From a virus, in the IMG/VR virus record IMGVR_UViG_3300042391_000692, positions 1 through 64,000 of that record: 64,000 nucleotides of DNA, one strand, 5' to 3'. A program made the translations under genes and the position numbers. Positions 1 through 64,000 of the stretch are shown piece by piece. The stretch's first letter is position 1, and each line of letters begins with the position of its first letter. A model generated the notes under the pieces. It was given only the letters and a program-made list of their open reading frames with translations. It was not told the DNA's origin and searched no databases.

Positions 1-813
1 GTATGCATTGGCAAAGTACTTGGGCTCTTGTATGCTGTGGTTGTTGCGTTGCTCCATACTGAGCTCATCGCTGATATACGGTGCCCCTGCAAGAAACTGA
101 TCAGTATCCGCACGTAAGTTTTTGAATGCATCTATTTGTATGGGATTGTCTGCATCTACTATACTGCCAGTTTCGCAATAACTCCAGTAGGAGTTTGATA
201 GTAGTCCTTGACGATGCATGTCTGCCATTGCAGTAGCACGCCAGCTCTTGTGCAATCGGTTCAGCACCGTGAAGTCACGCTCACGTGGCTCAGCATGTAT
301 CTTCATTGCAGGCACGTGCTCGTTGCGTTGCCAGTACCATAACTCAAAGTCATTGAAATAAACAAAATCAGGAATATCACGTGCGGCTGTATTGGCACCG
401 ACAAACACATAACATCTCTTGGGCAATTGATGTTGTTCAGCTAGAGCATCCAGTCTTTGTTTTATACGTTTAGGATTGTCTCCTTCGTGGTAATAAAACA
501 ATATGCGAATATGACTATGCCATAACTCAGTAAACACACGCTCAGGCAACAGATCAAAATAGTCTATGCCAAAATCAAAGAATCCCAGACCTATTGGATA
601 AAACGCATCAGCTGGCCAAGCACTTGACAAGTCCACAATGTTTAGTTTAACGTTGTGGTGATCGCAATATTCTTGCAATCGCAAAGGAATGGTGTAAGGC
701 CAGTGTGAGCCAAACTCACGCCAGCTGTGTGTATATGGTCTGCCTTCGTGTTGAGCAAACGCAGGGTATATTTTACCCTTGACTATTCGGTCCGCTATCA
801 GTGTCAATGCCAT
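1..813 (-). CDS. Glycosyltransferase-like protein, C-terminus beyond window edge
   Basis: An open frame of 271 codons runs off the left edge. The ATG at 813 follows AAGGAG by eight bases and lies inside the end of the upstream gene (41-nt overlap). From about residue 177 the segment RERDFTVLNR and the following LHKSWR resembles the matching part of the next gene (773-1915), which carries a TEK motif typical of GT10-like transferases, so this is probably a related protein truncated by the window. Acting on virion or host glycans is inference from the neighbouring aminotransferase and epimerase. Confidence 0.75.
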   Translation of the reverse strand, partial: MALTLIADRIVKGKIYPAFAQHEGRPYTHSWREFGSHWPYTIPLRLQEYCDHHNVKLNIVDLSSAWPADAFYPIGLGFFDFGIDYFDLLPERVFTELWHSHIRILFYYHEGDNPKRIKQRLDALAEQHQLPKRCYVFVGANTAARDIPDFVYFNDFELWYWQRNEHVPAMKIHAEPRERDFTVLNRLHKSWRATAMADMHRQGLLSNSYWSYCETGSIVDADNPIQIDAFKNLRADTDQFLAGAPYISDELSMEQRNNHSIQEPKYFANAY

Positions 814-1915
814 TCAACATCTCCTTTAGTTCGTCCCACAAAACAGCTTCAAACCCGCCACCATAAAAGTGATTCCAGTTGTGCTCTATAACTTCTTGTG
901 CGGCTTCAAACAAGTCTTGTTTGCCTTCTGGGGGCAACTCGTCCAAGCTACGCAACAAACTGGCAATGCGCTCAATCCGAACATCATCTTTAGCGTTATC
1001 ATAGCTTTCGTCCCAGATGCCTTCAAACGTGCGGAATCCATAACTGCGCAAGTACGCAAGACTGCCTTGAGTGCCCACAATCACAAACGGCATGCCCAGG
1101 GCAATTGGCTTGAAAGTCTTTTCAGTGATGTGATGTCTACGTCCTGTGGCCACAGTTTCTGTCACAAGATACAATAGACTTTCAGCCGACTGATCAAACA
1201 AACTTAACCAGCATGAATGCATGGGATGATCTGTTTCGTCCTTGAAGTTCATGGGCAATGGTGCATTGGCAAACACAGTTTCAATATCAGGATATTTTGC
1301 AACCAAGGGCCGGACTGCATCCAGAATGCTGATGTTTTCTGCCGGACAAGTTTCTGGACAACTAATATGATTGTCTAGCATGCCGTTACGGAATATGTGA
1401 TACAACACTTCTAGTCTGTGCTGGCGTTCACCTGCAATGATACGATTGGGTGCAATGAACGTTTTGGTTATGATTCTTTTGTGCCATGGCTGGATCAAAA
1501 ACGTTTTGTCGTAGCCACGATACCAATCCAATGCGGCCCAGCCATGAAAGAAATAGTACATTGGTTTCCACCGATATTGGGCACAAAGCGTGTCTACATT
1601 GTCACTGTCACGTTCGCTGGTCAGTAAGTATCCGCCCGGATCAGTTTGTGGGTTAGTTGGGCCATTTTTGTGAGTGATATCTTTGTTCCTACGTTGCACT
1701 TCATCAAAAGTGGGCATGTGTATGTTCAAATGAATAGGCTCTTGGTCAAAAAAGAATATATAATTGTGTTCGTGTACATCATCTCTACCATAATTAACAA
1801 CACTGTCAGGGTCACTACGACCAAAAGGGTCACACACAAACGCTCTAACTCCAGGACGATTATCTCGGATCCAAGGCCAAAAAGTGTTGTTGTAAATTTC
1901 ATCTATTCTAAGCAT
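773..1915 (-). CDS. GT10/fucosyltransferase-like glycosyltransferase
   Basis: 380 aa. The C-terminal half has ITEK at residues 263-266 followed by a hydrophobic run with GMPFVIVG and then GF..F...WDESYD, the layout seen in family 10-like transferases where the TEK lysine sits in the nucleotide-sugar site. The N-terminal half is acidic and aromatic without a clear domain. No signal peptide or membrane segment. Its ATG (1915) shares the palindrome CATG with the ATG of the plus-strand gene at 1914, so the two genes diverge with no intergenic DNA. The family call is from motifs only; the sugar is unknown. Confidence 0.6.
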   Translation of the reverse strand: MLRIDEIYNNTFWPWIRDNRPGVRAFVCDPFGRSDPDSVVNYGRDDVHEHNYIFFFDQEPIHLNIHMPTFDEVQRRNKDITHKNGPTNPQTDPGGYLLTSERDSDNVDTLCAQYRWKPMYYFFHGWAALDWYRGYDKTFLIQPWHKRIITKTFIAPNRIIAGERQHRLEVLYHIFRNGMLDNHISCPETCPAENISILDAVRPLVAKYPDIETVFANAPLPMNFKDETDHPMHSCWLSLFDQSAESLLYLVTETVATGRRHHITEKTFKPIALGMPFVIVGTQGSLAYLRSYGFRTFEGIWDESYDNAKDDVRIERIASLLRSLDELPPEGKQDLFEAAQEVIEHNWNHFYGGGFEAVLWDELKEMLNGIDTDSGPNSQG

Positions 1916-4133
1916 GTTTGACGTTTTCTATTCAGGGAAGAAGCCTAATTGTTTTGCGCATGAGCGTGAAGCAAAAAGCCTTGAGCATGCACAACAGTTG
2001 AGTCGCACTAGATACTTCTGGTGGATCTCATACTTATGTGATTATAGCACATTCAACTGGGATTTTCAACCACCACCTTGGCAAGCAGAGTACACACACG
2101 CATGGCCCAGTAACTTCTATGATTTTTCTGGCACGTATCTTGTGCCTCGGTCAGGTGCCATTGACTATCACTTCCATACCAAAACAATACCCAATCAAGA
2201 CAGACCCATGGAGTTTACGGACCTGGTACAGTCCTGTGTGTTTGACACAGCATGGTCGCCACACCCCATGGATCCGCCTTATATCTATGTGTTTGGTAAT
2301 CAGTGGTATCCTGCAGAAAAAATGCCCACTGTGGAATATCATGTGCCGGGTGCAACACAACGCAAGTACATGAGTCAGCCCAAGGCTAAACTACTGGAAC
2401 GGCATGACAATCACTGGCATACTCGAATAGACTGTGAGTGGGATTACTCCTGGCGCCCTGATCCTGGTGACCCGCCCTTGATCTATGTGTTTGGCAATCA
2501 GTGGTGGCCAGCTGAAAAGATGCCTACTGTGGAGTACACCGTACCGGGTGCAACTGATCGCAAGTACATGAGCTGGCCACGTGCGCAGTTGTTGCCCGAT
2601 CACACAAACTGGACCATCCCTGATAACATTGCCTGGACTGATGTAGATACTTCATGGGCACCAGATCCTGGTGATCCACCTTACCGCTATCAATTTGCCA
2701 CTCAGCATCAAAAAACAGGCGGGCCAGTGTACACAGTACCGGGTGCAACAGAAACAAAATATCTAGCTGAACTAAAGATACGCACAGTGGGCAAAACCAC
2801 AGCAGTTGTTGAAATAGATCACTTGGATGGTGCCGCAGGTGCTATTCCCAACACCGCCAAGCGAGTGCGGTACTTTGACAACTATCGCGACACCCTGGTA
2901 CGTATTGCAAAGAGCTTGGCCAATGAACATGAATATATCTGGGTGTGCAGTAGCATTTGTGACTACACAGACTTTGACTTCTCCTGGCACCCTGAACAAT
3001 GGCAAGCCACAATGCTTCATGTGTTTGCTAGCGACGGCGAGAAGTTTGGGGACACATTCTTCATGCACGTTCCCACCTTTGCTGAGTACGGAGACCGCAA
3101 AGCCTTGCTGGAATGGTATGATGTGAACTTTGTCACAACCAGCGTACCACGTAGACCCATGCCAGTAATTGTGCATGATTACGATAGCCAAGCCGAAGCA
3201 GTTCAAACATTACCATTTGATGGTCCGCTAGCATTGTATACCACAACAGATTTTGTGTCGGGCAACTTGGCCACAGTCCCGTTATGGCGAACAGAAACCA
3301 AAACTATTGTGCCACTCAGTGCAGGTGCAACATCAGTAATTGTGCCCAAAACAGCAGTAGGTGATATCCGTACACAGTTGTATGATTACCCTTTCATAGA
3401 CCGAACACATCGTATATTAAAGGAACAGCCCTTGGACATTGTGTTTATATCCAATGGTGAACCCAATGCCAAGTCTAATTATTTGCAGATGACAATGTAT
3501 CTGGCCAACGAGTCAAGGTACACAAACCGCGTTCATGTGGTAGAAGGAGTAAATGGACGGGTGGCAGCATATCATGCTGCCGCTAGAGCCAGCACTACGC
3601 CTTGGTTCTTTGCTGTGTTTGCCAAGCTAGAAGTGACTCAAATGTTTGATTGGACCTGGCAACCTGATCGTATGCAACAAGCCAAGCACTATATCTTTCA
3701 TGCTGGTAATCCTGTGAATGGATTAGTGTACGGTCACCAGGCCATGATTGCGTACAATAAAAAACTGGCATTAGAGAACACAGGTGTTGGGTTAGATTTT
3801 ACACTGGATCAAGCACACGAAGTTGTGCCTATTCTTAGTGGCACGGCCAACTATGCTGAAACACCTTGGATGGCTTGGCGTACAGCTTTCCGTGAAGCAC
3901 TCAAACTACGTGCAAGTTTGCCCGACGTGGAAAATGAATATAGACTAAAGGTCTGGTTAAAAGAAGATTCTGGCACCATTGCCCATGGACACTGGAGTCA
4001 TAAAGGTGCACAGGATGCGGTGGAGTTTTATGAAGAAGTCAACGGTGATCCCACTGAACTCCGCAAGAGCTACGAGTGGGCGTGGCTAGCAAGCTATGCG
4101 TTCTTCAAACGCAGTCTAGCACCTGATCAATGA
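1914..4133 (+). CDS. Large repeat protein with GT-A-like segments
   Basis: 739 aa on the plus strand in an otherwise leftward region. Two levels of repetition are visible. Three copies of a 41-45-residue unit lie at about 110-153, 175-219 and 244-284, with consensus W.PdPgDPP.iYvFGNQ and then VPGAT..KY. Three longer segments (about 5-80, 315-390 and 500-620) each hold a CDYs.FDfsWhP..WQ-like stretch followed by H.F; the last resembles a GT-A nucleotide-binding core (DIVFISNGEP, later ASTTPWFFAVFAKLEV). I read it as a multi-domain glycosyltransferase-like or glycan-binding protein; function is not recognised. It overlaps the convergent aminotransferase gene by 29 nt. Confidence 0.7.
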   Translation: MFDVFYSGKKPNCFAHEREAKSLEHAQQLSRTRYFWWISYLCDYSTFNWDFQPPPWQAEYTHAWPSNFYDFSGTYLVPRSGAIDYHFHTKTIPNQDRPMEFTDLVQSCVFDTAWSPHPMDPPYIYVFGNQWYPAEKMPTVEYHVPGATQRKYMSQPKAKLLERHDNHWHTRIDCEWDYSWRPDPGDPPLIYVFGNQWWPAEKMPTVEYTVPGATDRKYMSWPRAQLLPDHTNWTIPDNIAWTDVDTSWAPDPGDPPYRYQFATQHQKTGGPVYTVPGATETKYLAELKIRTVGKTTAVVEIDHLDGAAGAIPNTAKRVRYFDNYRDTLVRIAKSLANEHEYIWVCSSICDYTDFDFSWHPEQWQATMLHVFASDGEKFGDTFFMHVPTFAEYGDRKALLEWYDVNFVTTSVPRRPMPVIVHDYDSQAEAVQTLPFDGPLALYTTTDFVSGNLATVPLWRTETKTIVPLSAGATSVIVPKTAVGDIRTQLYDYPFIDRTHRILKEQPLDIVFISNGEPNAKSNYLQMTMYLANESRYTNRVHVVEGVNGRVAAYHAAARASTTPWFFAVFAKLEVTQMFDWTWQPDRMQQAKHYIFHAGNPVNGLVYGHQAMIAYNKKLALENTGVGLDFTLDQAHEVVPILSGTANYAETPWMAWRTAFREALKLRASLPDVENEYRLKVWLKEDSGTIAHGHWSHKGAQDAVEFYEEVNGDPTELRKSYEWAWLASYAFFKRSLAPDQ

Positions 4134-5181
4134 TGTATTCTACTTCTAGGTCAGTAAGCTCAGGATATATGGGCAAGCTCAAACAGCGACGGCTTAGAGC
4201 ATAACTGGCCGCCAACATGTCTGGACCTTGATAATGCTGGAATGCCGGTAGTTCTTGCACGGGCTCTGCATAGTGTATTTTGGTTTCAATCTTGCGCAAG
4301 TTAAGATTTTGTTGCAGAATATCCCGGTTGTTGACTTCAATCACAAACTTGTGATAGCAATGCTTATCAACATTGTTGTCATCAATTAACGTTCTAATTG
4401 CAGTGTTTTTCAAACGTTCAATCCAGTGACGAGCAACGGTTCCACGACGATGTTGCCAAGCATCTAGGTGTCGTGTTTTGACTATCATTTGCGCACAGTC
4501 AACTTCGCTCATGCGACTATTTGTACCAATATCAGAATGCCGTGTATGTTTGCCGTTGGCCACAAAGTCACGTGCAAATTCGTTGAGTTCAAATCGATCA
4601 GTCACCACTGCACCGCCATTGCCGTAGTTGGCAAAATTCTTTGTGGGATCAAAACTGATTGCGGCAGCCACACTGTGTCGACGACATCGATCTGCTAGCC
4701 AGTGTTGTGCGGCATCTTCGATTACTATATCACCATGATTTTTCCACTGTCGATCCACACTGTGTCCATACAAACCTACCAAACATACTGCTTGGTAACT
4801 TACGTCTTTTGACAGTTTTTTGTAGTCCATCTGACCATTATGGTCAGTGTCCAAGATGTGAATATTCCAGCCAGCTCGAATCCAAGCATTGGCAGTGGCC
4901 GGATAGGTCAGCGCAGGTATGATCACAGTGGGTGGTGTGATGCCAATTTTACTTCTAAAATATTCGGCAATGATTTCCAAGGCCTGTGTGCCAGAGTGAC
5001 ACAGTGTAGCATGCTTTACACCGTTCTTACGAGACAACCAATGAGCAAACTCTGCGGTGTAGTTGCCATCCATAAGCCGGCCGCTACGCAAAACCTCATC
5101 AGTTACTTCTAAGATTTCACTTCTTAGATTGTTGTACTGTTTTTTTAGACCAGTAAATGGAATTGTAAGACCGGTAGTCAT
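4105..5181 (-). CDS. DegT/DnrJ/EryC1-type sugar aminotransferase
   Basis: 358 aa, close to the usual length of PLP-dependent nucleotide-sugar aminotransferases. The PLP-binding lysine is likely K181 in SFDPTKNFANYGNGG; the ring-stacking/aspartate block is IEDAAQ (D156), and SGTQAL near residue 63 binds the phosphate. The family converts keto-sugars to amino-sugars for O-antigen-like glycans. It sits directly downstream of a 59-aa ORF (ATGA overlap) and near an NAD-dependent epimerase, consistent with synthesis of a modified sugar. Substrate not determinable here. Confidence 0.88.
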   Translation of the reverse strand: MTTGLTIPFTGLKKQYNNLRSEILEVTDEVLRSGRLMDGNYTAEFAHWLSRKNGVKHATLCHSGTQALEIIAEYFRSKIGITPPTVIIPALTYPATANAWIRAGWNIHILDTDHNGQMDYKKLSKDVSYQAVCLVGLYGHSVDRQWKNHGDIVIEDAAQHWLADRCRRHSVAAAISFDPTKNFANYGNGGAVVTDRFELNEFARDFVANGKHTRHSDIGTNSRMSEVDCAQMIVKTRHLDAWQHRRGTVARHWIERLKNTAIRTLIDDNNVDKHCYHKFVIEVNNRDILQQNLNLRKIETKIHYAEPVQELPAFQHYQGPDMLAASYALSRRCLSLPIYPELTDLEVEYIIDQVLDCV

Positions 5182-5357
5182 CCATTCTTTGCCCAGGCAA
5201 CATACCCACCATTGGTATCACTCCATGGACAGTATTGTTCCCACAGTGCTTTACATGTGTCGGGATTGTCTTTCATGAGTTTATCCAGTGTGGGTCTAGT
5301 TAGATATCCAGCATGACTCCAGTCATGATTTTTTATTGCAGTTTCTAAATCAGTCAT
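5178..5357 (-). CDS. Small protein of 59 aa, unknown
   Basis: Begins MTDLETAIKNHDWSHAGYLT and ends WAKNG. Stop and the next gene's start overlap as ATGA (5178-5181), the typical translational coupling in this genome. Acidic-aromatic, no membrane segment. No family recognised. Confidence 0.6.
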   Translation of the reverse strand: MTDLETAIKNHDWSHAGYLTRPTLDKLMKDNPDTCKALWEQYCPWSDTNGGYVAWAKNG

Positions 5358-5369
5358 TTTGTTTATCTT

Positions 5370-6338
5370 TTAAAGAGTTTTTTTCCAATAAGATGACTCA
5401 CTTAACCACTTGAAGTAATTCTGAAATCCCTCTTCTACATCTACTTTAGGGTCATACCCTAAGATAGTTCTTGCACGATCAATATTTAATGCACCACGGC
5501 TGGGAAAGTCTGCATCTTTGTCTCGAACTTCAATGGTGCCGTTGCCCACAATTTTAACAATCATTTCGGCAGCTTCTAATAGGCTTACTGAATGACTCTT
5601 GGTAATGTTGTAAGTGCTGTTCCTAGACATGATACGAGTTGCGGCAGCTACAATCCCATCCGCGGCATCGTCCACATAGGTAAAGTCTAAGGTTTCGCCT
5701 GCGCCGTTTACCTTGAGAGTTTCTCCGCGCATAGCGGCGAGCATAAATTTTGCAACAACTCGGTCCTCAACGTCAAGCGGTCCATAAACAGCACTGGGAC
5801 GTAAAATAGCATAATCAAAAGCGCCACGACGATGATAATCTTTAACAATATCTTCTCCACATAATTTCATAATACCGTACTGCCCAATGGGATGACAGTC
5901 ATCATCTTCTAGTACTTGATCTTCAAAGTCACCGTACACCATTGAGCTTGAAATGTAAACCACACGCTCTACTCGGTGTTTTTTGGCACTCTCGCAAACA
6001 TTGATCAAGCCTTCCATCATGACTCTAGCACCGTTAGCAGGGTTTGCATTAACAACCTTTTGTCTAGGAAAGCTAGCCATGTGAATGATAACTTCGGGCA
6101 GTGTTTTCTCCACAGCCTTGTCCATGGCTTCTGCGTCTGCAATGTTTTCCATGAACACCAAGGTGTCTGGAGCCAGCTTCTTTTGACGCTCAGTCATCAA
6201 GTAGTGCAATTCCTCTTCGGGAATGATACCGTAGTTGGTGCAGTTGTCAACAATGCTGACATCGTGTCTCATGCCTTGCAATTTATTTACTACATTGTGT
6301 CCAATGAGGCCCATGCCTCCAGTTACTAAAATTTTCAT
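5370..6338 (-). CDS. NAD-dependent sugar epimerase/dehydratase (extended SDR)
   Basis: 322 aa. The Rossmann motif TGGMGLIGHNV is at the N-terminus and the catalytic YGIMK (YxxxK) lies mid-protein after an SSSMVYGD stretch, the standard order of extended short-chain dehydrogenases acting on nucleotide sugars. Start overlaps the end of the SGNH gene (6335) by four bases. Together with the DegT aminotransferase downstream it probably makes an activated amino- or deoxy-sugar. Exact reaction cannot be told apart from 4-epimerase or dehydratase on sequence alone. Confidence 0.88.
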   Translation of the reverse strand: MKILVTGGMGLIGHNVVNKLQGMRHDVSIVDNCTNYGIIPEEELHYLMTERQKKLAPDTLVFMENIADAEAMDKAVEKTLPEVIIHMASFPRQKVVNANPANGARVMMEGLINVCESAKKHRVERVVYISSSMVYGDFEDQVLEDDDCHPIGQYGIMKLCGEDIVKDYHRRGAFDYAILRPSAVYGPLDVEDRVVAKFMLAAMRGETLKVNGAGETLDFTYVDDAADGIVAAATRIMSRNSTYNITKSHSVSLLEAAEMIVKIVGNGTIEVRDKDADFPSRGALNIDRARTILGYDPKVDVEEGFQNYFKWLSESSYWKKTL

Positions 6339-7048
6339 ATGTATTGCTTTTCTTTCAAAAATGGTAGAATAACTTGATCTGTAAATAATTTGTGTTGCTC
6401 AGAACTGGGATGACGATCTCCGTTGATAGGAAACTCTAGTCCCGAACTATCACGGCACCATTCGTACTCTCCATCCACTGGCAGAAATTGATCAAAATCA
6501 ATCTGCTCATACAAATATTTTATGTCAGGGTATATACGCTGTTGGAACACGTTGTTAGTATACGTAGTCATGAAGTATTTGATATTATGGAGTTTTAAAA
6601 ACCATTGAGTTCTAAGTATATGCTCGTTGCTGTATATATATTGTCCTATCATGTCATGATAATGCTGGTAATAATTTTGTGACAACTCAGTTTGCCAATT
6701 GTGACTCATTATAGTCCAACTACCATTGCTTTCGGGAACAAATTTAGTAGGATTTTCCATGTAGCCGTCTTCTTTAACCAACGGCGGAGTTTTTTGAAAG
6801 TATACGTCGTGCCTATCTGGCCCTGACCACATAATACCAACTAAAAGGTCGTTAGAATTGTATTCTTTAAGTGACTGAATAACCTGATAAATTACACGTC
6901 TACTGATCAAACCGTTGCCTTGACTGCCCATTCCGGTACTCTCATGAGTATATTCAGTCAATGATCTTGCAAGATGTTTTGGCCACGTGTCAATCCAGGG
7001 AGATAAACATTCGCTAAAACTACACCCACCGGTGATCAGTTGCTTCAT
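6335..7048 (-). CDS. SGNH/GDSL-like hydrolase, paralog 1
   Basis: 237 aa. Block I is GGCSFSE near residue 7 (nucleophile Ser in GxSx), and the C-terminus has GDRHPSSEQH, matching the DxxH block V of SGNH hydrolases. Three further proteins in the window share this N-terminal GCS/GDS pattern (42208, 43831, 45389). The family covers esterases and glycan O-deacetylases; the sugar-gene context favours a glycan ester, but this is inference. ATGA overlaps on both sides. Confidence 0.65.
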   Translation of the reverse strand: MKQLITGGCSFSECLSPWIDTWPKHLARSLTEYTHESTGMGSQGNGLISRRVIYQVIQSLKEYNSNDLLVGIMWSGPDRHDVYFQKTPPLVKEDGYMENPTKFVPESNGSWTIMSHNWQTELSQNYYQHYHDMIGQYIYSNEHILRTQWFLKLHNIKYFMTTYTNNVFQQRIYPDIKYLYEQIDFDQFLPVDGEYEWCRDSSGLEFPINGDRHPSSEQHKLFTDQVILPFLKEKQYI

Positions 7049-7377
7049 TTAATGTTTCCCCATTTAAGTGTCCAAAAAGTTTCGTTTTGTTCGCTGAGTC
7101 TTGCTATGATACGATACAGATGTCCGTATGTGGTGGGGTCTGCATGTCTAGTCCAATAAGGCGGGTCTTCAGCATGTTCCATTACAAACTTGCCAGAGTC
7201 ACTATTTTGCCAGTCCCAAATTGGACTTGCCACACACAAGTCTGGGTCCTCCACATCGCCCATGCGAATTTCATGCACACATACATCACGAAACCGCACT
7301 GGCTTCTCGTCAATGATCTTTGTCATTTCAGGTTGCCAGTGCCGGTATTCAGCTAGTTCGTTGTGCGTTATTGCCAT
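7045..7377 (-). CDS. Conserved small phage protein, unknown
   Basis: 110 aa, acidic. It has MGDVEDPDL and W.WQ..DSGKFVMEHAE, a pattern I recall from many T4-like genomes where it is unnamed. No catalytic motif. It is the first gene after the putative extended -10 (7383-7388) in the end of thyX and overlaps the SGNH gene by four bases. Confidence 0.75.
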   Translation of the reverse strand: MAITHNELAEYRHWQPEMTKIIDEKPVRFRDVCVHEIRMGDVEDPDLCVASPIWDWQNSDSGKFVMEHAEDPPYWTRHADPTTYGHLYRIIARLSEQNETFWTLKWGNIK

Positions 7378-7382
7378 AACAC

Positions 7383-7388
7383 ATTATA
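7383..7388 (-). promoter_or_regulatory. Extended -10 promoter element
   Basis: Minus strand reads TGCTATAATG just upstream of the 7377 start; a TCGACT hexamer lies 17 bases upstream as a weak -35. It sits inside the 3' end of thyX. Confidence 0.45.
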
Positions 7389-7393
7389 GCAGA

Positions 7394-8080
7394 TTAAGCT
7401 ACTAGAGTCGAGGTCATTGGAAAAATTGCTGTAATGGCCTGAGCACAAGCACGAGCAATATCCATGTGTTCCTTTTGGGTGCCATTGCTGGCACGAAGTT
7501 CAATGTAGTGAATCCAGCTACGCAGGGTACCGTTCATGTACATGCGGCTTACAGTAAGTCCTTCAGGTAACACAGCACGAGCTTGTTCTTTGGCAATACC
7601 ATTGTCAATAGCCCACTTGTACTCTTTCTTCACAGCATACAACACACGCTTCTGAGCACGTTCCCATTCATAAGCAAGAAGCTTTTGTGCCTCATCTGTC
7701 ATGTCCAAGTCTACGCTATTCTGTCTATTCTGGGTGTCTTGGAATCGTGCCTCACGTAGCACAAACGCCTCATCGAGTTCAGCTGTAGGATCAGCATATC
7801 GCTGGGAGAACTCTTGAAAGCTGAAACTTCTGTGACGTAGAATCTGTCGGGCAATATCACGGGTGGTTGTGATTTCGAGACAGGCTGAGACCATTTCGAG
7901 TGGGCTCCAGTGCTGGTGCTTGATAAGGTATCTGATAAGTTTTTCGCTTGTGTCTGTGTTGAATTGATTGGCAGGGTTGGACACACGGGCGCAATAGGCA
8001 ATGAGTTCCTGAGCGTCATCAACACCCTGGGATCTAAATGACTCAGTTGGTTGACTGTGGGATAAAAGGGTAACATTCAT
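7394..8080 (-). CDS. thyX: Flavin-dependent thymidylate synthase ThyX
   Basis: 228 aa, normal for ThyX. The signature RHRxxSxxxxSxR is intact at residues 82-94 (RHRSFSFQEFSQR). The enzyme makes dTMP from dUMP using methylenetetrahydrofolate, FAD and NADPH, supplying phage DNA synthesis. Start overlaps the stop of the 101-aa gene upstream (ATGA-type), so it is in the same operon as the small phage proteins from 9320 down. Confidence 0.95.
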   Translation of the reverse strand: MNVTLLSHSQPTESFRSQGVDDAQELIAYCARVSNPANQFNTDTSEKLIRYLIKHQHWSPLEMVSACLEITTTRDIARQILRHRSFSFQEFSQRYADPTAELDEAFVLREARFQDTQNRQNSVDLDMTDEAQKLLAYEWERAQKRVLYAVKKEYKWAIDNGIAKEQARAVLPEGLTVSRMYMNGTLRSWIHYIELRASNGTQKEHMDIARACAQAITAIFPMTSTLVA

Positions 8081-8382
8081 TTAAGATTGCTTAAAAGTTT
8101 ATCAGTTTCGGGTTGAACAATCTCAGCAACAGCCGCCGCATCAACAATAAAGTCAATGTCACGAACCTCGTCGCCAAACTCGGTCAGAGTACGGGTCAAG
8201 ACAATTTCTAATTCCACAATGTCAAGTCCCTGTCGTTTTAATGTGTTCAGATTGATGGTTTTTTGACGTTTACCATGCAATCTAATCACCACTTTTTTAA
8301 TGCATTCAAGCGGGACTTCGGTCTTGTTTACTTCATCAATGATGTGTTCCCACTTGGCAAGGAACTCATCACTGAACTGCAT
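8077..8382 (-). CDS. Conserved phage protein of 101 aa, unknown
   Basis: Mixed alpha/beta composition with KKVVIRLHGKRQKTINLNTL. No enzyme motif seen. Overlaps both neighbours (8369 gene by 14 nt, thyX by 4 nt). I do not recognise a family name. Confidence 0.7.
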   Translation of the reverse strand: MQFSDEFLAKWEHIIDEVNKTEVPLECIKKVVIRLHGKRQKTINLNTLKRQGLDIVELEIVLTRTLTEFGDEVRDIDFIVDAAAVAEIVQPETDKLLSNLK

Positions 8383-9109
8383 TGGCAGGCACCGCCACTT
8401 TCTTGGGACGACCGCGCTTGGGAGCCTCGGTAGTGGGTTGTGCCTGTTTTGGAGTCACAAAGCCATCTAGTTTTACACTGGGATGAAGACCTTGTGCTTG
8501 CTTTTTCATTCTGGCTGCTTCGGCAATCATGCCTTTGGCTTCAATTTCCATGCGTTTGGCCTGAGCCAACATGTTAACAGCCAAGGACTTGTCATCCAAG
8601 GCGCCGTCAACTGATTGCAATGGTGGAACATAAGGGGTTCTTGTGTCTTGTGCCTTGCGCTCTTGTTCGCGTTTGTATTCTGCTTCGGCCTTGCGTTTTT
8701 GTGCAGGATCAACAAACCCAGTTGAGTTATCAATTTCTTGCAATCGCTTGACAGCATCAGCACCTTGCTCCATCTCTTTAACAATCCTGTTGAGCTCATC
8801 CAGTTTGACCGAGCTAGAAGGAGTGGGAGTAACAATCACTTGGTTGGTAGGAATTTTCTTGATCATGCCTTCTCGGTGCAGAGCTTCCAACTGAGGACGA
8901 CCATCGGGCAACAGTCTACGATGCAACGCATCGGCCAATTGTGTAGCAGCCTGACCTTCAGTGCTTTCTACTGACTGCATGATTGAATCATGAATGTGTG
9001 TGGGCATGACTTCTGGGTACACCACAAGGCACATATGGTCCTCGTTAGGAACTTCTCTCCATAAAATAGCAACCTTGCGGTCACCGTGTCGTCCAATATG
9101 TTTAAGCAT
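8369..9109 (-). CDS. Coiled, basic phage protein of 246 aa, unknown
   Basis: N-terminal 70 residues are globular (MLKHIGRHGDRKVAILWREV), followed by a long charged, probably helical region (about 100-220) rich in Lys, Glu, Ala and Gln, and a C-terminal RGRPKK AT-hook-like tract. The tract suggests nucleic acid contact, but this is inference. Overlaps the 72-aa gene upstream by eight bases. Confidence 0.7.
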   Translation of the reverse strand: MLKHIGRHGDRKVAILWREVPNEDHMCLVVYPEVMPTHIHDSIMQSVESTEGQAATQLADALHRRLLPDGRPQLEALHREGMIKKIPTNQVIVTPTPSSSVKLDELNRIVKEMEQGADAVKRLQEIDNSTGFVDPAQKRKAEAEYKREQERKAQDTRTPYVPPLQSVDGALDDKSLAVNMLAQAKRMEIEAKGMIAEAARMKKQAQGLHPSVKLDGFVTPKQAQPTTEAPKRGRPKKVAVPANAVQ

Positions 9110-9320
9110 TTTCTTCTCCTTGTGGTAGTTGTGCTTCTGACTGCTGAGCTTGTTCCTGCTGTTCAGCCTGCTGTTTTACAGCCTCGAGAAACCGGGTAAG
9201 TTTGTCGTATGTTTCGCCAACAGCTCGCATTTCTGACGCTTTGAAAGCACCGCGTGTGCAAGCCGCGTCAATGAGTTGATGTATTGATGCCAAGTCGGCA
9301 ATTGTAAGTTGTGTGTCCAT
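9102..9320 (-). CDS. Small acidic helical protein, unknown
   Basis: 72 aa with a C-terminal Gln/Glu/Ala-rich helix (about 45-70). First gene of the run reading down to thyX. No recognised family. Confidence 0.6.
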   Translation of the reverse strand: MDTQLTIADLASIHQLIDAACTRGAFKASEMRAVGETYDKLTRFLEAVKQQAEQQEQAQQSEAQLPQGEENA

Positions 9321-9382
9321 ATAGATATTTAATGTCTAAATACCTACAGAAATAATTTTAAATGCGATTTTGGGCAAATTGA

Positions 9383-9694
9383 TCACAGCCAAGCATGGGC
9401 TGTGCGTGTGTTAAGATAGCGCATACTGGCCTGGCCCGCACTAGCAAAATATCGCTTTTCAAACAGTTGATAGGCACTCCTCCAACGAAGCCGTACAGGT
9501 TCGGGTGCATGGCAAGCCCGATAGTGCAAGCACTGAAACGTGCGAATAATAAATTGGCGGTTGATCCCGTCCTTGGCTCGGTTCCAACGCACTCTGCTCT
9601 GCCAATTGTAGTTGATCGTGCGCCCGTGTTTTAGACGGTGTTTCAGTTGGTATAATTTGCCTATGTCTCGTGGCCTAAATTTGCTCAGTTCCAT
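9383..9694 (-). CDS. Basic small protein of 103 aa, unknown
   Basis: Very rich in Arg, Tyr and Trp (MELSKFRPRDIGKLYQLKHR at the start). AAGGA lies seven bases before the ATG, and the gene overlaps the preceding one by ten bases, so it is likely real despite no known family. Confidence 0.55.
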   Translation of the reverse strand: MELSKFRPRDIGKLYQLKHRLKHGRTINYNWQSRVRWNRAKDGINRQFIIRTFQCLHYRACHAPEPVRLRWRSAYQLFEKRYFASAGQASMRYLNTRTAHAWL

Positions 9695-9969
9695 GCTTTT
9701 AAATCCTTGGGACCAACAAAAATTATCTGCGTTACAATACCATTGTGCTTGATCGGCAAATCCAAGTGTACACTAACCCTGGGACCTTGCCGTTCATTGA
9801 TCAAGGTATCGTTGCCCACAGTGCCCACAAAAGGAATTTTGTTCCACTTGCCATGCACACGATCTCCAATGTCCCAAGTGGCCTTGTATCGGTTCTGTGC
9901 AAAGTATTCGGCAAGATTACCCACGTGGTTGTCTCCACTGCTCACGTGCCAATTTGGTTTCTTCTGCAA
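9685..9969 (-). CDS. SH3-like small phage protein
   Basis: Up to 94 aa if it starts at the TTG at 9969; no in-frame ATG exists, so the start is uncertain. The core has GDRVHGKWNKIPFVGTV and ends in IIFVGPKDLKAWN, a beta-rich pattern that suggests a small SH3-like barrel. It overlaps the upstream 49-aa membrane peptide by 53 nt if the TTG start is right. Confidence 0.55.
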   Translation of the reverse strand: MQKKPNWHVSSGDNHVGNLAEYFAQNRYKATWDIGDRVHGKWNKIPFVGTVGNDTLINERQGPRVSVHLDLPIKHNGIVTQIIFVGPKDLKAWN

Positions 9970-10066
9970 TTCTTTTGCTCAAAGACCAAAGTGGTTGCCA
10001 GAAATAACCAATTACAAATCCACCGACCAAGCAAGTCAGAGCAATCTTTATTTCTTCCCAGTTCAT
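9917..10066 (-). CDS. Small membrane peptide, 49 aa
   Basis: Starts MNWEEIKIALTCLVGGFVIG; residues 7-22 form one membrane segment, followed by a charged tail. Start overlaps the preceding stop as ATGA (10063-10066). Too short for a family call; a small membrane anchor or accessory peptide is possible. Confidence 0.5.
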   Translation of the reverse strand: MNWEEIKIALTCLVGGFVIGYFWQPLWSLSKRIAEETKLAREQWRQPRG

Positions 10067-10278
10067 ACAATTTTTCCTATGCCCAAATAGATTAGTTCAT
10101 CTAGCTCACGCTGGTAGTCTTGACTCAATCGACGTTTTAGATAGATTGCTGTAAGCAGTTCAGTTCCAGACTGGCTAGCCATGCCCTTGCCACGACTTTC
10201 TAATTCTTCAACAAGATCTTCAGTGTCAAAATCGTGCAACCCTACGTCAACTTCAACTTCTGTGTATACTGTTGGCAT
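10063..10278 (-). CDS. Conserved small phage protein, unknown
   Basis: 71 aa from MPTVYTEVEVDVGLHDFDTE. I chose the ATG at 10276-10278 because GGAGGT precedes it and it overlaps the previous TAA as TAATG. The longer frame would start at an unlikely codon inside the upstream gene. Acidic; the VEVDV..FDTEDL pattern is common in T4-like genomes without known role. Confidence 0.7.
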   Translation of the reverse strand: MPTVYTEVEVDVGLHDFDTEDLVEELESRGKGMASQSGTELLTAIYLKRRLSQDYQRELDELIYLGIGKIV

Positions 10279-10625
10279 TATGCCACCTCCGTTAGTTTTT
10301 TCCAAACAGCCTTCTTTTCTAGCTCGGTGCGATATGTAGTACGACAGCCGCCTAAATCATCACGCCACATTTCGATTGCCTTGTAACTGCCACGTGATTG
10401 AGTAGGCATACTCTCGTTGATCCACATGGCAATGGCCCAGAACATTTGACGGTTGGCAGTATCAGCTGAGTATAAGGCACGTTCGTAATCCTTGGCAATC
10501 ATTGACTCAACAAAGCCACCTGGGGCCCAGCCCCGTAGCAGGTAGTTACTGATTGTGTCACGAGTATGACCAGGCACTTCCATGCCCATGTGCTTGGGAT
10601 CGAGATTATCAAAGTCAATCATCAC
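10278..10625 (-). CDS. Conserved phage protein of 115 aa, unknown
   Basis: Contains NYLLRGWAPGGFVESMIA and AMWINESMPTQSRGS, a pattern recalled from many tailed-phage genomes as an unnamed protein. Helical, no catalytic motif. Overlaps the metallopeptidase gene by four bases. Confidence 0.72.
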   Translation of the reverse strand: MMIDFDNLDPKHMGMEVPGHTRDTISNYLLRGWAPGGFVESMIAKDYERALYSADTANRQMFWAIAMWINESMPTQSRGSYKAIEMWRDDLGGCRTTYRTELEKKAVWKKLTEVA

Positions 10626-11920
10626 TCAGCCTCGTCGTAGTAGGCGTGTTGACCCCAAGGTGGCTCAATAGTTGTGGTACCATGCAGTATCCAAACAGTA
10701 TCTGCATAATTCTCATCGCCCCAAGAACCAAACGGATATCCGTCTGTAAACACAACCAGGCGCTTGGGTTCAATCTCGTTTTCTTTGAGATAGGTAAAGA
10801 TACAATCAAAGTCTGTGCCACCACCACCTTTGACTTCGTAGTCGCAAATGTCATCCAGGTTGTCTGAGTCATATTGTGCAGGATTATATGCTTCAGTATC
10901 AAACGTAATAACATGAATCTTGTAAGCAGGGAACGAGTCCATGATGCCTTGTATCTCGCCCAAGAAGTCCTTGAGCATGCTTTCGCTAATTGACCCAGAA
11001 GCGTCCAGGGCCACAGCAATATCGATCATGGGATCTTGTTTCATGCCCGGCATTACTGCATCCATGTGCCAGCCACGTCGGCTTGCTCGCATCCAAGTGT
11101 AGTCACTCTTGATAGTGCTTTCTAACTGCATGCGGAGCAGTTCGCGCCAGTTCATCTTGGGCTCAGTAAGCTCTTGAATCAGACGCTTGACACCTGCAGG
11201 CAAGTTACCTGCACCGTCCACAGTAGCGGCAGCCGCCAGCATGGCTTCCTTGATCTCATCGCGGATCTGTTGCTTTTCAGCATCGCTAAGTTTGGGACGA
11301 CCCTTGCCTTCGCCTTCTTCTCCGTCACCGTCACCTTCGCCATCCAAGTGCTCGTCCAACATCTTGTCAATAAGATCACCCAAATTGATTTTCTGCACGT
11401 TCTTCATCAAGTCGTCGTAGACTTCTTCAGAGCTAAACCCATCATACTTGCGGTCGTACAAACAAGGCACTGTGGTAATCTTTTCACCTACATTGTGTTT
11501 GACAAGGTCGCCGTTGACACAGAAGTCGTTAGCAATGTTCCAGATCTGCGGATCTCGATCACCACGACGTCCAAAGTGATCATAAACACAATGCAACACC
11601 TCGTGCCCAAACAAGAACTCAATTTCTTTGGGCTTGAGCATTTTAATAAAGCGACTATTGTAATAGAAGTGGCGTCCGTCCGTTGCGGCAGTACCACACC
11701 ATTCGTCAGCGTTTACTAACTTGAGTCGAGTAGCAAGGTTGCCAAAGAAACTGGCCTTGAGCAACAAGCCCACACGGGCAGTAATCAACATTTCGCGTAC
11801 TTCGCGATCCAGTTTGGGTTCCATGGGACCAATTAGATTGGCAAATTTTTGTTTGTCTTCTTTAGTAGCAGTGGTACCGCTAGCTTTTGCATATAGCACG
11901 TCGGGAGTAAAATAGTGCAT
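10622..11920 (-). CDS. VWA-domain metallopeptidase-like protein (MoxR partner)
   Basis: 432 aa. A zinc-peptidase-like HEVLH (residues 106-110) lies in GHEVLHCVYDH; a Glu/Gly-rich linker follows near 200; the C-terminal half has a VWA fold with a MIDAS motif ALDASGSIS near residue 305. This is the architecture of the predicted metallopeptidase/VWA proteins that work with MoxR AAA ATPases, and a MoxR gene lies upstream at 12660. Role in phage unknown; protein remodelling is the usual guess. Own promoter at 11948-11976. Confidence 0.88.
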   Translation of the reverse strand: MHYFTPDVLYAKASGTTATKEDKQKFANLIGPMEPKLDREVREMLITARVGLLLKASFFGNLATRLKLVNADEWCGTAATDGRHFYYNSRFIKMLKPKEIEFLFGHEVLHCVYDHFGRRGDRDPQIWNIANDFCVNGDLVKHNVGEKITTVPCLYDRKYDGFSSEEVYDDLMKNVQKINLGDLIDKMLDEHLDGEGDGDGEEGEGKGRPKLSDAEKQQIRDEIKEAMLAAAATVDGAGNLPAGVKRLIQELTEPKMNWRELLRMQLESTIKSDYTWMRASRRGWHMDAVMPGMKQDPMIDIAVALDASGSISESMLKDFLGEIQGIMDSFPAYKIHVITFDTEAYNPAQYDSDNLDDICDYEVKGGGGTDFDCIFTYLKENEIEPKRLVVFTDGYPFGSWGDENYADTVWILHGTTTIEPPWGQHAYYDEAE

Positions 11921-11947
11921 GTGGGTCCTTTGTTGCGTTATGTGTAT

Positions 11948-11976
11948 ATTATAGCAGAATGCAATTTATTGGTCAA
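11948..11976 (-). promoter_or_regulatory. Sigma70-type promoter of the VWA gene
   Basis: Minus strand: TTGACC, 17-bp spacer ending TGC, TATAAT. Faces the gene starting at 11920. Confidence 0.85.
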
Positions 11977-11999
11977 GTTGTAAGTGTAGCACTTGAGTA

Positions 12000-12284
12000 C
12001 TACAAATTCAAGTACTTTAGTTGAAACCATGACTGTGCCTGCTCACTGTAAAAGTCCAAACAAACTTGGTCTTGGTAGTGCATTTTTGGTCCATTTGGGG
12101 TTGGGTGGTCAATTGGCACAAGTCCTTGGTGGTAGCGATACATAAACCCTAGCTCACGCTTTAGTTTTGGTCTAATGGCCATGCTCATGCCGTACTGTTG
12201 CAAAATTTTAGCATAGATATCTGCCCACTCACCAGGGTTGTGAAAGATGATCAGGTTCTTTTTTATTGTGATGCGGGATGACAT
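12000..12284 (-). CDS. Conserved phage protein of 94 aa, unknown
   Basis: Starts MSSRITIKKNLIIFHNPGEW; the ATG at 12284 is preferred over a TTG at 12296. Contains RPKLKRELGFMYRYHQGLV and ends with FQLKYLNL, a pattern I recall from T4-like genomes. Overlaps the end of the upstream gene by 22 nt. Confidence 0.7.
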   Translation of the reverse strand: MSSRITIKKNLIIFHNPGEWADIYAKILQQYGMSMAIRPKLKRELGFMYRYHQGLVPIDHPTPNGPKMHYQDQVCLDFYSEQAQSWFQLKYLNL

Positions 12285-12592
12285 AACACAAACCAACTCA
12301 GTGTTTTATCTTCGTCTACATAGATGCGATAGTCGCCGTACTTGACAGCATAGGCCCAGACAGGATTGATGTCGTTGTCTTGATATACTTCACGGTGGTT
12401 GCGTTTATTTTGCATCATTTGACTGCGAGTCTCAACATCCTGACTCCAACCAAAATGTTCGTTGAACCAGCGTCGGCATCGATCAAAATCTAGCACGCCA
12501 GTGCCACGGCCAACATCTTTTTTGAACTCAATAAGGTATCGGTATCCATGTCTGGAATACCTGCCATCCATCTTGATAATTTTGTAATGCAT
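12263..12592 (-). CDS. Conserved phage protein of 109 aa, unknown
   Basis: Starts MHYKIIKMDGRYSRHGYRYL. The frame extends upstream into the MoxR gene but that part crosses the terminator at 12606-12659, so the ATG at 12592 is used. Aromatic and charged; no motif recognised. Confidence 0.65.
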   Translation of the reverse strand: MHYKIIKMDGRYSRHGYRYLIEFKKDVGRGTGVLDFDRCRRWFNEHFGWSQDVETRSQMMQNKRNHREVYQDNDINPVWAYAVKYGDYRIYVDEDKTLSWFVLCHPASQ

Positions 12593-12605
12593 AGTTATAA
12601 AAAGA

Positions 12606-12659
12606 AAAGGAGCCGTGTGCCACACAGCCCGTGTATTTAATACACACGGCCCCTTTAAC
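12606..12659 (-). terminator. Rho-independent terminator after MoxR
   Basis: Minus strand reads AAAGGGGCCGTGTG, a loop with a nested hairpin, then CACACGGCTCCTTTT and a T-rich tail. Confidence 0.75.
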
Positions 12660-13745
12660 TTAGGCTGAAGCCTGCAAGATGTACTTGCCAAATCGCGAGT
12701 GGAACTCGTCAAAGTGCTTGAGCTTGGTGGGCAGGAAGGGCAAGTCGTATGTGGTAAGAGCAATACGAGCACCCATCACAGTGAGCTCAGTCTCAAAGTT
12801 CTTCATCATGTATGCCAGGAAGTTGTCTGCCATGTTATGGAACTCCTTGCTGTCAACTTTCTTCTCAACAGCATCCTTGAGCTCGTAGCACATGGAGATC
12901 ACCAGACTGTACATGGCACTCACTTCTTTTACGTTCAAGTCCTTGACCTTGCCATCCAAGATGTCCTTGGGGTTGGGCATACGTCCAGCAACCTTGCGGT
13001 GGCTCATGAACTTAACTGCAAGGCCTTCGCCCACAGTACCTGCAATCAGATTAGTTAGAGTCTCGTCGTCAGTGGACTCGTCGTTTAACAGCTGGCTCAC
13101 AAAAGTCCATGAACGCGGAGTAGCAAATGCACGTGAGCTAGACTTGGCGTCAAAGTCGTACAAGTCCTGCTTGGCAAAACTCAAGTAACCCACAACGTCT
13201 TTGTGGATCTTGTTCATCACAGCCCACTCTTGGTAGCTGGCAAAGTCCACCTTCATCTCTTGGTGAATAAAGCGGTTTGCCAGCGGTGTTGGCATGCGAT
13301 ATGTAACACCCTTGTCCGACTCACGGTTACCTGCGGCAACCATCACAACATTGTCGGGTAACTTATACTTGCCAATACGTCGATTCAAGATCAGCTGATA
13401 CGCCGCGGCCTGTACACTAGCCGGAGCCGAGTTCAGTTCGTCCAAGAACAGCACCACAATGGGATACTGGCTGGCAAGTTCGTCGTCGGGCAGTTCCACA
13501 GGAGGTGCCCAATCCATCTTGCCAAGGTCCTTGTTGTAATACGGAATACCGCGAATGTCTGTGGGTTCCATCTGACCCAGGCGCAAGTCAATCATAAGAC
13601 CATTAAGGTCATTAGTGATGCCTTCAACAAGTTCACTCTTGCCAATGCCGGGAGGACCCCACAAGAACAAAGGACGTTTGACTTGGAATGCCTTGAGCAG
13701 ACTTTTGCGAGCTTGCAGGGCGGTAACGGTGCGTGATTCTGACAT
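12660..13745 (-). CDS. MoxR-type AAA+ ATPase
   Basis: 361 aa. Walker A is GPPGIGKSE (residues 30-38), Walker B VLFLDELN near 100, followed by sensor and lid regions with MPTPLANRFIH. MoxR ATPases act with VWA-domain proteins to assemble or remodel complexes; the partner gene is at 10622. Own promoter upstream (13782-13810) and terminator downstream, so it is a separate transcript. Confidence 0.92.
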   Translation of the reverse strand: MSESRTVTALQARKSLLKAFQVKRPLFLWGPPGIGKSELVEGITNDLNGLMIDLRLGQMEPTDIRGIPYYNKDLGKMDWAPPVELPDDELASQYPIVVLFLDELNSAPASVQAAAYQLILNRRIGKYKLPDNVVMVAAGNRESDKGVTYRMPTPLANRFIHQEMKVDFASYQEWAVMNKIHKDVVGYLSFAKQDLYDFDAKSSSRAFATPRSWTFVSQLLNDESTDDETLTNLIAGTVGEGLAVKFMSHRKVAGRMPNPKDILDGKVKDLNVKEVSAMYSLVISMCYELKDAVEKKVDSKEFHNMADNFLAYMMKNFETELTVMGARIALTTYDLPFLPTKLKHFDEFHSRFGKYILQASA

Positions 13746-13781
13746 GGGCTGTGCCTTTTAAAAAATTGTTGCTAAGTCGTT

Positions 13782-13810
13782 ATTGTAGTTGATCTTGATT
13801 TAATGGTCAA
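13782..13810 (-). promoter_or_regulatory. Sigma70-type promoter of MoxR
   Basis: Minus strand TTGACC, 17 bp, TACAAT, facing the ATG at 13745. Confidence 0.75.
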
Positions 13811-13980
13811 CTGTTCATTGTTGCAAAAGGGCTAAGAACTTCTTCAGTTTCTCCATCCATCTCCTGCGCCTCGTAGACCCAGTTCACTGGAATCTCCAGC
13901 TCACGGGCCACGTCCATGGGAGTATTGCCTGCTTTCAGCAAGTACTCGATGTCTAGTACTAGTTCGCTCATCTTACTCAT
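13807..13980 (-). CDS. Small conserved protein with HTH-like helix, 57 aa
   Basis: Starts MSKMSELVLDIEYLLKAG; AAGGTG lies upstream. NTPMDVARELEIPVNWVYEA has the spacing of a helix-turn-helix of the sigma/Fis kind, so a small DNA-binding or clamp peptide is possible. Common in T4-like phages without known role. Confidence 0.6.
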   Translation of the reverse strand: MSKMSELVLDIEYLLKAGNTPMDVARELEIPVNWVYEAQEMDGETEEVLSPFATMNS

Positions 13981-13995
13981 GTTATTCACCTTAAA

Positions 13996-14223
13996 TTAAG
14001 CCGGAACTCGAGCATCCATCATTTCTGACAGGATAAATTTGGCAATGTTGATTTGCTTGCGAGCAGTTTCAGTCTGGCCCATGGCCATTAGTTCTTGTGC
14101 ATCACTCAGCACACCCATAGCAACCATTTCAAGTCCAGTGAACTTTGCTGTGATGCTTTCCATGTACTGCTCACGGATATCAGCTTCAGACATACCGTAG
14201 CACTTGTTTTCAAATTCTGTCAT
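13996..14223 (-). CDS. Small helical phage protein, 75 aa
   Basis: All-helical composition (MTEFENKCYGMSEADIREQY at the start). AAGGAA precedes the ATG. Driven by the promoter at 14255-14283. No family recognised. Confidence 0.65.
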   Translation of the reverse strand: MTEFENKCYGMSEADIREQYMESITAKFTGLEMVAMGVLSDAQELMAMGQTETARKQINIAKFILSEMMDARVPA

Positions 14224-14254
14224 TTCAAGTTCCTTTGTGTTTCAATATGTGTAT

Positions 14255-14283
14255 ATTATAGCAAATTGGGCGTTTTTGGTCAA
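14255..14283 (-). promoter_or_regulatory. Sigma70-type promoter
   Basis: Minus strand TTGACC, 17 bp ending TGC, TATAAT, facing the ATG at 14223. Confidence 0.85.
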
Positions 14284-14510
14284 ATCAGAGCTTTGAATAA
14301 CCCTACAATGCCAATGGTCAAAGAAATCAGGTTGACCATTAATTGGGGACGATTTTTAACCCGTGCCGCCCAGATCAAAAACAATACAGTGCCCAGGGCA
14401 AATGTCACAATGTTGTAAGGGTAAACTGAGGGTCCGATTGCGTTGAGAGTATGGCCAGCCACAATTGCTATGGCCCCTGCCCACTGTATTGCTTCATTTG
14501 TTTTGTTCAT
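14280..14510 (-). CDS. Small membrane protein, 76 aa
   Basis: Starts MNKTNEAIQWAGAIAIVAGH. About three membrane segments (9-26, 33-48, 57-74) separated by short polar loops. The ATG at 14510 lies right after a strong promoter (-10 at 14517-14522), leaving almost no leader. Function unknown; holin-like or inner-membrane accessory are possibilities. Confidence 0.6.
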   Translation of the reverse strand: MNKTNEAIQWAGAIAIVAGHTLNAIGPSVYPYNIVTFALGTVLFLIWAARVKNRPQLMVNLISLTIGIVGLFKALI

Positions 14511-14516
14511 GCCACA

Positions 14517-14545
14517 ATTATAGCATTTTGGGAATAATTGGTCAA
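14517..14545 (-). promoter_or_regulatory. Sigma70-type promoter
   Basis: Minus strand TTGACC, 17 bp ending TGC, TATAAT. The ATG at 14510 is seven bases past the -10, implying a leaderless or very short-leader mRNA. Confidence 0.82.
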
Positions 14546-14548
14546 CCA

Positions 14549-14583
14549 AAGAAAAGGCCTGCATAGGGCAGGGTTTTTGTAGT
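14549..14583 (-). terminator. Terminator after the TctC-like gene
   Basis: CCTGC-loop-GCAGG stem, followed on the minus strand by CCTTTTCTTT; also has T5 on the plus side. Confidence 0.6.
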
Positions 14584-14600
14584 ACTTGAGTATTAGTTTT

Positions 14601-15548
14601 TTATTTGACTTTTTCGGTAAGTTTGACCCACGTTTTTCCATCGCTAATAGCTTGCTGAGCAAAGTTCTTAGGGGTAGGGGCGTTTGGGTCAACTAACCCA
14701 CGTTGCACTAGCTCATCCACAGACTGTTCGTATGCAAGTGCAACATCTTCTCTAAGAGTTTTAAGAATTGCAGGCGGGGTTTTTGCTGGTGCAAAAATAG
14801 CATAGTTGGTGTGAATATTTGGGAACTGTCTCAGACCCAGTCCAACCATGGTTGGGGTATCAGGCAGACTTGGTACCCTACGATCACCTACCACTGCAAT
14901 TGGTATTAACGTTCCGGCCTTGATGTGTTGTATAACCTGTGCTGGTGGTGCAAAAATCATGTCAAGATTACCGGCCACTACGTCCAACACAGCAGGCGGA
15001 GCAGCCTTGTAAGGTACATGTACGCCCTTGACTCCCAACACATGTACAAACCACTCACCATAGATATGGAACGGGCCACCAGTACCAGCACTGCCGTAAG
15101 TGAGTCCTTTGTTCTGAGCATATGCCTTGAGCTCCGGCACAGTTTTAACATTGAGCTTGGCACTTACTGCCAGTACAAAAGGTGGCGCCGACCCAATGTA
15201 TGCAACTGGTACCAAGTCAGTTTCCCAATCATAGGGTACCTGATCCAGTAACACAGATGACGACGCTAAAATATTGGGCTGAGCCGACAATAGCGTGTAG
15301 CCATCTGCGTCACTTTTGGCTACAAAATTTGCACCAATGGTTGTTTGCCCACCAGCTTTGTTTTCAACAATAACCGGTTGCTTCCAGTTAGCTGAAAGCC
15401 GTTGGGCTACAATCCTGGCAATAACATCGTTGCCACCTCCGGGTGATAGGGGCACAACAATTTTGACTGTTCGATCAGGAAACGCAGTCTGCGCCTGTGC
15501 CAATGACACCCCTAGCAGAGCTAGCACAAATAAAATTTTTCTAAACAT
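14601..15548 (-). CDS. TctC/Bug-family periplasmic substrate-binding protein
   Basis: 315 aa, standard size. Residues 1-19 are a signal peptide (FVLALLGVSLAQAQ). The mature start FPDRTVKIVVPLSPGGGNDV and VIVENKAGGQTTIGAN are the family's ligand-binding blocks; GTLIPIAVVGDRRVP and PDTPTMVGLG follow in the usual places. Bug receptors capture carboxylates for tripartite tricarboxylate transporters and are greatly expanded in Burkholderiales. No membrane subunits (TctA/B) are nearby, so the phage protein may feed a host transporter or sense solutes. Host-derived acquisition is likely. Confidence 0.92.
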   Translation of the reverse strand: MFRKILFVLALLGVSLAQAQTAFPDRTVKIVVPLSPGGGNDVIARIVAQRLSANWKQPVIVENKAGGQTTIGANFVAKSDADGYTLLSAQPNILASSSVLLDQVPYDWETDLVPVAYIGSAPPFVLAVSAKLNVKTVPELKAYAQNKGLTYGSAGTGGPFHIYGEWFVHVLGVKGVHVPYKAAPPAVLDVVAGNLDMIFAPPAQVIQHIKAGTLIPIAVVGDRRVPSLPDTPTMVGLGLRQFPNIHTNYAIFAPAKTPPAILKTLREDVALAYEQSVDELVQRGLVDPNAPTPKNFAQQAISDGKTWVKLTEKVK

Positions 15549-15566
15549 GATAAGTTCCTTGTAATA

Positions 15567-16172
15567 TTACATTGTAGGACCGTTGCCGTTCCTAAATCCA
15601 ATCTCACCACCTTCTGCTGTGATACGCTTATAAACGTCTTCCAACAAGATAGGTGCAAAATCTGTTTGCTCCACGCATACGCAATGGTAACGCACATCAA
15701 TTTCGTTACTGTACAATACTGTACCAGTTTTGGCATCAACCCCACGTGCTCTCTTAACACGGCTGGCATGCAAGTGTCCGTGAATGTTCACACCAAAGCG
15801 ACCAATGCTGGCCTCATGCACAGGAATGTGACTCAAGATCATGCCGTTCAACACATGATACGCTCGCAACTCACGAAAGTACTCACGGTACTCGTCATCA
15901 CGAAAAATGTCATGGTTGCCGCGGATCAATACTTTGTCGCCGTTCAAGCGAGCCAATGTTTTCAAGGCCTTGCGGTTGATAACAACATCACCCAAGTGGT
16001 AAATCTTGTCGCCGGGACGAACAGTATCGTTCCATCGACGGATCATTTCCTCATCCATCTCATCAGGATCATCCCATGGACGCAACTTCACGGTGTCGTC
16101 ATCAGGATGTGTAAACTTACACACCCCAGCATGACCAAAGTGCGTGTCACTGACTAAAAATACTGCTGGCAT
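15567..16172 (-). CDS. Calcineurin-like metallophosphoesterase
   Basis: 201 aa. Metal-binding motifs in order: SDTHFGH (residues 8-14), GDVV near 62, RGNHD near 84 and HGHLH near 131. This set defines the two-metal phosphoesterase core acting on phosphodiesters or monoesters. It forms an operon with the P-loop kinase and tyrosine-phosphatase-like genes just upstream, so an end-healing or nucleotide-repair role is possible but not shown. Confidence 0.88.
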   Translation of the reverse strand: MPAVFLVSDTHFGHAGVCKFTHPDDDTVKLRPWDDPDEMDEEMIRRWNDTVRPGDKIYHLGDVVINRKALKTLARLNGDKVLIRGNHDIFRDDEYREYFRELRAYHVLNGMILSHIPVHEASIGRFGVNIHGHLHASRVKRARGVDAKTGTVLYSNEIDVRYHCVCVEQTDFAPILLEDVYKRITAEGGEIGFRNGNGPTM

Positions 16173-16173
16173 A

Positions 16174-16647
16174 TTATTCTCCTACTATCCAAATTTCTTT
16201 AAAACCTTCATCTAACGATGGGGGTTCAAAACCTGTAATCATCTTTTCCATCACATCTGCTGGAATGTTCTTACCAGGGCGATTTGCCAATCTACGTACC
16301 AACTCTTGTGGCCCAGGCACTTTGAATACCACAGCAATGTGTTCGTATTGTGAAGGCAACAGTGTGTTAAACTTCTTTTTACGACTTGCTACTGTAGTGC
16401 TTGTTTGGTCCCAGATAAAGTCCAAGTTGTTAGCTTGACAAGTCAACGCATGGTTCACCATCAAACGAACTGCAATAGGCATGTATTCGTCAAACACTTC
16501 ACTATATGTTTTACCCTGGCGGTGTGCCTCTATTTCAACATACATATCAGTACCAACCACTGGCATACCTAAAGCCCAGATTTGATTTTTAATCCAAGTA
16601 CTTTTACCCGAGCCCGGGACCCCGATTAATTGATAACACTTGTTCAT
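16174..16647 (-). CDS. P-loop kinase of the polynucleotide-kinase/zeta-toxin type
   Basis: 157 aa from MNKCYQLIGVPGSGKSTWIK. Walker A GVPGSGKST is at residues 9-17; DQTSTTVASRKKK mid-protein and RLANRPGK towards the end fit the lid and sensor arginines of T4 Pnk-like kinases. The start inside the preceding gene (four-base overlap) is preferred to the longer frame. With the phosphoesterase downstream it may act on RNA or DNA ends; substrate uncertain. Confidence 0.75.
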   Translation of the reverse strand: MNKCYQLIGVPGSGKSTWIKNQIWALGMPVVGTDMYVEIEAHRQGKTYSEVFDEYMPIAVRLMVNHALTCQANNLDFIWDQTSTTVASRKKKFNTLLPSQYEHIAVVFKVPGPQELVRRLANRPGKNIPADVMEKMITGFEPPSLDEGFKEIWIVGE

Positions 16648-17135
16648 ATATCTCCTTCGCGGGCTTTTGGGATCACAAAGCCCCAATCTGTTGTTTCACC
16701 ATTGATGGTGTGTTTTTCGTCTTCGTCGTAAGTCCAACCCAACACCTTCATCATCCGGTGCTTGACCAACAAGTTGGGGCTACGGAACGATTCAGTATCC
16801 TTGAATCCTAACATCACACCAATCTCACAAACTGCACCTGAACGACACACACCTGCATGACAATGCACGATGACATTCATGCGTTGCTCTTGTGCATGTT
16901 GCAATAGTCGAACCAGTTCTTGTGCCTGTTCATCTGTGCATTTGCACTCGTCAGGGAAAAATTTATCGTCCTGTTCGGCATCCAAGAATTCAAACTGGTG
17001 AACTTCGCGGAACTGATACTTGGGTACAGGGAATTCGTATGCAGGATCCACAATCTGAATCAGCATGGAATTAACGCCAGGGTCAATATGAAACCCCTGC
17101 CGAATGTCACTCATGCTAACGTTTTGAATCCACAT
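16644..17135 (-). CDS. Dual-specificity/tyrosine phosphatase-like protein
   Basis: 163 aa. The signature CX5R is present as VHCHAGVCRSG, about residues 92-102, with the general-acid region earlier. These phosphatases use a cysteinyl-phosphate intermediate on phosphoproteins or RNA 5' ends. Heads the operon with kinase and phosphoesterase, under the promoter at 17158-17186. Whether it acts on protein or RNA is open. Confidence 0.8.
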   Translation of the reverse strand: MWIQNVSMSDIRQGFHIDPGVNSMLIQIVDPAYEFPVPKYQFREVHQFEFLDAEQDDKFFPDECKCTDEQAQELVRLLQHAQEQRMNVIVHCHAGVCRSGAVCEIGVMLGFKDTESFRSPNLLVKHRMMKVLGWTYDEDEKHTINGETTDWGFVIPKAREGDI

Positions 17136-17157
17136 ACGAAATCTCCATTAATGCGTT

Positions 17158-17186
17158 ATTATAGCACTAATGGAGAATTTGGTCAA
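17158..17186 (-). promoter_or_regulatory. Sigma70-type promoter of the phosphatase/kinase operon
   Basis: Minus strand TTGACC, 17 bp ending TGC, TATAAT. Confidence 0.85.
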
Positions 17187-17190
17187 CCGC

Positions 17191-18477
17191 TTAGTATCTA
17201 TAGGTGTCGGGTTTGTACGGGCCGTCAACTGTGACACCAATATACGCGGCCTGCTTGAGTGTCATTGCAGTGAGCTCCGCACCAATCTGCTCCAGATGTA
17301 GTCGTGCAACTTTTTCATCCAGGTGCTTGGGCAACAGGTACAGTCGACCTGTTTCGTATCGACTGGTGTTGGTGTAAAGATCAATTTGTGCCATGACTTG
17401 GTTGGTAAAACTGTTACTCATCACAAAGCTGGGATGGCCAGTGCCACAACCCAAGTTAACCAGTCTGCCTTCTGCTAGCAAAATAATACGTTTGCCACTG
17501 GGGAAAATAACATGGTCCACTTGTGGCTTGATGTTTTCCCACTCACAGTCCTTGATACCTGCAACATCAATTTCAGTATCAAAGTGACCAATGTTACACA
17601 CAATAGCATTGTTCTTCATGGCGTCCATGTGTGCGCGAGTGATAACATCTACGTTGCCAGTGGCAGTTACAAAGATGTCACACTTGTCTGCCGCGTATTC
17701 CATTGTGACCACACGATAACCTTCCATTGCCGCTTGCAGGGCACAGATAGGATCTGCTTCTGTAACCCAAACTTGTGCAGAGAGTGCTCGCAGAGCTTGT
17801 GCAGAGCCCTTGCCCACGTCTCCATAGCCGGCTACCACTGCAACCTTACCGGCAATCATGACGTCAGTGGCACGTTTGATAGCGTCTACAAGACTTTCTC
17901 TGCAACCATACAAGTTGTCAAACTTGGTCTTGGTTACAGAATCGTTTACATTGATAGCAGGCATCCGCAGTGTGCCAGCCGCAATGCGCTCTAGTAACTT
18001 GTGAATACCTGTTGTGGTTTCTTCTGTGACACCTCGGATACCAGGAACTAGATCAGGGTGTTTGTCATGGATGTACCCAGTTAAGTCATGTCCATCATCA
18101 AGGATCATGTTGGGAGTCCAACCATCTGCACCACGCACAGTCTGCTCAATGCACCACCAGTATTCCGCTTCTGTTTCGCCCTTCCAAGCAAAAACAGGAA
18201 TACCTTTTGCAGCCAAAGCAGCCGCGGCTTGGTCTTGTGTGGAGAAGATGTTGCAACTACTCCAACGCACACTAGCACCAAGTTCAATTAGTGTTTCGAC
18301 CAGCACAGCCGTTTGAATGGTCATGTGCAAACTGCCCACAATACGTGCGCCTGCCAAGGGCTTTGAGCCAGCATACTCACGACGGATTGCCATCAAGCCA
18401 GGCATTTCGTGCTCGGCGATAGCAATCTCTTTGCGGCCCCAATCTGCAAGGCCAATATCTCTAATTTTGTAATCCAT
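17191..18477 (-). CDS. ahcY: S-adenosylhomocysteine hydrolase
   Basis: 428 aa from [25 protein letters not shown] precedes the ATG. Substrate loop (HMTIQTAVL), catalytic region ([18 protein letters not shown]) and the NAD site [11 protein letters not shown] are intact, and the C-terminus ends KPDTYRY as in bacterial enzymes. It splits SAH to adenosine and homocysteine, relieving product inhibition of methyltransferases. Unusual in phage; follows the omega-like gene with one base between stop and start. Confidence 0.95.
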
Positions 18478-18478
18478 G

Positions 18479-18742
18479 TTACCTCGATTCTTTGTATCTA
18501 CGTCGCGGTTCGATATCAATTTCTTTGTACAGATAATCTCTAGTGACGTGTCCAGCTTCAATTTCCAGCAGTGCTGTTACTGCATGATTGTGCTTGATAG
18601 CACTGGCAATTTTTGGCATATCGCCTCGACCCAATTCTCGCATGCGACGAGCGCCTACTAGTACCAAATCGTATCTATTTCCAATTGCTTCCACAGCGAG
18701 TTCGCTTGTGAGCCCAGCAGTTTCAGGTGTGGTCATATTCAT
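18479..18742 (-). CDS. RNA polymerase omega-subunit-like protein
   Basis: 87 aa. [22 protein letters not shown], then a PKI.. segment and [13 protein letters not shown] match the conserved core of bacterial RpoZ ([16 protein letters not shown] ... ALREIAxGxV). Omega binds the beta-prime C-terminus and helps polymerase assembly and ppGpp response. A phage copy could replace or compete with the host subunit. Placed between SAH hydrolase and a zinc-ribbon-like gene. Confidence 0.82.
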
Positions 18743-19044
18743 GTTAGATCCTTAGGGTTGATTAATCCATTACTGTGCTTGTCTTTGATCTTGTCAAGAT
18801 CTTGGAACAAACGTTTTTCTTGTTGCGTCAATTTATCCTTGTGCGTTTTGCGAGGATTTCCACACAAATAACATTTTGGATTACCACAATCCATAGCATG
18901 GTGTTTGGCCAAGCGATGTGTTTGTTTGATATTGAGCTCATTGAATGAACTATGACTCTTGGCAATTTTAACTTGCCTTGAAATCGCAACATCAGTTTTG
19001 TGGCGTCTACGTGAATTAATAAATTTTGCTAGATCGTTACTCAT
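18739..19044 (-). CDS. Small zinc-ribbon-like protein, 101 aa
   Basis: Starts MSNDLAKFINSRRRHKTDVA. Contains CGNPKCYLCGNPRKTHKDK, i.e. CxxxxCxxC with a nearby histidine, likely a metal site, and is very basic at the N-terminus. Seen in T4-like genomes as unnamed. ATG at 19044 lies just after the promoter at 19070-19098. Confidence 0.65.
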   Translation of the reverse strand: MSNDLAKFINSRRRHKTDVAISRQVKIAKSHSSFNELNIKQTHRLAKHHAMDCGNPKCYLCGNPRKTHKDKLTQQEKRLFQDLDKIKDKHSNGLINPKDLT

Positions 19045-19069
19045 ACAGTTATTTAATTGTGTAGAACTT

Positions 19070-19098
19070 ATTATAGCAAGTTCTACACAAAAGGTCAA
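19070..19098 (-). promoter_or_regulatory. Sigma70-type promoter
   Basis: Minus strand TTGACC, 17 bp ending TGC, TATAAT; overlaps the 3' end of the AhpD gene and drives the omega/SAHH operon. Confidence 0.82.
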
Positions 19099-19601
19099 TT
19101 GTTTAGAACACGAGCAACACTAGTAATTACCGCCGCAATTCGCCCAATATCGCGAAGTTGTTCTACGGTGTAGCCTTCTGTCTTGAGTGTTTCGTAGTGT
19201 GCCTTGACACAGAAATGGCACTTGCCCACAATTGACGCTGCCAAACTAAATGCTTCAAAATTTGCTTTAGTTGTGCCACCATGACTTGCAATAGCATTCA
19301 TACGCAACTGCGCTGGCAATCCTTTAAGGGCAGGATCATCTGCCATTTCAACGTAGGGATACCATACGTTGTTCTGTGCCATGATGCTGGCCGCTGTCAT
19401 TGCTGACTCTGCGTGAACAGGAGCATCTGCCAACAACACCGCAAGTACCTTGCCGTTGCCAGTTGCAGCCAGCGCGGCCACAGCACAACCCATGGCCACA
19501 TCTGCATCTAGTGTACTACGAAGTAGCACAGCGTCAAGATTTAACTTGGTGTCTTTTGCGTAGTCTGGCAACGCACCTTTTACTGATTCAATAAAACTCA
19601 T
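19095..19601 (-). CDS. ahpD: AhpD-like peroxidase/peroxiredoxin reductase
   Basis: 168 aa, typical AhpD length. The redox pair CxxC with downstream His is in GKCHFCVKAHYE (about residues 126-137), and the alpha-helical carboxymuconolactone-decarboxylase fold is evident. AhpD reduces oxidised AhpC. The AhpC gene lies two genes upstream in the same operon, so the phage carries a matched pair against peroxide stress. Confidence 0.92.
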   Translation of the reverse strand: MSFIESVKGALPDYAKDTKLNLDAVLLRSTLDADVAMGCAVAALAATGNGKVLAVLLADAPVHAESAMTAASIMAQNNVWYPYVEMADDPALKGLPAQLRMNAIASHGGTTKANFEAFSLAASIVGKCHFCVKAHYETLKTEGYTVEQLRDIGRIAAVITSVARVLNN

Positions 19602-19602
19602 T

Positions 19603-20253
19603 TTAATATTTTCCTGATGCTAATACGATTTGACAAATGTGTTCCAATCGTTCAATATGTTCAAATGCTCGCCACGGGCTGGTGTCAATAGCAACAACAC
19701 CGTGTCCTTTGATGCCCACAATGTCATACTCAATATTACCAGCATCGTCCAACTGCAAGTTCCTGTGGCACTCATCGCCCAGTTCTTGACTAATTGGGGC
19801 CACATCACCAACATTAGGTGCCACCCGAGTATAACGACTGAGTTCTGGAAAGTCGTTAGCAAGACTACTTAACTCAATGCCACGATGCATGGCAGCAACA
19901 CAGTAGGTAGGATGTAAGTGAACTACCACCCTAACATCTGTACTGTGCTGACCCATTGCTCGTTGTAGTCCAAAGTGTAAGGGAATCTCTCCACTAGGCT
20001 TTAGATTAGTACTGATGTCTGTGTAGAATTCTTCTTCCCAAGATTTAGATAGGAAAGGTGGAATGGCACTAATCTTGTCAATCAATTTAATTTTCTTGAA
20101 CTGATCCGGTTGCATTGTTTGCTTGCGAACGCCACTGGGTGTGATATAAAAGTGATCACGGTCGTGATGACGAATACTAACATTGCCATCACGACTGGTA
20201 ATCCAGTTGCGTCTATATGCTTCGACTAATGTGTCGCATATAGTTTCTAACAT
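19603..20253 (-). CDS. Class II aldolase/adducin-family protein (MtnB-like)
   Basis: 216 aa. SRDGNVSIR near residue 20, the ITPSGV loop, metal-binding HLHP and the late GHGVVA motif are in family order. Members include fuculose-phosphate aldolase and methylthioribulose-1-phosphate dehydratase (MtnB); SGVRKQ and the length slightly favour MtnB, which would link to methionine salvage and to the SAH hydrolase nearby. Placed between ahpC and ahpD; its part in that operon is unclear. Confidence 0.82.
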   Translation of the reverse strand: MLETICDTLVEAYRRNWITSRDGNVSIRHHDRDHFYITPSGVRKQTMQPDQFKKIKLIDKISAIPPFLSKSWEEEFYTDISTNLKPSGEIPLHFGLQRAMGQHSTDVRVVVHLHPTYCVAAMHRGIELSSLANDFPELSRYTRVAPNVGDVAPISQELGDECHRNLQLDDAGNIEYDIVGIKGHGVVAIDTSPWRAFEHIERLEHICQIVLASGKY

Positions 20254-20810
20254 TACAGAGTCTCGCCACCAACTGTGCGGTTACAAGCACATAGTTCGCC
20301 AGTTTGTAACGCATCTAATACACGAAGTGTTTCTTCTGGGCTACGACCCACGTTCAAGTTGTTGACAGTAACGTGTTGGATAACGTTGTCTGGGTCAACG
20401 ATGAATGTAGCACGTAATGCCGCCCCTGCTGGAGCATAGAACACGCCTAGCTGTGCAATCAAACTCAAGTTGTCGCCAGTTTCTGGATTGTAACGCTGTG
20501 TGTCAGCAAACTGGTTGTGTGTGATCTTGATCAAGTCACTGTGGCTCTTTTGCCATGCTACTTTACAAAACTCATTGTCTGTGCTTCCTGTGAGCAATAC
20601 TGCATCACGGTCAGCAAAGTCACTTGCTAGTTTGTCATAGGCTACAATCTCTGTAGGACAAACGAATGTAAAGTCCTTTGGGTAGTAAACAATTATTTTC
20701 CACTTGCCTTCAAATGACTTTTCTGTAATGTCAAAGAAAGCATCTTCTGGCTGTCCTGGCTTGACACCTGTAACCACAAACGGTTCTAACTTATCACCAA
20801 CTGTTTTCAT
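20253..20810 (-). CDS. ahpC: AhpC-type 2-Cys peroxiredoxin
   Basis: 185 aa. Peroxidatic Cys in DFTFVCPTEI (about residues 46-55), resolving Cys near the C-terminus (GELCACNRTVGGETL). The enzyme reduces H2O2 and organic peroxides and is recycled by AhpD, encoded downstream. Own promoter at 20858-20886. Confidence 0.95.
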   Translation of the reverse strand: MKTVGDKLEPFVVTGVKPGQPEDAFFDITEKSFEGKWKIIVYYPKDFTFVCPTEIVAYDKLASDFADRDAVLLTGSTDNEFCKVAWQKSHSDLIKITHNQFADTQRYNPETGDNLSLIAQLGVFYAPAGAALRATFIVDPDNVIQHVTVNNLNVGRSPEETLRVLDALQTGELCACNRTVGGETL

Positions 20811-20857
20811 TTATATCTCCTATTAAAAAATGATCATAGTGTTTCTACTATGTGTAT

Positions 20858-20886
20858 ATTGTAATAGTATATAGCAATGAAGTCAA
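20858..20886 (-). promoter_or_regulatory. Sigma70-type promoter of ahpC operon
   Basis: Minus strand TTGACT, 17 bp, TACAAT. Confidence 0.75.
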
Positions 20887-20939
20887 GCAAAAATCAAGTT
20901 TTTCCTATTGATTGTTTCTATGCTGGAGTTTAATAAAAT

Positions 20940-21092
20940 TTATGATGGTATTAGTTTTGGCAAATACGGAACTGCTCTAGGCCCGTAGCGTGTTTGTAGC
21001 AGTAAGCGAGCTTCTTGGGCGGTTTGAGCCCCAACTCGATCTTTAAATTCCTTGCCGTCTGATGTGCGTATAGTTGCTTCAAAAAGTTTCAT
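20940..21092 (-). CDS. Small conserved protein, 50 aa
   Basis: Starts MKLFEATIRTSDGKEFKDRV. The pattern (edge beta strand, QTAQEARLLLQTRYG helix, PYLPKLIPS) recalls small phage proteins of the PhiH1 kind with no named role. The longer frame would read through tRNA-Arg, so the ATG at 21092 is used. Confidence 0.6.
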   Translation of the reverse strand: MKLFEATIRTSDGKEFKDRVGAQTAQEARLLLQTRYGPRAVPYLPKLIPS

Positions 21093-21104
21093 GCAACTAT
21101 TTAG

Positions 21105-21179
21105 TGGTAGGCCTTGAGAGGATCGAACTCCCACCGCTTGTTTCGAAGACAAGCATGATATCCATTTCACCAAAGGCCT
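21105..21179 (-). tRNA. tRNA-Arg(TCG), CCA encoded
   Basis: Acceptor AGGCCTT/AAGGCCT, anticodon loop CTTCGAA, T-arm GGGAG-TTCGATC-CTCTC. Reads CGA. Confidence 0.9.
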
Positions 21180-21182
21180 ATG

Positions 21183-21256
21183 TGGTGCTCTCAACAAGAA
21201 TTGAACTTGTGTTTCATCCTTACCAAGGATGTGTAATGCCATTATACTATGAGAGC
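21183..21256 (-). tRNA. tRNA-Thr(GGT), CCA encoded
   Basis: Acceptor GCTCTCA/TGAGAGC, anticodon arm CATCC-TTGGTAA-GGATG. Confidence 0.9.
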
Positions 21257-21260
21257 TAAG

Positions 21261-21334
21261 TGGAGCAGGATACCAGAATCGAACTGGTGACTGGACCTTG
21301 GCAAGGTTCTATTTTACCCCTAAACTAATCCTGC
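21261..21334 (-). tRNA. tRNA-Gly(GCC), CCA encoded
   Basis: Acceptor GCAGGAT/ATCCTGC, discriminator T, anticodon loop TTGCCAA (one A-C mismatch in the stem). Confidence 0.9.
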
Positions 21335-21347
21335 AATTTTTTACTTA

Positions 21348-21821
21348 TTAGGCTGCTCGTAGACTTTTGAATCTATCTGCCGCGTATGATGCCGCAAATG
21401 CTTCTGGCTTCACAAACGGGATCACATTGCATGTTCCTTTAATGTAGCCTACAGCTTGTGAAATCACACAGCTTGATCCGTGCATTTCGTTTGGGTTGAT
21501 GTCCAAGTGAACTTCAACTTCACGGCCTTCTAGCACATCGGCCAGCTTCAAATACAATTCGCTAACCTTGTATACTTCTGTCATGAGTCGCATGGCCGGC
21601 TTGCTTGGTTTTTGATCGTAAACACGTTCTCGGTGTACTTCGCCAAACAGTTTGCAACCGTTGTTGCCGTTGATGTGTACCACAATGGCCAGCACATAGT
21701 CAGCATACCAAGCACCGTCAATTTTGATTCGTTCCGAGTCGCAGCCAAGATAGATTCGAGTTTCGGGTGTTTGGGCCCGGATAAACTCTGCTACTTGATT
21801 GATGTCTAGTTTTTTCATCAT
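21348..21821 (-). CDS. YkuK-like RNase H-fold protein
   Basis: 157 aa from MMKKLDINQVAEFIRAQ. ETRIYLGCDSERIK, YADYVLAIVVHINGNNG and EVHLDINPNE resemble the YkuK/RNase H-like family, where the first Asp (CDS) and later DxN take the place of catalytic carboxylates. The frame upstream of the ATG overlaps two tRNA genes and is not coding. Sits among tRNAs; a role in RNA handling is plausible inference. Confidence 0.7.
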   Translation of the reverse strand: MMKKLDINQVAEFIRAQTPETRIYLGCDSERIKIDGAWYADYVLAIVVHINGNNGCKLFGEVHRERVYDQKPSKPAMRLMTEVYKVSELYLKLADVLEGREVEVHLDINPNEMHGSSCVISQAVGYIKGTCNVIPFVKPEAFAASYAADRFKSLRAA

Positions 21822-21861
21822 TGTCTTTCTATTTAACTCGGGAACCGTTACAGTTTTATTA

Positions 21862-21941
21862 TGGTACCCCTGCTCAGATTCGAACTGAGAACATATACTC
21901 CCTTTTGAGGAGAGTGACTTTACCAATTTGTCCACAGGGGC
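21862..21941 (-). tRNA. tRNA-Leu(CAA), short variable arm
   Basis: Acceptor GCCCCTG/CAGGGGT, anticodon arm CTCTC-CTCAAAA-GGGAG, T-arm CTCAG-TTCGAAT-CTGAG. Variable region only eight bases, unlike normal class II leucine tRNAs. CCA encoded. Confidence 0.82.
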
Positions 21942-21956
21942 ACAGCGTTTGAAATT

Positions 21957-22033
21957 TGGTGCCCCAGGGGAGACTCGAACTCCCAAAATTTGGCTTCTAA
22001 GACCAACACGTATACCAATTCCGTCACCGGGGC
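21957..22033 (-). tRNA. tRNA-Leu(TAG), class I-like variable loop
   Basis: Acceptor GCCCCGG/CTGGGGC, anticodon arm TTGGT-CTTAGAA-GCCAA, then a five-base variable loop and T-arm GGGAG-TTCGAGT-CTCCC. CCA encoded. Confidence 0.85.
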
Positions 22034-22044
22034 TTAAATACAAT

Positions 22045-22260
22045 ATGCACGAAAAGGAAAAAATCTATGTTAAAGATCTCTACAGATTGTTCTGTACAGA
22101 ACTTTACACAACTACCGCAAGTTGGGTAACCGCAAAACACTTTGTGGCCGACCCTTTGCTGGATCTGAAAAAAGAATTTATTCCTGATGCTACATTGGTA
22201 CCAGGAGACGGGATCGAACCGCCCACACCTTGTGCTTCAAACAAGTGCTCTACCAACTGA
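22045..22260 (+). CDS. Plus-strand ORF ending antisense to tRNA-Phe (doubtful)
   Basis: ATG at 22045 opens MHEKEKIYVKDLYRLFCTEL and looks protein-like up to about 22194; the last 22 codons are antisense to tRNA-Phe and the stop lies in that tRNA. It may be a gene whose 3' end was replaced by tRNA insertion, or chance. No family recognised. Confidence 0.3.
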   Translation: MHEKEKIYVKDLYRLFCTELYTTTASWVTAKHFVADPLLDLKKEFIPDATLVPGDGIEPPTPCASNKCSTN

Positions 22261-22271
22261 GCTATCCTGGC
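22196..22271 (-). tRNA. tRNA-Phe(GAA), CCA encoded
   Basis: Acceptor GCCAGGA/TCCTGGT, anticodon arm CTTGT-TTGAAGC-ACAAG, T-loop TTCGATC. Confidence 0.92.
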
Positions 22272-22277
22272 AATATT

Positions 22278-22352
22278 TGGTACCTGGTCACGGTTTCGAA
22301 CCGCGGACCCTCTCCGTGTAAAGGAGACGCTCTACCCCTGAGCTAACCAGGC
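22278..22352 (-). tRNA. tRNA-Val(TAC), CCA encoded
   Basis: Acceptor GCCTGGT/ACCAGGT, anticodon arm TCTCC-TTTACAC-GGAGA. Confidence 0.93.
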
Positions 22353-22361
22353 AAACTATTT

Positions 22362-22453
22362 TGGCGGAAGACGGAGGAGTCGAACCCCATCCCTGTTAAG
22401 AGAACCTGGTTTTCAAGGCCAGTCGCGGGACCAACCCCACTGCATCATCTTCC
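22362..22453 (-). tRNA. tRNA-Ser(TGA), CCA encoded
   Basis: Acceptor GGAAGAT/GTCTTCC, discriminator G, anticodon arm CTGGC-CTTGAAA-ACCAG, long variable arm. Confidence 0.92.
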
Positions 22454-22458
22454 ATATA

Positions 22459-22535
22459 TGGTCGGAATGACACGGTTCGAACGTGCGACCACTGCGTCCC
22501 AAACGCAGAGCTCTACCAGGCTGAGCTACATTCCG
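22459..22535 (-). tRNA. tRNA-Pro(TGG), CCA encoded
   Basis: Acceptor CGGAATG/CATTCCG, anticodon arm CTGCG-TTTGGGA-CGCAG. Confidence 0.93.
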
Positions 22536-22543
22536 AATTAAAC

Positions 22544-22762
22544 TTACTTTAACTTGGGATCAATTGACTTATCAACTTCGTGCGGTTCTGCAAACCTAGG
22601 AGTTGGCTGATCCCAATACGCTGGAAAGATCTTCCAGCCAAAACTTTTCCAGTAACGATGAATGATGTTGTTTATCACAACAACCCCAGCCACGATTACA
22701 ATTACACCTGTCATTGTTAAAACACTGCCGGCTAAAAATACTGCCGCTTGATCCATATCCAT
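22544..22762 (-). CDS. Small membrane protein, 72 aa
   Basis: One long or two adjacent membrane segments at about 6-35 (AAVFLAGSVLTMTGVIVIVA then GVVVINNII), followed by a basic-aromatic cytoplasmic tail. Lies inside the tRNA cluster, on the same strand. No family recognised; spanin- or holin-like roles cannot be tested here. Confidence 0.6.
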   Translation of the reverse strand: MDMDQAAVFLAGSVLTMTGVIVIVAGVVVINNIIHRYWKSFGWKIFPAYWDQPTPRFAEPHEVDKSIDPKLK

Positions 22763-22786
22763 ATTTGTAAATCCTTTGGAGTTGTG

Positions 22787-23404
22787 TTATTTCAGCATCA
22801 ATTCCACAGGATCAATAATGGGCATGGTTGCCAGCATGATCCTGGGATATTTTGCATCAGGCCCCGGCATAACCCTGTGAGGGATATAACTGTTGAAAAC
22901 AATAGGATGCTCATGCATGTTATACCTCAGCAAACAAGGATACTGATCTTGTACAGTGTGATGTAACACAGAAAAATTATACTGTTCTGTGCCTGTGTAT
23001 GGGTTTGTCATAACCGGGAGCCGATTCATGGCTTCCTTGGGAATATCATACCACTCTGTATAAACATCCTCAGTGTTGTAGATTGGAAAGTTTATTTTGA
23101 AGTTCATGGGCGGTGCATCGTTGTGCAACACAACCCCATCGGTCATACCTTCTGTCAGCAATCCCACTGTGATTTCTTTGATAGGCAGGTTGACTCGAAA
23201 CATAAATCGCAACAAATTTGGACACACCTTGGCCATTTGTTTGTAATCTATCAGATGCCAGAACTTTTTTTCTTGTTTTTCGTTTAGAAAATCAGTGTTA
23301 TCTACAACCCAGTTCATTATCTCTTCTTTGATTTGATCAAGGTTGTCACACTCAAGTTCGTGTATACATTTGAAACGACTTTGGTCTGGGATATAATCAA
23401 TCAT
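22787..23404 (-). CDS. 2-oxoglutarate oxygenase-like (cupin fold) protein
   Basis: 205 aa. LHNDAPPMNFKINFPI (H-x-D near residue 104) and later NSYIPHRVMPGPDAKYPRIML supply an HxD...H facial triad and a distal Arg in the order used by Fe(II)/2-oxoglutarate dioxygenases such as aspartyl/asparaginyl hydroxylases. Overall similarity is not strong and the call is from motif order. Located within the tRNA island, so tRNA or ribosomal-protein hydroxylation is a possible target (inference). Confidence 0.5.
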   Translation of the reverse strand: MIDYIPDQSRFKCIHELECDNLDQIKEEIMNWVVDNTDFLNEKQEKKFWHLIDYKQMAKVCPNLLRFMFRVNLPIKEITVGLLTEGMTDGVVLHNDAPPMNFKINFPIYNTEDVYTEWYDIPKEAMNRLPVMTNPYTGTEQYNFSVLHHTVQDQYPCLLRYNMHEHPIVFNSYIPHRVMPGPDAKYPRIMLATMPIIDPVELMLK

Positions 23405-23429
23405 GATATATTTACTACCTACAATTATT

Positions 23430-23503
23430 TGGAGCAGGGTAGGGGAATCGAACCCCTCGCTTTAGCTTGGAAGGCTAAGGTATTACCACTATACGAACCC
23501 TGC
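23430..23503 (-). tRNA. tRNA-Gly(TCC), CCA encoded
   Basis: Acceptor GCAGGGT/ACCCTGC, discriminator T, anticodon arm TTAGC-CTTCCAA-GCTAA. Confidence 0.93.
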
Positions 23504-23551
23504 GTTGAATTACTTATTATACAGCATCTTAGCAATACTGTAAAGCAATTT

Positions 23552-23626
23552 TGGTAGCCATGGACAATTTCGAAATGTCGACCTAACGCTTATCAAGCGT
23601 TTGCTCTTCCTCTGAGCTACACGGCT
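23552..23626 (-). tRNA. tRNA-Ile(GAT), CCA encoded
   Basis: Acceptor AGCCGTG/CATGGCT, anticodon arm AACGC-TTGATAA-GCGTT, T-loop TTCGAAA. Confidence 0.9.
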
Positions 23627-23635
23627 AAATATTGA

Positions 23636-23809
23636 ATGCACATTGACGTCTATCTACAAAAACAGTTGTACTGCACCATTGAACTAAGTCAGCCCGGTTA
23701 CAATGTGCCTGCTATCTTGGATCAAATCCAAAGTGATCGCGAAGCTGGCAACTTGACCTGGGTACAGTGGGATCAGCCGCTTGACTTTGAAGTCAAATAC
23801 TTTGAATAA
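23636..23809 (+). CDS. Small plus-strand protein, 57 aa
   Basis: ATG at 23636 opens MHIDVYLQKQLYCTIELSQP and ends VKYFE, a compact alpha/beta-looking peptide. It fills the 185-bp gap between tRNA-Ile and tRNA-Gln and is one of very few plus-strand genes. No clear ribosome site (TATTGA precedes it). No family recognised. Confidence 0.5.
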   Translation: MHIDVYLQKQLYCTIELSQPGYNVPAILDQIQSDREAGNLTWVQWDQPLDFEVKYFE

Positions 23810-23811
23810 CT

Positions 23812-23885
23812 TGGCACGGGAACTAGGGCTCGAACCTAGAATGACAGAGTCAAAGTCTGTAGTGTTACCATTACACTATTCCCGA
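23812..23885 (-). tRNA. tRNA-Gln(TTG), CCA encoded
   Basis: Anticodon arm ACAGA-CTTTGAC-TCTGT; position 1 T faces T72 and discriminator is G, consistent with the weak 1-72 pair that glutaminyl-tRNA synthetase prefers. Confidence 0.88.
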
Positions 23886-23893
23886 ACAAAACT

Positions 23894-23968
23894 TGGTGGA
23901 TGTAAGTAGATTCGAACTACTGACCTGCCGCGTATGAAGCGAATGCACTACCGCTGTGCTATACATCC
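23894..23968 (-). tRNA. tRNA-Met or Ile2 (CAT), CCA encoded
   Basis: Acceptor GGATGTA/TACATCC, anticodon loop TTCATAC. Elongator methionine or lysidine-modified isoleucine cannot be separated here. Confidence 0.88.
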
Positions 23969-23971
23969 GAT

Positions 23972-24045
23972 TGGGGTATCCAATGAGAATTGAACTCATG
24001 ATAGCGGAATCACAATCCGCGGTTTTACCACTAAACTATGGACAC
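23972..24045 (-). tRNA. tRNA-His(GTG), CCA encoded
   Basis: Acceptor GTGTCCA/TGGATAC, discriminator C facing an upstream G(-1), anticodon arm GCGGA-TTGTGAT-TCCGC. Confidence 0.92.
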
Positions 24046-24161
24046 CATATAGGAGCACTCTCAACAGCAGGCCTAGGAGGCAATCTGGTTGCTGAAACTT
24101 TTGCATCTGCAGATACTAGGCTTCTTCTCCCGCGTTGACTTACGCCAAGAATGCTTTTATA
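24046..24161 (-). other. Structured spacer, possible stable RNA
   Basis: Between tRNA-His and tRNA-Lys. Minus strand has GCCTAG...CTAGGC enclosing ATCTGCAGAT, and GCGTAAGTCAACGC just upstream. No convincing ORF. May be a processing structure or small RNA. Confidence 0.35.
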
Positions 24162-24235
24162 TGGTAGGGGTGTTCGGGAACGATCCGAATTTTACTGGTT
24201 AAAAGCCAGTTACTTCACCTTAAAGTTTCACCCCC
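24162..24235 (-). tRNA. tRNA-Lys(TTT), unusual T-loop
   Basis: Acceptor GGGGGTG/CACCCCT, anticodon arm ACTGG-CTTTTAA-CCAGT, T-arm TTCGG-ATCGTTC-CCGAA, in which T54 and A58 of the usual loop are replaced. Confidence 0.82.
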
Positions 24236-24286
24236 ATAGGTTTATCACTCTTGTCACTAGTCATGACAGATCTCCTTTTAAAAAAT

Positions 24287-24363
24287 TGGTACCACCTGAG
24301 AGATTCAAACTCCCGACCCCTAAGTTCGTAGCCTAGTGCTCTGTTCAGCTGAGCTAAGGTGGT
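24287..24363 (-). tRNA. tRNA-Arg(ACG), CCA encoded
   Basis: Acceptor ACCACCT/AGGTGGT, anticodon arm CTAGG-CTACGAA-CTTAG. Confidence 0.9.
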
Positions 24364-24367
24364 GTGT

Positions 24368-24443
24368 TGGTGCCCCTTGTCCGACTCGAACAGACCACCT
24401 ACTGCTTACAAAACAGTTGCTCTACCGGATGAGCTAAAGGGGC
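24368..24443 (-). tRNA. tRNA-Thr(TGT), CCA encoded
   Basis: Acceptor GCCCCTT/AAGGGGC, anticodon arm ACTGT-TTTGTAA-GCAGT. Confidence 0.93.
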
Positions 24444-24450
24444 AAATTGT

Positions 24451-24540
24451 TGGCGGTGCGAAAGAGACTCGAACTCTTAAAGCGGCTTTCACCACTCGAC
24501 GGATTAGCAATCCGCTCCAATACCATTATGGGACCGCACC
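24451..24540 (-). tRNA. tRNA-Ser(GCT), CCA encoded
   Basis: Acceptor GGTGCGG/TCGCACC, discriminator G, anticodon arm GCGGA-TTGCTAA-TCCGT, long variable arm. Confidence 0.92.
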
Positions 24541-24547
24541 TCAAATT

Positions 24548-24623
24548 TGGCTCCCCAGCGTGGGATCGAACCACGGACACCTTGATTAACAGTCAAGTGC
24601 AACTACCGCTGTGCTACTAGGGA
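24548..24623 (-). tRNA. tRNA-Asn(GTT), CCA encoded
   Basis: Acceptor TCCCTAG/CTGGGGA, discriminator G, anticodon arm CTTGA-CTGTTAA-TCAAG. Confidence 0.93.
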
Positions 24624-24633
24624 ATAATCTACT

Positions 24634-24657
24634 TAGTAGGCACTCATGCCTACTATC
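24634..24657. repeat. Perfect hairpin between tRNA-Asn and tRNA-Trp
   Basis: TAGTAGGCA, four-base loop, TGCCTACTA. No T-run follows, so a processing hairpin is more likely than a terminator. Confidence 0.6.
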
Positions 24658-24664
24658 AAAAACT

Positions 24665-24741
24665 TGGCGACCCGGGAAGGATTTGAACCTCCGACATTTG
24701 GTTTTGGAGACCAACGTTCTGCCAGACTGAACTACCGAGCC
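24665..24741 (-). tRNA. tRNA-Trp(CCA anticodon), CCA encoded
   Basis: Acceptor GGCTCGG/CCGGGTC, discriminator G, anticodon arm TTGGT-CTCCAAA-ACCAA. Confidence 0.92.
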
Positions 24742-24746
24742 ATATT

Positions 24747-24821
24747 TGGTGGAGGATAAGAGAATTGAACTCTTTTGACCTACGTGCAAGGCAGGCATAA
24801 TACCCAGTATATGAATCCCCC
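24747..24821 (-). tRNA. tRNA-Ala(TGC), CCA encoded
   Basis: Acceptor GGGGGAT/ATCCTCC with G3-T70 wobble (alanine identity), anticodon arm CCTGC-CTTGCAC-GTAGG. Confidence 0.92.
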
Positions 24822-24849
24822 AAATTTTCAAACACACTGTTTCCAATGT

Positions 24850-24908
24850 GTGTATTAAAGCACTCTAAAATACTTAGGCTGCCTGTTCGTAAAGAATGCT
24901 TTAATACG
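24850..24908. repeat. 11-bp inverted repeat in gene-free stretch
   Basis: GTATTAAAGCA (from 24852) and TGCTTTAATAC (to 24907) with about 33 bases between. The wider interval 24822-25002 has no gene I can support. Confidence 0.5.
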
Positions 24909-25002
24909 CTGTAATTTTTTATCTCACAAAAGAGACTCTATCCTACAGGCCGCCCATTTGTAGTTTAGAGTGATACCGGCTCTCGTTGCCATTGCACTAA
25001 AT

Positions 25003-25033
25003 GAAAAACCCTGGAGTGTTTAGTTCCAGGGTC
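25003..25033 (-). terminator. Terminator after the 44-aa ORF
   Basis: Minus strand ACCCTGGA-loop-TCCAGGGT followed by TTTTTC. Confidence 0.78.
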
Positions 25034-25055
25034 TTGTTGAATTTGTCAGTTACTT

Positions 25056-25190
25056 TTATGCGTAACCTGCACCTTCAATAGACCCCGACATCCCTAGAAT
25101 ACTATTCACGCGACCAGAGGCGTGTGACCAGGTAAATGTTGCCTGGAGCATCGCGGGTTTTGTCGACAGTGAACGGAATGTTGTTTTCAT
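25056..25190 (-). CDS. Small peptide with own promoter and terminator, 44 aa
   Basis: Opens MKTTFRSLSTKPAMLQATFT and ends EGAGYA. AGGACTT precedes the ATG; a consensus promoter (TTGACA-N17-TACAAT, 25201-25229) lies directly upstream and a terminator at 25003-25033 directly downstream, so this is a monocistronic transcript inside the tRNA island. The Ser/Thr/Ala-rich sequence has no recognised family. The ORF at 26917 has a similar first five residues and layout. Confidence 0.6.
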   Translation of the reverse strand: MKTTFRSLSTKPAMLQATFTWSHASGRVNSILGMSGSIEGAGYA

Positions 25191-25200
25191 CTTAAGTCCT

Positions 25201-25229
25201 ATTGTAGTTTATTTATGATTGTTTGTCAA
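25201..25229 (-). promoter_or_regulatory. Sigma70-type promoter
   Basis: Minus strand TTGACA, 17 bp, TACAAT, eleven bases before the ATG at 25190. Confidence 0.82.
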
Positions 25230-25245
25230 TCACAAATGGTAAAAT

Positions 25246-25320
25246 TGGTTGCGGGTGAAGGATTCGAACCTCCGTCTTCTAGGTTATGAGCCTAGTAGTC
25301 TACCACTGACGTAACCCGCG
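25246..25320 (-). tRNA. Initiator tRNA-fMet(CAT)
   Basis: 5' C1 faces A72 (CGCGGGT ... ACCCGCA, discriminator A, CCA), the mismatch that marks bacterial initiators; anticodon arm CTAGG-CTCATAA-CCTAG, T-loop TTCGAAT. Only two of the three initiator G-C pairs remain. Confidence 0.9.
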
Positions 25321-25338
25321 TTAACTTTTATTTATATC

Positions 25339-25414
25339 TGGAGTAGGTGACAGGACTCGAACCTGCATTTTACGGATTTGCAATCCGGCGCCTAACCATT
25401 CGGCACACACCTAC
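25339..25414 (-). tRNA. tRNA-Cys(GCA), CCA encoded
   Basis: Acceptor GTAGGTG/CACCTAC, discriminator T, anticodon arm CCGGA-TTGCAAA-TCCGT. Confidence 0.92.
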
Positions 25415-25640
25415 ACTAATTGAATTTGCAAGTAGTTGCTCCATCGTTATAGCAACCATTCACCCGTGTAATAAACTCGAGCGGGACTCGGTACGTCACT
25501 TGGGATACTAGTCCAGTTTGTCTCCGTTACAGACACCACCCTTGCGAGTGGTTGGGAGTTGAACCCATCACCTTCTACTGTTTTGGTCCTTCGAAGAAAC
25601 CTAGACAGCATGACATTCTCTTGCTGACACTTACAAAACT
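25415..25640 (-). pseudogene. tRNA-like remnant region
   Basis: At 25544-25625 the minus strand has a T-arm-like GGGTTCAACTCCC and an anticodon-arm-like GGTTT-CTTCGAA-GGACC (would read TCG), but no pairing acceptor stem. I read this as a decayed tRNA; the rest of the interval shows nothing I can name. Confidence 0.35.
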
Positions 25641-25715
25641 TGGCGATGCATGGGAGAATCGAACTCCCGTCTCCGGATAGACAATCCGGGATAATGACCA
25701 TTATATGAATGCACC
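25641..25715 (-). tRNA. tRNA-Asp(GTC), copy 1
   Basis: Acceptor GGTGCAT/ATGCATC, discriminator G, anticodon arm CCGGA-TTGTCTA-TCCGG, T-loop TTCGATT. Confidence 0.92.
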
Positions 25716-25722
25716 TTAAACT

Positions 25723-25797
25723 TGGCGGTCCCAGGGGGTAACGATCCCCCTCTTCAGCAGTGACAGTGCTGTGTGCGTCCATGAACACCTTGAGACC
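25723..25797 (-). tRNA. tRNA-Asp(GTC), copy 2 with unusual T-loop
   Basis: Acceptor GGTCTCA/TGGGACC, discriminator G, anticodon arm CAGCA-CTGTCAC-TGCTG, T-arm GGGGG-ATCGTTA-CCCCC. CCA encoded. Confidence 0.8.
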
Positions 25798-25799
25798 AA

Positions 25800-25952
25800 T
25801 TTTTATAGTTAAGCACCGAGAATGCCAATTTAGGAGTCCGGTGCTTCTGTTCCAAAGCCGATGCAGTTATATCAGGATCAGTCGCCGGCCGCTGTGACCC
25901 GAATAGTGTAAGCGTCCTTACACGATACCTTATCGGTGCTTAACTATAAAAA
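25800..25952 (-). ncRNA. Candidate structured RNA closed by a 20-bp perfect stem
   Basis: Bases 25800-25819 and 25933-25952 are exact reverse complements. The 113-nt interior contains a second hairpin (GTGTAAG...CTTACAC) and no ORF. It lies between tRNA-Asp copy 2 and tRNA-Tyr and would be transcribed with them. T4 encodes two stable non-tRNA RNAs in its tRNA cluster; this may be an analogue. Confidence 0.5.
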
Positions 25953-26158
25953 CAAAAATGCTCTGCATCCCCCGGCGGTAATTGTAGTACATCAAGATAC
26001 GACGCTATCGTACCCATCACACGTACCTTCCACCCGCTTCCCGACAGGGACCGTTATCGCATTGCTAGCGGCCTTTGGGTTCAAAGACTACCACCCGTAG
26101 CTGTCACGCTACTTCTCATCGTGTGGGTCACACTATCCGGAGACACCCGGAACGTTCT
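25953..26158 (-). other. Gene-free stretch with several short hairpins
   Basis: Minus strand has GTAGC-GTGACA-GCTAC, CTTTGAACCCAAAG, TACGA-TAGCG-TCGTA and ATGC-AGA-GCAT followed by TTTTTG. Probably RNA-coding or decayed tRNA; no ORF. Confidence 0.3.
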
Positions 26159-26244
26159 TGGTGGAGATGGATGGATTTGAACCACCGCGCTTTTTACAGA
26201 ACAGATTTACAGTCTGCCGCCTTCAACCACTCGGCCACATCTCC
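26159..26244 (-). tRNA. tRNA-Tyr(GTA), CCA encoded
   Basis: Acceptor GGAGATG/CATCTCC, anticodon arm GCAGA-CTGTAAA-TCTGT, long variable arm. Confidence 0.93.
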
Positions 26245-26316
26245 AAAAAAGGGAGAGCTACGGTTGCAGGACCTAGTGCCTCTTGCGAGGGAAGTATCCA
26301 GGCGATGTAGCTCTCA
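26245..26316 (-). ncRNA. Candidate small structured RNA with terminator tail
   Basis: Minus strand is closed by GAGAGCTAC / GTAGCTCTC (9 bp), has an inner CCTGG/CTAGG stem around CCTC-GCAA-GAGG (GNRA-like tetraloop), and ends in CCCTTTTTT before tRNA-Tyr. May be a small RNA or an attenuator. Confidence 0.45.
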
Positions 26317-26319
26317 AAC

Positions 26320-26394
26320 TGGTAGAGCGTAGGAGAGTCGAACTCCTCTTATGCGGATGAAAACCGCATGTCCTAACCGATAGACGAACGCTCC
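26320..26394 (-). tRNA. tRNA-Glu(TTC), CCA encoded
   Basis: Acceptor GGAGCGT/ACGCTCT (G1-T72), anticodon arm TGCGG-TTTTCAT-CCGCA, T-loop TTCGACT. Confidence 0.9.
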
Positions 26395-26700
26395 ATAGTT
26401 CACTATATGAAAACACATTAGGATGTTTGATAGAAGTAACAGTTTTGAACCTGCCCTACTGTGTCGTCCACAGATTTGTCTATCAACCACATTACGGGCC
26501 AACTAGATCCGGCGCGCTTCGCTCTTTCGAGTCTGCTTTCGTGTAGTCCAAGTAGAGCCTAGCCGTCACTAGGATTTAGTTCTCTACTTGGGTACCTACC
26601 GGAGTTGGTAACCCAATGCGTTTACATATAGTGCCCAGAACTGAATCTGGGTACACTATACAAAATTAAATTTTTAACGAACTCCAAAGTAGCTTCGATC
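26395..26700 (-). other. Structured leader of the tRNA-Glu transcript; tRNA-like elements
   Basis: No ORF. Minus strand from the promoter at 26729-26757 passes a TATAGTG...CACTATA hairpin, a CCAAGTAGAG/CTCTACTTGG stem around CCTAG...CTAGG (26548-26591), and a 60-nt element with TTGATAG/CTATCAA ends and a T-arm-like GGTTCAAAACTG but no D-arm. Possible stable RNAs or decayed tRNAs. Confidence 0.4.
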
Positions 26701-26728
26701 AACTGTCTTTGTTTTCTAACTTGTATCT

Positions 26729-26757
26729 AGTATAACATCTTGTGCTATTCTGGTCAA
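26729..26757 (-). promoter_or_regulatory. Promoter upstream of the tRNA run
   Basis: Minus strand TTGACC, 17 bp ending TGT, TATACT. Confidence 0.75.
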
Positions 26758-26766
26758 CTTGTTTTG

Positions 26767-26794
26767 TAAAAGCCCCGCCTTGTTGCAGGGTCTT
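26767..26794 (-). terminator. Terminator between tandem promoters
   Basis: Minus strand CCCTGC-loop-GCGGGG then CTTTTAC; reads just after the promoter at 26831. Confidence 0.65.
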
Positions 26795-26830
26795 TACAAA
26801 CTTTGCTGTGTTACTTCCTAACTAGTCTCT

Positions 26831-26859
26831 AGTATAACATGATTCCAATTCTTTGCCTA
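26831..26859 (-). promoter_or_regulatory. Weak promoter of a very short transcript
   Basis: Minus strand TATACT with TAGGCA 17 bases upstream; the terminator at 26767-26794 follows within about 60 bases and no ORF lies between. Confidence 0.45.
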
Positions 26860-26870
26860 ACACATAAAGA

Positions 26871-26895
26871 AAAACCCTGCTCGGTGCAGGGTCTT
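26871..26895 (-). terminator. Terminator after the 28-aa ORF
   Basis: Minus strand GACCCTGC-ACCGA-GCAGGGTTTTTC. Confidence 0.82.
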
Positions 26896-26916
26896 TGTAG
26901 ATGTAGTACGAAATAC

Positions 26917-27003
26917 TTACACACAAAGACCCCGAGATGGATCATACTCACGCTCGCATGTGAATGCCATTGAATTGAGGATGATTGCGAAAGTTTGTTT
27001 CAT
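26917..27003 (-). CDS. Possible 28-aa leaderless peptide
   Basis: Opens MKQTFAIILNSMAF. A TATAAT (27010-27015) ends six bases before the ATG, so mRNA would be leaderless; a terminator follows. It could equally be a non-coding short RNA downstream of tmRNA. Confidence 0.35.
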   Translation of the reverse strand: MKQTFAIILNSMAFTCEREYDPSRGLCV

Positions 27004-27019
27004 AAGTGTATTATATATG

Positions 27020-27388
27020 ACAGCAGACAAAAAGTCTACTGTTTTGGTAAAATTGGATAGGTTTATTCTGTTACGAGGAAAACCTATCAAAACCCTAGGC
27101 AGTGTTTAGGCTGCCAATGCGAACTGTTCGTCGTTTGCGTTTACGTTTTTTGCTTCTACGACCGGGAAACCCCAACCCTACGGCTTTCACATTGCCGAGC
27201 TGTCCACTCTGTTACTCTTTGCCCTGTCGAAACCATGGCAGGCCCATTATAAAACATACTCAAACGGGTCTTTTCGCCTATCCCCGTGCCGTGGCTTGCA
27301 AGGATAGGGCTGAATATGCTTTATGGTGGACCTGGCGGGAGTCGAACCCGCGTCCAGAACACTTTTCTCTTTGCTTCATACAGCAATA
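27020..27388 (-). ncRNA. ssrA: Circularly permuted (two-piece) tmRNA
   Basis: The acceptor-piece comes first in transcription: GGACGCGGGTTCGACTCCCG and CCAGGTCCACCA end at 27324. A 78-nt spacer with a long hairpin (CCTATCC/GGATAGG, CATATTCA/TGAGTATG) follows, then the coding piece starts at 27245 with GGGCCTG, which pairs with CAGGTCC including the G3-U70 wobble for alanyl charging. TGGTTTCGACAGGG and the run-up to the tag follow. The tag frame (27106-27138, resume codon GCA) reads ANDEQFALAA then TAA. tmRNA frees stalled ribosomes and tags the peptide. The 3' limit of the coding piece is approximate. Confidence 0.93.
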
Positions 27389-27394
27389 ACCTAT

Positions 27395-27423
27395 ATTATA
27401 TTAGGCTTTCTGAATTTTGTCAA
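27395..27423 (-). promoter_or_regulatory. Full-consensus sigma70 promoter of tmRNA
   Basis: Minus strand TTGACA, 17 bp, TATAAT, lying in the 3' end of the DctP-like gene. Predicted start is near 27388. Confidence 0.88.
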
Positions 27424-28345
27424 CCAAACCGGCACTGAATGTGTTGGCAAATTGATCATATACTTTGGCAGTTACCTTGCGAAAAGTTTGCTCATCAGCA
27501 TCGCTAAATTTAATAACACGAATGCCATCTTGCTCACAACGTGCCTTGGTAGGCTCAACTTCGGCCACAGCCACAGCACGCTCAAAACGTCCAGCTTCTA
27601 ATGCCGCATCTTTCATGACCTGTTGCAGGTCTGCAGACAAGCCAGCCAAGAAGTTCTTGTTCACAATGATGTTAGTCAACAACAAGCGATGGTTGGGTTC
27701 CAAGATAGATTCAGCAACTTCGTTTTGTTGGCAAGCATAGATACGTGGCCATGAGCTTTCGCCGCCATCAATAGCACCATCTCGGATGCCTTCGGCCACA
27801 CGTTCAACGTCCATCACAACTGGATCAGCGCCCAGGGCAGTCCATGTAGCGGCTGCAACTGGTGAATTTGACACACGCACTTTAACGCCGGCCATTTCAC
27901 TTAGACTTGCAACGTCACGATTCATGGGCATGTTCATAAAGCCACCTGAGTAGGTAAATGCCATGCCTTTGATGTTGCTGTTCTTGGCGTAACCATCCAG
28001 CAAACTCTCGCCAATTTCACTTTCAAACACACGTGCCGCGTGATCGTGATCACGGAACAAGAAAGGCAAATCAAGTGCGTCAAGATCATTGTTGTACTTG
28101 CTGAGTACATAAGTGTACATCTGGCTCATTTCAATAGCGCCAGTGTCCATAACATCCAACAGGTTATGTTTGGTGATTGGTTCACCATGATTGTACTTGC
28201 TGGTATACTCGCTTAGAGTCAGCACTTCAATCTCAAACTGTCCTGGTGCACGGGCTTCTACTACTTCAGTAAATTTTTCAGCGGCACGAATAAAAATGTC
28301 AATAGGTTCATGGGCTAATACCCATTTGATGTGGATAGGTTTCAT
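27401..28345 (-). CDS. TRAP-transporter DctP-like binding protein without signal peptide
   Basis: 314 aa from MKPIHIKWVLAHEPIDIFIR; AAGGA lies nine bases before. The family's body is clear: GAIEMSQMYTYVL, LPFLFRDHDHAARVF, AGVKVRVSNSPVAAATWTAL, GAIDGGESSWPRIYACQQNEVAE and LTNIIVNKNF. The arginine/aspartate ligand region is present. No hydrophobic export signal precedes the mature-type start, so it is likely cytoplasmic, unlike normal DctP. Downstream genes are RNA only; no TRAP membrane subunits. Confidence 0.85.
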   Translation of the reverse strand: MKPIHIKWVLAHEPIDIFIRAAEKFTEVVEARAPGQFEIEVLTLSEYTSKYNHGEPITKHNLLDVMDTGAIEMSQMYTYVLSKYNNDLDALDLPFLFRDHDHAARVFESEIGESLLDGYAKNSNIKGMAFTYSGGFMNMPMNRDVASLSEMAGVKVRVSNSPVAAATWTALGADPVVMDVERVAEGIRDGAIDGGESSWPRIYACQQNEVAESILEPNHRLLLTNIIVNKNFLAGLSADLQQVMKDAALEAGRFERAVAVAEVEPTKARCEQDGIRVIKFSDADEQTFRKVTAKVYDQFANTFSAGLVDKIQKA

Positions 28346-28375
28346 AATATTTTTTCCTTGAGTAATAGCTTGCAT

Positions 28376-28530
28376 GTGTATGCTACGGTGGGCGTTCTAG
28401 GTATTGTGCTAGTAAAGGGCATTGCCCAAGCGTCCATTATTTCCGACGTCAGCCCCTGCTGGCGTTGCTAGAATTATTTAGCTTTTGCAAGCGTCTTGTA
28501 TAGCATTTTTAAGGCATTAGTGCGCAATTG
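28376..28530 (-). other. Intergenic region, nothing clear
   Basis: Gap between the PP-loop gene and the DctP-like gene. Contains GGGCATTGCCC and CAGCCCCTGCTGG stems but no promoter or terminator I would stand behind. Confidence 0.3.
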
Positions 28531-29715
28531 TTAAAATTTAAAATGATTGTTGATACCTGAGCTTTCAAAGTCAGCTTCGCCCAGGTAATAAAAGGGTGAT
28601 AAAAACCCCACAAAGCCAACTGCTTGCCCCATTTCTCTGTTGAAGTACTTGCTGTCAATAGTTTTTACTAGATGTGCAAGACCCGCTTGCCATTTGGCAT
28701 ACTGTGCAGTTTCTTTAAAGTTGGTATAAAACCAATGATCCATCTCGTTGTAAAAACTGTTGGTTGGTTTACTGGTCTGGAATGTTTCTTGATTGTACTG
28801 TGGGTAGATTAACGGCTTGATCAAGTGCTCGTATGTTGTTCGATGGGTGTAGCTGTAGTTTGGCCAACGGCACACATACTGCATGTGTTTGTTGTGCTCT
28901 AGCATAAACCAGTTCTTGACCATGTGGCATTGTTTGATAAACATCTCTGGCAAGTCAGGCGTCCAATAAAAATATTCGTTGGTCATGTTGGTATAATCAC
29001 CAAAATCACCCATGCTATGATTGGCCATAACATCAATAAAGTAAGCGTACCACTTTTTGTCCTTGATGCATAGCTTGGGCTTGTCTACCCCGTACAAGAT
29101 GCAAATGCGTTGACCAGTGTCTGCTAGCTTTTTGTGACCTACATAGCCTGTAGCTGAGTGCTTGAACGCATGTCCAGGTTGGAAATAATCTTTAGTTTTC
29201 ATAACCCAAGATTCATCATACACTTGAGTTAACATGTTTTCACTGTAGTCGTGCATGGTAATTTTTGTGCGAGGTGAAGCAGTGGTCAACCAGTTCAGCA
29301 CAGGATATGCCGCATAACGTGCTTCGCTTAGAGTGTTCTCAGGTTTGCAGTTAAACGGATCGTCGCTAACATCTTTCTCACCAGTCTTGGGATATCGAAA
29401 AACAACCTCATCAAGGTGTATTCCGTTGTTGATAAAGCTATACAATGCTGTAGTCGAATCTCCCCCACCAGAAAATTCTAAACGAATGTAATCGTACTTG
29501 TCCCGTAATTGTTGCGCACGAATTCGATACAGGTCTAGGATATTGATATTGGGTTCAACTAGCCAATTTTCGGCACCAAATATTTCGTTGCTGAAATTCC
29601 ATTCGGGAAACTGATTGGTTTCTGTTGCCTTGGTCAGTGCCATGGGCTTGCTAAAAAACTTTTCAGTTCCTACAGTGTAGTACCCCAACTTGGGGTTTTG
29701 TTCAATCTTGATCAT
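28531..29715 (-). CDS. PP-loop ATP pyrophosphatase-like protein A
   Basis: 394 aa. The PP-loop SGGGDS is at residues 82-87 in RLEFSGGGDSTTALY, the AMP-forming site of the asparagine synthase/N-type ATPase superfamily. The N-terminal GYYTVG...FSK...A pattern recurs in the gene at 31322 (GFYTVG..KTYSK), so the two are paralogs flanking the halogenase. These enzymes adenylate a carboxylate or amide and transfer nitrogen or sulfur. The C-terminal half is aromatic and has no glutaminase domain. Overlaps the halogenase by four bases. Confidence 0.72.
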   Translation of the reverse strand: MIKIEQNPKLGYYTVGTEKFFSKPMALTKATETNQFPEWNFSNEIFGAENWLVEPNINILDLYRIRAQQLRDKYDYIRLEFSGGGDSTTALYSFINNGIHLDEVVFRYPKTGEKDVSDDPFNCKPENTLSEARYAAYPVLNWLTTASPRTKITMHDYSENMLTQVYDESWVMKTKDYFQPGHAFKHSATGYVGHKKLADTGQRICILYGVDKPKLCIKDKKWYAYFIDVMANHSMGDFGDYTNMTNEYFYWTPDLPEMFIKQCHMVKNWFMLEHNKHMQYVCRWPNYSYTHRTTYEHLIKPLIYPQYNQETFQTSKPTNSFYNEMDHWFYTNFKETAQYAKWQAGLAHLVKTIDSKYFNREMGQAVGFVGFLSPFYYLGEADFESSGINNHFKF

Positions 29716-31325
29716 TGTGAGGTTCCAAAAAAGTTGTTGTACCAGTTGTTGGCTGACTGTGCATGCTTGGCTTGTATTTTATTTTTGCTGTTAAAGTAGT
29801 CAAAAAAGTTTATGGCCAGTTGTTCAGTTTCGTTGTCAATGTCTATTTGCCAGGGCAGATCTATGCCATAGTACATGGCCATGTTTGCTAAAGGACCTTG
29901 ATACCAAAAGTGCTGAAGTTTATCATTATAGTGTCGTCTTGATTCAGACACAACAGTGTCCTGCAGCCATTCCTTGATGCAAAGCTCTTGACCAACAGAA
30001 TTCATCAATTGCCAGTATGGAGTATCGTTTTTTGGCGCTAGATACATACCAACTTGAATACGTTTCAGCACGTCATTATTGATGTTGTTAACAAACTGAT
30101 TGTACGAATCTTTCCAGTCAAACGTTCGATCATGATCCTGCTTGATGTAATCAACCAATTGATTAATAAAAGCCAACTGAGTTGAAAATCCATTGGCGTC
30201 ATATACGTCAGTAAACCCGCTGGAGATACCCAGCGTCACACAATTAGCCACAAATGTTTGTTCAAAGAATCCGGCCTGCCAAGATATTTTTCTTTTGATT
30301 GCACCCTTCATCCACGGGAACCGCTGATCAAACTCGTCAATCAACTGCTGTTCATCAGTAGTAAAGTTTTTGTTGTACACATAACCATTGCCACTGCGCC
30401 CTGGTTGTGGCAGACCAAACACCCATCCTTGACTCATGGCATAATGTCTGGACACACAATCTGATGGATTTTCTAGATCATGACGATTTGGTCCCTGCCC
30501 AACTATTGCGGCATTGTTAATAGTATCTTCAACCGGACGCCAACGAAACGGTACAAACTGCGAAAACAATCTCTTGAACCCGGTACAGTCAACAAACAGA
30601 TCTGCATGCACCTGTGAATCGTCTTCACCTACTAGGTGAGTAACTCTGGTCCCATCAAACACCACATTCTTAATTCGCAGAGCTTGAACTTTGACTCCGC
30701 AAGGAATGCCCACGCTTTCGTGAATTACGTCTTTGACATAATCAGCATTGAAATGAAAACTTGAAACCAATCGCTTCTGTGGCAGATGCTGTTTGTTCAT
30801 GATTGTTTTGTAATAGCTATACCAATAGCTTTCGCTTAGGTCGCCAGCCCTGTTTTCATTTTTACGCAGTCCTTTGTTGTATAGGTGTAACCATACGTCC
30901 CACAATGTGTATTTGTCATCTTCGGCACCCGATGCTGGACCCAGAGGTTTTGTTCTATGCCCATAGGTGTCTGTTATAGATTGTGTAATTATCTTGGCAC
31001 TAGGATTCCACTGGAATCCAGAGACCATGGGTGTCTCGGTGCCATCAAATCCAAAAAATGCCACACCATACTTGTAGCTAGAATTTGATTTTTTCATCCA
31101 GTCATAAGAGCTCTCGTCATCAATGCCAAACAGTTTGCGCATAACATCACGACAGTTAAACGCAATGCTTTCTCCGACACCGATGTAAGGAGTGTTGGGA
31201 TCATGTACAATAGTCACATCAGTTCCTGGACAATTTCTTTTTATGGCGGCGGCTGCAAAATATCCAGCGGCTCCGGCGCCCACAATCACAACTTTGAGTG
31301 GCTTGGCTTCAGCATTTTTTATCAT
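29712..31325 (-). CDS. Flavin-dependent tryptophan-halogenase-family enzyme
   Basis: 537 aa, usual length. FAD motif GAGAAGYFAA (from residue 16), GVGES (49-53), candidate catalytic lysine K85 in SYKYGVAF, and GWVFGLP at 300-306 in the place of the WxWxIP motif. The family uses FADH2, O2 and halide to make HOCl/HOI, delivered through a tunnel to the lysine. A cyanophage relative is known to iodinate phenols. Flanked by two PP-loop genes with ATGA overlaps, so it probably acts on their substrate or product. Confidence 0.92.
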   Translation of the reverse strand: MIKNAEAKPLKVVIVGAGAAGYFAAAAIKRNCPGTDVTIVHDPNTPYIGVGESIAFNCRDVMRKLFGIDDESSYDWMKKSNSSYKYGVAFFGFDGTETPMVSGFQWNPSAKIITQSITDTYGHRTKPLGPASGAEDDKYTLWDVWLHLYNKGLRKNENRAGDLSESYWYSYYKTIMNKQHLPQKRLVSSFHFNADYVKDVIHESVGIPCGVKVQALRIKNVVFDGTRVTHLVGEDDSQVHADLFVDCTGFKRLFSQFVPFRWRPVEDTINNAAIVGQGPNRHDLENPSDCVSRHYAMSQGWVFGLPQPGRSGNGYVYNKNFTTDEQQLIDEFDQRFPWMKGAIKRKISWQAGFFEQTFVANCVTLGISSGFTDVYDANGFSTQLAFINQLVDYIKQDHDRTFDWKDSYNQFVNNINNDVLKRIQVGMYLAPKNDTPYWQLMNSVGQELCIKEWLQDTVVSESRRHYNDKLQHFWYQGPLANMAMYYGIDLPWQIDIDNETEQLAINFFDYFNSKNKIQAKHAQSANNWYNNFFGTSQ

Positions 31326-32548
31326 GTTATCCTATAAGTGTTTTTTAAATTAACGTAACAGCCGTTGAGTGACTTGGTACCGGCAATTTCGTCCCAGTGC
31401 TTGGGTGCAATGGTTTTTACATGATTCCTAAGCCACGCAAACCCTCGTGCATAATAATTTTGTCCTAGATCAGGAGACAAACTATTCCATAACCATTCGT
31501 CACGTTGTGGCCAACTGGTGCATAATGGTTTTTTAGCCACAACAGCATCGGGCATCCAATCTTGGTAAATTAACCTGTGCATTCCGCCCATGGTCAAGGT
31601 ATAAGGTTTGTTGTTGTGGGTAAAATACACCGCTGCCAATCCTGCTGTGTCGTTAAACGAAAGGTGCAGAGATCTTGAAATTTTGCCTTCAACTACATGT
31701 TTACCATCACAGTGGCCTGGGTCAAATTTTTCACAGTAGTTTTTGATCACATGCGCTTGTTTGCAAGGCAACATTGGAAAATCAGCACCCCAATAAAAGT
31801 ACTCGTCGTATTCGCCAGGTCGATTCAGCATCTGAGCATAGCCACTAACGCCGTGATCAAGTCCATCTCTAAAATTAACAAACCAATCTGTGCCTTGCTG
31901 TGTTATCATGGGCTTTTCAATTCCCCAAATAAAACACAGGCGTTTACCTTGATTGATGATATTGGCGTAGTCGGGTATGTCCTGTCTAAATTGATGTCTT
32001 GACAAAGTAACTGGAGAGAAGTAATTGTTGACTCTGTAAAAGTGATCCCAGCGAGTGTTGTAATCCTTTAACAGTTTGATTTCCATGTCAGTAATATCAA
32101 CCAGTCGATGTTTAGTGTTGCGATACACAGGATTGTTAGCCAGCAACTGCTGGGTGATTGGTATACTAGTCTGTGCTAGCTCTTCATGAAAAAAAGTGGT
32201 CTTGTCATCGTGTGCGGCTTTCATGTTGGTGTACTGCGCAATCTCATCTATAAAGATATTGTTGCGTACAAAGGTCTGCAGGATATTGTGACTGTCAGCA
32301 CCGCCACTAAACCACAGCACAATGTAATCATACTGATCTCTAATTTGCCTAGCACGTTGCTCGTACCAAAAATCTAAACTGCCCGGAGGTTCCTGGGACC
32401 AGTCAACGGATTGATAGGTGTCTTGATTGTAGTGCCATTCTACTGGCAGTTTTGATTGTGCGCTGTGCTCAATTGCTTCTAGTTTGCTGTAGGTTTTACG
32501 TGGACCCACAGTGTAGAATCCATATCGATCGCGATTGTCTAGAGACAT
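31322..32548 (-). CDS. PP-loop ATP pyrophosphatase-like protein B
   Basis: 408 aa from MSLDNRDRYGFYTVGPRKTY; the ATG is one base past the TctC-like stop (TGATATG), better than the longer frame inside that gene. PP-loop SGGADS at residues 81-86 in VLWFSGGADSHNIL. Paralogous to the protein at 28531 over the whole N-terminal third. Four-base overlap with the halogenase. Chemistry as for that gene; substrate unknown. Confidence 0.72.
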   Translation of the reverse strand: MSLDNRDRYGFYTVGPRKTYSKLEAIEHSAQSKLPVEWHYNQDTYQSVDWSQEPPGSLDFWYEQRARQIRDQYDYIVLWFSGGADSHNILQTFVRNNIFIDEIAQYTNMKAAHDDKTTFFHEELAQTSIPITQQLLANNPVYRNTKHRLVDITDMEIKLLKDYNTRWDHFYRVNNYFSPVTLSRHQFRQDIPDYANIINQGKRLCFIWGIEKPMITQQGTDWFVNFRDGLDHGVSGYAQMLNRPGEYDEYFYWGADFPMLPCKQAHVIKNYCEKFDPGHCDGKHVVEGKISRSLHLSFNDTAGLAAVYFTHNNKPYTLTMGGMHRLIYQDWMPDAVVAKKPLCTSWPQRDEWLWNSLSPDLGQNYYARGFAWLRNHVKTIAPKHWDEIAGTKSLNGCYVNLKNTYRIT

Positions 32549-32549
32549 A

Positions 32550-33452
32550 TCAACGTCGAACGCCTTGGGCGGCTTGTTGCCAGTGCCTATTTTCCTGGGC
32601 AAAACGTTTTTCCACTTCGGCAAGACTGAGAACAGGGGTTGACAAATATGCATTGGCCTGACGTTGTTGTATGCCTGAGTCTGTGGCCAGCACCTCTAGG
32701 TCTCGACGATATTGAGCAATATCTGCCTCTGGAGTAGCGGCAGGCACCAGTAACCAAAGATTGAGCACAAAATTTTCTAGTCCACGCATGCCAAGGCTGG
32801 CAAATGTGGGAATGCCTCGATGACTGCGAGTGCCTGTAATAGCGATTGGAAACAGTTGTCCACCATCAATCCAGCCTTCGCTATCAGCCAAGAATTCACT
32901 GGTTAGATCAATGTGTCCGCCTATAGCATCACGTGTGGCTTCGATGCCTCCAGGATAAAACGCCAACACCAGTTCAGTGTTGGGAAGATGTTGTTGCATG
33001 GCAATGGCCATAAGATGCGATATACTGCCCGGAACAACCCCAATGGTCAATGTGCGTTGTTGGCGTAGTTCAGCCCAGCTACGATATTTTTTGCTCATTA
33101 ATACCGGCGCTTGGTCGCCAGCAAACATCATGATAGGACGGAACTGTTCAACTCGATGCGCTTCAGTTTCTTTAAACAGCAAAGGCCTGATCATAAAACT
33201 GCTGGATGCGGCCAGCACTTCTGGACGCTGTGCATTGGCCACAGAGTTTGCGGCAATACTACCACCAGCACCTGGCCGGGTTGCAAACACATAGGTGCGT
33301 TGTGTCTGTGTTTTGTTGGCCAGTGCAGTGCCTTGTCGCAACACATTGGCTGTATTGCTACCGGGACTGAATCCCCATACCACTGAAACAGTTTCAGCAC
33401 TGGCGGTCACTGCCATCACACTCAAAATCAAAGTTAATAAAAATTTATTCAT
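32550..33452 (-). CDS. TctC/Bug-like substrate-binding protein, second copy
   Basis: 300 aa from MNKFLLTLILSVMAVTASAE, a clear signal peptide; GGAGAA precedes it. VSVVWGFSPGSNTANVL and FATRPGAGGSIAANSV occupy the positions of the family's PGGxxD and NKxGAG blocks, but the usual aspartate contact is changed (SNTAN), so the ligand may differ. Heads the halogenase/PP-loop run, spaced by one base. Its presence there suggests import or sensing of the small molecule that the downstream enzymes modify (inference). Confidence 0.8.
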   Translation of the reverse strand: MNKFLLTLILSVMAVTASAETVSVVWGFSPGSNTANVLRQGTALANKTQTQRTYVFATRPGAGGSIAANSVANAQRPEVLAASSSFMIRPLLFKETEAHRVEQFRPIMMFAGDQAPVLMSKKYRSWAELRQQRTLTIGVVPGSISHLMAIAMQQHLPNTELVLAFYPGGIEATRDAIGGHIDLTSEFLADSEGWIDGGQLFPIAITGTRSHRGIPTFASLGMRGLENFVLNLWLLVPAATPEADIAQYRRDLEVLATDSGIQQRQANAYLSTPVLSLAEVEKRFAQENRHWQQAAQGVRR

Positions 33453-33999
33453 TGTCATTATTCTCCACAGGGATCCACCCCAATTTAAAAAAATCCTCTT
33501 GGATCTCGTCAGTGACATGACCTTCGCCCACAAAGTGTTTGTCATACCACTCAATTCTTGCTCGTTGCTCACTAGTCAACTCCGCATCATCTGTTGCGGC
33601 ACCACCACGTATGCCCGAACAATACCAGTCCATGTAGTCGCCTTGTTCACGCATGTCGGCCACAATACCCCCGGCGTAGCGCCACGAGCACGACCAAGTT
33701 TGGCCCTTCAACAATGGCCACACTGCGTTGCGTTGCCAGTCTTGATTGCACAAGGCCGCGTAGATGTTTTGTGCATACTCTTCTCGTGCTTTGGCCTTGG
33801 CACAGATCCACTCGGTACTGCGTAGATCGTATTCAAGATTGTTTTTCTTCCACTCCTCGTCAGCGTCGCGGGCAAGATCATGTGCCTTGGCATCTTCGTA
33901 CATGTTCAAGTAATCCTGATTGGGCTCCTCGCCAGTTTCTTCACAGCGTTTGATATAGTTTTCTGCTTGAAAGGTATGACGTTCTTTGCTACGATTCAT
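33445..33999 (-). CDS. Conserved phage protein of 184 aa, unknown
   Basis: Charged, helical N-terminus (MNRSKERHTFQAENYIKRCE) and Trp/Tyr-rich C-terminal half with WSCSWRYAGGIVADMREQGDY. Recalled from other myoviruses as unnamed. Overlaps the TctC-like gene by eight bases. Confidence 0.68.
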   Translation of the reverse strand: MNRSKERHTFQAENYIKRCEETGEEPNQDYLNMYEDAKAHDLARDADEEWKKNNLEYDLRSTEWICAKAKAREEYAQNIYAALCNQDWQRNAVWPLLKGQTWSCSWRYAGGIVADMREQGDYMDWYCSGIRGGAATDDAELTSEQRARIEWYDKHFVGEGHVTDEIQEDFFKLGWIPVENNDNE

Positions 34000-34012
34000 G
34001 TGTGTTTTTGTT

Positions 34013-34098
34013 TGGTACCAGAGACGGGACTCGAACCCGTATGCCCTTGCGAGCGGCAGATTTTAAGTCTGCTGTGTATACCATTCCACCACTCTGGC
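34013..34098 (-). tRNA. tRNA-Leu(TAA), CCA encoded
   Basis: Acceptor GCCAGAG/CTCTGGT, anticodon arm GCAGA-CTTAAAA-TCTGC, normal long variable arm. Confidence 0.93.
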
Positions 34099-34107
34099 GA
34101 GTGTTTG

Positions 34108-34284
34108 TTAACCGCCTCGGCCGGCTGCTTTGCGAACTGGTTTACCTGCGGGTGCTAGCGGAGCAGAACGTTTGGCGGCCTTTTGCTGAGTCTTTGATAA
34201 CTTTGCATCAGGATGCGCAGAGGCATTCTTTCGATCTAGTGCTTGTTTCACTGCTGTGATAAAAGGTACTGGCGTTTTTGACAT
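34108..34284 (-). CDS. Small basic protein, 58 aa
   Basis: Opens MSKTPVPFITAVKQALDRKN and has a Lys/Ala/Pro/Arg-rich tail (KPVRKAAGRGG), so likely nucleic-acid binding and disordered. Between tRNA-Leu and a conserved phage gene, same strand. No family recognised. Confidence 0.55.
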   Translation of the reverse strand: MSKTPVPFITAVKQALDRKNASAHPDAKLSKTQQKAAKRSAPLAPAGKPVRKAAGRGG

Positions 34285-34297
34285 TGTTGCTCCAAGT

Positions 34298-34531
34298 TTA
34301 TTTAGCGGTCAGTTGTGCCCAGGCCAACCATTGCTTAAATGCATTATACACTGTTTCTGCTTCTTTGTCATCCACTGGCACTCGAACTCCACGTACATAG
34401 AATCCTTCTGGAGTGACCTTTATCATTTCATCTCCATCATTTAATGTCCATGAAATTGTATTGTTATGATACAAGCCTTCGGTACTGCCGCCCATGTCTA
34501 CCTGTAGTGTCTGCGGTTTGATAGGTGTCAT
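34298..34531 (-). CDS. Conserved small phage protein, 77 aa
   Basis: Starts MTPIKPQTLQVDMGG (ATG 34531, directly after tRNA-Arg). Contains ISWTLNDGDEMIKVTPEGFY followed by VRGVRV and AFKQWL, a pattern recalled in many T4-like phages, function unknown. Confidence 0.7.
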   Translation of the reverse strand: MTPIKPQTLQVDMGGSTEGLYHNNTISWTLNDGDEMIKVTPEGFYVRGVRVPVDDKEAETVYNAFKQWLAWAQLTAK

Positions 34532-34540
34532 GCTAGTCCT

Positions 34541-34615
34541 TGGTCCGGCGTGCAAGAATCGAACTCACATTCAAGAGGTAGAAGCTCTTTGTATTATCCA
34601 TTATACTAACGCCAG
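34541..34615 (-). tRNA. tRNA-Arg(TCT), CCA encoded
   Basis: Acceptor CTGGCGT/ACGCCGG, anticodon arm AAGAG-CTTCTAC-CTCTT. Reads AGA/AGG. Confidence 0.92.
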
Positions 34616-34617
34616 GT

Positions 34618-34692
34618 TGGTGGGACCACTTGGAATTGAACCAAGACTCAATCGATTATGAGTCGACTGCTTTACCATTAAGCTATGATCCC
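34618..34692 (-). tRNA. tRNA-Met or Ile2 (CAT), second elongator-type copy
   Basis: Acceptor GGGATCA/TGGTCCC, anticodon arm GTCGA-CTCATAA-TCGAT. CCA encoded. Confidence 0.9.
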
Positions 34693-34701
34693 AATGATTG
34701 T

Positions 34702-34730
34702 ATTATAGCAGGAAAATTATTTAGTGTCAA
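34702..34730 (-). promoter_or_regulatory. Sigma70 promoter of the 34.0-34.7 kb tRNA operon
   Basis: Minus strand TTGACA, 17 bp ending TGC, TATAAT. Confidence 0.87.
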
Positions 34731-35097
34731 CAGTGCCGTCAGCCAGGTGGTCTTGCTTGATTTCAGTCACAGGGTGTCCCAGGATACGTGCAATTGAGTT
34801 TTTGTATGTGATTCGCTTGTTGTTGTGATCACGTATGGCAATTGCCCTGCGCCCAATTTCTGCCAAACTAAGCATTTGTTCAACGCCGGATTTGAGTTGC
34901 CATTCTAAATCCCAGATGGCATGGTGGATGTCGGTCATGGCCTGGATGTCTGCATCCAGCTCAGGACTTTGTGGTAGCTGACGGTATTTGTCTTCATACC
35001 AATCAAGTTCTACTTGGTTTGCACCATTGGTGCGTATGTGCTTTACTCTGGCAATGCAGAGTCGGTCTATTAGTTCAAGTGCGGGTAAAAATTCCAT
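34717..35097 (-). CDS. Conserved phage protein of 126 aa, unknown
   Basis: Helical, opens MEFLPALELIDRLCIARVKH and has DIHHAIWDLEWQLKSG; common in T4-like genomes as unnamed. Its own promoter is at 35118-35146. Its 3' end holds the promoter of the tRNA operon. Confidence 0.7.
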   Translation of the reverse strand: MEFLPALELIDRLCIARVKHIRTNGANQVELDWYEDKYRQLPQSPELDADIQAMTDIHHAIWDLEWQLKSGVEQMLSLAEIGRRAIAIRDHNNKRITYKNSIARILGHPVTEIKQDHLADGTVDTK

Positions 35098-35117
35098 AGT
35101 TCACCTTTAAAAATTTA

Positions 35118-35146
35118 TTATAACACGTATGTCAACCAGTGTCAAG
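35118..35146 (-). promoter_or_regulatory. Sigma70-type promoter
   Basis: Minus strand TTGACA, 17 bp, TATAAT, before the ATG at 35097. Confidence 0.85.
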
Positions 35147-35450
35147 CCTGTATCCAATTTACGCTGTCACGTTTTTCAATGCTTTCGTTGCCATCGTATT
35201 CGTTTACTTGAAACTGTGTTCCTTCAGGGATCCACTCAATTTGTAAATCATGCATACCACCATTGTAGATATCTGGGTACTTGAGCACAAGAAACGCTCG
35301 TAACTCGTCCCATTTTTCCTGTTCTACTAACTCAACTATGGCAGGATCAAACAAGATTTCTGGCCGGCTGGTATTCCAAGAGAACCATCCTGCACCATAG
35401 CCGGGCGAGTATAACACTGCTACCTTGCCATCACGTATAACCTTGTCCAT
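35142..35450 (-). CDS. Conserved phage protein of 102 aa, unknown
   Basis: Opens MDKVIRDGKVAVLYSPGYGA; GWFSWN and the acidic C-terminus EWIPEGTQFQVNEYDG are typical of a protein repeatedly seen in large phages and some bacteria without assigned role. Confidence 0.75.
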   Translation of the reverse strand: MDKVIRDGKVAVLYSPGYGAGWFSWNTSRPEILFDPAIVELVEQEKWDELRAFLVLKYPDIYNGGMHDLQIEWIPEGTQFQVNEYDGNESIEKRDSVNWIQA

Positions 35451-35452
35451 TT

Positions 35453-35566
35453 TTATTTTGTCACAATTCTATATCTTGAATGAGGGTATTTTGCTTGCAA
35501 CCACTCTAGCAATCCAGGCTCGTACGGTAACTCAATGGTGTTGTTGTAGTTGGCAATGTATGTCAT
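35453..35566 (-). CDS. Small protein, 37 aa
   Basis: MTYIANYNNTIELPYEPGLL then WLQAKYPHSRY. ATGA overlap with the upstream gene at 35563. Similar YEPGLLEWL(Q)xKYP peptides occur in phage operons; function unknown. Confidence 0.5.
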   Translation of the reverse strand: MTYIANYNNTIELPYEPGLLEWLQAKYPHSRYRIVTK

Positions 35567-35940
35567 TCTTCAACTCCTTCAACTTCCTCTACGGGTTGAT
35601 TGGGAATGTTTTCTGTATCACCATCTTGTGCAACAACAAAGCCCATGCCTAACATTATTTCAGTTTCAAAAGGCGTGCAGTGAGGGCGAAACACAAACAG
35701 TCTACAAGTGAGATTATCTTGGCTGTAGTAAATCCTGTATCTAACCGATTCTATGCCCAAAGTGTCAGCCAGTTCCTGCGATGAGAATGTTTCAGGCCAA
35801 GACTCGTTCACACTGGCCCGGGTCTTTTCAAAGTAGAAGTCCTGCATACGTTGTACACCAGAACCCCTGCCCCAAAATGCATTTTGCTTGCACCATGCAA
35901 TCTTGCGGTCTAGCATTTCTGTTGTGATTTCATTGATCAT
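35563..35940 (-). CDS. Hypothetical protein of 125 aa
   Basis: Opens MINEITTEMLDRKIAWCKQN; aromatic, acidic tail (EEVEGVEE). ATGA overlaps both sides. No family recognised. Confidence 0.6.
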   Translation of the reverse strand: MINEITTEMLDRKIAWCKQNAFWGRGSGVQRMQDFYFEKTRASVNESWPETFSSQELADTLGIESVRYRIYYSQDNLTCRLFVFRPHCTPFETEIMLGMGFVVAQDGDTENIPNQPVEEVEGVEE

Positions 35941-36101
35941 TCTTCAACTCCGAAATGTTCTTTGATCCTACGGTTAATCTCCGCTAATACCTCTTCGGTA
36001 ACATCTTTGACCTCGCCTGTTGGAACACAAGGTTCACATTCCCAAGTGCAGATTGTTTTACTTTTTCCATCTTGCTCAACCACAACCGATAGTTTCATCA
36101 T
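35937..36101 (-). CDS. Small protein ending KEHFGVEE, 54 aa
   Basis: MMKLSVVVEQDGKSKTICTW with CTWECEPC (possible metal site). The C-terminal tail RRIKEHFGVEE matches the ends of the proteins at 36098 and 36492, marking a tandem family or a shared tail module. Confidence 0.55.
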   Translation of the reverse strand: MMKLSVVVEQDGKSKTICTWECEPCVPTGEVKDVTEEVLAEINRRIKEHFGVEE

Positions 36102-36298
36102 TCAACTCCGAAATATTTTTTGATAGCATTCATATGATAATCTTCGTTGTAGCCACCGACATTTTTTACGGCCTGGATACATTCCCGCACAATCAACTCG
36201 GCAAACTTTGGTACGTCAAAACTTTGATTGCGGTCATATATATCGGGATCGCTTCTAAAGCCGCATTGTTCAGCAAGTAGTTTGATTTGTTCATTCAT
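36098..36298 (-). CDS. Small phage protein, 66 aa, KFAELIV family
   Basis: MNEQIKLLAEQCGF, KFAELIVRECI and tail IKKYFGVE. Clearly paralogous to the protein at 36492. Widespread in phages, no known function. Confidence 0.68.
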   Translation of the reverse strand: MNEQIKLLAEQCGFRSDPDIYDRNQSFDVPKFAELIVRECIQAVKNVGGYNEDYHMNAIKKYFGVE

Positions 36299-36495
36299 TT
36301 TGTAAACCTCGGCATGTTAGCAGTACCGCCAGCGTATTCAAAACTTGTCAACATGGGCAACAAACCCGCTAGATCCTCTGCAGGATGACGTTCAATCACA
36401 GTCATAGCATCACCGTCTTTGAGCATAAAGTACAATTTCTCAGTACCTTCTTCAATTTGATTTTGAAATATATGTTCTAAATCTTCAATGGTCAT
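36295..36495 (-). CDS. Small hypothetical protein, 66 aa
   Basis: MTIEDLEHIFQNQIEEGTEK; sits between two paralogous KFAELIV genes with ATGA-type overlaps. No family recognised. Confidence 0.6.
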   Translation of the reverse strand: MTIEDLEHIFQNQIEEGTEKLYFMLKDGDAMTVIERHPAEDLAGLLPMLTSFEYAGGTANMPRFTK

Positions 36496-36728
36496 TCTTT
36501 AACTCCGAAATGTTCTTTAACAAACAATTTAATTTCCTGAATTGGTAACTCGTCATCGTCACCATATCGTTTTATCATACTATGAATTAAATCTTGCACA
36601 ATCAACTCGGCGAACTTTTTGTATGCTACTTCACATTCCTCGGCACTCATCCATTTAGGCCAAGGGTTACCATTAAGGTCCACATACATTCCTGCTTCTT
36701 GAGCAAGTTGTTGAATTCGTTCGTTCAT
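36492..36728 (-). CDS. Small phage protein, 78 aa, KFAELIV family
   Basis: MNERIQQLAQEAGMYVDLNG, KKFAELIVQDLIHSM, tail VKEHFGVKE. Paralog of the protein at 36098; tandem duplication with divergence. Confidence 0.7.
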   Translation of the reverse strand: MNERIQQLAQEAGMYVDLNGNPWPKWMSAEECEVAYKKFAELIVQDLIHSMIKRYGDDDELPIQEIKLFVKEHFGVKE

Positions 36729-36994
36729 TACAAATCACCTTTGAGGGTGTGCCATACCTTGGGGTCACAACCCAAGTAGATGTGATACTTGACGTGATTG
36801 CGCCAGCGACTGAATCTATTTACTCGACCTTCAACCCAGTTGAACATACTGTCCCTGAACCATAGTGGGTTTACAATAGCAACTATCAGCAACACAGCCA
36901 AAAAGGGCATGCACACAATTACTGTAACCCAGTGAAAGGTCATGGCCCGATAAAAGCGGCCGCCTTCGGGTGTGAGTGTAATTTCTTTGTTCAT
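36728..36994 (-). CDS. Small membrane protein, 88 aa
   Basis: From MNKEITLTPEGGRFYRAMTF; one strong membrane segment at about 21-43 (WVTVIVCMPFLAVLLIVAIV) then a basic C-terminus. The longer upstream frame overlaps the acidic tail of the next gene and is not used. Confidence 0.6.
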   Translation of the reverse strand: MNKEITLTPEGGRFYRAMTFHWVTVIVCMPFLAVLLIVAIVNPLWFRDSMFNWVEGRVNRFSRWRNHVKYHIYLGCDPKVWHTLKGDL

Positions 36995-36995
36995 G

Positions 36996-37433
36996 TTATT
37001 CCTCTTCAAAACAGTCGTATTCTTCTTCCTCTTCCTCGTCACCAGTTTCAATTTGAACATGCCCAAACATCAGCAGGCCTTGATCTGATGACACTTCAAA
37101 AGGTTCTGTAAATTCAACAAACGCACCGAGTCCTTGCAAAAATTCTTTGGTGTATTCTGTGTCACGGATATCTTCAACACGGATGCAACCAATTGATCCA
37201 GAGTCCACATCGTGCATGGTGCCAACATTGGACCTGTAAGTACCGTCACCGTATGCAGTACCAAAGCTGGCAAAACAACGACCGTCCCGGAGTGTGAACT
37301 CGCCGTCAACCCCACGTCCAGGAGCACCCGGAGGGAAAAACAATTCGCAACATTCTTGCCATTCGGGGTGCATAACATAGCACAAGTCACCAATGTAGTA
37401 TCGTCCTGCGGGCATAGTCATGTTTATCACCAT
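36996..37433 (-). CDS. Conserved phage protein of 145 aa, unknown
   Basis: MPAGRYYIGDLCYVMHPEWQ near the start, GTAYGDGTY mid-protein and a polyglutamate tail (EEEEEEYD). Known widely in phages and some bacteria as an unnamed beta-rich protein. Start could also be the second Met eight bases in. Confidence 0.72.
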   Translation of the reverse strand: MVINMTMPAGRYYIGDLCYVMHPEWQECCELFFPPGAPGRGVDGEFTLRDGRCFASFGTAYGDGTYRSNVGTMHDVDSGSIGCIRVEDIRDTEYTKEFLQGLGAFVEFTEPFEVSSDQGLLMFGHVQIETGDEEEEEEYDCFEEE

Positions 37434-37660
37434 TCTTTCTTGTTGCCATTGGCTTCGTTGTCACGATAACCTGCGGTGTAGGCTACGATTTCATGTGCAG
37501 TCATCTGTGCCAACTCAATCTTTGGTGAGTTGTAACTGTCACCTACAAAGTAGTGAGGATTGTACTCACGACCGTAGTAGCTGTCTGCTTGTCCGCGATC
37601 ATAGGGACCTCCATGGCGTTCAGTGTAGTAACCAGTTTGTGTGTGTTCTAACAACATCAT
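37427..37660 (-). CDS. Small Tyr/Gly-rich protein, 77 aa
   Basis: MMLLEHTQTGYYTERHGGPY; AAGGAG precedes the ATG at 37660. Rich in Tyr, His, Gly. No family recognised. Confidence 0.6.
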   Translation of the reverse strand: MMLLEHTQTGYYTERHGGPYDRGQADSYYGREYNPHYFVGDSYNSPKIELAQMTAHEIVAYTAGYRDNEANGNKKEW

Positions 37661-37668
37661 TGAACTCC

Positions 37669-38040
37669 TTAAGCCGCTTTGCGGAAGTAACCATAGGGCA
37701 AGCCCTGGGTGAAACAAAAATATTCATGGTCGCCATTGGCGCCTTCGGCGTCTATGAGCCATGCAATCACACGCTCACGGTTGGTACCGGTGTGCATGAG
37801 ACTGGTAACACGATCTTCAAACTTCACAATGGCGTCAGCTTCAGCTACCTGACGATTGGCGTGTTCACGCTCGATCACAGAGCCCAGACTTGCAAACTCC
37901 ATCTCAAATTCTGCAAGAGTCCAGGTGCTGGTATCAACACCGCGGGGACGAACGCCATAGGCATCCTTGTACATGTCCCAGTACTGGCAAGCATACTGCT
38001 CGAGAGTGCTCATTTCTTCCCAGCTTTTGAACTCTTCCAT
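37669..38040 (-). CDS. Conserved phage protein of 123 aa
   Basis: From MEEFKSWEEMSTLEQYACQY; YWDMYKDAYGVRPRG and a later DxxxS acidic helix match an unnamed protein common in T4-like phages. Driven by the promoter at 38068-38096. Confidence 0.72.
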   Translation of the reverse strand: MEEFKSWEEMSTLEQYACQYWDMYKDAYGVRPRGVDTSTWTLAEFEMEFASLGSVIEREHANRQVAEADAIVKFEDRVTSLMHTGTNRERVIAWLIDAEGANGDHEYFCFTQGLPYGYFRKAA

Positions 38041-38067
38041 CTTTGGCTCCTTTGTGTCTATGTGTGT

Positions 38068-38096
38068 ATTATAGCAGATTGGGATTAATTGGTCAA
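38068..38096 (-). promoter_or_regulatory. Sigma70-type promoter
   Basis: Minus strand TTGACC, 17 bp ending TGC, TATAAT. Confidence 0.85.
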
Positions 38097-38428
38097 ACAC
38101 CGCGAACATCTGTGTTCAAGTTGGGTCGGTGTGTGCGGATCAAGTCACGTTCAAATGTGTGTGCTTCAGTTTTACCGCGCATCACAGCCAAAACGTTCAC
38201 AGTAAAACCGCCAGTGCCACGCTCACGCATGCACTCATACAGTGCCCAAGATTTGTCTTCGCTACGTGAGCGATACAAGTGCTTCATGCAACGAGTCATC
38301 ACGCTCTTTTTCACAGTGCTTGCAGTCTTGGCAGTTACGCCAATGTAAAAATCGCTACCGCTTGTGAGCATGTAAACAATGTGAGTACGATCTGTACGTT
38401 TTTTACGGGCTACTGTTTTTGTGTTCAT
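38093..38428 (-). CDS. GIY-YIG-like nuclease domain protein
   Basis: 111 aa. HIVYMLTSGSDFYIGVTAKT has the spacing of the GIY-YIG strands (here VYM...YIG), followed by an R....H helix and FERDLIRTHRPNLN, as in small GIY-YIG proteins. Could be a stand-alone homing-type or repair nuclease. Basic N-terminus. Promoter at 38435-38463. Confidence 0.7.
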   Translation of the reverse strand: MNTKTVARKKRTDRTHIVYMLTSGSDFYIGVTAKTASTVKKSVMTRCMKHLYRSRSEDKSWALYECMRERGTGGFTVNVLAVMRGKTEAHTFERDLIRTHRPNLNTDVRGV

Positions 38429-38434
38429 GTGTAT

Positions 38435-38463
38435 ATTATAACCGATCTTGCGTTTTTGGTCAA
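38435..38463 (-). promoter_or_regulatory. Sigma70-type promoter
   Basis: Minus strand TTGACC, 17 bp, TATAAT. Confidence 0.83.
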
Positions 38464-38477
38464 CCAGTTTTCACATG

Positions 38478-38505
38478 AAAAGTAGTACTAAAAAGTACTA
38501 CTTTT
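38478..38505. terminator. Bidirectional terminator-like hairpin
   Basis: AAAAGTAGTACT-loop-AGTACTACTTTT, A/T-flanked on both sides; ends the very short transcript from the promoter at 38536 and shields the divergent gene. Confidence 0.65.
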
Positions 38506-38535
38506 TGGGGCTAAAAAGTGTTGTTTTTATGCTAC

Positions 38536-38564
38536 AGTATAAACGATCGGGGTATTTTGGTCAA
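38536..38564 (-). promoter_or_regulatory. Promoter facing a nearby terminator
   Basis: Minus strand TTGACC, 17 bp, TATACT; the terminator at 38478-38505 lies about 30 bases past the expected start. Confidence 0.6.
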
Positions 38565-38576
38565 GTAAATACCCCT

Positions 38577-39530
38577 ATGGATTACTCGGTTTTTATTGAT
38601 CAAACATTGACCAAATATAACATTCCCTTTCATGCAGAGTTCAGTGCATATTACACAAACTTTCATCCTGACCGTGGTTGGCCCGTAAAAATGCCCGACA
38701 TTGAGCCAGGCAAATTTTTGGTCTTGCACTTGCCCGACTACATTACTTGGAAAGGTCGTCGCATACTTGAGCTGGAACAAATTGAACAACGTTATGGTGC
38801 TGACGCCAACCGAGTGATTGTACACTATTGGAATCATGGCCTGAGCCGATACTACGCAGGGCCACTCAACATTATTGAGTTTAGCAATCACAATCATGGT
38901 ACTGCAAACAGCCTGCGAGACATTTATCCCGAGTGGAAAGATATTCTAAATCCTCGACGCACAAGATGGCAATGTTTGAACGGTCGCTATTGTCAACATC
39001 GCAGACGTGCGGTGGATGTTCTACAGCACTGGCCTCATGGTGTTCTAAGTTATGGTACAGAAATACCACTACCGGACTGGGGGTATGATCACTACATGGG
39101 TTGTAACAATCAAGAAAACTTTTTAAAATTAAAGTGGGTTTATGAGTCAGCGGCAATCAACATTGTGACTGAAACCATGTATGATGATGCTCCGGGTATT
39201 GTGACTGAAAAAACACAAATGGCTTTTGCCGCAGAACAAATACCCATTGTGATTGGCCACCAAGGTATTGTACAAGACTGTCGTGAACTGGGCTTTGATA
39301 TGTTTGATGATTTGGTAGATACCAGTTACGATATGTTGCCCAATGATATACGAGTAGAAGAAGCCCTGCGCAGAAATCAAGACCTTATCTTGGGTCGCGT
39401 TGACCTTGAACCTTATCGTGCTAGACTACAGCGTAATAGAGTATTCTTGCTTGACGAGTTTCCTGAACGTTGCCGATACAATTATGACCGTCAAGTTGCG
39501 GCCCTGGCCATGCGTCTAGGTACGATTTAA
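38577..39530 (+). CDS. GT10-like glycosyltransferase on the plus strand
   Basis: 317 aa from MDYSVFIDQTLTKYNIPFHA (ATG 38577; no good ribosome site). INIVTETMYDDAPGIVTEKT then QIPIVIGHQGI and LGFDMFDDLVDTSYD correspond to the VTE...ITEKT, PFVIVG and GF..F...DESYD blocks of the protein at 773. The N-terminal half is aromatic without motif. One of only a few rightward genes; its promoter is not visible. Confidence 0.65.
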   Translation: MDYSVFIDQTLTKYNIPFHAEFSAYYTNFHPDRGWPVKMPDIEPGKFLVLHLPDYITWKGRRILELEQIEQRYGADANRVIVHYWNHGLSRYYAGPLNIIEFSNHNHGTANSLRDIYPEWKDILNPRRTRWQCLNGRYCQHRRRAVDVLQHWPHGVLSYGTEIPLPDWGYDHYMGCNNQENFLKLKWVYESAAINIVTETMYDDAPGIVTEKTQMAFAAEQIPIVIGHQGIVQDCRELGFDMFDDLVDTSYDMLPNDIRVEEALRRNQDLILGRVDLEPYRARLQRNRVFLLDEFPERCRYNYDRQVAALAMRLGTI

Positions 39531-39881
39531 ATATCTCAAAAACTTTTCAAGATCGCCGTACAAGGAATACGTTGTGGCTTCCTTGCTACCAAACAATAAT
39601 AGTTTGGGCTTCTTGCCAAGAAAGATGTAGTAAGGACAGGTGAGCTTGCGATCAAATGTTAGCAGTTGGCCTGGCAATGCAGGCATACTAGCAGGAATAT
39701 CAAACTCGTAGTGTGCAATTTCTAACTGACTAAAAACAAAAAAGCCCTCGGCAGTTAAGCGTAAGCCTGCATGTTCGTCGGGATTTTTCCACCACTCTTG
39801 TAGTGCTTGATCTAATGTGGGATTGATCTCCCACTTGAGCTGATCTAATATCTGTTGAGTTAGAGAGATCTTATTGAACAT
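39516..39881 (-). CDS. Hypothetical phage protein, 121 aa
   Basis: MFNKISLTQQILDQLKWEIN; GLRLTAEGFFVFSQLEIAHYE and PYYIFLGKKPKLLLFGSKEA suggest an alpha/beta fold seen in T4-like phages, unnamed. Ends 15 bases inside the convergent GT gene. Confidence 0.68.
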   Translation of the reverse strand: MFNKISLTQQILDQLKWEINPTLDQALQEWWKNPDEHAGLRLTAEGFFVFSQLEIAHYEFDIPASMPALPGQLLTFDRKLTCPYYIFLGKKPKLLLFGSKEATTYSLYGDLEKFLRYLNRT

Positions 39882-40167
39882 TGGGGTACACTTGCGCCCC
39901 TTGCGTCAAGAGCACAACTGTGAATTTGTCGGTCTTGAACTGTGTGTTGAGTTTCTTGGCCAGGTTCTTGGCATGCCCTGGATTTGAAAAGCTGACCTTT
40001 TTGTACTTGGGGCCAGGATATTGAGTCAGTAGATTTGACGTCTTGAGGTTGATGGGTTTGGAATCGTAGAACACCGCCCACACACCTTCTGAAGCCAGTA
40101 CTTGCTCAGTCTTGTATGTTTGTTTGTCAGTGTGCTCAACCAGCACTAATGGCTTGGGTCTACTCAT
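39871..40167 (-). CDS. Hypothetical phage protein, 98 aa
   Basis: MSRPKPLVLVEHTDKQTYKT; short beta-rich protein with GHAKNLAKKLNTQFKTDKF. Overlaps its downstream neighbour by 11 nt. No family recognised. Confidence 0.6.
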   Translation of the reverse strand: MSRPKPLVLVEHTDKQTYKTEQVLASEGVWAVFYDSKPINLKTSNLLTQYPGPKYKKVSFSNPGHAKNLAKKLNTQFKTDKFTVVLLTQGAQVYPNVQ

Positions 40168-40198
40168 CGTTATCTCCGTAGTTTATTTATCTCAAAAA

Positions 40199-40411
40199 CT
40201 ACGTGCTTTTGAAACTCCCACCCACAAGTTCAATCTCAACAACTTCTTCTTTGGCGGCTGGAATTCCACGCAAGATTTCCAAGGTCAGCAACAATTTGGT
40301 AATGTCACTGTGTAAATCCTTGGCATCTCGCAAGGTCATTGTTAAATCGCGTTGATTGCGACTCTCTGCGGCTTTGATAGCGTCAACAAATCGATTTATA
40401 TGCAAGCTCAT
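40199..40411 (-). CDS. Small helical protein, 70 aa
   Basis: MSLHINRFVDAIKAAESRNQ with a C-terminal acidic strand; four-base overlap with the MazG-like gene. T4-like neighbours carry similar unnamed proteins. Confidence 0.62.
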   Translation of the reverse strand: MSLHINRFVDAIKAAESRNQRDLTMTLRDAKDLHSDITKLLLTLEILRGIPAAKEEVVEIELVGGSFKST

Positions 40412-40800
40412 TTTGTTTGCAAGTATGGATCATTTTTGTGAAGATGTGGTTTCAAGTCCGGTGCTGTCCAGCCCACAGGCTTGAGTACCTTGCCATCTTC
40501 GCGCTTGCGAACTTTGCCAGTTTCTCGATCAATCTTGGCAAAGTTAGTGCGCATGACTTCTTTCCAGCCACCTTCAGCGTCCATGCCTGCTGAGTGGATG
40601 GCACCAATTGTCACAACAAGAATATCCAGCAAGGCATCTAAGATTTCTTCATCGTTGTTGTCAACTAGAGCTTGTTTGAGTTCTTTGTGTTCTTCTTCAA
40701 TCAAGGAACAGTACATGTCAAACTGTGTGCCATTGAACTTTTCAACCGACTGGTCGCAGGCCCGCATGAATTTTTCTTGATCACGAAACGGATTGGTCAT
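40408..40800 (-). CDS. MazG-like nucleotide pyrophosphohydrolase
   Basis: 130 aa from MTNPFRDQEKFMRACDQSVE. LIEEEHKELKQAL and EEILDALLDILVV provide the EExxE..12-28..ExxD metal sites of the all-alpha NTP pyrophosphatases. The family hydrolyses dNTPs or ppGpp-like signals, or house-cleans modified nucleotides; in a phage making 7-deaza-dG this could matter. The frame upstream of the ATG lies within the preceding gene and is not used. Confidence 0.82.
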   Translation of the reverse strand: MTNPFRDQEKFMRACDQSVEKFNGTQFDMYCSLIEEEHKELKQALVDNNDEEILDALLDILVVTIGAIHSAGMDAEGGWKEVMRTNFAKIDRETGKVRKREDGKVLKPVGWTAPDLKPHLHKNDPYLQTK

Positions 40801-41233
40801 TTGCTTCTTCTTTGGTATGGAAAGGACCTGCATACTTGTAGCGTTGCAAGGTAATGAGCTTGGGGTGCTGTATAGTCTTCCAAGTTCGATGTTGTTTAAC
40901 ACTATACCAACCTGCCGCATACCAGCTCTTGCTTTTGTTGTCACGAGTGAACAATGGTAACTTTAACTGTACATTCCACAAGGGATTGTACACTTGTCCA
41001 GTAACTTCAAAGCCATGAACAATGTTGGCCGGTACTGGGTGAGATTCTACTAAAGGTTCAAACTCAATATTGGCCGCTTGACGGGCCATTTTGATAGTTT
41101 TGTATTGTGCTACGCTATCGTTAATTCGTATGGTGCAGTTACCATTCTCGGCTACTTCAAGTTGACCAACCTTGCGGTTATCCTGCTTGAGTATCCAAAA
41201 CTGGTTCTCTACTACGGGTTTGGCTAATATCAT
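40781..41233 (-). CDS. Conserved phage protein of 150 aa
   Basis: MILAKPVVENQFWILKQDNR; two-part layout with HPVPANIVHGFEVTGQVYNP and LPLFTRDNKSKSWYAAGWY, recalled from many T4-like cyano- and marine phages, no role known. Overlaps the nuclease gene by 56 nt. Confidence 0.72.
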   Translation of the reverse strand: MILAKPVVENQFWILKQDNRKVGQLEVAENGNCTIRINDSVAQYKTIKMARQAANIEFEPLVESHPVPANIVHGFEVTGQVYNPLWNVQLKLPLFTRDNKSKSWYAAGWYSVKQHRTWKTIQHPKLITLQRYKYAGPFHTKEEANDQSVS

Positions 41234-42227
41234 CTAGTACTCCTTTATATGTTTCGTTGAGCCAACGACTAACTTGATCTGCATTGTCACTAAGTTTGGT
41301 CAGCTCGTATTTGCCACAGAACTTTAGAAAGTGTGCGCCTACCATGCCTACATCCTTGTGTGAAATTTGTTCATGGATGCAAGAATCCACTGTGGCTTTG
41401 ATATCTGCAGGTTGTGCTGTAAGATCAACCAAGGTACAATTACGCTCGTAGTCATCCAACACACGATGTTCTTCACCATTGTGGTCAGTCCAACGTTGCA
41501 ACATTAGATTGTTCCACGAGTAGCCTTTTTTGTCTCGATCCCCATAGGCTTCCTCGAGACCAACTTTATTCTTTGTGCCTTTAGTACGTACTCCCGGATA
41601 TGCAGAAAAGACATTGTCGGATGTGTCTCCACGCATACACTTCTCAAATAACAGCCAGGATGGATCCGGAATCGTTTTTGGCTGTTTAGTTTTCTTATCA
41701 TTGACACGGTTACCTTTAGCATCAAATATGCCCTCCAGAGTAAGTAGTTCATCTGAGATACCATTGTACTGCGTGACATTGGCGGCCAATAACTGTACAA
41801 AGTCAGTGTCTGAGCTTACGATTGTGTGTTCATCTTGGGGGTGTAATGCAATCCAACGTGCTATGATATCATCTGCTTCAGCAGTGGCACAACGGATAAC
41901 GCTACAATTTGTTTTTGCAGACAAGTATTTAGTCAGCTCATCATACGTTTCCCAGAACAGCTTGTCCTCTTCTGCTTCTGTTTCAGTCATTGCACCACGT
42001 GCTACTGCTCGGTTTGCTTTGTAAGGCTTGTAAAAATCCTTGCGCCAGCTACGACCTTCCAGTGCGAATACAACATGGTCTGCTTGAAAACGCTTGGCCA
42101 CTTTGTTGGCAGCCATGATTGTGACATGCAGGGCAAAGCCCAGTTTGGTCCATGTGTCGCTGGCACGATGTGCGCTGTGGCGAGCACGAAAAAACATGTT
42201 GGCAGTGTCAATCAGTAGGTATTTCAT
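41178..42227 (-). CDS. 5'-3' flap exonuclease (T4 RNase H-like)
   Basis: 349 aa. N-terminal LLIDTANMFFRAR with the first catalytic Asp, then AEADDIIARW (D/E cluster), SSDTDFVQLL and GDTSDNV, in the order of the FEN/PIN-like nucleases; the helical arch with basic residues is around 60-85. It removes RNA primers and flaps during lagging-strand synthesis. Directly upstream of an SGNH gene with ATGA-like overlap. Confidence 0.9.
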   Translation of the reverse strand: MKYLLIDTANMFFRARHSAHRASDTWTKLGFALHVTIMAANKVAKRFQADHVVFALEGRSWRKDFYKPYKANRAVARGAMTETEAEEDKLFWETYDELTKYLSAKTNCSVIRCATAEADDIIARWIALHPQDEHTIVSSDTDFVQLLAANVTQYNGISDELLTLEGIFDAKGNRVNDKKTKQPKTIPDPSWLLFEKCMRGDTSDNVFSAYPGVRTKGTKNKVGLEEAYGDRDKKGYSWNNLMLQRWTDHNGEEHRVLDDYERNCTLVDLTAQPADIKATVDSCIHEQISHKDVGMVGAHFLKFCGKYELTKLSDNADQVSRWLNETYKGVLDDISQTRSREPVLDTQAG

Positions 42228-42936
42228 TTGTGGAAATCAAGTTGTTATCGTTGATGTATTGTAACACATAATCAGCCCAAAGTCTATGACTTTTGGCATC
42301 AAAGTGATAACTTGCGGCATTTGCGTATGTGCCACCGTTGTTTATTAGCCAATTATGGTAGGATTCTTCCCGAATATATGGGTGCATATAATTCTTACCC
42401 CAATTATAGTGATTTTGGATATCACTGAATGTACTATGCCCGTTAAAGAACAAGTGGCGTATACCTTGTTCTTTAAGATATTGGTGCATGGTCCAAATCT
42501 TGTTGTGTGCCTCGGGAGTCTTGATATTCCAATCTACACTAATCACAAAGTGTTTATAACGTTCTTGTAACTCATCTGGTACAGTATCTATGCCCGATGC
42601 ATTGACCTGATACCACTTTCCATTGTGAAGCCATTCTTCACGTTCCCATGTAGTCCACTGCAACACCATAAAGGTGTCTTGAAGTTTATCAGGGTTGTTT
42701 TCTATCCAGTTTAGTGTAGTTCGGATTGTGCGGTCATTACTACCACCCGAGCTGGCTTCACAAACTAATTCAGCACTTAACTTGTCAGCAACACGCTTAC
42801 CATAACTGACTGCTAGATTAGCAGGATGTGGTTCGGTGCCCATCTTCCATAGTTGTCCATCATCGCAAGCCCATGCATGAGGAACAGCGGCTTCGGCCCC
42901 CGCAGAGTGACTGCAACCATTCACATACAGTATCAT
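42208..42936 (-). CDS. SGNH-like hydrolase, paralog 2
   Basis: 242 aa. Block I NGCSHSAG at the start, SSGGSNDRTIRTTL (oxyanion Asn block) near 60, and the late FDAKSHRLWADY for the DxxH-like end. Paralogous to the proteins at 6335, 43831 and 45389. Placed beside a cytidylyltransferase, which supports sugar or polyol-phosphate chemistry, by inference. Confidence 0.62.
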   Translation of the reverse strand: MILYVNGCSHSAGAEAAVPHAWACDDGQLWKMGTEPHPANLAVSYGKRVADKLSAELVCEASSGGSNDRTIRTTLNWIENNPDKLQDTFMVLQWTTWEREEWLHNGKWYQVNASGIDTVPDELQERYKHFVISVDWNIKTPEAHNKIWTMHQYLKEQGIRHLFFNGHSTFSDIQNHYNWGKNYMHPYIREESYHNWLINNGGTYANAASYHFDAKSHRLWADYVLQYINDNNLISTNEIPTD

Positions 42937-43409
42937 TTTTGTGGTGATACTTTTTCAGACTCTGCGGCAACCACACGTTTGCGCAGGCTTGAGCTTGAAA
43001 AACTATGATCACGCTTGTTGTAAACGTGTTCAATTTGACGTCCGTGTCCTTCGCTACGACCAGTAAAGTTGGTATCTTCGTATTCTTCTCCAAGGATCCG
43101 CACATCAAGTGGCAGTGTAAGGATCAAGTCGATCAAATCTTGTTCTGTGGTGTACACAACAATTTCATCTACAAAACGGCAAGCACTCAATTGAATCTGA
43201 CGCTCGATGATACTTTGCACCGGGGGATTTTTAACACCCGGGCGATCAATTGATGCATCAGTTTGCAGGCCTGCAATCAAGTAATCACAATGATTCTTGG
43301 CTTCTGCTAACATAGCAATATGCCCTGCATGTAGCATGTCAAATTGACTGAATGTGATGCCGATTTTTTTACCCTCGGCTTTGAGTTCTTTGATGTGATT
43401 GAATATCAT
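42933..43409 (-). CDS. Cytidylyltransferase-like nucleotidyltransferase
   Basis: 158 aa. HAGHIAML is the HxGH motif (residues 27-34 region), SSLRKR the late ISSS/TRxR equivalent, as in glycerol-3-phosphate or ethanolamine-phosphate cytidylyltransferases and RfaE. It activates a phosphorylated alcohol or sugar with CTP/ATP. ATGA overlaps both sides place it in an operon with SGNH and a hypothetical gene. Confidence 0.88.
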   Translation of the reverse strand: MIFNHIKELKAEGKKIGITFSQFDMLHAGHIAMLAEAKNHCDYLIAGLQTDASIDRPGVKNPPVQSIIERQIQLSACRFVDEIVVYTTEQDLIDLILTLPLDVRILGEEYEDTNFTGRSEGHGRQIEHVYNKRDHSFSSSSLRKRVVAAESEKVSPQK

Positions 43410-43798
43410 GATACTTCACTCCGTCCGTTACCAATATCTGTAGTCTTAACATATATGCCCGATTGTCGCATGGCTTGCTCTTGTTCCCAAGTTTCCATTA
43501 CAACGTGTCTACACACATTTTGGAACCAACGATCTACAATCTCTCCGTCGGTGTCTGTAGGCTTCATCATGTAGCCGGCTTTGACCAAGCGAGCCACAAA
43601 GATTTCATTCCAGTCTAGTTCAAATGCACCTTGATGCAAGTTGTTTGGATCCACATCCATACTCAGCACAGCTACATAAGGTTCACCTTTTTCGGTAGCA
43701 ATCTGCTTGGCAGACTTTTCAGTTGCCTTAGTTACTCGTGGTGTTTTTTCTGTACGCACTGGCGGCGGTGCAACTTTTTTCTTTAACCAATCAAACAT
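43406..43798 (-). CDS. Hypothetical phage protein, 130 aa
   Basis: From MFDWLKKKVAPPPVRTEKTP; GGAG lies nine bases before. A basic linker precedes ATEKGEPYVAVLSMDVDPNN, an unnamed pattern common in T4-like marine phages. Confidence 0.7.
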   Translation of the reverse strand: MFDWLKKKVAPPPVRTEKTPRVTKATEKSAKQIATEKGEPYVAVLSMDVDPNNLHQGAFELDWNEIFVARLVKAGYMMKPTDTDGEIVDRWFQNVCRHVVMETWEQEQAMRQSGIYVKTTDIGNGRSEVS

Positions 43799-43830
43799 TT
43801 CAAATGCTCCATCCAAATACATTATTCAAT

Positions 43831-44571
43831 TTACCCATTTAATGGGTGTATCCAATCTTTCAACATTACAGCAAAATTTTTATGCCCTTGCTCACTTAAA
43901 TGTCCAGTAACTGGATGACTGGCTGCATCGTTTTGTTGAGCCCATTGTAACATACAAAAATCATGTAACTGATGAATATTTTTGTTTTCAGAACACCACT
44001 TGACTTGGTGCAATGATTCAATATAAGGAAAACTCTGTATAGGTATTTCGATATTTTTAGCTGCCGAAAAACAAAAAAACTCACAACCCAATGACTTGAT
44101 AGTGTGTGCCAGCATGTACAAATCTGTATAAAAATCTGTCAGTTGCTTGTGAACAAACAGATCTTCAGATATCAAACACTTTTGTTCTATAGTAGCTTCT
44201 CCTAACGAAGTAAGAACATCTAACGTTACTAACTTTGGCTGAAGATGATCCGGAGCAGAAGTACGATCTGGAATTCGTCCTATAACTCGTGGATTATTAC
44301 CGTAATACCATACTTCGATCCGTCTAATAAAACTCCATCCTATAATAACTAGTGGATTTGAAAAAGTTTTTTTTAATTCTAATAAATTTTCAAGAGTGCT
44401 TCTTACAATCCGTTTGTTATTACTACCGGCTTTTGCAATATTAATAATTGGTATAGCTAAACTCTCAGCTAAAAATTCACTGTACACTCTGTGTTCAGGA
44501 GTTAATTGACTGTAACTATCACCGTTTACTAACACGCAATCAAACATCACTTGCCCCAGCCGTTGCCCCAA
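43831..44571 (-). CDS. SGNH-like hydrolase, paralog 3
   Basis: 246 aa. VLVNGDSYSQL holds the GDS nucleophile block; AGSNNKRIVRSTL is the oxyanion Asn block, matching paralog 2. The last block (HPVTGHLSEQGH) supplies the C-terminal His. DNA here is notably A/T-richer than its neighbours, which hints at separate acquisition. Downstream of queE. Confidence 0.6.
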   Translation of the reverse strand: MGQRLGQVMFDCVLVNGDSYSQLTPEHRVYSEFLAESLAIPIINIAKAGSNNKRIVRSTLENLLELKKTFSNPLVIIGWSFIRRIEVWYYGNNPRVIGRIPDRTSAPDHLQPKLVTLDVLTSLGEATIEQKCLISEDLFVHKQLTDFYTDLYMLAHTIKSLGCEFFCFSAAKNIEIPIQSFPYIESLHQVKWCSENKNIHQLHDFCMLQWAQQNDAASHPVTGHLSEQGHKNFAVMLKDWIHPLNG

Positions 44572-45392
44572 AGATCAACGTGCAGTCGGGGACTGTACCA
44601 GTAACCACGTTTGAGTGCTTCGTCAGCAACGTTGATACGATTACCATCATACACTGACACCACACCGCCCACAGGCATCACAAACACAGGACCAGCAAAG
44701 TCACGCAAGCGATATTCATCCACGGCACGATCCAACTCGTCAAAGTCTTCCATCTTTTCAACCACAAATTTAAGATATGTGACACCTGAGGTTTCGTAGT
44801 CCCACACAATCTCGGGCTTGATAGCATCTTCCCAGGTCTCACCACTGACACTGAGCTTGGGGCTAACTGAAAATGTAATTTCACCATGCCAGCCACGCAG
44901 ATACTCTTTGAAGTCTCTATGAAGTTCTTGGGTGCCGTTGGTTTCAAAAGTGATGTGTCGCAGTCCATTACGATGCAACACATCCAACAACTCTGGATAG
45001 GCTTTTTGCCAGCCCAACAGCGGCTCACCGCCAGTGATCACAAGATGCACAGGATTGCCATTGGGTTGCAACCAATGCTGGTGCGGCAACAATGCTGTGA
45101 TTTTTTCAACTAGTTCTTCAACTTTGTAGGTGGGGCTTAGATGTTTGAATGCTGGATGCCATGAAGCATAGCTGTCACAGCCAGTGTTTACCAGCGGAAG
45201 TTCTTCAAACGTCTTGTACAGACTCACAGTCTTTGCAACTTCGTCCGCTTCGGGACTCTTCTTACCGGGCTTGCAGCCAAACCCCGAGCAGGTAAAGTTG
45301 CATCCAAACATACGCAAGAACACGCTGGGAACACCAACATAGCGTCCTTCGCCTTGTGCTGAATAAAATAATTCGCTTACTTTAAATTTCAT
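44547..45392 (-). CDS. queE: 7-carboxy-7-deazaguanine synthase QueE
   Basis: 281 aa. Radical SAM enzyme converting CPH4 to CDG in 7-deazaguanine synthesis. FYSAQGEG (substrate loop) and TGGEPLL (SAM site) are canonical. The cluster cysteines are C31 and C35 in GCNFTC, but the third appears to be C72 in TGCDSYASWHP, giving CX3CX36C instead of CX3CX2C; C40 is an alternative. Own promoter at 45459-45487. Works with FolE and QueD encoded further upstream in the genome. Confidence 0.9.
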   Translation of the reverse strand: MKFKVSELFYSAQGEGRYVGVPSVFLRMFGCNFTCSGFGCKPGKKSPEADEVAKTVSLYKTFEELPLVNTGCDSYASWHPAFKHLSPTYKVEELVEKITALLPHQHWLQPNGNPVHLVITGGEPLLGWQKAYPELLDVLHRNGLRHITFETNGTQELHRDFKEYLRGWHGEITFSVSPKLSVSGETWEDAIKPEIVWDYETSGVTYLKFVVEKMEDFDELDRAVDEYRLRDFAGPVFVMPVGGVVSVYDGNRINVADEALKRGYWYSPRLHVDLWGNGWGK

Positions 45393-46048
45393 AGTCTTGT
45401 TACCTTTGTCATTCCCGACTTGCGGGGATCTTTATTTAGATTGATACTCTCTTCATGCATTATAACACGAGTAGATTGTTTTGTCACCCAGCCAGGCAAT
45501 ACTGCATCCAAATAGGCCAAATGCTCCGCAGGGCTGGGATGTGGATCACCGTTTCTGTTGGGCCAACTGTTTTGAAACATCACGTTTTGATAGCTAGGCA
45601 AAATGCAATCTACAACATCTTGATAGATATTTAGAGAATTGAAATGATCCATGGATAAAAATTTCCATTGCACTTGCCGGGTTTCTAACAATGTTTTTAC
45701 TGCTTTGATATAAGCTAGGGTTTTTATTAACAGGCCTCTCTCATCAACGTGTGACGCAAGGTAGTCTTTGTTGTATATCGGGCAACTAAACATATTGCCT
45801 AATGTGTGCCAGCGGTCGTTAACATATCTATCTTCTCGTGTGGCAGTAGTCCAACATACTATCACAGTATCTTGCGGGCCAAATTGCTGACGCTGATCGG
45901 CTTCCATCACGCTGTTGAATATAAATTCGTTGCCTGCCCCGCTCTGTCCCCAGTTTTCAAAATAATCAAATTCTGGGGCAAGGCAGTCGGCCCAGGTGCT
46001 CCAACGATAGTTAGTAAAACTGCAACCAAATGCAAACAGTCTTTGCAT
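45389..46048 (-). CDS. SGNH-like hydrolase, paralog 4
   Basis: 219 aa. LFAFGCSFTNYRW (block I), GQSGAGNEFIFN (oxyanion block) and GDPHPSPAEH (DxxH) are in SGNH order. Four-base overlap with queE. Promoter of queE lies in its 3' end. Confidence 0.65.
   Translation of the reverse strand: MQRLFAFGCSFTNYRWSTWADCLAPEFDYFENWGQSGAGNEFIFNSVMEADQRQQFGPQDTVIVCWTTATREDRYVNDRWHTLGNMFSCPIYNKDYLASHVDERGLLIKTLAYIKAVKTLLETRQVQWKFLSMDHFNSLNIYQDVVDCILPSYQNVMFQNSWPNRNGDPHPSPAEHLAYLDAVLPGWVTKQSTRVIMHEESINLNKDPRKSGMTKVTRL
45459..45487 (-). promoter_or_regulatory. Promoter of queE
   Basis: Minus strand GTGACA, 17 bp, TATAAT. Confidence 0.72.
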
Positions 46049-46051
46049 GTA

Positions 46052-46579
46052 TCAATTGTTCCACCAGTTTTCCCAGGGAAACACTATCCACTCATCACGT
46101 TCACGTTTGTTGATCTGTTTGGCATGGTAGTTGACTCTGGTCATAGAGTTGCTGGCAGCGTTGTTGTATAAACAAGCAACTCGAACATTGTGACCCCAGA
46201 TACTGTTCCAGTCTGGGTCATTTGGCATGCAACCACTGGGCCAATCCTCGCGGATCCAGTTTAGGGTTGCCCCACTGTCATTGATGTCATCTACAATTAA
46301 AATATTTTTTCTAAGCTCGGGCACACTCTTGCCATCTTGGTAGCCAAATGCATCCTCGGCCATCCAAAGATTACTTTCACACTCGCCGCCATCACGCAGG
46401 CTAATTTTGAGTGTTTCCATTCTGCAATGTAGATAGTGCGCTATCATAGTAGCGGGCACTAGGCCGCCTTTGGTTATCCCAACAATATAATCAGGATACC
46501 ACTGATCCGAGTGCAGTTCCCTGCACAAGGTTTGTACCTGTTGTTCCACGTCTTGCCATGTTAGATGCGTTTGTATCAT
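46052..46579 (-). CDS. Phosphoribosyltransferase-family protein
   Basis: 175 aa. The PRPP-binding loop NILIVDDINDSGATL (about residues 88-102) and an early YIVGITKGG match type I phosphoribosyltransferases such as xanthine/guanine and queuine-salvage-related members. Could salvage a purine or deazapurine base, fitting the queE neighbour. Starts 89 nt inside the radical SAM gene, a long but plausible overlap. Confidence 0.85.
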   Translation of the reverse strand: MIQTHLTWQDVEQQVQTLCRELHSDQWYPDYIVGITKGGLVPATMIAHYLHCRMETLKISLRDGGECESNLWMAEDAFGYQDGKSVPELRKNILIVDDINDSGATLNWIREDWPSGCMPNDPDWNSIWGHNVRVACLYNNAASNSMTRVNYHAKQINKRERDEWIVFPWENWWNN

Positions 46580-48500
46580 TGCCCATTCTTTCTACAGTTG
46601 ATTTACCAAAATTTCTTCGTCTAGCAAAGTAAAACAGTTCCAGGAACTTGGGAAAGCTCATGGCCTTGTCCTCGGGAAAGTCCAGTTCGTATGTCACTTG
46701 ATTTTTTTCCAAGGGACGATCAAATGTCAAGTACTCCCAGATGTTGTAGTCTAGCTCTAACTTCTGTGGATACTCAGCAACAGCATCATACGCAATCAAA
46801 TACTTGCGCTGAAACTTCATGGCGCTTTCCAACAAGTCTTCAGGCAGGTCGTATCTCAACATAAACTGCCTTAGCCGGTCGAACATGTTATTATACTGCT
46901 TTTCTACATGCAAGTTCAAGATAGTTCGGTGAATTAAGTTCCATCCGTGTATCTCAATTCCGCCAATGTTGGGGTGGCGAATCTGTCCTTGCGTCATCCA
47001 ATTGGAAAAATACTGGCGCACTTCAGTTTGTTCTTTGACAAACCAAGGATCCTTTTGCAAGTATTCAAACAGGTCTTCATAGAACTCACTGTAGTCAACT
47101 TCACAGTACTTGTTGACCAATCTGCTGAGCAAGGTGCTAACACCATTGATGTGGAATGTGTTGATGTACCAAGAGAAAATCTCAGCATCCAACATAGTTT
47201 CAAAAGGCAAGTCCTTGGTTGACGTAATAATGTCAATGCCTTCTTCAATGTGTTCGTTTGAGTATGATCCTGAGAAATAGTCAGTCACACGTTGTGATCC
47301 AATTTTGAACAATTTTTTCTGGAGCAGATTCATCTCTGCATTTTCCAACAACTGTGCTTGGAACACTGTAAGGCCTGTGTGGTTGCCCATGCGGAACAGT
47401 TTCCAAAAATTGTCTTTCCAACTTTGCAAACTTTCGCCAGGTAATCCTAGAATCAGTTCTGTATAAGTTGGAATGTTACGTTGTTCGCACAGCTCAAACA
47501 CTTCTTCCAACTTGTTCATTTCCATGTTTTTTCTACGGATATTTTCCAAGACGTCAACATCAAGACTCTGTACTGATAACGTAAGACCTTGGTTGAATCC
47601 TGGAGCATCAAGAAGTTTCTTGACAATGTCCACAACTTCTTTCTTTTGGTTCTTTGCCCACGCCACACTGAAAGTTTTTGGGTAGCCGTACTTGCTTTGT
47701 ATTTCAATAATCTTGTCTGCAATAAGGTTATCACGCTGGGGGAACATACCAAAGTTTGCATCAGTGATACTGATAAACCCACACCGGTGTGTTGCCATCC
47801 ATTCCAGTTCATCATAAACTCTTTGTGCATCAAAGTGTTTGACTTTGTTGTAGGTCAAACTGCCCCAGTCACAGAATGTACATGCAAACGGACAACCACG
47901 ATTGGTTTCCAATGTACCGTTCCATTCAACGTCGGGATTTTCAGCAACAATCTTGTCAAACACGCCTGACAAGTAAGGGCTGGGAATGTCTTCCAGGGCT
48001 TCGATACGTTTGGCATCACCAGTGTTGACTGCTTCACCATCTCGATTGACCAGCAGGCCAGGAATTTCTTCCCAGTTCTTGTCTTCAAACGCTCGGATAA
48101 CTTTGCGGAATGTGATTTCGCCTTCAAAGCAAATCACAAGATCCATGTAGGATTCTTTACGGAACAGATCTTTGTCGGTGACGGCAGGTTCGGGCCCACC
48201 AAATACAATCAAACAGTTGGGGTTGCGTTCCTTGACCAGTCGAGCCAAGGTATAGTTGTACTGATGGTTCCACACATAGGTACTAAATGCCACAACATCG
48301 TTTTGCGCAAGTTTTTCAGCCAAGGGCTCCACAGCGTCTCTGCGCCATACTATATCAGTACACTCAAAGTTTTCTTTGACCCAGGGATCGGTTAGCGCAT
48401 AACTCCAAATTACTCCTGCCGAATAGGGCAGATAATGAGCGTTGAGCTCTTTGGGGCCTTGTTGAAAGTTGGGTTGTACCCATGCAATTTTGTATGTCAT
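46491..48500 (-). CDS. B12-binding-type radical SAM protein
   Basis: 669 aa. N-terminal Rossmann-like region with VAFSTYVWNHQYNYTLA and GGPEP (cobalamin-domain fold, though the DxHxxG motif is not evident), then the radical SAM cluster CPFACTFCDWG (CX3CX2C) near 205. Related proteins in marine myoviruses are of unknown substrate. Chemistry would be methylation or sulfur insertion on an unactivated carbon. C-terminal 250 residues are helical and unassigned. Confidence 0.85.
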   Translation of the reverse strand: MTYKIAWVQPNFQQGPKELNAHYLPYSAGVIWSYALTDPWVKENFECTDIVWRRDAVEPLAEKLAQNDVVAFSTYVWNHQYNYTLARLVKERNPNCLIVFGGPEPAVTDKDLFRKESYMDLVICFEGEITFRKVIRAFEDKNWEEIPGLLVNRDGEAVNTGDAKRIEALEDIPSPYLSGVFDKIVAENPDVEWNGTLETNRGCPFACTFCDWGSLTYNKVKHFDAQRVYDELEWMATHRCGFISITDANFGMFPQRDNLIADKIIEIQSKYGYPKTFSVAWAKNQKKEVVDIVKKLLDAPGFNQGLTLSVQSLDVDVLENIRRKNMEMNKLEEVFELCEQRNIPTYTELILGLPGESLQSWKDNFWKLFRMGNHTGLTVFQAQLLENAEMNLLQKKLFKIGSQRVTDYFSGSYSNEHIEEGIDIITSTKDLPFETMLDAEIFSWYINTFHINGVSTLLSRLVNKYCEVDYSEFYEDLFEYLQKDPWFVKEQTEVRQYFSNWMTQGQIRHPNIGGIEIHGWNLIHRTILNLHVEKQYNNMFDRLRQFMLRYDLPEDLLESAMKFQRKYLIAYDAVAEYPQKLELDYNIWEYLTFDRPLEKNQVTYELDFPEDKAMSFPKFLELFYFARRRNFGKSTVERMGNDTNASNMARRGTTGTNLVQGTALGSVVS

Positions 48501-48507
48501 CAGCTAT

Positions 48508-49341
48508 TTACGCTTTTGTTTTGTGTGGGTTGGCAAACTGCACCATTTGGCTATTAACGTCGTTTTCGGCTAATCTTTGCCAGGGATCTTGTGTGCCTTT
48601 AAAAATGTTTTCAAAGAATTCTATGCTTATACCAACTGAACGCATGTATGTGGCCAGTTTGGCACAGTCTCGGTGCCGCAAATCAATTTGTTGCACACTG
48701 TGGAAATCTCTAGGATCATCAGGCTTGCCTTCCAGCATGGGACGATTTTGAAAGATTTCGTCCCCGTTGTTGCCAGTAAGATCAAAGCGATCATGCAACA
48801 CTTCAACGTTGATACGTTGATAGATGTCCAGCATGTAAGCGGTTTGACTAACCCAACCATCCTGTGTGGGATGTGGGCTGATGTAACCAAGAATATCGTA
48901 CCACTTGCGCGGTACAATAGGAAAGATGCTGTAAGGGTGCATGCGATGAGTTTTGAAGCTCAACAGTTTGAACTGCCCTTCATAATTCATGATGGTAGTA
49001 TCCCATCCTTTGCTTTCCATTACAGCATCATCATTCCAGATAACCAACCAACGACTGCTACTACCCTTGGCCATGGCATTGTTGTACTTGTGCAGATTCA
49101 CATAGCCCATGCGCTTGAAACGCATGGCTGTGTAGTTGACATCACGTGCGTCCATCCAAGGCTGAAGTTCATCCTTGAAATACTTGAATCCAACTTCGTC
49201 ATCATCGTCAAACGCAAACATCAACTGAACACGACTGGGGTTGTCTGCCAGTTCAATCAAACTGCGAATACTGCGCCCAAGAATTTCTGTGCGACCACGT
49301 GTGGCCAACAGCATAGCAATATCGTATTTTGGTTCACTCAT
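48508..49341 (-). CDS. GT2-like glycosyltransferase
   Basis: 277 aa. IAMLLATRGRTEILGRSIRS opens a GT-A fold; FDDDD (nucleotide-sugar Asp) near 45 and IWNDDAVM (DxD-like) near 104 follow. Two bases or fewer separate it from the radical SAM gene. No membrane segment. Likely adds sugar to a phage or host glycan, or to modified DNA; not decidable here. Confidence 0.82.
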   Translation of the reverse strand: MSEPKYDIAMLLATRGRTEILGRSIRSLIELADNPSRVQLMFAFDDDDEVGFKYFKDELQPWMDARDVNYTAMRFKRMGYVNLHKYNNAMAKGSSSRWLVIWNDDAVMESKGWDTTIMNYEGQFKLLSFKTHRMHPYSIFPIVPRKWYDILGYISPHPTQDGWVSQTAYMLDIYQRINVEVLHDRFDLTGNNGDEIFQNRPMLEGKPDDPRDFHSVQQIDLRHRDCAKLATYMRSVGISIEFFENIFKGTQDPWQRLAENDVNSQMVQFANPHKTKA

Positions 49342-49352
49342 CTAAAACTCCA

Positions 49353-49850
49353 TTATGCAAATAAATCTTCATTCCACTCACGGTGGCCTTCACGGAAAGC
49401 CATGTTAGCCTGCGTCTCACGTACTTCCACACGATAGCACCACAAACGTTCTGCTTCGCCTGGCCCCCACAGTTCAGGAATGTAAACACCATTCACATAC
49501 TTGTACAGCATGTCAGCAAGACCTTCGCAACCCAATCGAGGTAATACTACCACTTTGGCCATGTTCCGCTCTTGAAGCAGTTTGTATGTAGCCATTTCTG
49601 GATCATCTTGTGCCACAATAAGTGTATGGTCAAACTGATCTTCCAAGGTCTTCTTGAGTTCTTTTAAACCACCATAGTCGGCAGCCCAGTTGCGCACATC
49701 TAGGTCATTGGTACCAAAGTAAAACTTCATACTGAATGAATATCCATGGATCAAATTACAATGACTGTCTGCCCTCCACTGTCTATACGCACATGGAAAT
49801 GCGTCGTGATACTCTTTGGTTGAGGTATATTTGTAAACTACTGGTTGCAT
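49353..49850 (-). CDS. queD: 6-carboxytetrahydropterin synthase QueD
   Basis: 165 aa. CAYRQWRADSHCNLIHGYSF carries the Cys and zinc-histidine blocks (the second His of HGH is Tyr, as in some environmental relatives), then DYGGLKELKKTLEDQFDHTL (DHxxL) and CEGLADML, RVEVRET. Converts dihydroneopterin triphosphate to CPH4, the QueE substrate. Own promoter at 49869-49898. Confidence 0.93.
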   Translation of the reverse strand: MQPVVYKYTSTKEYHDAFPCAYRQWRADSHCNLIHGYSFSMKFYFGTNDLDVRNWAADYGGLKELKKTLEDQFDHTLIVAQDDPEMATYKLLQERNMAKVVVLPRLGCEGLADMLYKYVNGVYIPELWGPGEAERLWCYRVEVRETQANMAFREGHREWNEDLFA

Positions 49851-49868
49851 GCTGTTTCTCCTATGTTA

Positions 49869-49898
49869 ATTATAGCATAGGCTGGCAGAGTTTGTAAA
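49869..49898 (-). promoter_or_regulatory. Promoter of queD
   Basis: Minus strand TTTACA, 18 bp ending TGC, TATAAT. Confidence 0.75.
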
Positions 49899-49933
49899 GC
49901 GGGATGAAGCCAAAGACCGCTGTAAAGAACTAT

Positions 49934-50797
49934 TTACCCAAGTAATTGTGCAAGCAGTTGTTCTCTAGAGCCCAACAACGCACAATCTCTAGTTCCCCAA
50001 TATTGCTTGCATTGGTCTCGAATTTTTTTAATATTTGGTTCAAACACATCTCGATGGTACATGTATTTTGGTCTATGCACTGTGCCGTAAATTTTGGCTT
50101 TGTTTTCTTGCATGGTTAGGGCAGTATCCCATTCTGATACAAAACTGGCCATGATCTCAGCGTTCCAATAATAAAATGCCCAGGGATGTTGGTTTGGCAC
50201 CAAGGTCTCTACATAGAGGTCAGCTTCTTCCATAACAAAGCCATTGTAGTTGCCCAACACTGGTCTAAGATATTCCATCTGTTCGTGGTCAGGATAGTAT
50301 TCAAGTTGAAAGCCAGACACTATGTGTCCACCTAGCTTCTGCACAGTATCCAAGATTAAACCATGCGTCACTGTGCCATAACCAAGTCGCGGTTTAATAA
50401 TCGAAGTATATTGTTTTTCTGTTTTACTGTTGGCATAGTTACCCACGTCAACCACAAGAGGTTTTATGTTGTTTTTCTTGCACCATTGTTGCGCCCACCA
50501 CATTTCTAATTTTTGATCATTGTGGCGAGTTGCATCGTATGTTATCAAGATTGGGGTAAACGGAATACCCATGCGCAAAAACGTGTTGGCAACGTTTTCA
50601 CTGTCACTGCCACCACTCATGGTAATGTATAAATTTTTATGTGTGCTATATATTTCTTCGGCCACGCGGTCGCAAGCAGTGTTAAAGGGCAAGAGCTCTT
50701 TGGCCCGGCTGTTGATTTTGACTGCAATGTTTTCAGGACCTTGTCTAGTAGGTAGTCCGTCCCAGGATAAATCAATCCAGGAATCTTTACAGAGCAT
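49934..50797 (-). CDS. PP-loop ATPase-like protein C
   Basis: 287 aa. PP-loop SGGSDS at residues 61-66 in YITMSGGSDSENVA. Size and fold could suggest QueC, but the CxxCxxC zinc site of QueC is absent. It lies in the queD to folE stretch and follows the Rieske gene (overlap 11 nt), so it may carry out the amide/nitrile-type step with that oxygenase or another adenylation. Related in motif to the two PP-loop genes by the halogenase. Confidence 0.7.
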   Translation of the reverse strand: MLCKDSWIDLSWDGLPTRQGPENIAVKINSRAKELLPFNTACDRVAEEIYSTHKNLYITMSGGSDSENVANTFLRMGIPFTPILITYDATRHNDQKLEMWWAQQWCKKNNIKPLVVDVGNYANSKTEKQYTSIIKPRLGYGTVTHGLILDTVQKLGGHIVSGFQLEYYPDHEQMEYLRPVLGNYNGFVMEEADLYVETLVPNQHPWAFYYWNAEIMASFVSEWDTALTMQENKAKIYGTVHRPKYMYHRDVFEPNIKKIRDQCKQYWGTRDCALLGSREQLLAQLLG

Positions 50798-51608
50798 TAC
50801 GCATCCAATCTCTGTGATGTTGTTTTAATTCGTCAATGTTATCGGTAGCTGGTGCTAGAATATTTTTGGCCAACGCACGATCTTGTTCCCACGCTGTTTC
50901 CCAAACAATACTGTTGTTGCTCCAGTCCAGCATACTGTATCTGGTGTCACGATATTTGTACACCTGCACTCGGCTACCTTGTGGATCGGGCAGTGCTACT
51001 GTTACAAACAATGCACCTGGTTGCCACTCAATCATGGTACCTGGATAAACTGCCATCCAACAAGCCGACATATTGTATTTTAAGTCATCTTCGTGAAGGT
51101 ATTGATTGTCTTGCACTGGTACAATTTGCAAACTGCCATTGCTGAACAGGCTCCAGTGCAACTCTTCAACAGTGGTAATACCAATCTTGTCATACACACC
51201 CGGATGTGCTACTGGAATGTGCTCGATGTCCAAGAACACATCCATTACAACGTTGGGTGCGGCTTGCACAATGTCTTCACGCTGTTGCATCAACTGCATG
51301 TGCTGGGTGTCAATGGGAAACACACAGTCAACATGCTGGTCAAACAACATGGTTTGATTTGCATAACACGGCAAAGTTTCTAACTCAAGCTCATGATCAA
51401 TACCTTTACCGGCTAATGAGTATTCAAGACCATGATAAGGACATTTTAAATGCTGTGTTGGCTCACAGGCAATGCGACTGTTTTGATGTGGGCAAACATT
51501 GCTGATCATGTAAAATTGATCAACATGAGCAAGACAGAGATTTTTATTGTGTTGCTCTAACGGCTTTACAGTATGATTGGCAACATCTTGTTTGAGCGCA
51601 AGAAACAT
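50787..51608 (-). CDS. Rieske non-heme iron oxygenase-like protein
   Basis: 273 aa from MFLALKQDVANHTVKPLEQH (ATG two bases past the HIT stop, TAATATG). Rieske ligands C39, H41, C56, H59 in NVCPHQ...CPYHGLEY. The mononuclear iron site is represented by LDIEHIPVAHPG (D..H....H). The family hydroxylates aromatics or demethylates. Such genes in phages are rare; pairing with a PP-loop enzyme suggests a tailoring module. Confidence 0.88.
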   Translation of the reverse strand: MFLALKQDVANHTVKPLEQHNKNLCLAHVDQFYMISNVCPHQNSRIACEPTQHLKCPYHGLEYSLAGKGIDHELELETLPCYANQTMLFDQHVDCVFPIDTQHMQLMQQREDIVQAAPNVVMDVFLDIEHIPVAHPGVYDKIGITTVEELHWSLFSNGSLQIVPVQDNQYLHEDDLKYNMSACWMAVYPGTMIEWQPGALFVTVALPDPQGSRVQVYKYRDTRYSMLDWSNNSIVWETAWEQDRALAKNILAPATDNIDELKQHHRDWMRNAL

Positions 51609-51609
51609 A

Positions 51610-52011
51610 TTAGGGTTGTTGGTATCCAGGTTTGTGATAGTTGGCCTGACCAGCAACGACCCCACGAACGCCGCCTACGGGATCTGCACAATCGCCCGCA
51701 CGTCTTGGAATAAGATGCACATGCGGGTACATCACTGTTTGTCCAGCCACTTCACCTATATTTACACCAACGTTGAAGCCTTGGCATTGTCCAGTTTCTA
51801 CCAGTTTGCGTCCAATAAGCCAAGCATTGCCCATGGCTACTAAAATATGTTCGTCGCTGTTTTCTCGTGGCACAAACAACAAGTGGCCCTGTGTGACTGG
51901 ATAACGATCCTGATACACCATGATGTGTTCGTTACACAGTTCGTCAACTGCAAAGTCCCAAGGCGCTACGCCATTGGCCTGTGCCATTTTTAAGTTAGCA
52001 TATCTTATCAT
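51610..52011 (-). CDS. HIT-family nucleotide hydrolase/transferase
   Basis: 133 aa. QTVMYPHVHLIPRRAGD holds the histidine triad (H-x-H; first His is Tyr-adjacent). The earlier YPVTQGHLLFVPRE strand and GVNIGEVAGQ loop match HIT proteins, which act on nucleoside phosphoramidates or dinucleotides. Two-base link to the Rieske gene and four-base overlap with the next gene upstream. Confidence 0.88.
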   Translation of the reverse strand: MIRYANLKMAQANGVAPWDFAVDELCNEHIMVYQDRYPVTQGHLLFVPRENSDEHILVAMGNAWLIGRKLVETGQCQGFNVGVNIGEVAGQTVMYPHVHLIPRRAGDCADPVGGVRGVVAGQANYHKPGYQQP

Positions 52012-52685
52012 GAATTTCTCCGGTATATGGGTAAACAGTATTTAGAGTCATTAAAAACTGTGTGTTTAATTCTAAGTTCCATCCTGGTTTTGCCTTTGTA
52101 GATTTTGATATCCACAAGAGCAGGATCAGCTATGCTGGTCACCTGCATGCTTTCACGATTGAATTTACAAGACTCTGCTAGATAACCAACAGGTGTGTCT
52201 TGCACTTGAAATCCAGCAATAGAACATTCCAGAGTGTCTTTGTTTCTAAATATCACCAACAAATAATAGTTTTTAATTGTCCGTGCCTTAGCGAGCCAGC
52301 CATCCACAAACATCTGCCACAGCGCCAGCTTGTCTTGTGTTCGAAAATATTCAGCCACACGCTCAACCTGCAAGTATTGATACATGCTGGCTTCTGTGGT
52401 TGACCGTACACCCATCTGCACACTCTTGACATCAAATCCAATGTCTTCGCCGACCTGCACATCAATAATACTTTTGCCAGCACCACACCAAGTGGCACCG
52501 TCAATACTGTCAGCCACAGCATATTCCCAAAGCTCTTTGCCTAGGCTCAGTGGGCGACCTTGATCTAGATATTTTTTCAATGGCTGCAACACTGCATCCA
52601 TTTCTTGTTGAAACCTAGCTACAAAGTCCTTGCCCAAGATCTGTTGTGTTTGTTCAACAGTCATTGGCACAAGACAGTAGGTCAT
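52008..52685 (-). CDS. Possible PD-(D/E)XK nuclease-like protein
   Basis: 225 aa. DGATWCGAGKSIIDVQVGED then GFDVKSVQM: D75 and D85-V-K87 have PD-(D/E)xK spacing, and the region sits after a helix as in restriction endonucleases. The rest (NYYLLVIFRNKD, then a YLAESCKF...VDIKIYKGKTRMELRIK strand run) is beta-rich. Call is tentative. ATGA overlaps with folE upstream and HIT downstream. Confidence 0.45.
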   Translation of the reverse strand: MTYCLVPMTVEQTQQILGKDFVARFQQEMDAVLQPLKKYLDQGRPLSLGKELWEYAVADSIDGATWCGAGKSIIDVQVGEDIGFDVKSVQMGVRSTTEASMYQYLQVERVAEYFRTQDKLALWQMFVDGWLAKARTIKNYYLLVIFRNKDTLECSIAGFQVQDTPVGYLAESCKFNRESMQVTSIADPALVDIKIYKGKTRMELRIKHTVFNDSKYCLPIYRRNS

Positions 52686-53425
52686 CGTGGTGCAAAGTCC
52701 TGTTGTAGTTTGATATTGTCAAAGAATTCCTTCTTTACACTTTGGTCAGTTTTAAATAACCCACGGAGTACTGTTGTTTGGGTAAGACTACTGTGAGCCA
52801 TAATACCACGATTCTCGCAACATCCATGGGTAGCCTGAATATAAACTGCCACATCCTTTGATCCGGTTGCAAATTCAATCTCACGAGCAATGTCCATACA
52901 GAGTTCTTCTTGTAGTGTTCCTCGTCTTGCGCACCACTGCGCGATCCGAGTGTACTTGGATAAACCAATGAGTTTGGGGCCAGCAATGATTCCAATATAA
53001 GCCACACCCGCAACAGGTTGGTGATGATGGCTACACATGCTCTTAAGCTCTGAACGCACCACAAGCATACCGTCGTATGCTCCGTCCGTATCGTTCGGGA
53101 AAGCCGTAGCATTAGGGCTCGTCTCATAACGGCCAGACATGATTTCGTTGAAGTACATTTTAGCAAGACGCCGGGCCGTGCCTTGTGAGTTTGGGTCATT
53201 TTCTCTGTCAATTAGTAGTGCGTCAAGTACACCTTCAAACGCTGTTGTGGCTTCATTGATTAGTTGCTCTTTCATTGACTCGTCAATGTACTCGCTAACG
53301 TTATCGCCAGCCCAGAATCTTTTTCCATCACGTTTGAACTTAAAGCGAAGGTGATCGCAAACTTTGCCTAGGCCGTAGCCACCGTCTCCAGCCATTGCGT
53401 CTAGTGCTGTTTCTTTATTTGTCAT
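52682..53425 (-). CDS. folE: GTP cyclohydrolase I FolE
   Basis: 247 aa. The zinc and active-site block KSMCSHHHQPVAGVAYIGII, then LIGLSKYTRIAQWCARRGTL and ATHGCCENRG match FolE (CEHHLxPFxG, GLSKxxRI, HxCMxxRG), with small changes. Makes dihydroneopterin triphosphate, the first step for 7-deazaguanine or folate. Overlaps the nuclease-like gene; DegT-like gene lies one base upstream. Confidence 0.95.
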   Translation of the reverse strand: MTNKETALDAMAGDGGYGLGKVCDHLRFKFKRDGKRFWAGDNVSEYIDESMKEQLINEATTAFEGVLDALLIDRENDPNSQGTARRLAKMYFNEIMSGRYETSPNATAFPNDTDGAYDGMLVVRSELKSMCSHHHQPVAGVAYIGIIAGPKLIGLSKYTRIAQWCARRGTLQEELCMDIAREIEFATGSKDVAVYIQATHGCCENRGIMAHSSLTQTTVLRGLFKTDQSVKKEFFDNIKLQQDFAPR

Positions 53426-53426
53426 G

Positions 53427-54014
53427 TTAGTCCTTGATAGTGATTGTTCTTAAATCTGGATAGTTAACTTGTCGAGGTGACGGGCAGTGTTCTTTAAGTC
53501 CTTCCAGCATTGCAATACCTTGTATAGCTTCTTCTGGTGTGGGCTTGTAGTGATAGCCAACTCTAAATTCTTTTTGACTAATCCAGGGTTTGATATTTAG
53601 ATCACGCCCATCATACCGCATACGAATAATTGCATCGTATGCTGCCTTGTCATCTAACAGTATAGCACCTCCACGGCCTATATGTAAAGGCTTGTCATGC
53701 CCAAAACTCAGGCATTGTATCTGTCCCAGTCGATACATATTCTTTTCTAGCCTACGAGCACTATCCCAGATACGTGTGCCATGAAGACGGTACTCGCCTG
53801 TCCATTCTTCCTCTTTGTAGTAATACTTGATTCCCAATTTGTGCATGGTCATAGCAATGCTCAAATATGTGTAAGGAGTCATCACAACTTCTTTCACCCG
53901 GTCATGCCGCAAACACAGCTCAATAGCATGTGTACAGCAATCGGTCATGACGGCATAAGGGGCACCAGTAAACTCTGCCAGTGCGTCTTCAAACTGTTTG
54001 ATTTTTTCGAACAT
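53427..54014 (-). CDS. Short DegT-like PLP aminotransferase, truncated form
   Basis: 195 aa against about 360 for the family. Residues opening at FEDALAEFTGAPYAVMTDCC match the PLP phosphate region; FGHDKPLHIGRGGAIL is the lysine block. The middle is shortened and the C-terminal domain nearly absent. Short forms occur in marine phage genomes. Whether catalytically active is doubtful. Overlaps galE by 26 nt. Confidence 0.75.
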   Translation of the reverse strand: MFEKIKQFEDALAEFTGAPYAVMTDCCTHAIELCLRHDRVKEVVMTPYTYLSIAMTMHKLGIKYYYKEEEWTGEYRLHGTRIWDSARRLEKNMYRLGQIQCLSFGHDKPLHIGRGGAILLDDKAAYDAIIRMRYDGRDLNIKPWISQKEFRVGYHYKPTPEEAIQGIAMLEGLKEHCPSPRQVNYPDLRTITIKD

Positions 54015-54948
54015 ACCAATTCCATGCGTGTTGTATCATGTCATCAAGCTCAAAGTTACGCCAATGAACCAGTTTGTTAAATTTGTCTGCACAGGCAGTG
54101 AGAACAGGGGGATCGCCTTCGCGACGAGCTTCTACACCAATGTAAGGCGTTTTGCCGATGATAGTTTTTGCCTGCTTCATTACTTGTATAACACTGAACC
54201 CCTGATTTGATCCAAGGTTATAGATGCCTGCAGGAACAGTTGGAGACAATGCCAAAACGTGTGCTTGAGCAATATCTGCAACATGTACATAATCCCTGAT
54301 GCAAGTACCATCAGCAGTAGGATAGTTATCACCATATACTCTAAATTGTCCATCGTCTCTTGTGGCTTCTAAAAACCGAGCAATCAAGTGTGTGGCACCC
54401 GGTTCTTGTCCGTGCCTACCTTTGGGGTCAGCACCACAGGCATTGAAGTAGCGAAAGCTAACATAGTTTAGATTATATGCTTGGCGATAAGACTCCAACA
54501 TCATATCAATCATCAACTTGCTCTCACCATAGGGACTGATAGGCAAGCAAGGATCAACTTCGTTGCAGGCATCTAGCACAGGATTGCCATAAGTTGCGGC
54601 ACTGGAACTAAAAATAACTTTGCAACGTGGCAAACTACGACGTACAACGTCCAGCAGTCGCAACGTCTTGACCACATTGTTGTTGTAGTATTCTGCAGGA
54701 TCCTGCATTGACGGCCCAACAAGGCTGGTGCCAGCACAGTGGATAATAGCATTGGGTTGTTTGCTGATAATCCAACTTAATGCCGCATCGCTAGCAAAAT
54801 CTTCACGCAAGAATCCATCACAAACATCTGCCAAGTGTCGTGGCGGTGACCTACGATCAATGCCGTACACCGAGTGCCCCGAATCTTTCAATAACAGAGC
54901 AGTTTGTCCACCAATGTATCCAGCCGAGCCGGTGACAATTACATTCAT
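53989..54948 (-). CDS. galE: UDP-glucose 4-epimerase-like enzyme GalE
   Basis: 319 aa from MNVIVTGSAGYIGGQTALLL; ATGA overlap (54945-54948) supports this ATG over the longer frame. GSAGYIGG NAD site, SSSAATYG and catalytic YGESK, plus NACGADPKGRHGQEP are GalE hallmarks. Interconverts UDP-hexoses for glycan synthesis. Sits with a GT1-like gene and DegT-like gene. Confidence 0.93.
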   Translation of the reverse strand: MNVIVTGSAGYIGGQTALLLKDSGHSVYGIDRRSPPRHLADVCDGFLREDFASDAALSWIISKQPNAIIHCAGTSLVGPSMQDPAEYYNNNVVKTLRLLDVVRRSLPRCKVIFSSSAATYGNPVLDACNEVDPCLPISPYGESKLMIDMMLESYRQAYNLNYVSFRYFNACGADPKGRHGQEPGATHLIARFLEATRDDGQFRVYGDNYPTADGTCIRDYVHVADIAQAHVLALSPTVPAGIYNLGSNQGFSVIQVMKQAKTIIGKTPYIGVEARREGDPPVLTACADKFNKLVHWRNFELDDMIQHAWNWYVRKNQTV

Positions 54949-55142
54949 CCTTGTTTCCTTTGTGGATAATAGTAGTGGCATTCATGACGATAAGGATACC
55001 AATCTCCTGCCATGCCACCCAAGTGTTGTAACGCACACCGAGCTCGATCTTCTGTCTCATTCATTTTGGCAATCCAAGGCGTTGCTTTTTGAGCCACAAT
55101 ATACTGCTTGAGATAGCTAAAACTTTGTTCACGAGGCAACAT
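54945..55142 (-). CDS. Small protein, 65 aa
   Basis: From MLPREQSFSYLKQYIVAQKA; ends YYYPQRKQG. The ATG at 55142 sits inside the end of the 45-aa gene (14 nt). A longer TTG-started frame is possible. Unknown family. Confidence 0.5.
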   Translation of the reverse strand: MLPREQSFSYLKQYIVAQKATPWIAKMNETEDRARCALQHLGGMAGDWYPYRHECHYYYPQRKQG

Positions 55143-55266
55143 ATCTGCCTTGACTCCTACGCCACACAACATCAAATGTATTGGGATTTAACATGACTTC
55201 CCAACCTTGAGGAATGTGCTCAGGGAACAGACTTGTTTTGCCGTTGCTGTGTTTGTATAGTTTCAT
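55129..55266 (-). CDS. Small protein, 45 aa
   Basis: MKLYKHSNGKTSLFPEHIPQ then GWEVMLNPNTFDVVWRR. ATGA overlap with the GT gene upstream supports it as real. Unknown family. Confidence 0.5.
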   Translation of the reverse strand: MKLYKHSNGKTSLFPEHIPQGWEVMLNPNTFDVVWRRSQGRYVAS

Positions 55267-56477
55267 TCTTCGATCTTTACAACATGATATTTAGGTTCGG
55301 CAACATGGTCACGGTAACGGTTGCCTGCGCGGTTATATTGCTCACCATTTCCAGAAATGATATCAACAACCCGGTCAATACATCTGTTATTCCAATCACT
55401 AATGAGACCCATGTTGTGATGAGGTGCTCTAAGAAGGTTTTGTAGTTTGTGATAGGCATCGTCTATGCTCCATGGTACGTAAAGCCGATTAGGGTCATTT
55501 GCAAAAGTTTCAGGGAAACTGCGATAAGCAGGATATAGAACGTTGGCTCCGAGGGTATCTGCTTCACTGACAGTGTTTGAGACCCAATCTTGTAGAGCAC
55601 AATTAAACAACACACGAGTATTGTTAAGGTGAGCATAGTATTCGTTCTTTGTGATGTTATCGTAGATTTTTAGTTTGCCTTCCGCCTCCATACGGCGGGC
55701 ACGTTCAATATACTCTGGGTTATTGGATCGTAGAGGTCCGCCACTGTATATTGCAAACTCACACGGCTCGCTGGTGAGCTCACTATACATTTCAATAAGA
55801 TCCATGAAGAAGCCAGGTTGCTTTTCCTGATCAAAACGAGCCGCGAAGCCGACTCTACGGGCACGTTGAACAAAGGGCGTGATGTTTTCCACGCCACCGA
55901 TCCGCTCCAGTACTTCTGATTTGCCAAATGCAAGACCGGAAATGTTGTAAATCGGAGCAGTCCATCCAGCAATGCGCATGTGCGCGACCATTTCCTCATT
56001 GGTTGCCAGTACTGCACCCCCCGAGAAAGCCACCATCTCATTGACCATTTGTTCATACAGTCCCATCCACTTCTGTAGACCCCACACATGCACAAAGTCA
56101 TCAGGGTCAATGGCCTGTGCCAAACAACGTACATAGATACGTGGACATTGTTCACGGGGAATCTGGTTCATGATGTAACCAAGACTTTCAAAGCCCGGCT
56201 GAAACATGTCTTCAAAGTAGATCACATCTTGACTAGTTACGTCGCCGTTCTTCATCATCTGAACCAAGTTCATCATCTGGCTCATGGCAAAGTAACTGCG
56301 GCCATGTGCGTCTAGTACTTGGCCTACCGAGATAGCTTGTGTGTTGTCAATTGTGGTGCCAGGAACATACACAACATCTAGGCCTCGACGTTCAAACACC
56401 CGTCGATTCCACTCAGTTAGCTGTAGTGTGTAACGGGCTTCGTAACTTTCCAAGCCCATGTAGTATAGTTTTCTCAT
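55263..56477 (-). CDS. GT4/GT1-type glycosyltransferase (GT-B fold)
   Basis: 404 aa. The second-half Rossmann region has VGFAARFDQEKQPGFFMDLI (family GRxxxxKG region) and SNTVSEADTLGANVLYPAYR (ExxxxGxxxxYP, the nucleotide-sugar E-x7-E variant). N-terminal half includes DVIYFEDMFQPG. Similar proteins occur in T4-like phages, sometimes for DNA glucosylation. In this genome target (DNA base or glycan) is uncertain. Confidence 0.8.
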   Translation of the reverse strand: MRKLYYMGLESYEARYTLQLTEWNRRVFERRGLDVVYVPGTTIDNTQAISVGQVLDAHGRSYFAMSQMMNLVQMMKNGDVTSQDVIYFEDMFQPGFESLGYIMNQIPREQCPRIYVRCLAQAIDPDDFVHVWGLQKWMGLYEQMVNEMVAFSGGAVLATNEEMVAHMRIAGWTAPIYNISGLAFGKSEVLERIGGVENITPFVQRARRVGFAARFDQEKQPGFFMDLIEMYSELTSEPCEFAIYSGGPLRSNNPEYIERARRMEAEGKLKIYDNITKNEYYAHLNNTRVLFNCALQDWVSNTVSEADTLGANVLYPAYRSFPETFANDPNRLYVPWSIDDAYHKLQNLLRAPHHNMGLISDWNNRCIDRVVDIISGNGEQYNRAGNRYRDHVAEPKYHVVKIEE

Positions 56478-56698
56478 TAAAATCTACCCGCCAATCTGCG
56501 AGTATCTTCGTCCCACATGTTCTTGGCATTCTTGTTTTGTGAATATTTGTTATACTGTTGCCAAGCATAACTCTTGAAGTTGTACAAGTCAGCCTCGTTG
56601 TAACGATAACCGTAGTCTTGACAGAACTCTCGGTACTGCTCGAGATGCTCAAAGATCTCAGCCACACGGGGATTAGAGCGGAGTGTGGGTTTTCCCAT
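56477..56698 (-). CDS. Conserved small phage protein, 73 aa
   Basis: MGKPTLRSNPRVAEIFEHLE; EYREFCQDYGYRYNEADLYN is common in T4-like marine phages, role unknown. One-base overlap with the GT gene. Confidence 0.7.
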   Translation of the reverse strand: MGKPTLRSNPRVAEIFEHLEQYREFCQDYGYRYNEADLYNFKSYAWQQYNKYSQNKNAKNMWDEDTRRLAGRF

Positions 56699-56709
56699 TT
56701 TATTTTCCT

Positions 56710-57162
56710 TTAGATTTTAACTGACATACTAGGGTGAGAAATTTCATATTTGATCAAGGCACCGTTCTCACCATCTTCGGCAACCTCAATCCAGACTGCG
56801 CGGTCAGGATACCTTTCGGCAATCTGCAAGTACAGATCGTCTGAGATCATTTCACAACTTTTAAAATCTAGTTGCAGGATGTCTCTGTTATATAGACCTT
56901 CCAACCAGCGTTTAAACTGAATAAATTCAATGTCTCGATCGTTGTGAAATACATCAATCCAAACACGGAAGTGAAAGATATGTCTATGTGCATTGGCTAG
57001 GAAGCTAACATCATACTCGCCTGCTGTGCATAGATTAGGATCTGTAGCGGCAGCAGGGTACTTGTGTATTCCTTCCTTGCGGAAAGTGACCCAGATTTTA
57101 CGTTCTGCTCGGCTCATGATTCTCTCACGCTGTTCTGCTAGTGCTTGATCTCGTTGATTCAT
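56710..57162 (-). CDS. QueD-like T-fold (PTPS) protein
   Basis: 150 aa. VTFRKEGIHKYPAAATDPNL opens; FLANAHRHIFHFRVWIDVFH resembles the paired His block of the pterin synthase T-fold, then FKSCEMISDDLYLQIAERYP is like the CxxE plus helix, and WIEVAEDGENGALIKYE the V.V.E strand. A second QueD paralog, or a divergent one with another substrate, near dpdA. Confidence is moderate because the zinc site is not standard. Confidence 0.6.
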   Translation of the reverse strand: MNQRDQALAEQRERIMSRAERKIWVTFRKEGIHKYPAAATDPNLCTAGEYDVSFLANAHRHIFHFRVWIDVFHNDRDIEFIQFKRWLEGLYNRDILQLDFKSCEMISDDLYLQIAERYPDRAVWIEVAEDGENGALIKYEISHPSMSVKI

Positions 57163-57662
57163 AATTTTTGATCCTGTTTATAATCATCCCACGAAGTAAA
57201 TGTTCTACGGCTCATTAAGCTATGTAGACTATGACACCAGACCCCAGGATTGGTTGCCGCAAAGTCTTTGTCATCTATTTTTAACATTGTATTATAATTC
57301 CACAGCTTTGTATACGGTACACTTACTCGAATTTGTGGAATAAAATTTTGATAGTCGCAAAGAGGACCATCGTTAAACTCTTCCACGTGCGTGATTGGGA
57401 TATCCAAACTGCACAAGTGGCCGTCACGCAAGAATGGCTCGATCATGCTTTCCCAATGTTGCCATTCTGATCTGTCAACAGGATGAAAACTGTGGTTAGC
57501 ACCAAAGAAAATGTGTTCACACTGTTCATTGGCTAGATGCTGTTTGATTTCAGTATAAGATTGAACTCCAACTACAAACAGTGTCTTTTTACCAAATGCT
57601 GGTGTGCGTTCAACTTCAGTGCCTACAAAAAAGTTGACGTTGTCGTGACCTTCGCGGTTCAT
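57159..57662 (-). CDS. Conserved protein linked to the deazaguanine genes, unknown
   Basis: 167 aa. MNREGHDNVNFFVGTEVERT and VGVQSYTEIKQHL, then HIFFGANHSFHPVD...EWQHWE and TNPGVWCHSLHS. I recall this as an unnamed gene often beside dpdA/queD in phages. Four-base overlaps on both sides tie it to dpdA and the QueD-like gene. Confidence 0.65.
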   Translation of the reverse strand: MNREGHDNVNFFVGTEVERTPAFGKKTLFVVGVQSYTEIKQHLANEQCEHIFFGANHSFHPVDRSEWQHWESMIEPFLRDGHLCSLDIPITHVEEFNDGPLCDYQNFIPQIRVSVPYTKLWNYNTMLKIDDKDFAATNPGVWCHSLHSLMSRRTFTSWDDYKQDQKL

Positions 57663-59272
57663 TGTGTTGCTTCTAATTGATCAAGTTTATCGGTATCCAG
57701 ATCCTCGGGTTCGGTCTCTGGCTCTTCAAAGCTAAACAATGCATTAAATTGTGTACGTGCGTTCATGGTCTTCTTGCCTTTAAACCCACGTGTGCCCACA
57801 ATCTGCATCCAGTAGCCACTGTACAATTGTATGATATCTTCGGCAGTTTGTCTATCCGGTGCGGCAAAAATAGCTTCCACAATGTCTTCAAAACGAGCAT
57901 AGTCTCCCCCATCTCTGCGCATCATGGCCGGATGTTCTCCACGATCAAAACGCTGATTGGCTTCTTGTACCGCAGTTAGGTGCATCCAAACATTGTGTCC
58001 CATGAGCAGAGCATAGCTAAAACTATCCCAGGATGTTTTGCCCCACTTGCCGTTTTTGTTAACATCAGGCAACACATCATACAATGCAGGGTCTTGAAAG
58101 TTTGCTGGGGTAAGAGTAACGCCGGGTTTTGGAACGCCCGACTTGTAGATACAAATATCCTTCATGGTCAACATGTCACTTATAGGACTGTCAGTCCAGT
58201 TAGGATAGATACCGTCTGCAACAACGCCAGTGCTCCACTTGCGAGTGTCTGTGCTGTACTTTTTGTCATCGGCTGAAGGAGCCATACGATAACTCCACTT
58301 TGAATCATGTTCAAATACATTTTCGTAGTATACTTGTCCATTGGCTGTGGCAAGGAATGGGCTGGCACAATCAAAGGAAATAGTAAAAGCCGGGTTAACG
58401 TATTTTCTAACTGCCCTTTGAATCACGGTGAGTAGCACAGCCCATTCCAACTTTGATGTTCCCAAAAAGTGCATCCAGTCATGTTTGCCCTCTTGTAACA
58501 AATTATCGTAGCGCAAGGCAACTAGTCGGCGTAACACCAGGTGAACGTCGCACATGTTCTGACCACCCATGCTCCACCCATTGAAGTGAGTGTCTGGATA
58601 CTTTACTGGGTCACAATATTCCTTCATGATCTCATACCATTCGTCTGCACTGGTATGATTGTCACCTTGCAGTACATTTAGAATCTTGGTGCCACCATTG
58701 GCAACACCTTTACGATGCTTCATGAAGTATTCGTTGTTGAACTTGGTGGCATCCACTGCTTCTTGCAGTGTGGAGATTTGACAGGCCTTGCTTGCTGTCT
58801 TGTCATGAATAACCCAAGTCGGAATATCCAGTGTCATGCAGTAATCAGAAACGTTGTCTAGCCAGTTAAGAACTAACTCACGTTTCTTTTGAGCCTTGGC
58901 ACACCCCGAGTTGGCTCGCCAATCACCTTCCCACAAGCCCTTGGCAATCTGGAAACCGCCTGAATCTCCCAAGAGAAACGTGCCTGGCTCACGGTTCCGT
59001 ACCATGTCTTCTGACCAATCTTGTTTGTTAAGATCAAGATTAGCATGGCCCCCAGATGCAAGTGACCAACGATAAGGAAACAACGCCTTGTTGGAATTAA
59101 GCCAGTTAAGCTGTTCTATATCAGCAAGTCCCTGAGGGAATCGTGCTGGATCCACATAGTGTTCGTTCCTTTGCCGTCCCACAAATGTGGCATAGAATCC
59201 CGAGATGGCTGGAAGGAACACAGCGTAGTCTGATTGTTTGGCGGTGAGATTGTCTTGAGTTGGTTCTGTCAT
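57659..59272 (-). CDS. dpdA: DpdA-type tRNA-guanine transglycosylase homolog for DNA
   Basis: 537 aa, longer than Tgt. The TGT signature LLGDSGGFQIA is at 101-111 (D103), a partner Asp in MTLDIPTWVIHD, and ISFDCASPF the likely nucleophile block; NGWSMGGQN is the GG substrate loop. DpdA exchanges guanine in DNA for a preQ0-type base. The zinc-cysteine set of bacterial Tgt is not evident. Operon with the 167-aa protein and QueD-like gene. Confidence 0.9.
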   Translation of the reverse strand: MTEPTQDNLTAKQSDYAVFLPAISGFYATFVGRQRNEHYVDPARFPQGLADIEQLNWLNSNKALFPYRWSLASGGHANLDLNKQDWSEDMVRNREPGTFLLGDSGGFQIAKGLWEGDWRANSGCAKAQKKRELVLNWLDNVSDYCMTLDIPTWVIHDKTASKACQISTLQEAVDATKFNNEYFMKHRKGVANGGTKILNVLQGDNHTSADEWYEIMKEYCDPVKYPDTHFNGWSMGGQNMCDVHLVLRRLVALRYDNLLQEGKHDWMHFLGTSKLEWAVLLTVIQRAVRKYVNPAFTISFDCASPFLATANGQVYYENVFEHDSKWSYRMAPSADDKKYSTDTRKWSTGVVADGIYPNWTDSPISDMLTMKDICIYKSGVPKPGVTLTPANFQDPALYDVLPDVNKNGKWGKTSWDSFSYALLMGHNVWMHLTAVQEANQRFDRGEHPAMMRRDGGDYARFEDIVEAIFAAPDRQTAEDIIQLYSGYWMQIVGTRGFKGKKTMNARTQFNALFSFEEPETEPEDLDTDKLDQLEATQ

Positions 59273-59622
59273 GTTACTAAGTGCTGTGCTAATACCATAC
59301 AGCTAATCCAAACCCATATAGTGTTAAATCCTACCAAGGTTGGTAATAGTTTTTTCTCACTAGCCCAGATAAGTGTTAGGCTTGTTGCTAGAGTAAAGAA
59401 ATATAACCACCAAAGGCTAATACCAAATATCAAACCAGGAATAATGATAACAGCCTTGGCTGTCCAACTAGCAAACTCTACAGTATTGTAGTCAGTCCAG
59501 TATTCCTTTGTAAACCACATGCCATAGCATTCTTTAATCTTATCAAACCCAATGTGGCGATATACAGCACCACACAGAACCAAGAACGCTAAACAAGCGG
59601 ATAATATTTGTACGTTATTCAT
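59269..59622 (-). CDS. Small membrane protein, four segments
   Basis: 117 aa. Membrane segments at about 4-20, 46-66, 70-88 and 95-113. ATGA overlaps with dpdA and sliding clamp. Function unknown. Confidence 0.65.
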   Translation of the reverse strand: MNNVQILSACLAFLVLCGAVYRHIGFDKIKECYGMWFTKEYWTDYNTVEFASWTAKAVIIIPGLIFGISLWWLYFFTLATSLTLIWASEKKLLPTLVGFNTIWVWISCMVLAQHLVT

Positions 59623-60344
59623 TATTTAGATTGCGCCGGAAGGATGTAATTGTAAACAGCCAAGCCAGAATCCACAGTGATCTGTGCGGCACCGTCATCG
59701 CTGATGCGCACAACTTTGTCACCAGTCAAGTCCATGATGCTGACAAACTGTTTGGCAGGCCATGACCATGTGCGCTTCAATGCACCATTCACTCCGGGAT
59801 GGAACACAAAGTTACCTGAGTGCGTTGAATGGTCACCAAAGAAAAATTTCAAGTCGCTGTTTTCAGTCTTGGCTTGAAAGTTGGGCTCTTCAGCGTTGGC
59901 GCTCATCTGCCACTTCAGTCGCTGAATAGCGGCATTGGTGGGTTCAAATTCAATGTGCCAAGGCACAGCTCGCATCTTGGCAGTTTTCAACTTGTCATTC
60001 ACAATGCCAGCTGACATAAAACGATAGTTGTTTTTGAAGTCGCCCACTTTGTTTTCAAAGCTGATGCCGTCAGGATCACCACTTGATCCGCGTGTGATAG
60101 CAAGTGTGGCATTTTCTTTGTATTCTTGCAAGTTCAACAAAGTTTTAAGTTTGCTCAAGTTAGGCATACCAAATGTGCCAATAAAGTCTGCTACAGGGTT
60201 TTTAAATTCAGCCTGCACAACCACGCTGAGGTCTTCAGCTAAGCCGCTGACAGTGGTGGTATTTGTATCTCCAACAATTTTGATCAGGTCAATGCAACCA
60301 AGATCAAAAGTGTGTTCAACCAAGTCTAATAGATAATCTTTCAT
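59622..60344 (-). CDS. Sliding clamp (T4 gp45-like)
   Basis: 240 aa, about the length of gp45. Two-domain beta-rich layout with NNYRFMSAGIV mid-protein and the final YNYILPAQSK. It tethers the polymerase encoded two genes upstream and may act in late transcription. Own promoter at 60364-60392. Confidence 0.85.
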   Translation of the reverse strand: MKDYLLDLVEHTFDLGCIDLIKIVGDTNTTTVSGLAEDLSVVVQAEFKNPVADFIGTFGMPNLSKLKTLLNLQEYKENATLAITRGSSGDPDGISFENKVGDFKNNYRFMSAGIVNDKLKTAKMRAVPWHIEFEPTNAAIQRLKWQMSANAEEPNFQAKTENSDLKFFFGDHSTHSGNFVFHPGVNGALKRTWSWPAKQFVSIMDLTGDKVVRISDDGAAQITVDSGLAVYNYILPAQSK

Positions 60345-60363
60345 ACAGTTCTCCTAAGTGTGT

Positions 60364-60392
60364 AGTATAAGGGTTTTATTTGGTTTTTGCAA
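60364..60392 (-). promoter_or_regulatory. Sigma70-type promoter of the clamp
   Basis: Minus strand TTGCAA, 17 bp, TATACT; AGGAG precedes the ATG at 60344. Confidence 0.65.
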
Positions 60393-61320
60393 CCAGTTTG
60401 GCTAATGCTTGCCCGCCTTTGAGGCTGGTAAGTTCGCCAGGCTTTCGAAATTCAATCCAACTGACATCGCCAGCGCCGTCATGTGAATAAACATATTCCC
60501 AACCAATTCGGTCAGCATGCTGTCTAATATAACGCTGTGGTGTGTAGCACATAAAAAATCTTTCACTTAGTCCAGCGCCTTGCTCTCGGTCAGCATTGTT
60601 GTAAGTAAAGATCACATGGCCGCCGGGTCTGCATTTTACAAACAGCTCATTGAGATAACGTTCAATAACAGACATAGGTTTGTAGTTGAAGAAGTTGTAG
60701 GCAAATACCAAGCCAAACGAGTTGTTGGGCAAGTCATCTAAAATGTTGGCTTCTCGACGATCATCAATGATATATTGTCTTAGGCGGCGTTGATACTCTG
60801 GCGTGAACTGTTGCACAGCAGGATCCAATAGCTCTTGATGATGATCCACCACGTACAGTGGATCCAGTGGCACTAGTTCTTCAATGTAGTTTTCTCGGCC
60901 TGGCCTAAAAATCAATCCTGGATGGTGCCAGTCTGCTAGATTGCGCAAGTGACTGCGCAGAATCATGTTGCTGTCGGGATCAATACTTAGTCTACGATCC
61001 AGGATGTACTGATTGGTTTCAAACGGCATCTCATGATCAAAAATGCGCTGACTTTCTCTAAAGTATTCGCCTTCCATGTCTGCACGTTGATTGTACAGAC
61101 GCTCGTGCAAGGTGTTTAGAGTGCGACCATAGACATCAATAGAGGCCAACACGTCTTGATAGTTACGCTCTAGTTCTTTGGCAGTAACTCCTATTTGTAT
61201 AGGATGAGTGGTTACTCTTTCAAGCACAGCTTCAAGATTGCGCATGGCAGGGCGACACGCAACATCAGCTTTGATGCTGTCTAACAAATTTAAATATGCA
61301 ACAATTTCACTTAACTTCAT
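60376..61320 (-). CDS. SAM-dependent methyltransferase-like protein
   Basis: 314 aa. DDLPNNSFGLVFAYNFFNYK then RPGGHVIFTYNNADRE give motif IV-VI of the class I methyltransferase fold; the glycine-rich motif I is weak. The N-terminal 100 residues form a coiled helix. Recalled in marine T4-like phages beside the clamp. Substrate unknown; SAHH at 17191 would clear its product. Confidence 0.65.
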   Translation of the reverse strand: MKLSEIVAYLNLLDSIKADVACRPAMRNLEAVLERVTTHPIQIGVTAKELERNYQDVLASIDVYGRTLNTLHERLYNQRADMEGEYFRESQRIFDHEMPFETNQYILDRRLSIDPDSNMILRSHLRNLADWHHPGLIFRPGRENYIEELVPLDPLYVVDHHQELLDPAVQQFTPEYQRRLRQYIIDDRREANILDDLPNNSFGLVFAYNFFNYKPMSVIERYLNELFVKCRPGGHVIFTYNNADREQGAGLSERFFMCYTPQRYIRQHADRIGWEYVYSHDGAGDVSWIEFRKPGELTSLKGGQALAKLVAKTK

Positions 61321-63977
61321 TCGAAACTAAACAGACTAGTAAATGTATTTTCTGTGTTGGTTGCAGACGCAAGTTCCCAATCCAACACACCCAGCAAGTT
61401 GTCAATCTTTTGATCCACAACAGTTGCTTCCATCAAGCCATCATCAAACGGCAATTCTGTAAACCACGCAGGCAGTCGTTGCTCATCAGTGGGGTATCCA
61501 ATTGAAGTCCACCCAAGAGCGTTGCTTTTAAGTTTGCATACAATGGTTTTCATACCATCAACAATTTGCATACTGTAGTTGTCGCTGTTCATCTTGCGCA
61601 TGTTATTCCAGTTGATTGCGGCTCGCACATGACCCGGCATGTTTGCTTTGCCCAGTCGTGTTTCTTCTGCCGCATACTTGGTCAAGTTGTTCACACGCTT
61701 GGGTGAACCTTTCTCCCAACCTGGCCGCTCCATAAACTCATACTTGAATTCACGTATGCGTTCCACAATCTCATCTTTACCTGCACCAGCAAGTAGTTTA
61801 TTTAGAATTTCCAACAAGAAGTCTTGAATTACTTTGGGAGTGTCACTGCGTTTTAGATCCAATCCTGTGGCCTTGGTCTTGCCAATTTTGCCTTCTACGT
61901 CCAGCCGCTTGCCTTCAATGTCAATGGCATTCACAGCATAACGCTTCTTGGTGATAAACAAACCACGATCTGCCACAGTCTCACGACCACACTTGATCAA
62001 TGCGCCCATGTCTCGGGGGCAGTGAAAAGCCTGTTCCATGAAGCCAGGGAAACTTTCGTTGACTTGGTCAGCAAGGTTGTCATACAGTTGAATACAAGTT
62101 TCTTTCGACCAGGCCATCCTGCCTTCCTCAACTTCCTTCTTGAGTACCGGCCAAGCGGAGAAATAACAAGAGTCTGTGTCCCCGTAAATGATTGCTTTAC
62201 CCACATGGTCGTATTCGCCTGTAATAAGTTCATTGAGGTGGGCATCCATGTGCCTGGCAATACTTCTACCAGTGAGCGTAGTGGACTGCCCAATACGCTT
62301 GTCAAAGAACCTACAGCCCGGGTTAAGAATAGCCCCGTAGAGACTGTTGAGGTTAATCTTTTTAACCAGTTGTCGCTTGTCCCAGAATGCAATTTCTTTA
62401 GCATCTTTTGCGTCCTTCTTCTTGGCTTGCAGTTCTTTACGTTCTTCATACCAACGCTCTAGCAAGCCGGGAATGATACCCTTTTTCTCAAATGTAAGGA
62501 TAGTACCATTGGCAGTGAGGATCCAAGGTTGGTTAGAGTCAAAGATAATCGTCCAAATCTCGGCAGCTGAGTGTACTGACTCTTCGCCGTTCTCCCAGTC
62601 AATGGTAATCTCTGTGCCACGTTGTTGTTCCATCACAGCAGTGTATTCCAGGCTGGCAAAGATACCTTCCCATGCGCCTGCAAAACTCTGTCCCTTGGCC
62701 ATGTTGGCTTTGATCAAATGATCTGTCATGGTCTGGCGCAGTTGTCCTACCACCGTCTCTGGTCCCATGTTCATGGCACGAATTGCTGATGGATACAGTG
62801 AGTTAATGTCAACTGATCCAATCCACTCATGCACACCCTTCTTGGGATACGCAACATACGCACCAGCGGCCTGTGTGTCTTCGTCTGTAAGCCGTTGCTT
62901 GCGGTTGGGCACAACCATGCCACGTTCATGAGCTTCATTGATAATAGCTTGCTCAGTCACTGCCACAGCACCCATTGTGGTTTGTAGCAACACAGTATTG
63001 GCATGGGCAAGTTCGTTAGCAAGATCAAGAAACCGCAATTTTTTATCTAATCTTGCAATCAGCATTGTATCTTGACGGTTGTATTCAATAAACTTTTTAA
63101 AGTGTTGGTTATACAAAGCATCCAAGGTGCCTTCAAACTGTGTTTTGCGCTCGCCCAGTTCGTGTTCACCAATGGCATCCAGGCTATACGAGTGACGCTC
63201 CTCGTATGTGTACTTGCGATACAGTTGCATATAGTCCATATGCACACGACCAATCAAGTCATAAGTTTCGTTTTCAGCACCAAAGCGTTCAAACACACGC
63301 TTCTTGGGCAACTGACCCCACAAGCAGAATTTACGTGTATCATCTTTGCTGAGTACCCGCACACATCTGTTGACAGTGTAGGGAATGTCATAGCCTTCAG
63401 AGTTCCAGCCTGTTAGAATGTCAGCGTCGTCAATTAGATCCAGGAAGGTCTTGATCATCTCTGATTCTTCAGTAAACAGGATTGTATTTTCAAAGTCCTT
63501 GACCAAGTCTTGCGCTGTTTCCCAACTCATGTGTGCTGGCGGCACTGCTAGTGTGACTATCTGATCCAACCAGTCTAGGTAGACTGAAATAGCAGTGATA
63601 GGATTGAACGGATCCGACACAGGACTAAATCCACGCTCCTTGTCAAACGCCACCTCAATGTCAAAAAACGCTGTGTGTAGTTCAGGCGCATTTTGATCTT
63701 TGTAGTTTTCTTCAAGGCATCTAAATATGGGATTGATGTCGCTCTCATAAAGTTGCTTGCCGCTTTGGATACGTACTTCTTTGCGGAACTCTTTGTTGTT
63801 GCGTGTACTAAATCTTGATACAGGTGTGCCGTAGATACTTTGGAATTTGCCACGAGCATCGTCGTAGTAAAAAATGTAATTTGCTGGATACTCTCGGTAG
63901 ACTCTTACACCGTCTCGGCGTTCTACAGTATGAATGCGATCGTGTTCACGATCAAAAAGTGCGTCAATATAACTCAT
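61317..63977 (-). CDS. Family B DNA polymerase (T4 gp43-like)
   Basis: 886 aa. Exo I FFDIEVAF, Exo II NSEGYDIPY and Exo III YNRQDTML present; polymerase motif A SVDINSLYPSAIR, motif B KKINLNSLYGAI, motif C IIYGDTDSCY intact; the C-terminal tail ends LFSFE, a clamp-binding type end. It is the replicative enzyme, with proofreading. Four-base overlap with the methyltransferase gene. Confidence 0.97.
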   Translation of the reverse strand: MSYIDALFDREHDRIHTVERRDGVRVYREYPANYIFYYDDARGKFQSIYGTPVSRFSTRNNKEFRKEVRIQSGKQLYESDINPIFRCLEENYKDQNAPELHTAFFDIEVAFDKERGFSPVSDPFNPITAISVYLDWLDQIVTLAVPPAHMSWETAQDLVKDFENTILFTEESEMIKTFLDLIDDADILTGWNSEGYDIPYTVNRCVRVLSKDDTRKFCLWGQLPKKRVFERFGAENETYDLIGRVHMDYMQLYRKYTYEERHSYSLDAIGEHELGERKTQFEGTLDALYNQHFKKFIEYNRQDTMLIARLDKKLRFLDLANELAHANTVLLQTTMGAVAVTEQAIINEAHERGMVVPNRKQRLTDEDTQAAGAYVAYPKKGVHEWIGSVDINSLYPSAIRAMNMGPETVVGQLRQTMTDHLIKANMAKGQSFAGAWEGIFASLEYTAVMEQQRGTEITIDWENGEESVHSAAEIWTIIFDSNQPWILTANGTILTFEKKGIIPGLLERWYEERKELQAKKKDAKDAKEIAFWDKRQLVKKINLNSLYGAILNPGCRFFDKRIGQSTTLTGRSIARHMDAHLNELITGEYDHVGKAIIYGDTDSCYFSAWPVLKKEVEEGRMAWSKETCIQLYDNLADQVNESFPGFMEQAFHCPRDMGALIKCGRETVADRGLFITKKRYAVNAIDIEGKRLDVEGKIGKTKATGLDLKRSDTPKVIQDFLLEILNKLLAGAGKDEIVERIREFKYEFMERPGWEKGSPKRVNNLTKYAAEETRLGKANMPGHVRAAINWNNMRKMNSDNYSMQIVDGMKTIVCKLKSNALGWTSIGYPTDEQRLPAWFTELPFDDGLMEATVVDQKIDNLLGVLDWELASATNTENTFTSLFSFE

Positions 63978-64000
63978 TGTTCTCCGTTTGTGGCCGGGTG

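Follow-up and report, generated by a model that had tools for sequence, protein, structure and literature searches.

The locus studied here raises two questions: whether a virus carries a genuine circularly permuted transfer-messenger RNA (tmRNA) gene, and what such a gene could do for it. It lies on a 64,000-nucleotide stretch of viral DNA (the window), which forms positions 1 to 64,000 of the 100,363-base (~100 kb) IMG/VR record IMGVR_UViG_3300042391_000692. A sequence-only reading had described at this place a two-piece tmRNA gene on the minus strand of a phage, with GGGCCTG pairing with CAGGTCC across a hairpin-bearing 78-nt spacer, a retained G3-U70 pair, the tag ANDEQFALAA followed by TAA, a full-consensus promoter just upstream and a complete tRNA set in the same virus.

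Anatomy of the permuted tmRNA gene

ARAGORN called a tmRNA* (the permuted form) on the minus strand between 27015 and 27416 and read its tag as ANDEQFALAA*. Full-length matches above the cut-off were also obtained with two Rfam covariance models, tmRNA_permuted (RF04321; model positions 1-213, 123 bits against a cut-off of 47, E = 1.5e-23) and beta_tmRNA (RF01850; 27437-27018, 112 bits against a cut-off of 84, E = 2.8e-33). The minus strand thus does carry a genuine circularly permuted (two-piece) tmRNA gene, spanning about 27387-27056, and the earlier description proved accurate nearly base for base, including the promoter, the tag and the tRNA set. The features of the window, all on the minus strand, are as follows.

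27395-27423, minus strand: sigma-70 promoter TTGACA-N17-TATAAT, an exact match (12/12)
27324-27383, minus strand: 3' piece, comprising the 5' strand of helix H2, the T-arm GCGGG-TTCGACT-CCCGC, the acceptor 3' strand CAGGTCC and the encoded ACCA (covariance models and sequence)
27246-27323, minus strand: spacer of 78 nt that folds into a long hairpin and is presumably cut out during processing (fold z -4.2)
27106-27245, minus strand: 5' piece, comprising the acceptor 5' strand GGGCCTG, the D region, the 3' strand of H2 and the mRNA-like region to the tag stop (covariance models, H2 covariation)
27106-27138, minus strand: tag frame ANDEQFALAA, then TAA (ARAGORN and sequence)
27056-27088, minus strand: 3' hairpin GATAGGTTT...AAACCTATC, the likely end of the mRNA piece (fold z -4.5, end of the covariance-model match)
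21105-26394, minus strand: 26 tRNAs arrayed shortly downstream of the tmRNA (ARAGORN)
34013-34692, minus strand: trio of tRNA-Met, tRNA-Arg(TCT) and tRNA-Leu(TAA) (ARAGORN, comparison with relatives)
61317-63977, minus strand: DNA polymerase of the jumbo-phage type (phrog_262 match, polymerase relatives)

The 3' piece of the tRNA-like domain (TLD) comes first in the gene, followed by the spacer and then by the 5'/mRNA piece. CAGGTCC-ACCA ends at 27324 and GGGCCTG begins at 27245, which sets the bounds of the spacer; its fold (-26.8 kcal/mol) was equalled by 0 of 200 shuffles. The two acceptor strands form a 7-bp stem with G3-U70 and an encoded CCA, and the T-loop and D region are of the beta type. 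Folded as a single sequence, the 5' piece showed no signal (z -0.34), in line with what pseudoknots would lead one to expect. ARAGORN made one further tmRNA call, at 27324-27632, which overlaps the dctP-like gene and was judged spurious. The -35 element of the promoter overlaps the 3' end of that same gene. Promoter matches of at least 10/12 were found upstream of 88 of 257 distinct phage tmRNA loci, compared with 4/257 in shuffles. ARAGORN also detected tRNAs for all 20 amino acids within the window.

Source phage, relatives and known systems

Polymerase affinities, together with a 364-kb relative, make a jumbo phage with a Phosso/Atu_ph07/RaK2-like polymerase the most likely source of this fragmentary record. 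The DNA polymerase matched phage family phrog_262 with 656 bits, and the best isolates are all jumbo phages: Sinorhizobium phage Phosso (51% identity), Agrobacterium phage Atu_ph07 (45%) and the 121Q group (~42%). IMG/VR holds polymerases 80-94% identical to that of the record; one of them, at 90%, sits on a 364-kb contig, which is among the relatives with a permuted tmRNA. Scanning of part of the ORFs on this 100-kb fragment revealed no capsid, portal or terminase gene; the fragmentary state of the record and the partial scan can explain this.

The permuted tmRNA scored above cut-off in 6 of the 20 contigs with close polymerases, many of the other contigs being short. Relatives hold the gene at the syntenic place, often with the same strong promoter. 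Phosso carries a permuted tmRNA (113 bits); none was detected in Atu_ph07, 121Q or Vibrio phage 2.275.O. Among the matches listed, ARAGORN confirmed the permuted form in at least 236 IMG/VR loci, and GenBank phages of Alcaligenes, Stenotrophomonas and Xanthomonas also encode it (L003, L004, L005, L006, L007), several of them without annotation. Xanthomonad hosts presumably have a one-piece tmRNA. ARAGORN found no tmRNA gene in two relatives (L216 and L218), the match in G422 fell below the cut-off, and L210, a 3-kb contig of phage-like look from a bacterial-MAG bin, has at 1448-1510 an additional, degenerate 3' piece that lies upstream of its full gene. These cases show that the gene decays or diverges in some phages, and they count against the functional reading given below.

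Permuted phage tmRNAs have been published, so the window gene is not the first to be found. Two-piece forms account for 53 of 133 unique phage tmRNA structures in one survey, 50 of the 53 coming from marine or aquatic samples (PMC9004378), and 79 unique phage tmRNA sequences are described in the source of RF04321 (PMC11915505). Methylophilales phage Melnitz (PMC9004378) likewise bears a permuted ssrA; its tmRNA, however, is of the alphaproteobacterial type and is accompanied by a glutamine riboswitch, whereas the window gene has a beta-like TLD, belongs to a jumbo-phage lineage and gave no Rfam riboswitch match. Phosso, the nearest isolate by DNA polymerase, shares both the permuted tmRNA and a ClpA gene with the record, but its polymerase identity of only 51%, its far larger tmRNA spacer and its alphaproteobacterial host set it apart. 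One tmRNA is also reported in Sinorhizobium jumbo phage AP-J-162 (PMC11242549). The mycobacteriophage Bxz1 group and Bacillus phage G encode tmRNAs with a tag as well, although these are one-piece and of standard gene order. To this background the window adds a well-formed, promoter-driven example from a jumbo-phage group.

Structural constraint, descent and host

The phage sequences compared here were selected on acceptor and T-stem pairing, and these two stems therefore offer no independent test; helix H2 had no part in the selection. Across 241 distinct phage sequences H2 pairs in 95.6% of cells, versus 74% with partners shuffled and 36-48% with the strands slid, and double changes are frequent (for example U-A/G-C/C-G and G-C/A-U). 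Position 55 of the T-loop covaries almost perfectly with a base of the D region (U with G in 149/150, G with A in 86/89). Of 337 phage permuted tmRNAs, 334 retain G3-U70 and the other 3 have A-U; 318 of the 337 end in the tail ACCA. The distinct phage tags mostly end in AA (107/123), many of them in ALAA (66/123). Taken together with the promoter enrichment, these patterns are the signs of a working RNA and not of a relic. Permuted tmRNAs of phages thus occur in large numbers, diverge from the bacterial copies that were sampled and are strongly constrained in structure.

Two variations were seen in this set. The encoded tail is ACCT in 19/337 phage sequences, including relatives L213 and L216. 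Unusually long or odd tags occur in L011, L014, L022, L061 and similar loci, with, for example, ~30 residues, or ends in AV or FA in place of AA.

A FastTree phylogeny of both tmRNA pieces, with SH-like supports only, placed the window tmRNA in a clade made up of 88 phage sequences alone (support 0.94); 0.13 substitutions per site separate it from the nearest phage and 0.99 from the nearest bacterium. Judged from this tree, the window tmRNA is a member of a large, fast-changing, virus-only family. Recent capture from a host was rejected on the strength of the tree and of the weak, short matches across 399 Burkholderiales genomes. With regard to descent from a betaproteobacterial ssrA, the nearest bacteria are of the beta type at a distance of ~1, in a tree that contains two bacterial beta-type sequences since no more than 2 of 60 Burkholderiales species exceeded the beta cut-off; in this order the permuted form thus seems to be uncommon. 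The window gene resembles the beta_tmRNA of some betaproteobacteria (RF01850) in its full-length match and its beta-type T-loop and D region, but differs in grouping with phages and in its 78-nt spacer, compared with 30 and 42 nt in the two sampled bacterial sequences.

These results weaken the betaproteobacterial host that the sequence-only reading had proposed. The beta-like covariance subtype speaks for such a host. However, the lineage of the gene is one of phages, and TLDs in this phage and its relatives are of the beta type (the window itself and L213), the alpha type (L216, L217) or an intermediate type (L214, L210); the subtype is therefore weak evidence of host. Moreover, the nearest isolates by polymerase infect alphaproteobacteria, and permuted forms occur in the Stenotrophomonas, Xanthomonas and Alcaligenes phages mentioned above. 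The shared tag was rejected as a guide to the host: in genomes, the ANDEQFALAA tmRNA pattern was found only in two Limnobacter species, whose tmRNA is one-piece, and on a phage-like MAG contig with 7 tRNAs and the tmRNA within 3 kb.

Phages whose DNA polymerases are similar can nonetheless differ in having alpha-, beta- or mixed-type domains. That related phages differ in T-loop and D-region class suggests an exchange of the tRNA-like domain among phages. The non-canonical T-loop GGCAGTG of some relatives was considered as a new feature and discarded, as it resembles the alphaproteobacterial type. Relative L218 has an odd loop of 9 nt.

Probable function of the tmRNA, rival explanations and neighbouring genes

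The gene probably makes a functional two-piece tmRNA for use in infection, acting in trans-translation with host SmpB. We propose the following course on the basis of the sequence evidence. A precursor would be transcribed from the gene's own promoter, and host RNase P and 3' processing enzymes would excise the spacer, leaving the 3' tRNA piece and the 5' mRNA-like piece joined through acceptor and H2 pairing. AlaRS would charge the tmRNA through G3-U70, and host SmpB and EF-Tu would bring it to stalled ribosomes. Appending of (A)ANDEQFALAA would then mark the product for Clp degradation and free the ribosome. Extra tmRNA could offset the non-stop complexes that arise from mRNA cutting during infection, and would fit a phage that supplies a tRNA for every amino acid. 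SmpB was sought in the record and in 36 related or comparison records and was found in none of them. Function would thus depend on the host, and the earlier suggestion that the virus rescues or reprograms ribosomes itself holds only in part: rescue stands if it is read as rescue with host SmpB, and reprogramming is unsupported, the tag being an ordinary hydrophobic ALAA degron. The huge phages of PMC7162821 similarly carry translation-support genes including tmRNA, but SmpB is reported there.

The dependence on host SmpB could also be read in another way. The phage RNA might mainly titrate host SmpB or EF-Tu and so dampen trans-translation by the host, a role put forward for the TLD-only tmRNA of mycobacteriophage DS6A. 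The lack of an SmpB gene in the record speaks for this decoy role, and a TLD-only RNA is reported to inhibit (Mao et al. 2009, cited in PMC4131195 and PMC11915505). A decoy, however, would have no need of the whole tag frame, which is kept with a functional degron end across >120 distinct tags, and we regard this role as improbable. Still less probable is a passive origin, with the gene a functionless, recently captured host copy or the remnant of an integration site. tmRNA genes are common integration sites for islands and prophages (PMC12595487), but the record has no tyrosine integrase, neither the two pieces nor the promoter is truncated, the gene is conserved in relatives, and its place in the phage-only clade, far closer to phages than to any sampled bacterium, points the other way.

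A further alternative concerns the fate of the tag. The record encodes a full-length ClpA homologue (record 86698-88980; L002:4695-6980, minus strand; TIGR02639, 791 bits, below the curated cut-off of 993), which aligns end to end with E. coli ClpA and has IGF where the E. coli protein has the ClpP-docking IGL. ClpA was also found in 9 of 10 searched IMG/VR relatives with a tmRNA match, one of the nine being G422, with its sub-threshold tmRNA. The phage tmRNA might therefore write a tag that a phage ClpA-like unfoldase and host ClpP read, either to recycle host proteins or to clear aborted chains. We hold this to be unlikely: ClpA lies 60 kb from the tmRNA, no ClpP family match was obtained among the ORFs scanned in the record, and ClpA, present in Phosso, occurs also in tmRNA-less jumbo phages such as Atu_ph07 and 121Q and has been described as a jumbo-phage chaperone (PMC7824862). 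Given its wide occurrence in jumbo phages, ClpA may or may not be linked to the tag.

Trans-translation with host SmpB is therefore retained as the preferred reading, and we add to it a tentative, rather speculative picture: the permuted tmRNA may be a phage-maintained family that swaps alpha, beta and mixed domains as hosts change, matching host SmpB, that extends to phages of hosts with one-piece tmRNA, and whose tag in jumbo phages may be read by phage ClpA. Whether phage tmRNA serves to free ribosomes or to tag proteins becomes testable with such genes, as does the tracking of host SmpB by the tRNA-like domain.

In several relatives the tRNA trio is the immediate upstream neighbour of the tmRNA; in the window, ~6 kb of cargo genes intervene, among them a weak match to TctC, a gene for a tryptophan-halogenase-like protein and one for DctP. 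Solute-binding proteins of the TRAP (DctP) and TctC types and the tryptophan-halogenase-like protein appear as phage cargo, between the trio and the tmRNA or near them, at 27401-28375, 29712-31325, 32550-33572 and 14601-15548. Genes for adenosylhomocysteinase, ThyX, GTP cyclohydrolase I, PTPS/QueD-like and radical SAM proteins were also observed (17191-18561 and among the ORFs of 6335-57662), a set from which nucleotide or 7-deazaguanine modification metabolism is possible.
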